Positions 1-36,991 of a stretch of DNA of 36,991 bases are shown piece by piece. Location of the stretch: assembly GCA_903936865.1 (NCBI GenBank), contig CAIZXK010000738.1, forward strand, positions 1 through 36,991. The letters are read 5' to 3'. The notes under the pieces are model-generated. The model was not told the origin of the DNA, ran no database searches, and saw only the letters and a list, made by a program, of their open reading frames with translations. This DNA comes from an uncultured Bacteroidales bacterium. Its GTDB lineage: Bacteria > Bacteroidota > Bacteroidia > Bacteroidales > JACABE01. Made by a program: the position numbers and the translations under genes. The first letter of the stretch is position 1; the number at the start of each line of letters is the position of its first letter.

Positions 1-1369
1 CATAGAAACTGTCAGGCGGGCAGATTGTTTTTTGTTTGTTATCTATTTCCGTATTTGATTTTTTGAAATATTCATATACTATTGCTGAAAATATTATATT
101 TAAAATAATCTGTAATTCAATCCTTTCTCTTGGAAATGCAAAAAGAGAATCTATCATATATCCAACTATGACAAAAAATAAAATTAAGATGAAAAGTTTA
201 TCTTTGAAATTCTCTGACTTTTTGAGAATTACAATGGAATAATAGATTAAAAATATAAAAATAAGTGTAAATGCCAATAAACCAATTATACCATTTTCTG
301 CAAAAATTTGCAAAAAATCATTATGTGCCCGATCAGGCATTATACGTCCTTTTTCTGTAAATACTTGTAAATCATATTTTAATATTTCAATTCTCCAGTT
401 TCCTGCACCAACACCAATTATTGGATTTTCAGTTGCTAATGATAAGGTCTTTTTCCATAGATTTATTCGATGGTAAGTATTTCCCTCTTTAAAATTTGTT
501 GCATTTGTTAGTTGATTTTGAATTGTTTTATTATTGTCAATAACTGTAATAAATACAACAGAAATTATGGCAATTCCAATAATTATTAATGCTGTTTTTG
601 TGAGTTTTTTTAATTTATCTGATTTTTCGCCCTTATTTGCATAAAGTATAAATAAAAAGAAGGTGAAAATAGAAGAGATAAAAAATGCGACCCAAATGGC
701 ACGTGTCATTAAAAGAATTATTAGCAAAAAACTTAATAGCGAACCAATAATGGCAGCACTTTTCCAAAATTTTTCTAAACTAAATATACCATAGAAACTA
801 AATGAAACTGTTATAAAAAGGACTTCTGAGAAAATATTTTTTTGAGCAAAATTACCAGTAATTTTATATAAGGATTCTATATTAAAAGTTGATTTTGATA
901 ATACACTGATTATTTGGAATATACCTATAAATGATATGATTAATGAAAAAATAGTAAAAATTTTGATTAGGGACAACCTACTGTTTTCTTGAGGAAAAAC
1001 AAATAAAATAAGGTATAAAAACAAAATAAAAAATGATGTTCGTTTTAGGAACTCATACATTGCTTCTGACTTATTTGTAGCCCAAAATATTGAAATACCT
1101 AAAATTATTATTAGTAATGAATAAATTATTACAACAGGATTTTTAATTATTGAAATGTCAGAAAGGTTTACTATATTTTTTTTTGTATTAATTATCAACG
1201 GAATTGAGAATAATCCTAAAAATAATGATAATGCAAGCATCCGAATTTCAAGATGTTGATCCATTGCTTTTGCATAATAAATATTTGATATTAATATAAT
1301 CAGCATAAAGAAAAAAAACAGTGAATAATTGATTACCTTTTTTTTGATTGTTTTATTTGTTTTCTTCAT
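1..1369 (-). CDS. O-antigen ligase / Wzy-like polymerase, 3' end cut by window
   Basis: The minus-strand frame is open from an ATG at 1369 to the window edge, giving 456 residues without a stop, so the C-terminus is missing. The protein is very hydrophobic, with many predicted membrane segments. Around residues 315-352 it carries the O-antigen ligase family (Wzy_C, PF04932) signature: a NPIIGVGAGNWR stretch, then a loop ending in RAHNDFLQ (R347, H349, N350), followed by another membrane segment. Members of this family either ligate finished O-antigen to lipid A-core (WaaL) or polymerise repeat units (Wzy) at the periplasmic face of the inner membrane. Because an ABC exporter is encoded upstream, a ligase-type role is the simpler guess, but sequence alone cannot separate the two. 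It follows the DUF1972-type glycosyltransferase by 36 bases. Base composition here is among the most AT-rich of the window. Confidence 0.85.
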   Translation of the reverse strand, partial: MKKTNKTIKKKVINYSLFFFFMLIILISNIYYAKAMDQHLEIRMLALSLFLGLFSIPLIINTKKNIVNLSDISIIKNPVVIIYSLLIIILGISIFWATNKSEAMYEFLKRTSFFILFLYLILFVFPQENSRLSLIKIFTIFSLIISFIGIFQIISVLSKSTFNIESLYKITGNFAQKNIFSEVLFITVSFSFYGIFSLEKFWKSAAIIGSLLSFLLIILLMTRAIWVAFFISSIFTFFLFILYANKGEKSDKLKKLTKTALIIIGIAIISVVFITVIDNNKTIQNQLTNATNFKEGNTYHRINLWKKTLSLATENPIIGVGAGNWRIEILKYDLQVFTEKGRIMPDRAHNDFLQIFAENGIIGLLAFTLIFIFLIYYSIVILKKSENFKDKLFILILFFVIVGYMIDSLFAFPRERIELQIILNIIFSAIVYEYFKKSNTEIDNKQKTICPPDSFY

Positions 1370-1405
1370 TCTTAATGATATTTAGAAAATTGAATATAAA
1401 TTTAG

Positions 1406-2515
1406 TTACTTAATTTTAGCTATCTTGATAAATAATTCGTTGTATTGGGAAATTATTTTATCCCAGTTATATATTTCTTTAATTTGTTGAATATTATTTT
1501 CAATCCATTGATATTTAGATTTATCAAAAATTATTTGTTTGCTAATTTTAGCAATATCGTCCTCGTTTTTAAAGAAAAAACCATTTTCTTTTATTACAGC
1601 TCTATTAAATAGATTATCGTGTGCACAAATCACTGCTGATGATGCCATTGCCTCCAGTAGGGAAGGGTTAGTGCCACCAGAAGAATGTCCGTGGAAATAT
1701 AATTTAGAAAAATACCTGAGTTGATTTAAAATATTTTTGTCAAATATTGAATCTAAAAATCGTATTTGTCTGGAGTTAAATTTTTTAAAAAGATAATTTC
1801 CAAATTTGCTATTTTTATAGCTACCAATCACAACAAGAGGTATATTAGTTTTTGACAAAAGAATTCCATTAATTATTTCTTCCACATGATTATCTGGTTG
1901 TAACCTAGAAATAAGTAAAAAATAGCTAAAAGGTTTTAAGTCAAAATCATTTAGTTTATTTTCATCCTGATTTGTAAAAACTTCAGCTCCATAAGGAATA
2001 AAAACAGATTCTCTATTATATGTGTTTAATACATAATCCTGAATAGCTTTAGAATCAGCAATTAATAAGTCATTTGTTTTTACTGCTGTTTTTTCAGCAT
2101 ACTTTAAGAATTTTCGAACGTAGTTACTGTATTTTGTCCTTATCCATTCCAGACCATCCATATTACTAATTCTATATGGTTTAGAATGAAGGAAACGATG
2201 CCAAATTGAACTGCTTGTATTTCCAAGTTGATAGATGATATCAAAATTACGTTTTCTGCTATCAATGATACAATTAAGATCATAGATAAATTGTCCGGCA
2301 GTGCCAATTTTATATTCCGGATCATAACAATGTATAATATGAACACCATTCCAAAAAGATTCTTGAAAAGGATGATTATGAGAATTATAAACCCAAACTT
2401 CTAACCCATATTCCACTAATCCTTTTGATAAATGTTCAGCAAATTCCTCAAATCCACCATAATGATTTGGGATTCCACGACATCCTAAAATTCCGATTTT
2501 TATTTTTGTACTCAC
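1406..2515 (-). CDS. DUF1972-type glycosyltransferase (family 4 fold), rhamnosyltransferase-like
   Basis: A 369-residue protein of GT-B type. The N-terminus, with GCRGIPNHYGGFEEFAEHLS at residues 11-30, is typical of the DUF1972 domain (PF09314) found in Cps2T-like rhamnosyltransferases. MDGLEWIR at 119-126 is also characteristic of that group. The C-terminal half is a Glycos_transf_1 domain with SGGTNPSLLEAMA at 279-291, the usual donor-nucleotide region. It should act in the cytoplasm, adding a sugar (possibly rhamnose) to a lipid-linked acceptor. It sits between the APS kinase and the ligase-like gene, with 45 and 36 bases of spacing, so co-transcription is likely. The family call is firm; the donor and acceptor are unknown. 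Confidence 0.85.
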   Translation of the reverse strand: MSTKIKIGILGCRGIPNHYGGFEEFAEHLSKGLVEYGLEVWVYNSHNHPFQESFWNGVHIIHCYDPEYKIGTAGQFIYDLNCIIDSRKRNFDIIYQLGNTSSSIWHRFLHSKPYRISNMDGLEWIRTKYSNYVRKFLKYAEKTAVKTNDLLIADSKAIQDYVLNTYNRESVFIPYGAEVFTNQDENKLNDFDLKPFSYFLLISRLQPDNHVEEIINGILLSKTNIPLVVIGSYKNSKFGNYLFKKFNSRQIRFLDSIFDKNILNQLRYFSKLYFHGHSSGGTNPSLLEAMASSAVICAHDNLFNRAVIKENGFFFKNEDDIAKISKQIIFDKSKYQWIENNIQQIKEIYNWDKIISQYNELFIKIAKIK

Positions 2516-2560
2516 TTAATTATTTTCAAAAAAAGTATGCGTTAGATTTCTATTTCTAAA

Positions 2561-3151
2561 TTATTCAACGTTAGACTTTAATAATGGGAGAATTGTTTCA
2601 ATTAAAAGATAAGATGATTCCTCAATTGAAAATTCTGCAGTTAATATTTCAAGAAAAGGATTTTGAGGTATTTCGTAAGTTGAATCAATACCTGTAAATT
2701 CCTTAATTATACCTTGTCTTGCTTTTTTATACATTCCTTTCACATCTCTTGTTTCGCATACTTTTAAGGGGGCATTTACAAATACTTCAAGAAAATCGTT
2801 TTCTCCAATTATTTCTTTAGCCATATTTCTTAATTCAGTAGTTGGGCTAACTAAGCTAACTATCACAATAATACCATTTTCAATTAATATTTTTGAAACT
2901 TCGGCAATTCTTCTTATGTTTTCAAATCTTGAATTAGCTGAAAATCCAAGGTCTTTATTTAATCCGGTTCTAACGATATCGCCGTCAATAACAACTGAAA
3001 TTATATTATTTTCAAGTAGTTTGTTTTCAAAATGTCTGGCAAGTGTTGTTTTTCCTGAGCAGGGGAGACCTGTAAACCAAATTACTTTTGCTTTTTGGTT
3101 TAAAAAATTTTCTTTTATTATTTTGTTTTGTTCTATATGGTTCATTAGCAT
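2561..3151 (-). CDS. cysC: adenylylsulfate (APS) kinase
   Basis: CysC phosphorylates adenosine 5'-phosphosulfate with ATP to give PAPS, the donor for sulfotransferases. The 196 residues match the usual length of a stand-alone enzyme. Visible motifs are the P-loop GLPCSGKTT at residues 28-36, the APS-binding DGDIVR at 56-61, LGFSANSRFENIRR at 68-81, and the FVNAPLKVCETRDVKGMYKKA segment at 124-144 that is very typical of CysC. No sulfate adenylyltransferase (CysD/CysN) and no PAPS reductase is encoded nearby, which argues against an assimilation operon and for a role in supplying the five sulfotransferase domains elsewhere in this window. The start could also be the ATG two codons downstream (MNHIEQ); neither has a clear ribosome-binding site. 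Confidence 0.93.
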   Translation of the reverse strand: MLMNHIEQNKIIKENFLNQKAKVIWFTGLPCSGKTTLARHFENKLLENNIISVVIDGDIVRTGLNKDLGFSANSRFENIRRIAEVSKILIENGIIVIVSLVSPTTELRNMAKEIIGENDFLEVFVNAPLKVCETRDVKGMYKKARQGIIKEFTGIDSTYEIPQNPFLEILTAEFSIEESSYLLIETILPLLKSNVE

Positions 3152-3308
3152 ATTTTTAGCTTAAATTGTTTTTAAAAGTCTTTGTACAAGATATCTTAAT
3201 GTTTGTAATTGATTATAAATATGTTTTATTTGCGAAGTTGTTTAAATATTAAAATAGATTAAACGATACATAAGGTTTTTGTTAGTTACATTTAATATGA
3301 GAAATAAT

Positions 3309-4352
3309 TTAGATAGAAAAATGGTGAGCTTTTGAAATTAGTACAACAGGTTTATTGCTTTTGTATTCTGTATCAGCTAATTGTAAATTGTTTACAAGAA
3401 GTGCTGCAGAAAAAGTACGTTCTACTGCATGAGCCATGGTTCCGTCGGTCTGGTTTTTTTCAATTTCAAAGTTTTCATCTTTCAATCCTAGATTTAAAAT
3501 TGGCAGAAGTGCTTCTTTTGTGGCATAAAACATGGAACCTGCTACAAAATTTAGGTTACTTAAATCGGATTTCTTAACCCCCATTTTATTACTTAAAAAT
3601 TCGACTGTTAATGCATTGGCACCGTAATAATAATACATTGGAAGTATGTGTTTTGTTGGTCCTATAATTCCGATATCAGGGTTTTCTTGAAAAATATTGA
3701 TAGCCTTATTTATTGCTCCATCTCCAAGGAGTTTGTTAAACAAATCATTGCTCCACAAATCTTTCCGATTAAGATGGTTTGATTTTTTTGTATGGAGTTT
3801 TAATACCAGTTCGTTCCCATCATCAAAAATCTTAGGGAGAATTTTTAAAAAAGGTAAAATATCTCTTCCTCTGTTTTCAACATTCATAATCTGGAAAGGA
3901 AAAGATGATTTATTCAAAATTTCCTCTATTGATTTTGATATTTCAGAAGGTGTTGTAATATAAAGGTAGATTTTTTTATAATCTGATTTCTCAATCAGTT
4001 GTAGAATCTCACTAAATATTTCCGGATAAAAGGCATGAATAGCAATAGCAAGTTTTGGGTTTGTATTGGACGAGATTTCATTAGTTTTTTCGGAATGGAC
4101 TCTGATAACATATGATTTTGAAAAACTCCGTTGCCAAAATTTCAAACTCCAAAATGAAAAAGTTTTATCTTTGAAAACTTGTGCATTTTTCCAATTTTGA
4201 AAAACTGCAAAGGTTTTGAAAATAAAGGGAAATGCTGAAAACAGAATGCTCTTCAACAATTCTTTTTTTGGACGGTTGAGTGGCATTATTTGCCACACTT
4301 TATCGAAATTGAGTATGATAGGAGGTTTTCCATTTGTTAAATTGTCTTTCAT
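3309..4352 (-). CDS. rhamnan synthesis F (RgpF)-like protein
   Basis: A 347-residue protein whose residues about 100-340 resemble the rhamnan synthesis protein F family (RgpF, PF05045). Diagnostic parts are LAIAIHAFYPEIF at 101-113, NVENRGRDILPFL at 157-169, VLKLHTKKS at 183-191, and a later NFVAGSMFYATKEALLP segment. RgpF-like proteins are found in rhamnose-polysaccharide clusters and are treated as glycosyltransferases or glycan-modifying proteins; the exact reaction of most members is not established. There is no signal peptide, so a cytoplasmic location is expected. It follows the ABC permease gene by 48 bases. Together with the DUF1972-type enzyme it hints that rhamnose or another deoxysugar is present, although no dTDP-rhamnose synthesis genes lie in the window. 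Confidence 0.8.
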   Translation of the reverse strand: MKDNLTNGKPPIILNFDKVWQIMPLNRPKKELLKSILFSAFPFIFKTFAVFQNWKNAQVFKDKTFSFWSLKFWQRSFSKSYVIRVHSEKTNEISSNTNPKLAIAIHAFYPEIFSEILQLIEKSDYKKIYLYITTPSEISKSIEEILNKSSFPFQIMNVENRGRDILPFLKILPKIFDDGNELVLKLHTKKSNHLNRKDLWSNDLFNKLLGDGAINKAINIFQENPDIGIIGPTKHILPMYYYYGANALTVEFLSNKMGVKKSDLSNLNFVAGSMFYATKEALLPILNLGLKDENFEIEKNQTDGTMAHAVERTFSAALLVNNLQLADTEYKSNKPVVLISKAHHFSI

Positions 4353-4400
4353 ATTATTTCAAAAAAATGTTTGAATTAGATTCCAGGATAATTATTTTTT

Positions 4401-5216
4401 TTACAAAACATCGCCAAAATTGCGTTTTAAACGATGGAATGTATATGCTCCTATTGCAAAAATAATTCCGGTTAGAGTCCAAAAATAGAAATTCATTTCA
4501 GGGAATTCGAAAAACCATTTTTTCTCAATAAAGGTATAGCGATAGCCTTCGGTTATATAAAAAAATGGGTTGAATAGTGCGATATATCGATAATTTCCCT
4601 GGAGCATGCTGTAAGGCCACACAATGGGGGTAGCCCAAAACAACATAGATACTATTATATTCACAATATGTGCCATATCTTTGATATACACATTAACGGA
4701 AGCAACAAACCATGAAATACCTGAGAGTAACATAAAGGTTGCAAATAGATAGTAGAAAATTTGTATCCAGTATATTGTAGGGTAAATTTTAAAACTAAAA
4801 ATTAAGATTAGTACTATGATCAAAACCATTATAAGATGCACAACCATGCCTGACAATATTTTAATAATAGGGATAAAACTTACATTAAATTTTGTTTTTT
4901 TTATCAAATAAGAATATTCAGTTAAGGCCATACAACTCACTATCATTGTCTGGCTAATAAATAGCCAAGGTATCATAGAAACTAATAGCCACGGAGCAAA
5001 AGGCACACCGGATGAAGTATTTCCTGAGCGTAATCCATAAGTAAATGCAAACCAAATTATAAAAACATAAACAGCAGGTTGTATAAAAGCCCAAGGCAAG
5101 CCTACAAATGAAGAAAGGTAGCGGCTTTTAAAATCACGCATCACTAATGTGTATAGTACTGTCCGCTGCTCAACAAAGGAGTGTGTGAAACTATTAATTT
5201 TATTTATTATGTACAT
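4401..5216 (-). CDS. wzm: ABC-2 type polysaccharide exporter permease
   Basis: A 271-residue integral membrane protein with about six predicted helices, the usual size for Wzm/TagG/KpsM permeases. The N-terminal segment before the first helix (VMRDFKSRYLSSFVGLPWAF at residues 25-44) is the amphipathic stretch common to this family. It would form the inner-membrane channel that moves lipid-linked polysaccharide from cytoplasm to periplasm, driven by the ATPase encoded 51 bases upstream. The adjacent wzt gene with a glycan-recognition domain supports the assignment to O-antigen-like export rather than to drug or teichoic acid export. Confidence 0.9.
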   Translation of the reverse strand: MYIINKINSFTHSFVEQRTVLYTLVMRDFKSRYLSSFVGLPWAFIQPAVYVFIIWFAFTYGLRSGNTSSGVPFAPWLLVSMIPWLFISQTMIVSCMALTEYSYLIKKTKFNVSFIPIIKILSGMVVHLIMVLIIVLILIFSFKIYPTIYWIQIFYYLFATFMLLSGISWFVASVNVYIKDMAHIVNIIVSMLFWATPIVWPYSMLQGNYRYIALFNPFFYITEGYRYTFIEKKWFFEFPEMNFYFWTLTGIIFAIGAYTFHRLKRNFGDVL

Positions 5217-5267
5217 TTGAAATTGTTTTTAATTAAAATATTTGATAGTAGGTATTATTATTTTTAG

Positions 5268-6569
5268 CTAATCCAAAATATTGAATAATGCATCTTTAAT
5301 AACAATTTGTGCTCCTGTTTTAAACAGGATATTAGGATTATTAACTTCGATAATTAAACCATCATGCACCCAATGAAGATGTTGTTCAACCATTTTTTCA
5401 ATGGATATAACCCCAAAAGAAAAAGTGTATCGTCCATTGCCTAAGTTTGGGAAATCAAAATCGATGACAACAATCTGAGGAATATCAGTTTGAAAGTTAA
5501 GCTTTTGTGAGTACTGAAGACTATTTATTTTCAATACCGAACCACCAAAACTACCATTAAGTGTTAACTTTATTCCAACTTTATCAATCTTGTCATTTAT
5601 GTTTATTTTTAAAAAAAGTCTGAGTTGTTCACCTCCTTTAAATTCGCTTATATGCTTCAAGGTGTTACGCTCAGCCAATGCAGCATATTGTATATCAGCA
5701 TTACCAACTCCATAACTTTCACAACAGTTTAAGTCCTGCCATATTAATTCAGGGAACTCAATTGGATAGTTTAGTTGACTATTTATTTCCTCCGATTTTT
5801 CATTTGAATTTATTTTGGTTGCCTTACTGTTTTGTGAAAGCATAAACGTATTGTAGCTTTCAGTTACAAAGTATGGATCACCTTGTGCTTTTATTTCGCC
5901 TTCATGAAGCCAAACAGCTCTTGTGCAAAAATCTTTAATAGCTGCTAAACTGTGGGTACACAACAGTATTGTTTTTCCAGCATCTTTAAATTCCCTGATT
6001 TTTCTATAACATTTTTGTTGAAACCTAATATCACCTACAGACAAGGCCTCATCAGTGATAAGAATATCTGGATCGATATTTATTGCCATTGAAAATGCAA
6101 GTCTGACATACATCCCGCTCGAATATGTATTTACCGGTTGATAAGCATATTCACCTATATCAGCAAATTCGAGTATTTGTTGAATCTTGTTCTTCATTTC
6201 CTTTTTTGAAATACCTTGAATTGCACCCAGGTAATAAATGTTTTCTATTCCGGTAAGTTCCATATTGAACCCTCCACCAAGTTCCAGCAAGGCAGTTACT
6301 CTTCCATTGCATATAAATTCTCCTGAGGATGGTGATACAACTGAGGCAAGTATTTTTAAGAGTGTTGACTTCCCGCTTCCGTTCTGTCCGATAATACCAA
6401 TTACTTCCCCTTTTTCGACATCAAATGAAACATTATTAAGTGCCTCAAACTTTTTGTTATACTTACGTCCAAATGGATGAACAAATTCCTTAACAATATC
6501 ATACCGTGAGTGATAAAGCTTGTAGGTTTTGGATATGGATTTTATGATAATTGCAGGTTTAATTGTCAT
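5268..6569 (-). CDS. wzt: ABC polysaccharide exporter ATPase with C-terminal glycan-binding domain
   Basis: A 433-residue protein with two parts. Residues about 1-250 form an ABC ATPase: Walker A GQNGSGKST at 61-69, signature YSSGM at 149-153, Walker B ILITDE at 169-174 and the switch histidine H206. Residues about 275-430 form an extra beta-rich domain of the Wzt_C kind. In characterised Wzt proteins this domain recognises the terminally modified polymer and so couples chain completion to export. Its presence suggests that the exported chain carries a specific non-reducing-end group, for example a methyl or other cap; the methyltransferases in this locus are candidates. The protein pairs with the permease directly downstream. 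Confidence 0.92.
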   Translation of the reverse strand: MTIKPAIIIKSISKTYKLYHSRYDIVKEFVHPFGRKYNKKFEALNNVSFDVEKGEVIGIIGQNGSGKSTLLKILASVVSPSSGEFICNGRVTALLELGGGFNMELTGIENIYYLGAIQGISKKEMKNKIQQILEFADIGEYAYQPVNTYSSGMYVRLAFSMAINIDPDILITDEALSVGDIRFQQKCYRKIREFKDAGKTILLCTHSLAAIKDFCTRAVWLHEGEIKAQGDPYFVTESYNTFMLSQNSKATKINSNEKSEEINSQLNYPIEFPELIWQDLNCCESYGVGNADIQYAALAERNTLKHISEFKGGEQLRLFLKININDKIDKVGIKLTLNGSFGGSVLKINSLQYSQKLNFQTDIPQIVVIDFDFPNLGNGRYTFSFGVISIEKMVEQHLHWVHDGLIIEVNNPNILFKTGAQIVIKDALFNILD

Positions 6570-6600
6570 TATTAAAAATTATATTGGTTTATAAAAATAA

Positions 6601-7575
6601 TTATTTTTCTGTTAAGTCATCATTTAATTCGCGCATCAATATAAAATGATATATTGTGCCAAATAAGAATATTATAGCCATTCCTATAGCTCTGTCAATT
6701 GTAGCTGCAAGAAAGGAAATTTCGATTGGAATACCTATTGTATTTGATAGCAAGCCGATAATTCCTTCTCTAACAACAAGATTTCCAGGTGTAATGGCAA
6801 GAACCATCGAAAACACAGCCAGCATTTGAATGATTAAAATATCGGTCAATCCTACAGAAATATCAACAGATTGAAACGAGAAGTATAATCGTAAACCCAA
6901 AAGCAAAAAAGAAAATAAATAGGTTATTGAAATAACTATCAATTGTTTAGTATTGGTTTTAAATACTTTTACTCCAGTTATTATTTGAGCAATTATATTG
7001 TCCAATTCCTTCCATCCCGTTTTAAGCCTGTTTTCTGGTATATACCATAAAATTAAGGACATTATAAGCGTTAGAACCAGTAAAGAACCAACCATTAAAA
7101 TAAGAGGTTTGTTATATAGTCCTGTATTTAAATAACTTGTTAATAATAAAATAAGTGCAGAAATGCCAGCAACCCAAAAACCAATTATTAATGATCCCCC
7201 TGATAATGCTGCATATTTTGAGTATTCAAACTTATATTTGCTTTTTAAGTATTTAGCCCTTAATAACATCGAACCTTGAAAAGGGATAATATAACTATAC
7301 ATCGTATTTGTAAGGGACAATCCAATCCATTCTTTTATTTTTAAAGGAACATTAAAGAGTATCATCGAATTTCTAAAACCAATTGCAATAGCTAAAGAAG
7401 ACAAGAGACCACAAACAATTATTTTAAAAAGGATATTATGATTTGTTTTGGAAATCAATATCAGCTTATCTTGTTGGTTAATTAGATAAATGATAATAAA
7501 TACAAGAATTAACAAACTGAAAATAAGCTTGATGATTCTTTTGAAATTATAAATTGAAATTGTTTTTAACAGCAT
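6601..7575 (-). CDS. LPG synthase TM / UPF0104 family membrane protein
   Basis: A 324-residue protein with about eight predicted membrane helices, starting with a helix at residues 15-33. Segments such as GLSLTNTMYSYIIPFQGSML and MVLAITPGNLVVREGIIGLL match the lysylphosphatidylglycerol synthase transmembrane family (PF03706, UPF0104), which also includes AglD-like and other proteins found in glycan clusters. It lacks the aminoacyl-transfer domain of MprF. Members in polysaccharide loci have been proposed to be flippases or polyprenyl-phosphate-sugar associated proteins, but no reaction can be assigned here. It ends 31 bases before wzt, and a 154-base gap separates it from the upstream glycosyltransferase. 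Confidence 0.75.
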   Translation of the reverse strand: MLLKTISIYNFKRIIKLIFSLLILVFIIIYLINQQDKLILISKTNHNILFKIIVCGLLSSLAIAIGFRNSMILFNVPLKIKEWIGLSLTNTMYSYIIPFQGSMLLRAKYLKSKYKFEYSKYAALSGGSLIIGFWVAGISALILLLTSYLNTGLYNKPLILMVGSLLVLTLIMSLILWYIPENRLKTGWKELDNIIAQIITGVKVFKTNTKQLIVISITYLFSFLLLGLRLYFSFQSVDISVGLTDILIIQMLAVFSMVLAITPGNLVVREGIIGLLSNTIGIPIEISFLAATIDRAIGMAIIFLFGTIYHFILMRELNDDLTEK

Positions 7576-7729
7576 TTAAAAAGAAATTAAAACTAGATAG
7601 ATTTTTATTTTGTATGTTAAATTCAAAGGATTTTTAAACGTATGCAAATTTATAAATAACTTGATTCTATAGTGTATATTTATTTTCTATTTTCAATGAA
7701 TCCAGATTGACGTGAAGTAAATTATTAAA

Positions 7730-8560
7730 TTATTTAAAATTTCGAGACTTGAAAACAATTAAATATAAAATGATATAAATTATTCGGAATAGGAATAAGA
7801 AAATTAGTAAAATTCGTTTCGAAAAACTATAGTTTTCTATTGTATAAATTGTATTTATTACAGAAATAAGATGGTTAAATTTTTCTTTTAAAGAAACAAG
7901 AAATGGAGAACGGAAAAGATGTGCATCGGTCATGTCTTTTATATAGTAAACGTTTTCTACCATAAACCAATTATATTTTGCCAAACAAAAATGAGTTAAT
8001 GCTCCTTCATCAGGATCTTTTTGATTTAAAAACAAGTGTATGGAATTTTTTAATATTTGGATATTAAACAATCCATACATAACTTGATATCCCAAATAAC
8101 CCCTGATAATCAATTGTAGATGACTAGAATATCGCTTTTTTATGGATAACTGTAAGTCTCTGTTTTTTAATTGTTTATAGCCATTTTGAGTTTTGATTAT
8201 TTTATTAAGTTTAGGAAAAACAAAATCATAACCTTCTGTTATTTTGTGCATTAATGCTTGAAGGTAATCATCAGAATGATAATAGTCGTCATCTGACAAC
8301 CATGTAAAATACTCACCCTTTGCTTTTTTTAATACAAAGAAGTAATTTTCCTTTACTCCTATATTTTCTGTTTGGAAAAATACTCGAATACGATTATCGC
8401 TATTCAACAATTCGGTTAAGTAATCTATATTTTCTATTCCATTTGATTTATCATCTGAAATAATCAGTTCCCAATTTTGAAATGTTTGTTGTTGAACGCT
8501 TTTAATAGCCCTTAGAAGGTTCTTTGGTCTATTATAAGTCGGAACTCCTATAGATAACAT
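7730..8560 (-). CDS. family 2 glycosyltransferase
   Basis: A 276-residue GT-A enzyme. It begins with the typical LSIGVPTYNRPKNLLRAIKS strand-helix, has the nucleotide-binding acidic pair in SDDKSN at residues 35-40, and a DXD-type LSDDD at 88-92. The C-terminus ends in a hydrophobic segment around 248-272, suggesting attachment to the inner membrane. It should transfer one sugar from a nucleotide donor in the cytoplasm. Donor and acceptor cannot be read from the sequence. It lies 47 bases after the upstream methyltransferase gene. Confidence 0.85.
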   Translation of the reverse strand: MLSIGVPTYNRPKNLLRAIKSVQQQTFQNWELIISDDKSNGIENIDYLTELLNSDNRIRVFFQTENIGVKENYFFVLKKAKGEYFTWLSDDDYYHSDDYLQALMHKITEGYDFVFPKLNKIIKTQNGYKQLKNRDLQLSIKKRYSSHLQLIIRGYLGYQVMYGLFNIQILKNSIHLFLNQKDPDEGALTHFCLAKYNWFMVENVYYIKDMTDAHLFRSPFLVSLKEKFNHLISVINTIYTIENYSFSKRILLIFLFLFRIIYIILYLIVFKSRNFK

Positions 8561-8607
8561 AGTACAATGAGATTAATAGTTAAAGGATAGAATTATTGCT
8601 TTAAAGT

Positions 8608-9348
8608 TTAATTACCTCTGTTTTTCTCACAAAGACATAAAATACCTGATCCCCAGGAAAAGTTTTTAAACAATTGCTGAATCAAATATAATGGATATAA
8701 AAAAATATCATTTGAAAATAGTGGTATAATCATGCTGACATTGCTTTTAAAACTAACTTTTGATAATTCTTCTTTTTCTTCTGACGAGAAATCCTTGTTG
8801 CGTATGGCAAAAGCTCTTATTTCCTCAACAATATTACTTATAGGGAATCCATAATGCCATAAAGTGATAATTTTCATGTTGTTAATTTCAAAAATTTGTT
8901 TAATGTCCTGGCTATTGTATTTTCTATAATGACCAACATATTGATCTAATTTGTTGTATTTTACGCTTTTTGAAGGTACAGAAAGTAAGATTTTTCCATT
9001 ATTAGTAAGGATTTGAGACCAATAAAATATTGTAGCATAATCATCTTTGATGTGTTCAAGGACTTCAAATGAAAAGATATAGTCAAATTTTATTGAGTTT
9101 ACTTCATTCAGGGATTTTAATAAATGTATATTTTTTAGATCTTTAGTCCTTTCTGTTGCCATCAAGAATGCTTCATCAGAGAAATCATATCCATACATTA
9201 TCGCACCTTTTTTAGAAAAGTAACGGAGCATTTCACCAGAACCATATCCAATTTCAAGACATGTTTTTCCTTTCAGATTTTCATGTTTAATTATTTTATC
9301 AACCATATTCTTTCGTAATAGAAAGCGTGGCATTGATATCCATTTCAT
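8608..9348 (-). CDS. SAM-dependent class I methyltransferase
   Basis: A 246-residue protein with the SAM-binding motif LEIGYGSG at residues 31-38, an acidic end to strand 2 (YGYDFSD) and FEVLEHI in the motif II region. The later VPSKSVKYNKLDQYVGHYRK stretch is typical of methyltransferases in glycan and lipid clusters (Methyltransf_11/23 type). Placed between a GT2 and a DPM-like GT2, it probably methylates a sugar hydroxyl, a lipid-linked intermediate or the end of the chain. A terminal methyl group would fit the glycan-reading domain on Wzt, but this is inference. Confidence 0.82.
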   Translation of the reverse strand: MKWISMPRFLLRKNMVDKIIKHENLKGKTCLEIGYGSGEMLRYFSKKGAIMYGYDFSDEAFLMATERTKDLKNIHLLKSLNEVNSIKFDYIFSFEVLEHIKDDYATIFYWSQILTNNGKILLSVPSKSVKYNKLDQYVGHYRKYNSQDIKQIFEINNMKIITLWHYGFPISNIVEEIRAFAIRNKDFSSEEKEELSKVSFKSNVSMIIPLFSNDIFLYPLYLIQQLFKNFSWGSGILCLCEKNRGN

Positions 9349-9420
9349 TATCTATATATTAGTTAAACGATAGTTTTAATTTGATTATCATGAATGTTTT
9401 TTTTTAGACTTTTATAAAAA

Positions 9421-10524
9421 TCAGTTTTTATATAACCTATCATTATCCTGTATGTCCATCCACATGGCGAACATAAGTGATTGAAATGAGCTTATAGCAA
9501 GAAATACAAAAGCCAATACAGTAACAGGATTGACTGAAGTACGTGTGATAAAGCTGTGCTCGATTATTTTTACCAAAAATGGAATAGATGCAAATGCAAG
9601 CACAAATGATAGATGATAAAGTAAAAACAAAGGATGGAAATCTTTCAGGAAATACCTATGCCAGATTCGTTTAAAAAAAGAGATAAATAATAACCAGGAG
9701 ACCCTAGGTACTACTTTCATTATTTTCATTTTTGAATGTTCCCCGATATCGTAAACCGGCTTAATTTCGACTTCCTTAACTGTGCAAACAGCAATATTAA
9801 GTTTTACGAGCATATCATTTGGCATTCCATAATCTTTATATATTTTATAGAGACAAATAGCATTAAGTGCTTTATTTGAAATAGCAGTGAAACCTGTTTG
9901 CGTATCTGAAACCCTCCAATAGCCTGAAGCCAGCTTTGTTAATATAGATAATACAGAATTACCAAAAAAACGCAATTTTGGAATAACAAGTCCTGAGCTT
10001 CTGTGAATAAGTCGATTACCTTTTGAATAATCGATGTTTTCGTTTATAATCGGATTGCAAATACTGAGAAGTTCTGCTGGATCCATTTGACCGTCGCCAG
10101 CCATAACTGCTGAACAATCAATATTATGGTCTTTACACCATTTGTAGCCACGTGCAATTGCTGCTCCTACACCACTATTAATCTTGTGATTTATTAATAC
10201 GATTCTGTCTTTATCCTCATTGTTGTTAGTAATTACTGATGGAATAAAAAAATTGATTTCATCTTTTGACTGTTTGAGAAGCAATTGGTTAGCTCTTTCG
10301 TATCGACCTACAATTTTGTGGTCGAAAATATCTTTTATAACTGGGCCTTCATTTAAGCTGGTTTTCCAAAAAGATTTGACTATTTCTTCTGTTCTATCAT
10401 TTGAGCAATCGTTTACAACAATTATCCTGTCAACAAAATCAGGCATAGTCTCAAGTACCATGGCAATTTGTTGCTCCTCATTATAAGCCGGAACTATTAC
10501 GGCAATTGTTTTATTGTTTAGCAT
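9421..10524 (-). CDS. DPM1/GtrB-like polyprenyl-phosphate glycosyltransferase
   Basis: A 367-residue GT2 protein. IAVIVPAYNEEQQIAMVLET at residues 7-26, VVNDCSNDRT at 36-45, AGDGQMDPAEL at 142-152 and DTQTGFTAIS at 207-216 are features of dolichyl- or undecaprenyl-phosphate sugar synthases. The C-terminus (about 297-356) has two hydrophobic helices, as in GtrB-like enzymes. Compared with a typical DPM1 domain, the stretch between the first acidic motif and SGVGAAIARG (about residues 50-115) is long, suggesting an inserted segment. The product would be a polyprenyl-phosphate-linked sugar used on the periplasmic side. The gene is only 7 bases downstream of the DUF2142-like GT-C gene, the usual pairing of a donor-maker with its user. 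Confidence 0.85.
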   Translation of the reverse strand: MLNNKTIAVIVPAYNEEQQIAMVLETMPDFVDRIIVVNDCSNDRTEEIVKSFWKTSLNEGPVIKDIFDHKIVGRYERANQLLLKQSKDEINFFIPSVITNNNEDKDRIVLINHKINSGVGAAIARGYKWCKDHNIDCSAVMAGDGQMDPAELLSICNPIINENIDYSKGNRLIHRSSGLVIPKLRFFGNSVLSILTKLASGYWRVSDTQTGFTAISNKALNAICLYKIYKDYGMPNDMLVKLNIAVCTVKEVEIKPVYDIGEHSKMKIMKVVPRVSWLLFISFFKRIWHRYFLKDFHPLFLLYHLSFVLAFASIPFLVKIIEHSFITRTSVNPVTVLAFVFLAISSFQSLMFAMWMDIQDNDRLYKN

Positions 10525-10531
10525 GTTTTTT

Positions 10532-12520
10532 TTATATGTTGAACCAATTTGTTGATACTTTATCGATAAACCAGAAAAAACTATTATAAACCAAAAAGAA
10601 CGTAAGAATCAAAATTACTGGAATCTTAGCCTTATCAGATAATTTGAAAAGAGTTGTATTCATTCCAAAAATGGCTATTAATGAGATGATTGGGAAATTA
10701 TACCTCCCTTGCAGCGCAACCCCAAAAGCCCGCATTTGTGAATAGCTCGAATAATTGACATAAAAGACAATCAATACATAGCTGCTTATTAAAAACAGCA
10801 TAATAATCAAATTTTGTTCACTAATAATTTTCTTAAAATGATAAATAGAAATAAAAAAAGAAAGTACCAATAAAATAAGATAAAATTTAAGTTCAGAAAC
10901 TCCTCTAGGAAAACTCAAATGCCCGACCACGCTAAAGATTGTTTCCATTGTTCTTGTAAAATACATTGGTACATATTCTGTAAGTGGCATTAACTCCCGG
11001 GTATGAGCAGTAGAAAGTAATTCTGAATTCCGCATATAAATACCATATCCGTGAAGTGCTTTTTCTTTACCGATTACCAATTCAGCACCAGGCCTTATAT
11101 TATTGTATTTAAGAAAGTTTCCTCCGTACAAATAAATAGTTGCCCCCAAAAAGATGAAGAAAATAATACCAATTGTTATGTTTTTTGTTATTCGTATTTC
11201 TTTTAGAAGTTGCAATCTATGTAGAAATATTTTTTTTGTATAGAACAGTAGTACAGCCATTTCTAATAAAATTAAAGGAAGGTAGGTTACCTTTGTCAAC
11301 GCACCAACAGCCATTGAGGAGAATAATAAAAGGAGGTAAGTTAGGTTGGGATTACGGATAAAACGAAATAAAAAAATAAAAGAAGAAACAGCTAGAAGGT
11401 TGATCAGGTTATCATACGATACCATAGATGATAAAAAAACAAACATCAAAACATTAGATTGGGCTAATAGAATGCTAATCTGTATGAGCTTATTTGAAGT
11501 TATTTCTTTTGAAAGCAGAAATGTTAAATATAGACTGAAAAGGCTCAAAACTATATTTAATAAGCGCAAGTATTGATAATCAATTATTGAACTTGGTTTT
11601 AAAAGTAATAGCTTGCCCATTACCAAATAATATAAATGAGGTTCAGTTGTCAAGCTACCATATCGAATTGTTTCATCCGAATTTTCCAAATGAAAGACGT
11701 AAGGTTTAGAGTAAAAATTGCTTACTTCAATGTGGTATCTTTCATCTGGTGAAACGCCCTTTTTAATGTTCAAGGCAAAATATAGCATTTGGAATAGAAA
11801 CCATGAAAATATAATCACTTTCAATGCAATAAACAGGTTTTTTGAAATATTTACTGAAGTCGTTTGCTCAAATAATTGTGTTTTATAGTACAAAAATTGT
11901 CGGAATAACAGTATAAAAACCAAGGTCACCAAAAAAAATGCTGTAATCTGGAATATCGTTTTTTTAAAGTTTTCAATAAAGGAAGCAGGATTCATTTCTT
12001 TTATCCCAATTAATAGCAGATACGGATCAATTCCATTTGTAGAAATTTTCACGATACCCGCTTTAAATTCTACACTATCAATATCATGTAAAGGTTTGAT
12101 CATTTTATATAATTCAAGTCCAGCGTATTTTTTTGAGTGGAAAAAATCACCAATGCTAATAGATTTGATTTCAATAGCAGCAGGAGGATCGAACCGAATG
12201 TGAGTAATACTCTTTTGGAATAATGTAAAATGATAGTTTTTAAAGGACTCATTATCTTTTAAATATATTGTCGAACTGTTTTTTTTGTTATGTTCATTGT
12301 TCGTATTGAAAAACAATTGAAATGGACCACCAACAGGGGTTTTTATCTCAAAGGAAATACGCTCGTTAATTATTGTATTTGTCTCGGTAATCCATTTGCT
12401 CACAAAAAATGAGCAAACTAATATCAAGATAATCGCAAAAATTCTGTTTGCTTTGGATAATGATTTAGGAAACATATCTTTAAGTTTTTTTATTGATTTT
12501 AAACTATTTATATAAAACAA
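10532..12520 (-). CDS. DUF2142-like GT-C membrane glycosyltransferase with periplasmic accessory module
   Basis: A 662-residue multi-pass membrane protein with roughly a dozen predicted helices. Helix 1 is at about 27-42. Residues 50-175 are a soluble region containing an accessory module (TPVGGPFQLFF at 61-71, IRFDPPAAIEIKSI at 108-121, STNGIDPYLLL at 160-170). Helix 2 follows at about 190-205. After helix 3 comes GVSPDERYHIEV at 255-266, an acidic loop motif of the kind that is catalytic in GT-C enzymes, and near the C-terminus is ALQGRYNFPI. These last two point to the DUF2142 family (PF09913). It would use a polyprenyl-phosphate sugar, presumably from the GT2 encoded 7 bases downstream, to decorate the glycan in the periplasm. 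The accessory module recurs in two other proteins of the window. Confidence 0.8.
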   Translation of the reverse strand: MFYINSLKSIKKLKDMFPKSLSKANRIFAIILILVCSFFVSKWITETNTIINERISFEIKTPVGGPFQLFFNTNNEHNKKNSSTIYLKDNESFKNYHFTLFQKSITHIRFDPPAAIEIKSISIGDFFHSKKYAGLELYKMIKPLHDIDSVEFKAGIVKISTNGIDPYLLLIGIKEMNPASFIENFKKTIFQITAFFLVTLVFILLFRQFLYYKTQLFEQTTSVNISKNLFIALKVIIFSWFLFQMLYFALNIKKGVSPDERYHIEVSNFYSKPYVFHLENSDETIRYGSLTTEPHLYYLVMGKLLLLKPSSIIDYQYLRLLNIVLSLFSLYLTFLLSKEITSNKLIQISILLAQSNVLMFVFLSSMVSYDNLINLLAVSSFIFLFRFIRNPNLTYLLLLFSSMAVGALTKVTYLPLILLEMAVLLFYTKKIFLHRLQLLKEIRITKNITIGIIFFIFLGATIYLYGGNFLKYNNIRPGAELVIGKEKALHGYGIYMRNSELLSTAHTRELMPLTEYVPMYFTRTMETIFSVVGHLSFPRGVSELKFYLILLVLSFFISIYHFKKIISEQNLIIMLFLISSYVLIVFYVNYSSYSQMRAFGVALQGRYNFPIISLIAIFGMNTTLFKLSDKAKIPVILILTFFLVYNSFFWFIDKVSTNWFNI

Positions 12521-12599
12521 GATATTGGTTGATTTGAATTATTATGGGTATTCAAAATTTTAGCAAAACAGTTCAAATTGAAATCTTGAGTATTTAAAT

Positions 12600-15452
12600 T
12601 TATTCAAATTTACTTTTAGAGAAATTAATCTCCAGAATTGAGAGGCGTGGTGGGAAAGCTAGGCTAAAGTTACCTGATGATAGTGAAAGATTAGGATTGT
12701 AAGCAGGATCTTGTTTCAGAGCAGTTCCCCATCTTTCATGCATAAAAGTCTTTTCATTGATAAACCTTTGAGATTTTGTTTCTATATTGCCTTTATTTCT
12801 GGATACTGATTCGTGATGATGCAATTCAGCGAATGGATTCCAAATATTTCTATAGCCAGCTTTTTTCAATTTAAGGCAAAAATCAACATCATTGTATGCA
12901 ACTGACAAGTTTACTTCGTCCAAACCACCCACTTCGATGTATTTTTTTTTAGATACGAGCAAGCAAGCTCCAGTAACTGCTGACATTTCCTGTAAAAGAA
13001 CTGCACGACCAAAGTATCCTAAAGATTCTGACGGACAATATTGATGCGCATGGATTGCCGTTACATCAGATCCAAGAATAACTCCTGCATGTTGAATTTT
13101 TCCGTTTGGATAATATAATTTTGCTCCTACAGCTCCTATGTCCGCTTGCATGGCAATTGCTACCATTTCACTTAGCCAGTTTTGGCTAATAATTTCGGTA
13201 TCGTTATTTAATAAACAAACAAATTCACCTTTAGCAGCAGATACGGCGCTGTTATTTAAAGCGGAATAATTGAATGGCTGTTCATCTCTCAAAATAGCAA
13301 TCCTATTGTCTTGTTTTAGTTCGTCAAAAAACTGAATTAAATCCTTTTCATCAGATCCATTGTCAATAATAAGAATATCAAAAGCTGTATAAGTAGTTTT
13401 ATTTAGTATACTCATTATACAAGTTCGTAATAGCTTAGCCTGATTTTTAGTTGGTATTATAATTGTTACGTGCGGCATTGTATCAGGCAAATTGTAATGT
13501 ACCCTATACATCCCAGGTCGGATTATGTCTACATTAACTTTTGATTGAGTTCTGTTGAAAAAATCATTAACTGCATTAATAGCCGAATTGATTGCATAAC
13601 TTTTATGATCCATCGAAACAGAAGTGCTATTATCATTTAAACGCCAATGATATAAGACTTTAGGTATATGAAAAATTTCGTTTGGAGTAATAAGTTCTAT
13701 AAAACGCAATGCAAGATCATAATCCTGAGAGCCTTCAAAACCTTTTCTAAAACCACCTATTTTTCTCATCATGGCAGTTTTGTAAATGCCTAAATGGGAG
13801 ACCATATTTTGCGAATAAAATAACTCAGGATTCCAGTCGCACTTAAAATAAGGATTTTGCCGAATCCCATTTAAGTCAATTTTATCTTCATCGGAATAAA
13901 TAAGTTTAACATGGGGAATATTTACAATAGCTTTTGCTACCCAAAAAAAAGCGTGTACTGGCAAAAGATCATCATGATCGAGGAGTGCGACAAAATCTCC
14001 TGTTACCAATTCGAGTGCACTATTGGATGCTAACGAAATATGTCCGTTTATTGGTCGATAGATGACCTTAATTCTTGAATCATTTTGACGATAATATTCG
14101 AGAATTTTTTTTATTTCGCCATCTGTTGAGCAATCATCTGCTATACATAATTCCCAATATGGATAAATCTGGTTTTTTACCGAATTTATTGCTTCTTTTA
14201 ACCAATCAGGATTTGGATTGAAAACAGGCATCAGTATCGATATCAAAGATTTTGATTCAAAACAGGATATTTCTCTTTCCATTTCTTCAATATCTGCTGG
14301 CGACAATGTGTCATACTTTTTTATCCACAAATTATAATTATTCCCTTCTTCTGTACAAAGCCTGTTTTCTAATTCGCCAAATTCAATAAAATGTAACAAT
14401 GGATTATTATTTGACTTACCAACATCTTCATATTTAGTAGAATAAAAGTTTGTATCAAAATATACACTTGGATTTCGTCCCTCTTTCCAGCCTTCAAATA
14501 AATAGTGTTCTGCAGGATCAATTCCGGCAGATTTCACATCAGGATTCTCTTTCAAATAGTAATCTGCATCGAAATATTCACTATTTTTTATCAATTGTAG
14601 ATCTTCAATATTAATACATCTTGTGGAGCTATTATCATTGATGTTAAGAAATCTATTTCTTTCTGAATTTTTTTCAAAATAACTGCTTACCTTTTCTGTT
14701 GCATCAGGGATTGGTTTGCGACCTTCAGATTTTCCAGATAAAATAAAATGAACCAAAGGATTTAATCTTGTTTCTTTTACATCAGGATTTTTTTCAAGAT
14801 AATACCTGGAATCGAAATATTCAGAAGGATTTCTTCCTTCAAATCCTCCATGAATCAAGTAATGTGTTAAAGGTTCGATATTTGATTTTAAAATATCAGG
14901 GTTATTGGTTACATAAAAAGATTCATCAAAAAAACCGTTTTCGTATATTAATAATTTATAATTGGTTAGAATTTTGTTTTGATTAAATTGTTGAGGGTTT
15001 ATATTTCTTTCTTCTTTGATTCCAAAATGGATATAGTGAATTAATGGATTGATTCCAGATGCTTTTACATCAGGGTTTTCTTCCATATAAAATGCACTGT
15101 CGAAATTTTCTGATGGTTTTCTTCCTTCAAAACCTCCATAAACCAGGTAATGCCATATAGGTTCGCAGTTTAATTTTTCTATATCGGGATTATTATGTAA
15201 ATAATATGATTTATCAAATAAACCACTTTCATTAATTAAATTCATATCGGCTTTTATCAGGTCATTTGTATAGTTATTCGCTCCAACTAAAGTTCTTCCT
15301 TCTTTTTTTCCATATCGGATATAATGAGCTAAAGGATTGATTCCAGAAGCCTTCACATCAGGATATTGACACAAATATAAATCAGTATCAAAGTTTTTTG
15401 ATACTTTCATTTTAAATCTAACCCAAAAAATGAAGTGTTTTAATGCTAGCAT
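12600..15452 (-). CDS. NPDV-repeat protein with two GT2 domains (rhamnosyltransferase-like)
   Basis: A 950-residue protein. Residues 20-366 hold seven copies of a roughly 37-residue repeat of the form FDxxYYLxxNPDVKxxGxxPLxHYxxxGxxEGRxP. Then come two GT-A domains. GT2a, about 403-640, has IADDCSTD at 437-444 and LLDHDD at 490-495. GT2b, about 660-875, has IDNGSD at 696-701 and LNNDTE at 748-753. The end (HERWGTALKQDPAYNPNLSL at 905-924) is the tail usual for large rhamnosyltransferase-like GT2 proteins. Two catalytic domains suggest two successive transfers by one polypeptide. The function of the repeats is unknown; they could organise the synthesis complex. No signal peptide is evident, so the enzyme is probably cytoplasmic. 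Flanking gaps of 151 and 79 bases leave room for a promoter upstream, but none is recognisable. Confidence 0.88.
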   Translation of the reverse strand: MLALKHFIFWVRFKMKVSKNFDTDLYLCQYPDVKASGINPLAHYIRYGKKEGRTLVGANNYTNDLIKADMNLINESGLFDKSYYLHNNPDIEKLNCEPIWHYLVYGGFEGRKPSENFDSAFYMEENPDVKASGINPLIHYIHFGIKEERNINPQQFNQNKILTNYKLLIYENGFFDESFYVTNNPDILKSNIEPLTHYLIHGGFEGRNPSEYFDSRYYLEKNPDVKETRLNPLVHFILSGKSEGRKPIPDATEKVSSYFEKNSERNRFLNINDNSSTRCINIEDLQLIKNSEYFDADYYLKENPDVKSAGIDPAEHYLFEGWKEGRNPSVYFDTNFYSTKYEDVGKSNNNPLLHFIEFGELENRLCTEEGNNYNLWIKKYDTLSPADIEEMEREISCFESKSLISILMPVFNPNPDWLKEAINSVKNQIYPYWELCIADDCSTDGEIKKILEYYRQNDSRIKVIYRPINGHISLASNSALELVTGDFVALLDHDDLLPVHAFFWVAKAIVNIPHVKLIYSDEDKIDLNGIRQNPYFKCDWNPELFYSQNMVSHLGIYKTAMMRKIGGFRKGFEGSQDYDLALRFIELITPNEIFHIPKVLYHWRLNDNSTSVSMDHKSYAINSAINAVNDFFNRTQSKVNVDIIRPGMYRVHYNLPDTMPHVTIIIPTKNQAKLLRTCIMSILNKTTYTAFDILIIDNGSDEKDLIQFFDELKQDNRIAILRDEQPFNYSALNNSAVSAAKGEFVCLLNNDTEIISQNWLSEMVAIAMQADIGAVGAKLYYPNGKIQHAGVILGSDVTAIHAHQYCPSESLGYFGRAVLLQEMSAVTGACLLVSKKKYIEVGGLDEVNLSVAYNDVDFCLKLKKAGYRNIWNPFAELHHHESVSRNKGNIETKSQRFINEKTFMHERWGTALKQDPAYNPNLSLSSGNFSLAFPPRLSILEINFSKSKFE
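14355..15395 (-). repeat. seven-copy NPDV-type amino-acid repeat within the 950-residue glycosyltransferase
   Basis: Protein repeats at residues 20-55, 78-115, 117-152, 174-211, 212-248, 293-329 and 331-366. Each starts with F-D-x-x-Y/F-Y, has N-P-D-V/I in the middle, then P-L-x-H-Y/F and ends in G-x-x-E-G-R or a close variant. Copies 1 and 3 share the exact core PDVKASGINPL. Copies 2 and 4 share GGFEGR and a less conserved middle, giving an alternating pattern consistent with duplication of a two-repeat unit. Copies 4-5 and 6-7 are nearly back to back; linkers of about 20-45 residues separate the others. Copy 7 is the most diverged (KYEDV in place of NPDV). Confidence 0.9.
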
Positions 15453-15603
15453 GATTTTTTTTCTAAAAAATTTGTTTTGTCAAAATGGCAGCTTTCACTA
15501 ATATGCGGCAGTTGTTTAGTAGGTAATTTAAATTTTCATTCATATAAAATGAAATCCATCATTTAACAGTTCAACATTGGTAATATGTTGATTGAATACC
15601 ATT

Positions 15604-16821
15604 TCAAATTGTGTTTTTTTTGTTGTCTAGGATATTTTTTGATTTCCCTTTTGTTTTTTTATACAAGGGGATAAAATGATCAACAGGTGCAATAAGGTAT
15701 CTTTCAACAACTTCAAAAAGTACAAAATCTGGTTTATATAATTGTACTAAAGATGCAATATCATTTGTTCCTGGTTTTATAAAATGGCAGTATTTTATCT
15801 CGCCAAATGTATTGTTTAAATAAATTGATAATGAATTTGAAAATGAATCCCCAATTACTAAAATCTTTCCATGCTTATGTTTATTTCTAATAAGGTTATG
15901 ATTTAGCATTTCAAACGCCCTATTTGGATTTATATCTACCCATTTATTATTCGACATTAGTTTAAGTTTATGCTTGGATAATTTGTCCTTTATTGAAACT
16001 TCAACGTCATTATAAAGGGATTCCCCCTTTATTGTTAAAGATAAATCTGTTTTTCTTTGCGACAACCTGGAGGTGAAATTTGTTTCATCGAGAATAATTG
16101 ATGATGATTGGAAAGAGGGATTGAAATACGATAAAATTTCCCAATATGCTAAATATGCACCAAATAGATTCCAATGTGAATCAGTTTTATAATACAACGG
16201 CAATTTATGATTTTTTTTCTTCTCAATCAAAGCTTTTTTTAAATCAATAATCTGAAGGAAGGTGTTGCTGCTCATTATCTGGTCATAAGGAGTATTTCCT
16301 TTTTTCGAAAGATAAGATGGTAAATATTCTGGATAAATAGAATGTTTGTCAGGTGCAATTGCAATATAGAATGGAATATTTAGATTTTTTAAATAATCCT
16401 GTATATCTCCGAAATATTTATAAAAGGAATGAATCTGCTTTGCATCCATTTGCTTTAGTCCTCTGTATTGATTAATTGTTTTTTGATACTTGTTGCCTAA
16501 AAATATCCAACCATCTTTACCAATTATAACATCTTCAGCATCCATTGGAAGACCAAGACGATTTTTTAATTTCGCATTTAATTTCAATAAATCTTCACGA
16601 AAAGCTAAATGATCCCCGAAAAAAGACTCTGATTCTGAAAAATATTTTTTTATGCTTTTACTTTTCCAATCCCAATTTGGCAAACGTGTTATTGTCCTTT
16701 TTTCTTGATTTATAAAACTCTCTTTAGAGGATGTTCTCAATCCCAGTATACTTGCTAATGGAAAGGTTAATAAAACAATACAAAAAGTAAAAAAATAGGC
16801 GTATTTTATTGTTTTAACCAT
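15604..16821 (-). CDS. AlgJ/AlgX-like SGNH acyltransferase
   Basis: A 405-residue protein with an N-terminal signal anchor (about 7-28), so it should face the periplasm. It has the features of the alginate O-acetyltransferase AlgJ/AlgX family (PF16822): FFGDHLAFREDLLKLNAKLK at 67-86, GKDGWIFLG at 101-109, APDKH at 156-160, TDSHWN at 213-218, and GDSFSNS at 324-330. By analogy with AlgX, D214, H216 and S326 would be the catalytic triad. It starts 3 bases after the MBOAT gene at 16825-18294, so the two are almost certainly co-translated and form an acyl-transfer pair. The transferred group is most likely acetyl; the sugar acceptor is unknown. Confidence 0.87.
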   Translation of the reverse strand: MVKTIKYAYFFTFCIVLLTFPLASILGLRTSSKESFINQEKRTITRLPNWDWKSKSIKKYFSESESFFGDHLAFREDLLKLNAKLKNRLGLPMDAEDVIIGKDGWIFLGNKYQKTINQYRGLKQMDAKQIHSFYKYFGDIQDYLKNLNIPFYIAIAPDKHSIYPEYLPSYLSKKGNTPYDQIMSSNTFLQIIDLKKALIEKKKNHKLPLYYKTDSHWNLFGAYLAYWEILSYFNPSFQSSSIILDETNFTSRLSQRKTDLSLTIKGESLYNDVEVSIKDKLSKHKLKLMSNNKWVDINPNRAFEMLNHNLIRNKHKHGKILVIGDSFSNSLSIYLNNTFGEIKYCHFIKPGTNDIASLVQLYKPDFVLFEVVERYLIAPVDHFIPLYKKTKGKSKNILDNKKNTI

Positions 16822-16824
16822 GTT

Positions 16825-18294
16825 TTAAAATCTAAAATAAATAAACGGATTAAATGAGCCGGAAGTTAAATACATGATACTTAGTAGCAATAATGTAAAT
16901 AAAGCTGAAAAATATGTAATTTCGGATAAATACAATAACCCAGGGCGCAATAATTTTGAAATAGTTAGGAATTTTGGGATTAAAGGAGTTGAAAATAATA
17001 TACCCAAAGCAAATGCAATTAAAACATTAGGTTGCAAAAACTCGCTTATATGTAAAACATCAGATGTTCTATAAAAAAACATGCTTTTCAAATATTCTAT
17101 AGAGCCGGACAATGTCTCAGCCCTAAAAAAAACCCATGAAATTGACACAAAAAACAAGACATAAAAGTGACGAAATAGTTTTGGTAAATTATGTAACCAT
17201 TTTTCTACTCCAATTCTTTCCATCGAGAGAAAAAATCCATGAAACAGCCCCCAGATCAAGAAATTCCAACTGGCGCCATGCCATAATCCACAGAGAGAAA
17301 AAACGATGAACAGGTTTAAGTATGTTTTTATACCTGATCCCTTACTTCCGCCAAGAGGTATGTATAAATAATCACGAAACCAGGTTGAAAGCGAAATATG
17401 CCAACGACGCCAAAATTCTTTAATTGAGGTGGATATATAAGGATAATTAAAGTTTTCGGAAAATTCGAAACCAAACATTTTGCCTAGCCCAATAGCCATA
17501 CATGAGTATCCTGAAAAATCGAAATATATTTGCAGGCTGTAGGCAAGTATTCCTATCCAGGCTATAATTGTTGGTAATTCATTACTATTAATTAAAAAAA
17601 TCTGGTCTGCTATTTTGCCCAATGTATTGGCAATTAATACTTTTTTTGCTAATCCAATAATAAATCTTTGTATCCCTTCTACAAACTGGTCAAATTTTAT
17701 AGTATGATTATTTAGCTGCTTGTCAATTTCAGAATATCGAACTATAGGGCCGGCAACCAATTGAGGGAACATAGTAACAAAAGTAGCAAACTTTATAAAA
17801 TTCCTGTTTGCGGCAACATGCCCTCTATAAACATCAATTGTATAGCTCATAGATTGGAAGGTGTAAAAACTGATTCCAAGTGGAAGGCTGATTTTAATCA
17901 GACCATCAAGCTTCAAATGGCTCAAATGCAATAAATCAAGGACTTGTATTATATTGTCGGTAAAAAAGTTGAAATATTTAAAAAAGCCTAGTAAGGAAAG
18001 GTTGGAAATAATAGAAACCGTTAACCAAAATTTCTGTAAATTGCTTCTATGTCCATTTGGAATAAGCTGAACTATAGGTTTTTGATTCAAGCCACCTGCG
18101 ATTAATAATCCTGAAAAATAATCAACCACTATTGTAGTGAGCATTATCCAAATGAGATAGTTTTCTCCAAAAAAGTAAAAGAAAAGACTGCTTAGGAGCA
18201 AAAATGGAAACCTAAGGCTTTTTCTTAACGAATGAAATACTACCAATACAATTGGAAGAAAAAAGAATATGAATACTATTGAACTAAAAATCAT
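16825..18294 (-). CDS. MBOAT family O-acyltransferase (AlgI-like), copy 1
   Basis: A 489-residue polytopic membrane protein of the AlgI/DltB branch of MBOAT (PF03062). Key segments are PQLVAGPIVRYSEI at 177-190, EFWRRWHISLSTWFRDYLYI at 293-312, and GLWHGASWNFLIWGLFHG at 336-353. H339 in LWHGA is the expected catalytic histidine. These proteins pass an acyl group from a cytoplasmic donor across the inner membrane to an extracytoplasmic partner. The partner here is the AlgJ/AlgX-like protein encoded 3 bases downstream. A second, clearly related MBOAT gene lies at 20699-22150. Confidence 0.92.
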   Translation of the reverse strand: MIFSSIVFIFFFLPIVLVVFHSLRKSLRFPFLLLSSLFFYFFGENYLIWIMLTTIVVDYFSGLLIAGGLNQKPIVQLIPNGHRSNLQKFWLTVSIISNLSLLGFFKYFNFFTDNIIQVLDLLHLSHLKLDGLIKISLPLGISFYTFQSMSYTIDVYRGHVAANRNFIKFATFVTMFPQLVAGPIVRYSEIDKQLNNHTIKFDQFVEGIQRFIIGLAKKVLIANTLGKIADQIFLINSNELPTIIAWIGILAYSLQIYFDFSGYSCMAIGLGKMFGFEFSENFNYPYISTSIKEFWRRWHISLSTWFRDYLYIPLGGSKGSGIKTYLNLFIVFSLCGLWHGASWNFLIWGLFHGFFLSMERIGVEKWLHNLPKLFRHFYVLFFVSISWVFFRAETLSGSIEYLKSMFFYRTSDVLHISEFLQPNVLIAFALGILFSTPLIPKFLTISKLLRPGLLYLSEITYFSALFTLLLLSIMYLTSGSFNPFIYFRF

Positions 18295-18416
18295 GTAAAT
18301 TATATTTTATTTCCAACTACAAAATTATTTCAATTTTTTTAAGATAATATATAGTCCCGAATGGTATCTTGTTTTAATTAAACTATTTTTTTTATTTAGA
18401 GTGCAGAAAAATAGGA

Positions 18417-20690
18417 CTATTGAACCAAAATAACTATCTCTTTCTCCGTTTCATAATATGATAGTTTGTCAAATGCCAATATTTTCAATTTCAGTTTATG
18501 TTCGCCTTTACCAATCAGTGCAGTTGGGATTTCAATCCTCCAACCAGAGTTATTGTATGCGCTGTTGTTATAAAAGTCTGCTACATCTGGCCTTTCTGTT
18601 CCAAATGTTGATTTATAATCTTTTCCATCTATTACAACAATTACATCTGATGCCGATTTCTGCGCTGGTTGATCAATGGCCCATCCAGAAATTTTGACTT
18701 TATTTTCTGAAATTGAAATGGGTTCTTTTGTTTCTCTTATTAAATTTTCATTTATTATATCAATAGAGTATTCCGTTTTCAAAAGCGATTTATTTAGCCC
18801 TTTGAAAAAGTCAAACACTTGTAACTTTATTTTTTTGAATTTGATTTTTTGCATTTCAGAAAAATATCCGGTTCTCGAACTATTTAAAAATCTGAAATAT
18901 AACTCGTGTTCGCCTAAAGTTAAATTGGAAATAGGTATTGAAATTCCCCAACCAGCATATTTAAAATCTGGATTATCGAAATGATCAGCAAGGTCGGTGC
19001 GCTCATATATAAACTGCGATAGATATGCTTTTCCATCTAGAGAAACAATAACTCCACCAATTGGCTTTTGCTTAGATTCATCTATAGCCCAGCCTTTTAT
19101 GGTTAATGATTTTTCATCTGAAACCTCTATAAATTCGTTTGATTTTATTTCATTAATTATATCAATAGAAAATTTTGTATGTGTTGAATCGGTTTTCAGT
19201 TCTGCTATCTTTATTGGTTTGTATCTTTGTAAGTGATCAATCTTAAAAATTGGTCCAGTTATTGAAAACTTGGTTTTATCCTCTGATAAAACAACCAATT
19301 TAACAACTTGCAGACCATCTTTTATAAAGCATGCGGGTATCATTATTTGCCAATCCACTTTTGTAGTCTTGGTTATTGGCTTCTCTCCAATACCAGGTTC
19401 TCTACAATTGGTTTTAAATAATTTATTGCCAATTTGGATGTAAATAGCAGATTTTTCACCTAAATTAGCTGATGGGCTTACACTTCCCTTTATTTTAACC
19501 CATGGAGTTGTAATCAGCATAGGTTGCTTTATAGAATTGGTATTTAATTCATTTACCGATTGTAATGAATATATTGGACTTCCCGGTAATTTTTGCAGTT
19601 TTTTTAAATCAATAGGTAATTGGTAACTATGCTCTATTGATGTAGCATCTAAAAATTCTTCATACCATTGTTTATGTAATTTAATAATATCATTCACATT
19701 TTCTTTTCTTACTAATTGGCCAAAATCATTAGGGATTACCTTATAAGGAATATTGAATATTTTGGCAATTATAAGATTTCCAACTTTTTCACGAAAATGC
19801 GATGATTCGTAGAAATTCAAATTGTTGATGGCTACTGAATTCAGACCACTAAAATCATAATAATCTGTAACTTTAGAAAGTAATTTCAGGGCTTCAAGGT
19901 AATCATCCAAGTCTAAATTTAAATAAGTTGTTGATTGTGTTGGGTTTGTATAGAAAATAAGATTGATATGGTTGGTTTTTGCAATTTGAACTATTTTTTC
20001 GATTTGTTTGATGTTTTTGCCTATTTCAGGATTGGGGGTATAAAAGGAGTGAGGAATAAATAAATTCACATTTGAAAGGTGTTGTAACGGTAAAGCTTCA
20101 ATAATTGAGTCATGTTTTTTGTTTGTGATTATTCCATTTTCCAAAAGAGTTGATCTGTCAATAGTGCTCTTCATTAAAGCTAATTTCACAAATTCCAAAT
20201 CAGGTATGTTTAAGAGATAAGCTTTGTAGAATAGAATCTTTTCAATTAGTGATACCGGGTATTTTTTTCTAAGTAAATCACTTTCTGCAATATCTGGATT
20301 TTCCAGCAGTGATGAATAATCAATTCCAATAAGCAGGTTCTTAATTTTTACTCCGTTTTGCAATAATTCCTGAATATCTTCATAATGTTGAGAAGGCATA
20401 CCTCCTGAATAGGTCATGTTAAAATATCTATTATTTGGAATATTTTCTGGTGTAATAGAATTTGCCCTTGAAGATCCAAAAATAAACGAATCAAATTTAT
20501 CGGGGTTCTCTTTCAAAAACTTCATTTTCATGTAACGTTTATTCGGTTCCATTGGAATGTTTTTAAACGCTTTAAAAAATATCCCGTAAGGATCAACCAC
20601 CGTATTAAAGAATAAAATTGGTGTGCAAACCAAAAGAAAAGCAATTAATACTATTAAAAGGCTTTTATAAAATTTTGAAAACTCGCCCAT
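18417..20690 (-). CDS. SGNH-like protein with three C-terminal Ig-like domains
   Basis: A 757-residue protein with an N-terminal membrane anchor at about 9-28, so the rest is probably periplasmic. Residues about 65-320 look like a DltD/SGNH-type hydrolase fold: FIFGSSRANSI at 69-79 (S74 in the nucleophile position), IGIDYSSLL at 121-129, and ESSHFREKVG at 295-304, where H298 could be the catalytic histidine. After a linker come three beta-rich domains: one at about 383-485, and two copies of a GWAID...DGK...R-D-A-D...GW...GEH pattern at about 510-620 and 645-757. The latter type is often attached to polysaccharide enzymes and may hold the glycan. It follows the second MBOAT gene by 8 bases and is probably its acyl-transfer partner. 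The family call for the N-terminal part is moderate. Confidence 0.65.
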   Translation of the reverse strand: MGEFSKFYKSLLIVLIAFLLVCTPILFFNTVVDPYGIFFKAFKNIPMEPNKRYMKMKFLKENPDKFDSFIFGSSRANSITPENIPNNRYFNMTYSGGMPSQHYEDIQELLQNGVKIKNLLIGIDYSSLLENPDIAESDLLRKKYPVSLIEKILFYKAYLLNIPDLEFVKLALMKSTIDRSTLLENGIITNKKHDSIIEALPLQHLSNVNLFIPHSFYTPNPEIGKNIKQIEKIVQIAKTNHINLIFYTNPTQSTTYLNLDLDDYLEALKLLSKVTDYYDFSGLNSVAINNLNFYESSHFREKVGNLIIAKIFNIPYKVIPNDFGQLVRKENVNDIIKLHKQWYEEFLDATSIEHSYQLPIDLKKLQKLPGSPIYSLQSVNELNTNSIKQPMLITTPWVKIKGSVSPSANLGEKSAIYIQIGNKLFKTNCREPGIGEKPITKTTKVDWQIMIPACFIKDGLQVVKLVVLSEDKTKFSITGPIFKIDHLQRYKPIKIAELKTDSTHTKFSIDIINEIKSNEFIEVSDEKSLTIKGWAIDESKQKPIGGVIVSLDGKAYLSQFIYERTDLADHFDNPDFKYAGWGISIPISNLTLGEHELYFRFLNSSRTGYFSEMQKIKFKKIKLQVFDFFKGLNKSLLKTEYSIDIINENLIRETKEPISISENKVKISGWAIDQPAQKSASDVIVVIDGKDYKSTFGTERPDVADFYNNSAYNNSGWRIEIPTALIGKGEHKLKLKILAFDKLSYYETEKEIVILVQ

Positions 20691-20698
20691 GGTAGTAA

Positions 20699-22150
20699 TT
20701 AAAATTGAAAATAAATAAATTGTTGATCGCTTTTAAATTGACCTAAATAGACAAATACAACTAACAATACAATGTAAATCGTCCAACGGGAATATTTGTG
20801 TAAGGTTTCTATCTGAAGTACATGCTGTTTTCTACGTTGTACCCATTCGATGGATATCAATAGAATAATCAATATTAACGGAATAGATTGCAACCAGGTT
20901 AGCAGAATTTCAGGTTTAAGCAACAGGTTGTGTACTATATTAGTAATAAAGTTGAGAAATCTTCTGATGCTATCAGAACGAAAAAAAATTAATGCAAAAA
21001 CAACCAATGAAAAAGTAAGTATCATTTGAAAAAATTCTTTTATTGAAGGGAATTTTTGGTTAACAGCCACGATTTCAGAATATTTTCCTTTTCCTTTTGT
21101 TAACATTTGAGGGAGATAATAAAGCCCATTTAGTAAGCCCCAAATGATATATGTCCAGTTGGCACCATGCCAAAAACCACTTAGTACAAAGGTTGCTAAA
21201 ATATTCCTTACCCGTTTGGTTTTAGAAACTTTACTTCCTCCCAAAGGAATAAATATATAGTCCCGGAACCAGGTTGAAAGTGAAATATGCCATCTTTGCC
21301 AAAATTCTCCAATATTTCTCGAAAAGAAAGGATAGGCAAAATTCCTCATCAGGCTAAATCCAAATAATCTTGCTGTACCAATTCCTATATCGGAGTAACC
21401 TGAGAAATCACAATAAATTTGAAAAGCAAATAAAATGGCACCAATAAGTAAGGTAATGCCTGGTGTTGAAGTATATGTAGGTGCATCGAAAATCAAATCT
21501 ACCTGAACTGCTAGTGTATCAGCTATCACTACTTTTTTTATCAACCCCCAAAGTATTTGTCTGAGACCGTCTTTTGCTTTTTCACTATCAAAAAACCTTT
21601 TGCGTTCGAATTGTGGTAATAAATTTGAAGCCCTTTCGATGGGACCAGCGACCAATTGTGGAAAAAAACTGACAAATGCCAGAAAAGAGATTAAGTCTTT
21701 GGTCGTTGATATTTGCCGCTTATAAACATCAATCGCATAGCTCAGGGTTTGAAATGTATAAAAGCTAATTCCTACTGGAAGTATGATATTTAAAGAGCTT
21801 TTGTGAAAAGTCATTCCTACTTGAGCTCCTGCTTCAATAAATGAATCAACAAAAAAATTGTAATATTTAAAAAAACCAAGCAACCCTAGGTTTGCAACTA
21901 GACTGATACCCAACAATATGTTGCGATGTGTTTGTTTATCACTTTTTTGTAACAATAAACCAACGGTATAATCTACCATTGAACTAAAGAACAACAAGGA
22001 TAAAAAACGCCAATCCCACCAGCCATAAAAAATATAGCTTACTACCAGCAGAAAAAAGTTTTGTAGTCTGATGGATTTATTGAAAACATACCAATAGAGA
22101 ATGAAAACTGTTGGTAAGAATATAGCAAAAGTTAAAGAGTTGAAAATCAT
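20699..22150 (-). CDS. MBOAT family O-acyltransferase (AlgI-like), copy 2
   Basis: A 483-residue polytopic protein, paralogous to the MBOAT at 16825-18294. Conserved parts are PQLVAGPIERASNLLPQFER at 164-183, EFWQRWHISLSTWFRDYIFI at 282-301, and SGFWHGANWTYIIWGLLNG at 324-342, with H328 the expected catalytic residue. The second histidine seen in copy 1 (FHG) is an asparagine here (LNG). It should deliver an acyl group across the inner membrane. The gene 8 bases downstream encodes an SGNH-like protein with a membrane anchor, the expected acceptor-side partner. The AlgI/PatA/DltB family call is firm; the acyl group is not known. Confidence 0.92.
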   Translation of the reverse strand: MIFNSLTFAIFLPTVFILYWYVFNKSIRLQNFFLLVVSYIFYGWWDWRFLSLLFFSSMVDYTVGLLLQKSDKQTHRNILLGISLVANLGLLGFFKYYNFFVDSFIEAGAQVGMTFHKSSLNIILPVGISFYTFQTLSYAIDVYKRQISTTKDLISFLAFVSFFPQLVAGPIERASNLLPQFERKRFFDSEKAKDGLRQILWGLIKKVVIADTLAVQVDLIFDAPTYTSTPGITLLIGAILFAFQIYCDFSGYSDIGIGTARLFGFSLMRNFAYPFFSRNIGEFWQRWHISLSTWFRDYIFIPLGGSKVSKTKRVRNILATFVLSGFWHGANWTYIIWGLLNGLYYLPQMLTKGKGKYSEIVAVNQKFPSIKEFFQMILTFSLVVFALIFFRSDSIRRFLNFITNIVHNLLLKPEILLTWLQSIPLILIILLISIEWVQRRKQHVLQIETLHKYSRWTIYIVLLVVFVYLGQFKSDQQFIYFQF

Positions 22151-22229
22151 TTGAAAATGTTTGGTTTAGAATATGATTTCGTGATAATTACCAATATTTA
22201 TTGCAATTTTTACATTACAAGTAAAGGTT

Positions 22230-23693
22230 TTAATATGAAATTTCAATTTTATGAATAATATACTTGCCGGAAACACATCCTGGGTCAATCCGAAAATTGC
22301 CAATTATACGCTGAAATGGTAATAAAAAAATTGTTTTTGTTCTACCAGCTTGCAAATGCTTTTGTATTTTATTAGAATCTTTATAATGCTCGAAAATTCC
22401 TGTTTTAAAAAAAAGCTGTAAAGTGGTAGCAACAGGTGTTGTGATGTCTATTTTTATAGCTTTAATATATTTTATCTGGCGAAATTTGGGTAGGATAAAA
22501 TATGGATCAGTGCCAAGGGAAGTTATACATAGGCCAGATTCTGAAATTTTTACTTCAGCAATTTGATTATTGAATTTGATTTTTTTCAACAGATTCTCCA
22601 AATTTATTTCTGTAAAAACATAATTGTTTTCTTCAATAGAAGTGGCAGCAATATCAATCTTTTTTTTAGAGTTAAATGCATTAATTTGGTCTATTTGCTT
22701 TTGCATATTTATAAGCATATCCATAAAAACAGGAACAATCTTCTCTACAGTTAGCTTTTCAATAGGTACCCATTCTTCTTCAGGATCAGGCAACTTTTCT
22801 CTGAAAAACGATTCTCGTGACTCTCCAAAGAAAATGCTCCCTATTTCATTATTTGAAGACTCATATTTTTTTATAAGTTCCTGACGTTCTGCAGGTGATA
22901 ACAAACCATACGTTTGAAACGGATCCTGTTTCTTATAATTTTCAGGCAATACTTTTGTACAAAAATCTAATAACCTATTATCATTAATATCATGATTTTG
23001 CTTGGTGCACAATTTAAGTATTTCTAAAATTTCCCGGTTGAATCCCACATTTTTGTTGAGGTTAGTGGGTGGAGGTTCAATAAATCCTGTTTTGTAATTT
23101 ATTCCTATTATTTTTATAAAATCCAGAACAACATCATCACCTATCACGTTTTTTTCAAAGGGGCGGACAATAAAATCACCTGGCTGGAAAAATTGCAGCC
23201 AATGCATTATTGGTATCTTCCAATCCATGTTGTATTTTTTTGAAAAATCCTGTATGGAATTGTATTCATTAAATTTATGTCCCCACTGCTTCCAGGCACT
23301 TTCAACCCAGTAATCCTGTCTTCTTAAATATAGTACTATTTTAAAATCACACTCCAATGTTTCAATAATCTGATTTAGCAATTTTGGCCACCATAAACCC
23401 CAGCCAAAACCTTCATTGCTTATTATCAGTTTTGTAATTTTATTTTGTTCACAATAGTTTATACAATTTTTAAAAGCTTCAATGCAACCTGGGTAATCAT
23501 TTTTTAGTTGAGCGTTTATAAACAACTCTTCGTGGTTGTGCTGATTGCCCTTCCCAAAATCTGAACCAGTGAAATTAGGATATAAAACCTGATGATTATT
23601 AATCAGGTTTTCCCTGTTATAGTTTAAAAATGATTGGATGGCACTTGAGCCTGTTTTCGGTTGCCCGATATGGATAAATATTTTGATTTTCAT
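22230..23693 (-). CDS. sulfotransferase with C-terminal accessory module
   Basis: A 487-residue protein. The start IFIHIGQPKTGSSAIQSFLN (residues 5-24) is the PAPS 5'-phosphosulfate loop of the P-loop sulfotransferase superfamily. IVLYLRRQDYWVESAWKQW at 119-137 fits the 3'-phosphate-binding region with R124/R125. Residues 384-487 form an extra module (GLCITSLGTDPYFILP at 387-402, TTLQLFFKTG at 423-432, FRIDPGCVSGKYIIHKIEI at 467-485) that also occurs in the DUF2142-like GT-C protein and in the 1556-residue fusion protein. It probably transfers sulfate from PAPS to a glycan hydroxyl in the cytoplasm. It lies 24 bases after the repeat-bearing methyltransferase gene. Confidence 0.8.
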   Translation of the reverse strand: MKIKIFIHIGQPKTGSSAIQSFLNYNRENLINNHQVLYPNFTGSDFGKGNQHNHEELFINAQLKNDYPGCIEAFKNCINYCEQNKITKLIISNEGFGWGLWWPKLLNQIIETLECDFKIVLYLRRQDYWVESAWKQWGHKFNEYNSIQDFSKKYNMDWKIPIMHWLQFFQPGDFIVRPFEKNVIGDDVVLDFIKIIGINYKTGFIEPPPTNLNKNVGFNREILEILKLCTKQNHDINDNRLLDFCTKVLPENYKKQDPFQTYGLLSPAERQELIKKYESSNNEIGSIFFGESRESFFREKLPDPEEEWVPIEKLTVEKIVPVFMDMLINMQKQIDQINAFNSKKKIDIAATSIEENNYVFTEINLENLLKKIKFNNQIAEVKISESGLCITSLGTDPYFILPKFRQIKYIKAIKIDITTPVATTLQLFFKTGIFEHYKDSNKIQKHLQAGRTKTIFLLPFQRIIGNFRIDPGCVSGKYIIHKIEISY

Positions 23694-23717
23694 TGAGAAC
23701 TAAAAATTAGAATTAAA

Positions 23718-24806
23718 CTAAATCACTTTACGAATCCAAATACTTCCTCCGCTATTCTTGAAACAGTAGGGCATTTTCGAGAAATATTCCTTGTGATTTT
23801 TATGAATAAAATCGGGGAAAAGCATGATTTCGAAATTATTATTAAACATCAAAAATGATCTTATGAAATAAACTTCATTCCAGCTTCTTCCTTCGAAAAC
23901 CCAATTTTGAGGATATTCAAAAGGGTAAAATATATCATGAAAATGTATAATAACTCCTTTGTTTAATGATGGTAAAATATTTAATATAAGATAATTAACA
24001 TCACTTCTGGTTTTAACAACATGTGAGCTATCTATAAACAAAATATCATCTTTTTTAAGCTTTTTAAAAAAAGAAAGATTGATTTGTTGAAGATTTTTTT
24101 CAATAATTAGAACTTTCCCTTTATCTTTATCAGATAAAAGGGAAAATAATAAGTCAGCATAAGGTTCAATAAACGTTACGTCAACATCTGTTCGCTTTAA
24201 TTGATCTATTGTGTCAAGTATTAGCGCCGATGAAAACCCAGATCCTACTTCAATTATTTTGGATGGACAAAAATGCCTGATAAATGAATATAAAATTATA
24301 CCGTCTGAGAATGAAAAAGCTGGGTTTTGGAAATAATATCGGTAACTATTAACCTTTTTCTCCTGAAATGGGATTTCCTTGTAAAATTTTGAAAATTCAT
24401 TTATTAACTGAAATTGATAATTAATGTTTAGCTCTATTCCTGGTAATTCCATGACACTTTTTTCATCCCATATTTCTTGTTCTCTTTCCTTTATTTCTTC
24501 AATGTTAACAACAGGCGAGTAAAAATGACCTGCTGGATAGCACATGTGTCGTTCATTTTCGTTTGGTTTGCGTCCTTCAAATCTTCCAAATAAATGATAA
24601 TGTTTTAAGGATGGCATTCCTGAAGCTTCTACATCAGGATTGTTTGCTAAATAGTACTCTTCATCGAAAAATAATTTATTATTTACCTTATCATATTCTC
24701 TTATTAATCTAATCCATCTGCGAATGAAGCCATTACTACCTAATGATAAAAAAAACAATAACTTAGTAAAAATAATTGAGATGTTATTGTTTTGATTTTT
24801 TTTCAT
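23718..24806 (-). CDS. NPDV-repeat plus class I methyltransferase
   Basis: A 362-residue protein. Residues 46-82 are a single copy of the NPDV-type repeat (FFDEEYYLANNPDVEASG at 46-63, ending in FGRFEGRKP). Residues about 165-345 are a SAM-dependent methyltransferase like Methyltransf_24: SAM motif IIEVGSGFSS at 184-193, acidic end of a later strand FIDSSHV at 257-263, and HFHDIFYP at 288-295, which probably binds metal or substrate. Likely role: O-methylation of a sugar in the polysaccharide. The shared repeat links it physically or evolutionarily to the two repeat-bearing glycosyltransferases of the locus. A 374-base gap upstream makes it a plausible first gene of a transcription unit. Confidence 0.82.
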   Translation of the reverse strand: MKKNQNNNISIIFTKLLFFLSLGSNGFIRRWIRLIREYDKVNNKLFFDEEYYLANNPDVEASGMPSLKHYHLFGRFEGRKPNENERHMCYPAGHFYSPVVNIEEIKEREQEIWDEKSVMELPGIELNINYQFQLINEFSKFYKEIPFQEKKVNSYRYYFQNPAFSFSDGIILYSFIRHFCPSKIIEVGSGFSSALILDTIDQLKRTDVDVTFIEPYADLLFSLLSDKDKGKVLIIEKNLQQINLSFFKKLKKDDILFIDSSHVVKTRSDVNYLILNILPSLNKGVIIHFHDIFYPFEYPQNWVFEGRSWNEVYFIRSFLMFNNNFEIMLFPDFIHKNHKEYFSKMPYCFKNSGGSIWIRKVI

Positions 24807-25180
24807 GTTTTTTGTAATTATTATTTAATTATTATTGTCTGGATTGTTTATGTAAAAAAGCAATCAAATTATGAGACCAAAGAATCAATTGATAGTAGAA
24901 TATGATTATTTATAATCACTTTAGTATTTATAAAATTACAAAAGTGTTTTTTTGCTACATCATAATCATAATATTATGGTTTAATTGCTTTTAATTGCAA
25001 ATAATATGTTTGACCCATCAACATTAAATGTATTTTTAAAGCATAGATAAAACATAAAGGCTATTTATTTAATTACAACTTCCAAATTTTCCTTGGTGAT
25101 AACTATATTTAAGGCTGAGAAGTATCCTTTTATTTTAAAATTTTATATAGAAACTAAAGGTTCAACTAATGAAAAAAAAA
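24807..25180 (-). other. 374-base intergenic gap, no gene seen
   Basis: Strongly A/T-rich, with stops in all frames and no recognisable coding remnant, RNA gene or stable hairpin. It separates the 1556-residue fusion gene from the repeat-bearing methyltransferase gene and is the longest clean gap in the window. An internal promoter is plausible, but I find no exact TAnnTTTG -7 element of the Bacteroidota type on the minus strand. Confidence 0.5.
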
Positions 25181-28100
25181 TTAAATTGCTATTGGCCGGG
25201 CAATCACATCTTCTAATGCCACGGTTTGAAATAAATCCTTGTATTTTTGCAACATAACCTCTTCACGAAATAAAATTCCAACAGCTTTATTTGCTTTTTC
25301 TCCTAGCGCTTTGGACTCGTTTGGATGATCGAGCAGATACCCGATTTTATCAACCAATTGGTGGATATCGCCCGGTTTGTAAAATAAAGCTGTTTCGCCA
25401 TCTGCCAATTGCTCAGAAATTCCAAATACAGGTGTTGTTACTATTGGAAGTGAGGATGCCATTGCTTCAAGAATTACTAATGGAAATGATTCATTGTATG
25501 AACAACATACAAAAATATCAGAGGCACTATAATAATCCATGATATTTTCCTGATTATCCAGAACCATAATATCCTCCATCTGATTAATCTCATCAATTAC
25601 CTGATGGTAATATTCATCATTGGTATTTTTGCCAATAATTGTGAAAAACAGGTCATCTCGCGATTCTAATAAAATCTTTGCAGCTTTTACAAAATCAATT
25701 TGTCCCTTTCTTTCGCAAACTGTTCCAATAATAGTTACAATAGTTTTTGTTGGCAAATTAAGTTTCTCGCATAACTGAATTTTATTTTTGGGGAATTCAG
25801 TTTTCACATCAATTCCATTGTAAATAAAATCCATATTTGCAAAATGATTGTACTTTTCAAACAACTTCATGCTTGATTTACTGACGAAAAGATTGCGGTT
25901 TGGTTTTAGAATAGTTGTTGAAATCCATGGCATTAGGTTGTTAAAAACAGGATGCTTATTGTAATATTCAAATAAGTCAATACTTTCGTGAATCCCCCAA
26001 ATGGAAGGGATTTCTGCAAAGTAGGAAGCATCGATAGCCCAAAAGTTATCCAGTGTATTTGCATAAACTAAATCAACTTTGTTCTTAGTCAATTGATTAC
26101 TAATTCGTTCAACTAATACAGAATAACTTTCCTTGTTAAGCGAAGAATAAATCTCCATAGTTTTAACTGCAATACCTTCATTCTCAAATAATTTTCTCAA
26201 AGGACCATCTTCAATACTAATGATTTCAATAGACACAAAGCCTGTTGCTTTAAAATACTTTGCTACTTTAAACATAATCAATGGTGCTCCTTCAAAATTA
26301 AGGTTATGCGTAAAAAATGCCATTTTTAATTGCCTGCTTTCTTTATTAAAGAAACGCAACCTGTTATTTCTGTTTATTTCAGTACTAAAAAATTCCTCTT
26401 TGTGTTGATTGATGTTATAGTAGGAATCGGTAAATTTTTCATGCTTTACTATAAGATTGAGGTCATCCGTTAAATAACTGAGTGGCTTTTCTGAACTCTT
26501 TCTTGAGGCACCTTCATGGTGTAGGATAATTGCATATGGATTATACACTATCCTTTTTCCTCTATTCAAAATCCTTAAACACAAATCAACATCGTTAGAT
26601 GAAATTTTAAAATTGAGCTCATCAAAACCTCCTGCTAAAAAAAACTCGTTTTTACTTATCATCAGGCAGGCAGCAGTAACTGCAGAATAGTTACGTGCAC
26701 ATATGTCGAAATTAAAATAAACATTTCCATGGCTACCAGTAAAAGGATGATGTGCTGGTTTTGGATCCATAGTTACAATTACTCCTGCATGCTGAATTCT
26801 TCTGTCAGGAAATAATGCTTTTACACCTACAATTCCTACTCCGGGCATTTTACAGTATATCAACATTTGTTCTATCCAATCTTCGGAAATAATTTCTGTA
26901 TCAGAGTTTAAAAAAATAAGGAAATCACCTGTTGCATTTTTAACAGCCAGATTGTTAATTCTGGAATAGTTGAATTCATTGTTTATTCGTTTATTTGTAA
27001 TCACTTTAATGTCCATATCTGCCATTTTGCCCAAAAAGTCAATGGTTTCCAAGTCATCACTTTCATCATCAGCTATAATGATTTCATAATTTTTATAGGA
27101 TGATTTTTTGATGGAATCAATACATTTCTGAGCCAGTATATGACCATTACGTATGGGAATAATAATTGAAACAAAATCATTAAAGGCTATTGAAGGATTT
27201 AAATTATAAATACCAATTTTGCTTTCTATTGCAAATTGGGGTAAAGAAACTTTTACCCAATTAATTCCGATATTTATAAGATGATTTTGAATTGCCACCA
27301 TACCTGCATTCACACTTCCTTCTTTTTTTGAAAGTTGCGTGGAGTGATTTCTCCAATGGTACAAAATAAGCGGAAGATGATCAATACTTTTTGAAAAGTG
27401 AGTAGCACGTAAAAAGTAGTCATAGTCCTGGCTACCATTCAAGTCAGAATTAAACCAACCTGTTTTTGAAATTATTTCCTTGTTGTATACGATGAGGTGC
27501 CTCAAGTAACAAAATGATAATGCTAACTCAGGCGACCAGTCTGGTTTAAATGCTGGAAAAGAAGCAATTCCATTGTGATCGATGGTTCCATCATCAGTGT
27601 ATAAGATGTCCGATTTTCTTTTTTGTAAAAAATTGGCAACTTGCAACAAAGCATCTTTTTCCATGATATCATCATGATCCATGAAAACAATATAATCACC
27701 GGTAGAAAGGCGAATGCCCTCGTTTGAAGCATTTGACACTCCTAAGTTTTTAGGAAGTCTTTTGTGCTTAACCTTTGGATTTCCGCTGAAAAGGGTTAAC
27801 AGTTTCTCAATTTCGGGCTCTGAATGATCATCTATTATGATTAATTCCCAATGTTCATAAATTTGGCTTAAAACAGAATTTAATGATTTGTTCAAATATT
27901 CTTTTTCAGGATTATAAACCGGGATGATGATGCTGAACTTAGGTAAAAACGAAAAATCTTGTTGCTGCTCAAGCAAAAATCTGATCATTTTGGCTGATAA
28001 GCTGTTCCTGTGAAGGTACTTATGATAATCATCAGGAAATAAGTTTGTTTCTGATTTTAATTTAATGGTTTCAACTATATCTGTCTCAGGAAATTGGATA

Positions 28101-29851
28101 GACTTAAATGGAGTTTCTTCAATTATGTCGGGGCTGATTTGCAATCGGAATTCAGCTTTTCCATGTAAAATGAAATGAAGCAATGGGTTCATCCCTGATT
28201 CAAGAACATCTTTATATTTATCAAGGTAAAATGAACTGCTGAATAATTTACTTGGGTTTCGTCTTTCAAATCCACCATAATTCAAATAATGTGTTATGGC
28301 TTTCATTCCAGAAAGTTTCACATCAGGGTTGGTCTCTAAATAATAATTTTCATCAAAAAGCCCACTTTGTGCGATTTCAGTTTCATACGATTGGCTTTCC
28401 GCCTCAGAGATTTTATCTTTAGCAGGGGTTTGCAGGCTGGGTTTTTGAATTTCAATCTTTTTAATTGTTTCTTTCAATTCACGAACCTCATCCAATAACT
28501 TTTGCTTTTCATCTGACTCCTGTTTTAATTCCAAAAAGGTGTTTTGCAAGATTTCTTCTTTTAATACCAAAGCATGTTCGAAAACTTCTTTGCCCAATTT
28601 CAAATATTCAAGTTCAATCCTCATTTCATCAAACTCTAGAATGCCAATTGCTTTCAAATCAATAAAAATCTGAGATTCATTTGTAACAAATAAGTAAACC
28701 TGATTTTCGACAGATTTGGCATTACTGCTGATTTCAAAATTAACATTAACAGTTTTACTGGATAATAAGAATTGGATGGTATTGATTTTAACAAGATTGT
28801 AGTCGTTAAGCGGATCAAACCTCAACTGAGTAACCTTTTTTGGGCAATTAAGTTTGAATTCCAACAGCTTGCTGTGCTTAAAAACCACCAGTCGCAAGGA
28901 GTTATTTTCATTATAATCAGTTGCCTTTTCTCTAAAATAAAGCTGCGCATAATGCTGCGAATTCAGGTTTTTTGTAACATTCAACTGCCAGTCCCAAAAA
29001 AATGTAATCATCCCCCAATTGATCTTTATAGGCTTTTCGATTGGATGGTTTAAAACACCGCTAAATTGTTGAGCTCTTTTTTCCAGAGCATCATACAACT
29101 TGATAATATCTGGAAAATACAATCCTAATAACTCCGGAATTTCTGATTGTGAGGCACGAACGTTGAAAATATCTTTGTCGATTATCTGAACTTTCGGCAT
29201 CGAAAGTTGAATTCCAAATTTTTGATAAAATCCGGAGATCAATACTGAAGGATTTTCAACAATCTGGCTTATATTTATGAGTAGGCAGCGATCAGCGTTA
29301 TTTTCGTAAAACGTTAATATATTGCGGTTATAGTGTTTCCATAATTCAGCGGCAATTTCGGGGTTTTCCCAGATTACCTCATCGGTACCTCTGCGATAGA
29401 GCGATTCGATGACTTCCCACGGAGCACGGTAGATAATCACAAAACAAGCATCGGGAAGTAACGAATTCCAAAAGTCAAGAAACAAGGTAGTTCTGGGGTC
29501 TTTCCAACCCCAAACCGGGTTTTTTGACTTGGTTTTAATCAGATCCATTGCCCTGTGACGCAGGTTTTCACTTACAGGAATCTGTGAAATAAGTGTTAAC
29601 CCATTTATTTCAATTCCTTGTGAAAGCAATACTTTTTGATGAAAATCAACAATTTCCAGATCTTCAAAATGGCCTTTTTCGTTTCCAGTTCCTTTGTCCA
29701 CAAGGTGTTCTCCCATATTTACCCCACCAGCTTGTAAAATAGAGGCGGTTAATGATGTTCCCGAACGATGCATTCCAACAACAATTATGGGTGCTGATTT
29801 ACGTGGAAACTGAGAATTTTTGTCTTTTATCATCATTTTCTTATTTGGCAT
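25181..29851 (-). CDS. sulfotransferase - accessory module - coiled coil - NPDV repeats - GT2 - GT2 - GT4 fusion
   Basis: A 1556-residue multidomain enzyme. Domains in order: P-loop sulfotransferase about 21-250 (GMHRSGTSL at 26-34, IIYRAPWEVIESLYRRG at 139-155); accessory module about 270-420 (AQLYF at 302-306, LRFDPLNDYNLVKI at 343-356); a Glu/Lys-rich coiled coil about 420-470; two NPDV-type repeats at 499-535 and 537-571; GT2a about 638-860 (IDDHSE at 673-678, MDHDD at 724-728); GT2b about 893-1115 (ADDESDD at 927-933, NSDTE at 982-986); and a GT4 domain about 1176-1540 (GTVCERKGQ at 1376-1384, ESFPLVILEAMASSLP at 1454-1469). It could build and sulfate a short oligosaccharide on one scaffold. 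Its first 11 bases overlap the end of the upstream sulfotransferase gene, indicating translational coupling. The ATG at 29851 is used; later ATGs at codons 6 and 7 are also possible. Confidence 0.9.
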   Translation of the reverse strand: MPNKKMMIKDKNSQFPRKSAPIIVVGMHRSGTSLTASILQAGGVNMGEHLVDKGTGNEKGHFEDLEIVDFHQKVLLSQGIEINGLTLISQIPVSENLRHRAMDLIKTKSKNPVWGWKDPRTTLFLDFWNSLLPDACFVIIYRAPWEVIESLYRRGTDEVIWENPEIAAELWKHYNRNILTFYENNADRCLLINISQIVENPSVLISGFYQKFGIQLSMPKVQIIDKDIFNVRASQSEIPELLGLYFPDIIKLYDALEKRAQQFSGVLNHPIEKPIKINWGMITFFWDWQLNVTKNLNSQHYAQLYFREKATDYNENNSLRLVVFKHSKLLEFKLNCPKKVTQLRFDPLNDYNLVKINTIQFLLSSKTVNVNFEISSNAKSVENQVYLFVTNESQIFIDLKAIGILEFDEMRIELEYLKLGKEVFEHALVLKEEILQNTFLELKQESDEKQKLLDEVRELKETIKKIEIQKPSLQTPAKDKISEAESQSYETEIAQSGLFDENYYLETNPDVKLSGMKAITHYLNYGGFERRNPSKLFSSSFYLDKYKDVLESGMNPLLHFILHGKAEFRLQISPDIIEETPFKSIQFPETDIVETIKLKSETNLFPDDYHKYLHRNSLSAKMIRFLLEQQQDFSFLPKFSIIIPVYNPEKEYLNKSLNSVLSQIYEHWELIIIDDHSEPEIEKLLTLFSGNPKVKHKRLPKNLGVSNASNEGIRLSTGDYIVFMDHDDIMEKDALLQVANFLQKRKSDILYTDDGTIDHNGIASFPAFKPDWSPELALSFCYLRHLIVYNKEIISKTGWFNSDLNGSQDYDYFLRATHFSKSIDHLPLILYHWRNHSTQLSKKEGSVNAGMVAIQNHLINIGINWVKVSLPQFAIESKIGIYNLNPSIAFNDFVSIIIPIRNGHILAQKCIDSIKKSSYKNYEIIIADDESDDLETIDFLGKMADMDIKVITNKRINNEFNYSRINNLAVKNATGDFLIFLNSDTEIISEDWIEQMLIYCKMPGVGIVGVKALFPDRRIQHAGVIVTMDPKPAHHPFTGSHGNVYFNFDICARNYSAVTAACLMISKNEFFLAGGFDELNFKISSNDVDLCLRILNRGKRIVYNPYAIILHHEGASRKSSEKPLSYLTDDLNLIVKHEKFTDSYYNINQHKEEFFSTEINRNNRLRFFNKESRQLKMAFFTHNLNFEGAPLIMFKVAKYFKATGFVSIEIISIEDGPLRKLFENEGIAVKTMEIYSSLNKESYSVLVERISNQLTKNKVDLVYANTLDNFWAIDASYFAEIPSIWGIHESIDLFEYYNKHPVFNNLMPWISTTILKPNRNLFVSKSSMKLFEKYNHFANMDFIYNGIDVKTEFPKNKIQLCEKLNLPTKTIVTIIGTVCERKGQIDFVKAAKILLESRDDLFFTIIGKNTNDEYYHQVIDEINQMEDIMVLDNQENIMDYYSASDIFVCCSYNESFPLVILEAMASSLPIVTTPVFGISEQLADGETALFYKPGDIHQLVDKIGYLLDHPNESKALGEKANKAVGILFREEVMLQKYKDLFQTVALEDVIARPIAI
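28139..28357 (-). repeat. two NPDV-type repeats inside the fusion protein
   Basis: Residues 499-535 (LFDENYYLETNPDVKLSG at the start, then GGFERRNPSK) and 537-571 (YKDVLESGMNPLLHFILHGK in the core). They are back to back, like copies 4-5 and 6-7 in the 950-residue protein, and sit just before the first GT2 domain in both proteins. Confidence 0.88.
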
Positions 29852-30614
29852 GGTTACAATTATTCCAAACGAATTTATCCCCTAAAAGTTCGGCTAGTTT
29901 TTTACCGTCCCCTATGAAATTGGCGGCAAGTCTTTCTCTTATTTCTGTGTCTAAAGTGGGGTAGGCATTGGTATTTTGCGGAATAAGATTATCAGGCATA
30001 ATTTTGCGGATTCCCAAAAACCGATACAGTTCAACCAGTTCGTTTTCAGGATTTTCGAAAAAATTTTCGCTTTTAATAAAATACATTTGCTTAAGACGAT
30101 AATATCGGAGCCACCTTGAAATTTGCTGAAAGTACATTCCCCTTGCGACGTATGTAAAACTTCTGTATGGCTTGCTTTGCGTTATTTGGTTGTTGATTAA
30201 TTTTTGCTCTTCATCAGATGTTCTTTCAGGCTCTTTTGCGATTGCTTCTTCAAATGAATTAAGAGGTTCTGTTTTATACTTCTTTTCATGCCAGAAATGC
30301 GAGTAAGCTCTGTCAACAGGATTTCTCAACATCACTATTAATTTTACTTTGGGTAGATGTTTAGCCACTCTAGCTGGCACCAGCGGATGAAACAAATAAT
30401 AAGGAGAGGCTTCACCTGTTAGCTTTCTTTCAAAAATGGGTTTTTGAGGGAATTGATTTTTATACCAGTTCCACCCCATCGAATAATCGAGTGAAAAAAA
30501 CTGGATCTCTTTCTGTAAAGGTAAAATCAGATCAGGATGCTGCCTCAAATAATGGAACAACGATGATGTACCGCACTTTTGTGCGCCTATAATCAGGAAA
30601 TCTGGTTTTGGCAT
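29841..30614 (-). CDS. PAPS-dependent sulfotransferase, NDST/heparan-sulfate type
   Basis: A 257-residue protein that is a compact Sulfotransfer_1-type domain. The 5'-phosphosulfate loop is IIGAQKCGTSSLFHYL at residues 8-23. KEIQFFSLDY at 35-44 matches the region with the catalytic Lys-Glu in NDST-like enzymes. The 3'-phosphate region is MLRNPVDRAYSHFWHE at 95-110, with R97 and S105. A later YVARGMYFQQISRWL segment (155-169) is the usual Y-x-x-x-L-type substrate helix of this family. It most resembles glycan O-sulfotransferases. Its stop codon lies inside the start of the 1556-residue gene (11-base overlap), so the two sulfotransferases are probably made together. Confidence 0.9.
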   Translation of the reverse strand: MPKPDFLIIGAQKCGTSSLFHYLRQHPDLILPLQKEIQFFSLDYSMGWNWYKNQFPQKPIFERKLTGEASPYYLFHPLVPARVAKHLPKVKLIVMLRNPVDRAYSHFWHEKKYKTEPLNSFEEAIAKEPERTSDEEQKLINNQITQSKPYRSFTYVARGMYFQQISRWLRYYRLKQMYFIKSENFFENPENELVELYRFLGIRKIMPDNLIPQNTNAYPTLDTEIRERLAANFIGDGKKLAELLGDKFVWNNCNHAK

Positions 30615-30769
30615 ATAGCTTTGGATTAAATTAATGAAGTTGCGCCACTGTTAGGTATTCCATCGAGTGGTAATATCGGAATGTTGCTTTTATTCCTTTA
30701 AACATTTGAATGATTACAAAATTTTAAAAACATCAAATATTTTATTAAAAATAACAATTAACGCTAATT

Positions 30770-31501
30770 TCACTTTTGCAAAAAGGTAATGTAATCATTA
30801 AATCTTGGTACCCCAATTTTTTCCTTTTCATTCCAATACTGTAATTGGTCAATAATTGCAAGTCCATTTTTTAATGCCAGATTCCTGACCATTTTTTTTG
30901 AAATGTTCGACCGCCATCCATCGGTATCATTGGTTCGGCACATCGAAATTGTTCTGTAAAACCGATTTCCAGGATTGCCAAAATGTCGCATAAATCCGAG
31001 CCAACGGAAGAAATGATTCCTGCCGGAGTGGTGGATTACTGCTCGTCCTCCGGGCTTAAGTACCCTAAAAATCTCCCGCATGTATGAATTAATCACATAT
31101 TTTTCGATGTGTACAAAGGTGTCGAAGGACCAGATGAAATCAACCGAAGCATCTTTTACACCTTCCAAAGTTTTGCCATCGTTAATCACAAAAATAGTAT
31201 TTGACCGGTTAACAAATAGGTTCCTGCAAAAATCGATACAATTCGGACTTAAATCTACCAGAATTAAAGTTGTAGCAGATTTTGCAAGAAAAACCGACCA
31301 TCGCCCATGACCAGCACCAATTTCAAGAACAGTGTCATTTTTCCGGATATTTGAATGAATCAGATTTTGATACAACGATTGCTTCCAATATTCATAATCT
31401 AGTTTGCATTTAATGGCCTGGCCATCCCATTCGTCGCCATTTTTTTCCCAGTCATGCTTTTCGTTCCAGATTTCTTTGTTGATATTTATTGAATTTTTCA
31501 T
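30770..31501 (-). CDS. SAM-dependent class I methyltransferase
   Basis: A 243-residue protein. The N-terminal KHDWEKNGDEWDGQA at 15-29 is a common leader in glycan-cluster methyltransferases. The SAM motif is VLEIGAGHGRWS at 58-69, the strand 2 acid is VDLSP at 82-86, motif II is DFIWSFDTFVHI at 121-132, and motif III is LKPGGRAVIHHSG at 148-160. It probably methylates a sugar or lipid-linked intermediate. It lies 16 bases after a sulfotransferase gene. The first 90 or so codons have a decayed second copy at 33889-34164, three genes upstream, showing that this gene family has been duplicated and partly lost within the locus. Confidence 0.85.
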   Translation of the reverse strand: MKNSININKEIWNEKHDWEKNGDEWDGQAIKCKLDYEYWKQSLYQNLIHSNIRKNDTVLEIGAGHGRWSVFLAKSATTLILVDLSPNCIDFCRNLFVNRSNTIFVINDGKTLEGVKDASVDFIWSFDTFVHIEKYVINSYMREIFRVLKPGGRAVIHHSGRNHFFRWLGFMRHFGNPGNRFYRTISMCRTNDTDGWRSNISKKMVRNLALKNGLAIIDQLQYWNEKEKIGVPRFNDYITFLQK

Positions 31502-31517
31502 TCAATTTCCGAATTAA

Positions 31518-32627
31518 TTAAGATGATTTTGTTTTTGTAAAATAATTCAGAATTTGTTTTAGCAAGGCCAATCTACTCATTCCATTGAAAGGATTTTTAA
31601 GTCTGGTTTTCAGTGCCATGTTTTCATCTGACAAAGTGGAAATATTTTTTTTTGCATTTTCGATATGGTTGCGCAGGATAACAATTTCATTGCCTAAACT
31701 TTCGGCAATTACTTCTATTTGCATTCGGCTAAATGTAAGCGTTTCAGGAATCGGATCAGGTTTCCGGATATCGCATTGATAGCGGTGCTTTTCGGGGATT
31801 TGTAAATTAACCCGCTCGATTGTTTCTCTAAGAACTAACCAGATAGACTCCTGAACTTCTATAGGAGGCAGGAGTTTTTTCGGTATGATGTCCGGTAATC
31901 TTTCGCATAAAGGATCTGAGAAAAACCGACCTGATGGACCAAGTATTTTATTTAGCGAAAGTTGAAAGAAATGTTCCGACCATGTTAATGAGCGGTTTAT
32001 ATGATCAACAGGCTGAAAAGAAAATACATCAACCGGTAGATCAAGCCATCCGGCAACTTCGTCAATCAATCTGTCGGAGCAAATACTGTAATTTCTAATG
32101 GTGAGTGTAACGTTTTTACATTTTTTCAGTCGGTTTAGCAAATGCTCAACTTGAAATATTATATCCCACCCAATTTCAGGATGCTCATGCAAATTGTTCA
32201 ATGAAATATCATGAACACCTCTTCGTTTGACACGCTGTTGCATGACTGAAACTGCTCTTTCAATTGGGTTTCGAATAAAAAATAGCAACTGGATGGTGTC
32301 AAAACCATATTTTGCCGCAACTTCTTCAAGATAATCTATTGCATTAGATTTGGTGAAAAACTTAAAGATACTTTCGCTGGTGAATAATAATGCTTCTCCT
32401 AACTTTAATTGGTTTTTTGCCAGTTGACTTTCAAAATGTTCTTTAGATTCGAATAGATTAACTGCATTGCCCGAAGTGATGGCGTTGGGATTGTCATTCA
32501 GCCAATCTTCGCCATAAGCGTAAATGATGCCATGTTTTGCCAAAGATTCACGGTTCAACCTCAAACAAGCTTGAATCCAGCTTGTTCCGGTTTTTCCGTG
32601 GCCGATATGTAAGAAAAGTGTAGCCAT
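31518..32627 (-). CDS. P-loop sulfotransferase family protein
   Basis: A 369-residue protein. The start LFLHIGHGKTGTSWIQACLR (residues 4-23) is the PAPS phosphosulfate loop. LLFFIRNPIERAVSVMQQRV at 114-133 is the 3'-phosphate-binding region with R119. The last 70 residues include a helix of coiled-coil type (about 305-345), then a basic C-terminus. A ready reading is a carbohydrate sulfotransferase acting in the cytoplasm. It begins one base after the stop of the upstream sulfotransferase gene (TAAAATG), so the two are translationally linked. The two are related in their first 40 residues but differ clearly beyond that, so they may have different acceptor positions. Confidence 0.8.
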   Translation of the reverse strand: MATLFLHIGHGKTGTSWIQACLRLNRESLAKHGIIYAYGEDWLNDNPNAITSGNAVNLFESKEHFESQLAKNQLKLGEALLFTSESIFKFFTKSNAIDYLEEVAAKYGFDTIQLLFFIRNPIERAVSVMQQRVKRRGVHDISLNNLHEHPEIGWDIIFQVEHLLNRLKKCKNVTLTIRNYSICSDRLIDEVAGWLDLPVDVFSFQPVDHINRSLTWSEHFFQLSLNKILGPSGRFFSDPLCERLPDIIPKKLLPPIEVQESIWLVLRETIERVNLQIPEKHRYQCDIRKPDPIPETLTFSRMQIEVIAESLGNEIVILRNHIENAKKNISTLSDENMALKTRLKNPFNGMSRLALLKQILNYFTKTKSS

Positions 32628-32628
32628 T

Positions 32629-33801
32629 TTAAGTATTAGATTTTTTAAATAATTCCGAAGACCTATAAAGTTTTATTGCTTGGGATAAGATGAATTTCAA
32701 TATCCTGAATCGTTGAGTGTAAGAAAGTAATGTATTTTGCTTATTTATTGTTCGCCAAAGTTCTAAAATAATAGTCTTTCGATGATTTAAAGGTAAATGC
32801 AATATGTTTTTTTTAAGCCAATCAAGCGTTTGCTGGCTCCAAATATCAGCATTAGGTTTCAAATCCTCATCCAAAAAACGATAATCCTGAAGCGCAAACT
32901 CACTACAAAGCCAATTTACATCTTCCGACAAAGTATCCCAAACTTTTTTGCTCATGTCGCGAGATAGCATAAATTTCTGCCCCGGCATTTCCAATAAAAG
33001 CTTCATCACCTCAAATTTCTTTTGTAGTTGCGGAAGGTAATCGGAAGTATGATTGCAGTTGCGATTTATGGCATTTAGCAATACAAAAGTTTCGTAGTTA
33101 GTTGCAGGATTTTCGTGCAGAAGAACAGGTTTTATTTTGTCCGGTAAATATTTATCAATAAGAGCCAATAATGCTCCCGCCGGGCCAAAAGGGTGGCAGA
33201 TGGCATCTTCATACCTCACTACAGTAATGTGCTCCTGTCCTATAACTTCGGATAAAACTGTAATCAGATTTCGGTATAAATGTGTTTGTTGAAGTTTACG
33301 CTCAATAACTTTTTTTTCCTGTAATATAGAGTTATAAACTTTGGCCAATAACGAACTTCGAAATCGTGAAACAGGATGGCGGCACATCAAAACCACCCGG
33401 ATATTTACTTCCGGATGAGTAATTTTTGTTAACCAGACTTTCAGATTTCTGAGTTCATCTATGTCAAAAAGTGAAATATCTTCCCCTGAGATAATCAGCG
33501 TTTCACCAATAAAGTCGGCTATTTGCGCTTCAATTTGCCGTTGATATTCTTGATGAAGTTCTTGGATTGCCTCCCTGTTTGTAATGCCAAAATTAACGTT
33601 AATGTGGTATTTTTCAGGTTCCTTACAAAAAAGGCTGTAAATGGGTATCGAATGGTTGCTGATAAGGTTGTCGCCTGCTATAAAAGCAGGATATAAAATA
33701 CCGTTATCAGATAATTTTGCCCGTTCTAAGTAAAGGGTATTTTGAATGGTGGTAGAGGCGGTTTTGTGAACGCCGATATGCAGAAAGATATTTTTGATCA
33801 T
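32629..33801 (-). CDS. P-loop sulfotransferase family protein
   Basis: A 390-residue protein with IFLHIGVHKTASTTIQNTLY at residues 5-24, a PAPS-loop variant in which the usual T-G-S/T is T-A-S-T. VVLMCRHPVSRFRSSLLAKV at 136-155 is the 3'-phosphate-binding region. LIISGEDISLFDIDEL at 102-117 matches the strand after the loop in this family. It would sulfate a glycan in the cytoplasm. It is the first intact gene after the decayed methyltransferase copy, and its stop is one base before the next sulfotransferase start. Base composition here looks clearly less AT-rich than in the left half of the window. Confidence 0.78.
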   Translation of the reverse strand: MIKNIFLHIGVHKTASTTIQNTLYLERAKLSDNGILYPAFIAGDNLISNHSIPIYSLFCKEPEKYHINVNFGITNREAIQELHQEYQRQIEAQIADFIGETLIISGEDISLFDIDELRNLKVWLTKITHPEVNIRVVLMCRHPVSRFRSSLLAKVYNSILQEKKVIERKLQQTHLYRNLITVLSEVIGQEHITVVRYEDAICHPFGPAGALLALIDKYLPDKIKPVLLHENPATNYETFVLLNAINRNCNHTSDYLPQLQKKFEVMKLLLEMPGQKFMLSRDMSKKVWDTLSEDVNWLCSEFALQDYRFLDEDLKPNADIWSQQTLDWLKKNILHLPLNHRKTIILELWRTINKQNTLLSYTQRFRILKFILSQAIKLYRSSELFKKSNT

Positions 33802-34160
33802 TAAAAATAGATGGGTTGGTGGGATTTAGTTGTGAAATATTTTAAGTTCATAGGTAGTTTGCTTTAATGTTAGTTCTTAAAAAAAAGGTAGCAAAATTCG
33901 ATACAAGTCGAGTTTAAATCTACCAGATTTGATTTTCAAGCAGATTTTGCATAAAAAACGACCATTGTCCATGTCATGCATCAATTTCGAGAAAAGTGTC
34001 CTTTTTCTGGATATTTGAAGTAATCAGATTTTGAACCAACGTATGCGTCCATTATTCATAATATACTATGCATTTTCGTGTTTATCCATACCATTCCTCG
34101 TCATTTTTCTCCAAGTCATATTTTTCATCCCTTAGGATTTTATTAATGTCTTTTGAATTT
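33802..34160 (-). other. 359-base gap filled mostly by a gene remnant
   Basis: About 272 of these bases are the decayed methyltransferase fragment. The remaining 87 bases next to the sulfotransferase start (33802-33888) are A/T-rich and show no gene, hairpin or recognisable promoter. Confidence 0.6.
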
Positions 34161-34164
34161 TCAT
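33889..34164 (-). pseudogene. decayed 5' fragment of a methyltransferase gene, paralog of the gene at 30770-31501
   Basis: Read on the minus strand, this stretch follows codons 1 to about 91 of the intact methyltransferase gene at 31501-31229, base for base with many substitutions, a few indels and in-frame stops. Landmarks kept are the GAGGAATGG equivalent of GDEWD, the AAATATCC...AAAGGACACT segment before the SAM motif, the GGACAATGGTCG stretch matching GRWS, and the final CGAATTTTGC matching the CIDFC region. The 3' two-thirds of the gene are missing. The fragment's ATG overlaps the TGA stop of the pyruvyl transferase gene (ATGA), so it once was the next gene of the operon. Confidence 0.85.
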
Positions 34165-35285
34165 ACGATTATTGTAAGTTTTTTTTTTAGAGAATCTATT
34201 TTTCCGCACTTTTTCAAAACATGGTCAATTCCGTTTTTGGCGAGGAAATCAACATAATTTGTAAAGAGTTGGGGATAGATTTGGTTGTATTTTGAATAGT
34301 CAGCCTTCTTGTAAAGTTGTTTCAGGTTTTTAAACATCTTTACCTCCGATATATTTATAGATGGTAGTTTTAAAAATTCAGCAAGCTCAATTGTCCTTGA
34401 ATCGTGAGTGACCCACAAAGCCGGAATTCGTTGTTGCAATGCCATCATATTTCCATGAAACCTCATCCCAAAAGCGAAATCAATGTTGCTTAAAGCATTT
34501 TGCCAGGCATTAATTTCATAAAATACCTGTATCCTGTAATTAATGAAATCAATGACCTTTTTGGTTTTAAATTTTGATTTTGAATATATTAGCTCAAAAT
34601 AACTACTATTTGCAAAGTTCGTTATTTCGTCATCTTTCAAGCACAAGGTTGCGTTATGATGTTGAGCCATTAAGTCGCTACCCTCTTTAAGTGCTAAATC
34701 GAAAAGATGTATCGAATCATGGTGATCGTTTAAATAATAGGCACTTCTGAATTTTTCAGGCAGTTTTTTTTTGTCAATTTTAAAATCTATGTCACAATTC
34801 AAAAAGTTACTTGGACAGCCAATAACATCTACATTTTTTATTCCCAAACTATTAAGCAATTCTGCAGTATAAAATCCTCTTACTCCGATTGTTGTTGATT
34901 TGGTTGATAGTATTTGCAGAAATCTCAATAAATCCGGTGTAATCTTAACCTTGTCGGACAGCGAGGCTGCCTGAGTGCCCAAACCAATGCAAATAACCGG
35001 AATTTTAATTTTTTCTAACAGCTTTATCTGTGCCTGAACTGAAAACATTTCGCGAATGTAATTGGCGGCTGGAATAATTAATGCATCATATTTCTCGTTC
35101 ACCATTTGAGGATTAAAATCCTCACGAAATTCAATTTCATCATGAAGGTTACCAAGGTGATTTTGAACAGCATGACCAATGATCAAATTTCCGGAATTGG
35201 CATTCCGGGCAATAAACTTTGCCTTGCTATCACCCTTGATAGCTTTATTAAAAGAAACAGCTCCCCACAATAGGTAGTTTTTCAT
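34161..35285 (-). CDS. polysaccharide pyruvyl transferase family protein
   Basis: A 374-residue protein of the PS_pyruv_trans family (PF04230), which includes CsaB and WcaK-like ketal pyruvyl transferases. Visible features are NSGNLIIGHAVQNHLG at residues 30-45, ICIGLGTQA at 98-106, IGVRGFYTAELLNSLGI at 133-149, GCPSN at 156-160, and AFGMRFHGNMMALQQRIPAL at 271-290, the usual donor-binding helix with R275 and H277. It would add a pyruvate ketal from phosphoenolpyruvate to a sugar of the polymer. Some family members have other or unknown roles, so the reaction is likely rather than certain. Its stop codon overlaps the start of the decayed methyltransferase fragment. Confidence 0.83.
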   Translation of the reverse strand: MKNYLLWGAVSFNKAIKGDSKAKFIARNANSGNLIIGHAVQNHLGNLHDEIEFREDFNPQMVNEKYDALIIPAANYIREMFSVQAQIKLLEKIKIPVICIGLGTQAASLSDKVKITPDLLRFLQILSTKSTTIGVRGFYTAELLNSLGIKNVDVIGCPSNFLNCDIDFKIDKKKLPEKFRSAYYLNDHHDSIHLFDLALKEGSDLMAQHHNATLCLKDDEITNFANSSYFELIYSKSKFKTKKVIDFINYRIQVFYEINAWQNALSNIDFAFGMRFHGNMMALQQRIPALWVTHDSRTIELAEFLKLPSINISEVKMFKNLKQLYKKADYSKYNQIYPQLFTNYVDFLAKNGIDHVLKKCGKIDSLKKKLTIIV

Positions 35286-35656
35286 TTACCAACTTTTAAA
35301 GTATTCTAAATTCAACCAATAAATGCAACTTTTAGGAAGGTATCATGTAGTGAATATTTCTATAATTAATATGCTATGTTTCAATACCTGGCTTGTTTAT
35401 TCCACTCATCACCATATCTTACCCTATATTGACCATGTTTCAATTCCTTTTGTTGTTGTTCTTTGAAAAAGATTAAGTTGATAGGCTGAATTTAATTATT
35501 AGATAACCGTACTTAATATTAATTGCAATTTGCAGCAAAAGAAAGGTTTTCTAAGGATTTTATGCAATATGATGTTTTTAAGTAAAATTGCATCATTAAA
35601 TCCCATTCGGACTTTAACTAACAATTTGACGATAGCGAATTGTGTTTTCTATTGCA
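35286..35656 (-). other. 371-base gap with a possible short gene remnant
   Basis: No open gene. On the minus strand around 35388-35460 one frame reads KHGQYRVRYGDEWNKQARY followed by a stop, which resembles the GDEW leader of the methyltransferase family seen at 30770-31501 and in the remnant at 33889-34164. The match is short (about 20 residues), so this could be chance. The rest is A/T-rich and shows no hairpin or promoter I can support. Confidence 0.3.
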
Positions 35657-36991
35657 TTAGTAAAGTTTCCTGCTTATAGTAAAAAGCCTGTTCAGCATTA
35701 ACTCCCCGATTTTTTTTGCTGAAAACTGCTCATTTATGGTTTTATATGCTTGTTCTCCAATTTTTTTTACCAACGGTTTGTCCAGTGAAATTGATTTCAT
35801 TTTTGCCGATGCCTCCTCCAAATCCGGTGATGCCCAATATTGATGTTTCTCATAAGGACCTAAATCCTTGCCGATTTGATTGAGGGTGAATGATATTGGG
35901 ATGCAATTATCTGAAGTCATATACTCAGTATTCCCTGACCAATTTGTTAGCATTGCAACTTTTCCGCGAGCCATAGCCTCAGCTGGCCCTAGCCCAAATC
36001 CTTCAGAGCGATGCAGAGATAGAAAGCAATCAATTGATGCGAGTAAGCAGTTTGTTTCCTGTCGGGTAAGATGTTTCTTGATGACAAGGATGTTTTTATA
36101 ATCACCGATGGATTTGTTTAACTCTTTCAACGTTAAAGCATCAGGATTGTTTACTTTGATGGCAAGCAATACACTTGAATCGTCAGCTTTAAATGCATTT
36201 TTAAATGCATGAATAGAACCAAAAGGATTTTTCCTTTCAATAATACTATGAACATCAAACATACTAAGGAAAACAAAGGCATTTTCAGGAATATTGAAAG
36301 AAGCACGGTTTGAAAGACTTTTTACTTCTCTGATATTTACTGCATTAATAACATGAGGGATGGTAATTACAGGTACAGGTGATAATAAGGAAACTGCTTT
36401 GTTTACAAAAGACGAAGGAACCCAGATTTCATCAACCAAATTAAAGGAATTTTTCCATTTTTCAGGAAATTTAGATAATTCCCAAGCCCAGAAACCAATT
36501 GTATATTTTTTTTCAAAAAAATCTTTGCCAAGGTTTTTTATTACAAAAGGAGTAAAATCTGCATTGATTTGCAAAATGTTGAAGTCGAAAACTGCTTTTG
36601 TCATTTCTCTATACTGCATTGTCAAATCGTTCATTTTCGATGGGTTGCCTTTTTCAAAATTGAAAACTCCAAAAGGGATATTTGCTGCTTTAAGTGCTTT
36701 GGCATTGCCACGTGCAGCTTCTCCAATGCCCATTTCAGCACGTATATAGGATATAATGTTTACACCAAAATTAGGTTGTTGGAGTATTTTTGGAACAAAT
36801 TGAACAGACTCTTTTTCTTTTTGTAGTTTGGTTTTTCTTCCTGCATAAAAATCATAGTTGTTATTGGGCGAAAAGTAATTACTGCTGTGCTTGACGGAAC
36901 AATCTTCTTTTTCGAGAGAAAGGTTTGGATTATAATAATAATCTCCTTCTTTAAAAAATTTGCCCCAACGTGCCCACATAGCTTTTTCATC
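35657..36991 (-). CDS. GT2-GT4 fusion glycosyltransferase, 5' end cut by window
   Basis: The reading frame runs through the window edge: four more codons (DEKA) precede the first ATG at 36979 without a stop. The first residues, ending WARWGKFFKEGDYYYNPNLS, match the tail of large GT2 rhamnosyltransferase-like proteins (compare HERWGTALKQDPAYNPNLSL in the 950-residue protein). So the true start is outside and a GT2 domain is mostly missing. Residues from about 70 on are a GT4 domain: GVNIISYIRAEMGIGEAARG near 76-95, EIWVPSSFV near 190, a donor-binding RSEGFGLGPAEAMARGKV segment near 335-352. It probably adds two sugars in the cytoplasm. A 371-base gap follows before the pyruvyl transferase gene. 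Confidence 0.87.
   Translation of the reverse strand, partial: DEKAMWARWGKFFKEGDYYYNPNLSLEKEDCSVKHSSNYFSPNNNYDFYAGRKTKLQKEKESVQFVPKILQQPNFGVNIISYIRAEMGIGEAARGNAKALKAANIPFGVFNFEKGNPSKMNDLTMQYREMTKAVFDFNILQINADFTPFVIKNLGKDFFEKKYTIGFWAWELSKFPEKWKNSFNLVDEIWVPSSFVNKAVSLLSPVPVITIPHVINAVNIREVKSLSNRASFNIPENAFVFLSMFDVHSIIERKNPFGSIHAFKNAFKADDSSVLLAIKVNNPDALTLKELNKSIGDYKNILVIKKHLTRQETNCLLASIDCFLSLHRSEGFGLGPAEAMARGKVAMLTNWSGNTEYMTSDNCIPISFTLNQIGKDLGPYEKHQYWASPDLEEASAKMKSISLDKPLVKKIGEQAYKTINEQFSAKKIGELMLNRLFTISRKLY

Follow-up and report, generated by a model that had tools for sequence, protein, structure and literature searches.

The integration of DNA by a single crossover, i.e., by insertion-duplication, leaves a truncated gene copy. 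Gene remnants are already known from mosaic polysaccharide clusters: the O-antigen clusters of Salmonella groups B1 and D1 carry remnants of wzy, and a partial wzy duplication is present in group D3 (PMC3715488). The cluster described here is a further case. It lies on a contig of an uncultured Bacteroidales bacterium, and the window, i.e., the whole stretch of DNA that was analyzed, comprises 36,991 nucleotides. Within it we identified two decayed pieces of methyltransferase genes, both of which are read as 5' stubs without function at the joints of a shuffled polysaccharide cluster.

All genes considered here are located on the minus strand. In the order of transcription, a glycosyltransferase gene (35657-36979) is followed by a gap of 371 nt, a gene for a polysaccharide pyruvyl transferase (34161-35285; PF04230, E = 3e-26), a gap of 359 nt that contains the first of the two pieces (remnant 1), the genes ST-A (32629-33801) and ST-B (31518-32627), the intact methyltransferase gene MT (30770-31501), ST-C (29841-30614) and a gene for a protein of 1556 amino acids (25181-29851), in which a sulfotransferase is fused to two GT2 domains and one GT1 domain. 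A sulfotransferase-like fusion gene also comes after MT in a related locus, L041. The initial annotation had placed three sulfotransferase-type genes between remnant 1 and the intact gene. There are only two, ST-A and ST-B, and their assignment holds in part: both encode P-loop proteins that carry P-loop-like HIGxxKT motifs at their N-termini and are remotely similar to sulfotransferases, but neither reaches the cut-off of any Pfam model. The best indications are a match of ST-A to PF13469 (E = 0.016) and one of the ST-B paralogue from contig C227 to PF00685 (E = 7.6e-4), each below the cut-off. ST-C, downstream of MT, is a sulfotransferase by a strong match to PF00685 (E = 9.5e-21).

Contig C227 belongs to the same genome and carries paralogues of both ST-A (51% amino acid identity; a homologue in genome G001 shares 53%) and ST-B (62%). 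They occur together there, separated by two other genes and without an MT of this family. This arrangement differs from that in the window and shows that ST-A and ST-B genes have been reshuffled within one genome. The second cluster (L038, 322-5805) features an ST-A extended at its C-terminus by fusion (616 aa), a TylF/pyruvyl-transferase fusion, another methyltransferase and the ST-B paralogue. In the window, a decayed internal piece of a glycosyltransferase gene (24857-25080, minus strand, in the gap 24807-25180) is related to codons ~245-319 of the gene at 35657-36979, with a local alignment score of 50 and a maximum of 34 in 500 shuffles. A repeat of about 40 residues, NPDVKxxxxNPLxHYxxxGxxEGRxPS, occurs in several fused glycosyltransferases (12600-15452, 23718-24806 and 25181-29851) as well as in L038 (7322-7567) and L041 (12381-14015); internal repeats in such proteins are evident at the DNA level (14743-15114 versus 15031-15402, 70%). 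Two genes resembling those for membrane-bound O-acyltransferases (16825-18294 and 20699-22150) have short stretches of ~80% DNA identity in common, which suggests duplication or conversion.

In the gap between the pyruvyl transferase gene and ST-A, a decayed duplicate of the methyltransferase gene had been recognized at 33889-34164 and matched to some 91 codons. Our analysis confirms this duplicate and extends it: remnant 1 occupies 33877-34170 on the minus strand and corresponds to about codons 1-98 of MT. In a local alignment with 31209-31507, 230 of 302 columns are identical (76%), and the score of 309 is far above those of 300 dinucleotide shuffles (maximum 91, mean 66), the yardstick for chance identity in A/T-rich DNA against which the match was to be checked. 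A blastn search of the whole genome (779 contigs) found the pair of remnant 1 and MT as the sole pair (E = 1.9e-53), and nhmmer likewise matched remnant 1 (E = 2.2e-46). Matches of 25-27 nt in genomes G001 and G016 were judged to be due to chance. Remnant 1 and MT are on the same strand and colinear, and their homology extends from ~8 nt before the ATG to near codon 98 of 243; the remainder of the gene has no counterpart in remnant 1, as had been stated. The stops and indels reported earlier are also present: a deletion of 1 nt lies directly behind the ATG, several further indels and frameshifts follow, and in-frame stops appear whichever frame is read. Remnant 1 ends soon after SAM motif I and cannot encode the methyltransferase fold. 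Its ATG (34164-34162) indeed overlaps the TGA of the pyruvyl transferase gene (34163-34161) as ATGA. The letters of this motif are partly fixed by that stop codon, and the alignment independently puts MT codon 1 at the same place; former membership of remnant 1 in the operon rests on this overlap. Judged by its sequence, remnant 1 is an ordinary pseudogene scrap that retains only the 5' part of a methyltransferase gene and has no function. Comparison of the spacer that separates it from ST-A (33802-33876) with the rest of MT, the L026 MT and the DNA upstream of the ST-A paralogues yielded nothing clearly beyond shuffles.

The intact MT encodes a class I SAM-dependent methyltransferase of 243 amino acids that scores above the Pfam cut-offs of Methyltransf_25 and Methyltransf_11. 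Relatives of this protein are rare. Among ~390 genomes of the phylum and ~390 of the order, clear ones are present only in G591 (55% amino acid identity) and G739 (42%), the protein from L041 is 55% identical, and a scan of the genomes of 84,980 species returned a single close relative, L026 from MAG Ja1_bin-3933 (86%); none was found on viral contigs. L026 4841-5635 aligns with 31552-30758 at 88.6% nucleotide identity, whereas identity in rpoB between the two genomes is only 74%, as between other families of the order (83% among genomes of the same genus). MT thus spreads horizontally. A dN/dS of 0.20 between MT and L026 indicates that the intact gene is under selection. The similarity to L026 continues for ~50 nt upstream of MT, to 31552 and into the 3' end of ST-B. 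The ST-B paralogue on C227, on the other hand, aligns by tblastx no further down than 31548, and DNA similarity is fading already at ~31640. The ancestry of the DNA therefore changes at ~31550, and ST-B ends in former MT leader DNA: the upper part of this leader (31502-31552, minus strand), which is common to MT and L026, now codes for the last ~11 residues and the stop of ST-B. In the genome that carries L026, ST-A and ST-B have no match at E ≤ 1e-5.

In order to place remnant 1 in time, we compared the informative sites common to MT, L026 and remnant 1. The remnant is joined with MT by 17 of them and with L026 by 13, i.e., it is about equally far from both, and a recent copy of the adjacent MT was rejected on this ground. 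Its split appears to be about the same age as that of MT and L026, or earlier; in a tree test with an outgroup, none of the three topologies stood out (AU p = 0.36, 0.11 and 0.73). The changes unique to remnant 1 are spread evenly over codon positions 1, 2 and 3 (17/20/18), while differences between the functional copies MT and L026 accumulate at the third position (19/16/47; chi-square p = 0.014), and the third-position excess expected of a functional past is not seen in the changes of the remnant. Accordingly, most of its separate history passed without constraint: the constrained fraction is estimated at 0, with an approximate likelihood limit of ~0.6. Remnant 1 has thus probably been without function for the greater part of the time since it split off, up to ~60% of constrained history being within the limit. 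The flat pattern, together with the estimate of 0, speaks more for truncation at birth than for the late decay of a long-lived gene.

We consider it about an even bet (roughly 50%) that remnant 1 was cut off at birth when the ST-A/ST-B block joined in and then drifted, and that joining of this kind took place at least twice. It would have lost its 3' half at the moment when the block landed between the pyruvyl transferase gene and a full-length MT. An insertion or a single crossover inside the 5' part of MT would produce a truncated copy behind the old neighbor, the new block and a full-length copy, and the truncated copy would afterwards have drifted without constraint. The window has this layout, with a 5' truncated copy, the block and the full-length copy following each other in direct orientation and the change of ancestry at ~31550. 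That the stub and the insertion of the block stem from one event is what we infer, and that event may have been either illegitimate recombination or a single crossover. 5' stubs can also arise by ordinary deletion of a 3' half.

The initial annotation had envisaged that the block came to lie beside an older methyltransferase gene, which then decayed. In its full form this would mean that a complete methyltransferase gene stood behind the pyruvyl transferase gene, was functional for a long time, became redundant once the block arrived with a divergent MT, and decayed by mutation and deletion of its 3' part. The ATGA overlap, the split of remnant 1 at or before that of MT and L026 (17 versus 13 sites) and the horizontal mobility of MT all fit this course of events, and a decayed remnant does lie next to a joined block. 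The long functional life, however, is at odds with the missing third-position excess (17/20/18), which disfavors function for more than ~60% of the separate history, and we regard this course of events as possible but rather unlikely. We find it less plausible still, and unlikely, that illegitimate recombination placed a copy of the start of MT (~300 nt) further upstream, nonfunctional from the outset and unrelated to the arrival of ST-A and ST-B. The 5'-only extent of remnant 1, its flat codon-position pattern and its sharp start at the first codon of MT are in line with such a local partial duplication. Against it, remnant 1 is as distant from the resident MT as from L026, which would make the copy as old as the split of these two, and the ~50-nt leader of the intact MT is absent in front of the remnant.

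A repetition of the joining event, as included in the preferred reading of a stub left by the incoming block, is suggested by a second and older piece upstream of the pyruvyl transferase gene. Remnant 2 (~35286-35470, minus strand) is a 5' piece, about codons 5-62, from the same methyltransferase family, and its part from 35339 to 35460 is firmly supported. Translation of the gap in which it lies (35286-35656) gives KHGQYRVRYGDEWNKQARY...KYSL..., resembling the L041 protein around GDEWDGQARY; tblastn with this protein detected remnant 2 at E = 2e-4 (GDEWNKQARY for GDEWDGQARY). A profile of three MT genes matched 35460-35339 in nhmmer with 13.9 bits (E = 1.2e-4), while the best score in 2000 shuffles of the gap was 1.2 bits. 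The similarity can be traced as far as the site that corresponds to MT motif I (~35286), such that remnant 2 ends about at the start of the pyruvyl transferase gene, which stands between the two remnants. Over the same 5' stretch its identity to MT is only 54%, compared with 75% for remnant 1, so that it is either older or derived from a deeper member of the family; in the latter case it could represent something other than a previous state of the same MT gene. About 70 nt before remnant 2, the segment 35548-35642 (minus strand) bears weak similarity to the leader and the upstream gene end preceding the L026 MT (score 27, maximum 23 in 1000 shuffles) and may have belonged to an older MT leader. 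Within the window, nhmmer revealed no 3' piece of an MT gene. An origin of the remnants from a single gene that an insertion had cut into a 5' and a 3' half was rejected, because both are 5' pieces. Two 5' stubs out of two are weak support for a common mechanism. It is doubtful, though conceivable, that the process was serial, new biosynthetic genes being placed repeatedly before the full-length MT, with the earlier copy surviving each time as a dead 5' stub behind the gene that precedes it. If this were true, the stubs in the series of remnant 2, the pyruvyl transferase gene, remnant 1, ST-A/ST-B and the intact MT would constitute a dated record of the addition of polysaccharide-modifying genes, the oldest stub being furthest upstream.

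Two further explanations carry very little weight. Retention of remnant 1 for a function, e.g., as a regulatory spacer, an internal promoter or a small RNA for ST-A/ST-B, might be considered in view of a 359-nt gap amid an otherwise tightly packed cluster, but the gap has no Rfam match, its promoter-like and terminator-like matches are at the level of shuffles and the substitutions in remnant 1 look neutral, all of which makes such a role highly improbable. An artefact is practically negligible even for a genome in 779 contigs with an estimated contamination of 4.4%, as the alignment score refutes chance similarity, a divergence of 24% is impossible for a sequencing duplicate, and paralogues of the cluster genes, which occur both on a second contig of the bin and in a genome of the same genus, speak against assembly error or a mis-binned contig.

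Relatives offer no view of the cluster at an earlier stage. Searches of 393 genomes of the same order and 396 of the same phylum returned no match to the pyruvyl transferase at E ≤ 1e-25, and in these genomes no intact MT stands behind this pyruvyl transferase gene. The state before insertion is therefore seen in no relative, and the order of events is unobserved. Nor was a donor block with the same junction to MT found elsewhere, the ST-A/ST-B paralogues on C227 being without this MT.

On its own, remnant 1 would be an ordinary gene remnant. Additional interest lies in the series of stubs, which might record the order in which genes were added. We take the two remnants to mark joints between gene blocks in the rebuilding of the cluster, and both stubs and the spreading MT taken together document, on a small scale and in checkable form, the assembly of a cluster for a sulfated or pyruvylated surface polysaccharide from shuffled parts in a Bacteroidota-like lineage. 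For annotators, the message is that gaps in such clusters can contain relics that help to order events.

When compared with known systems, the intact MT is a regular class I SAM-dependent methyltransferase above the curated cut-offs of its families, whereas remnant 1 stops at about codon 98. With respect to insertion-duplication, the copies in the window differ by 24%, the junction is an old one, and neither a circular donor nor an element can be recognized; what the locus has in common with it is the succession of a 5' truncated copy behind an old neighbor, inserted DNA and a full-length copy. In the case of Salmonella wzy, the functional replacement is not part of the cluster, and an intact copy of the gene survives in related serogroups, which reveals the order of events (PMC3715488), whereas here the full-length MT lies two genes away and the earlier state is kept by no relative. 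As with the wzy remnants (PMC3715488), however, a nonfunctional piece of a polysaccharide gene stands among the intact genes of a mosaic cluster and marks its earlier gene content.
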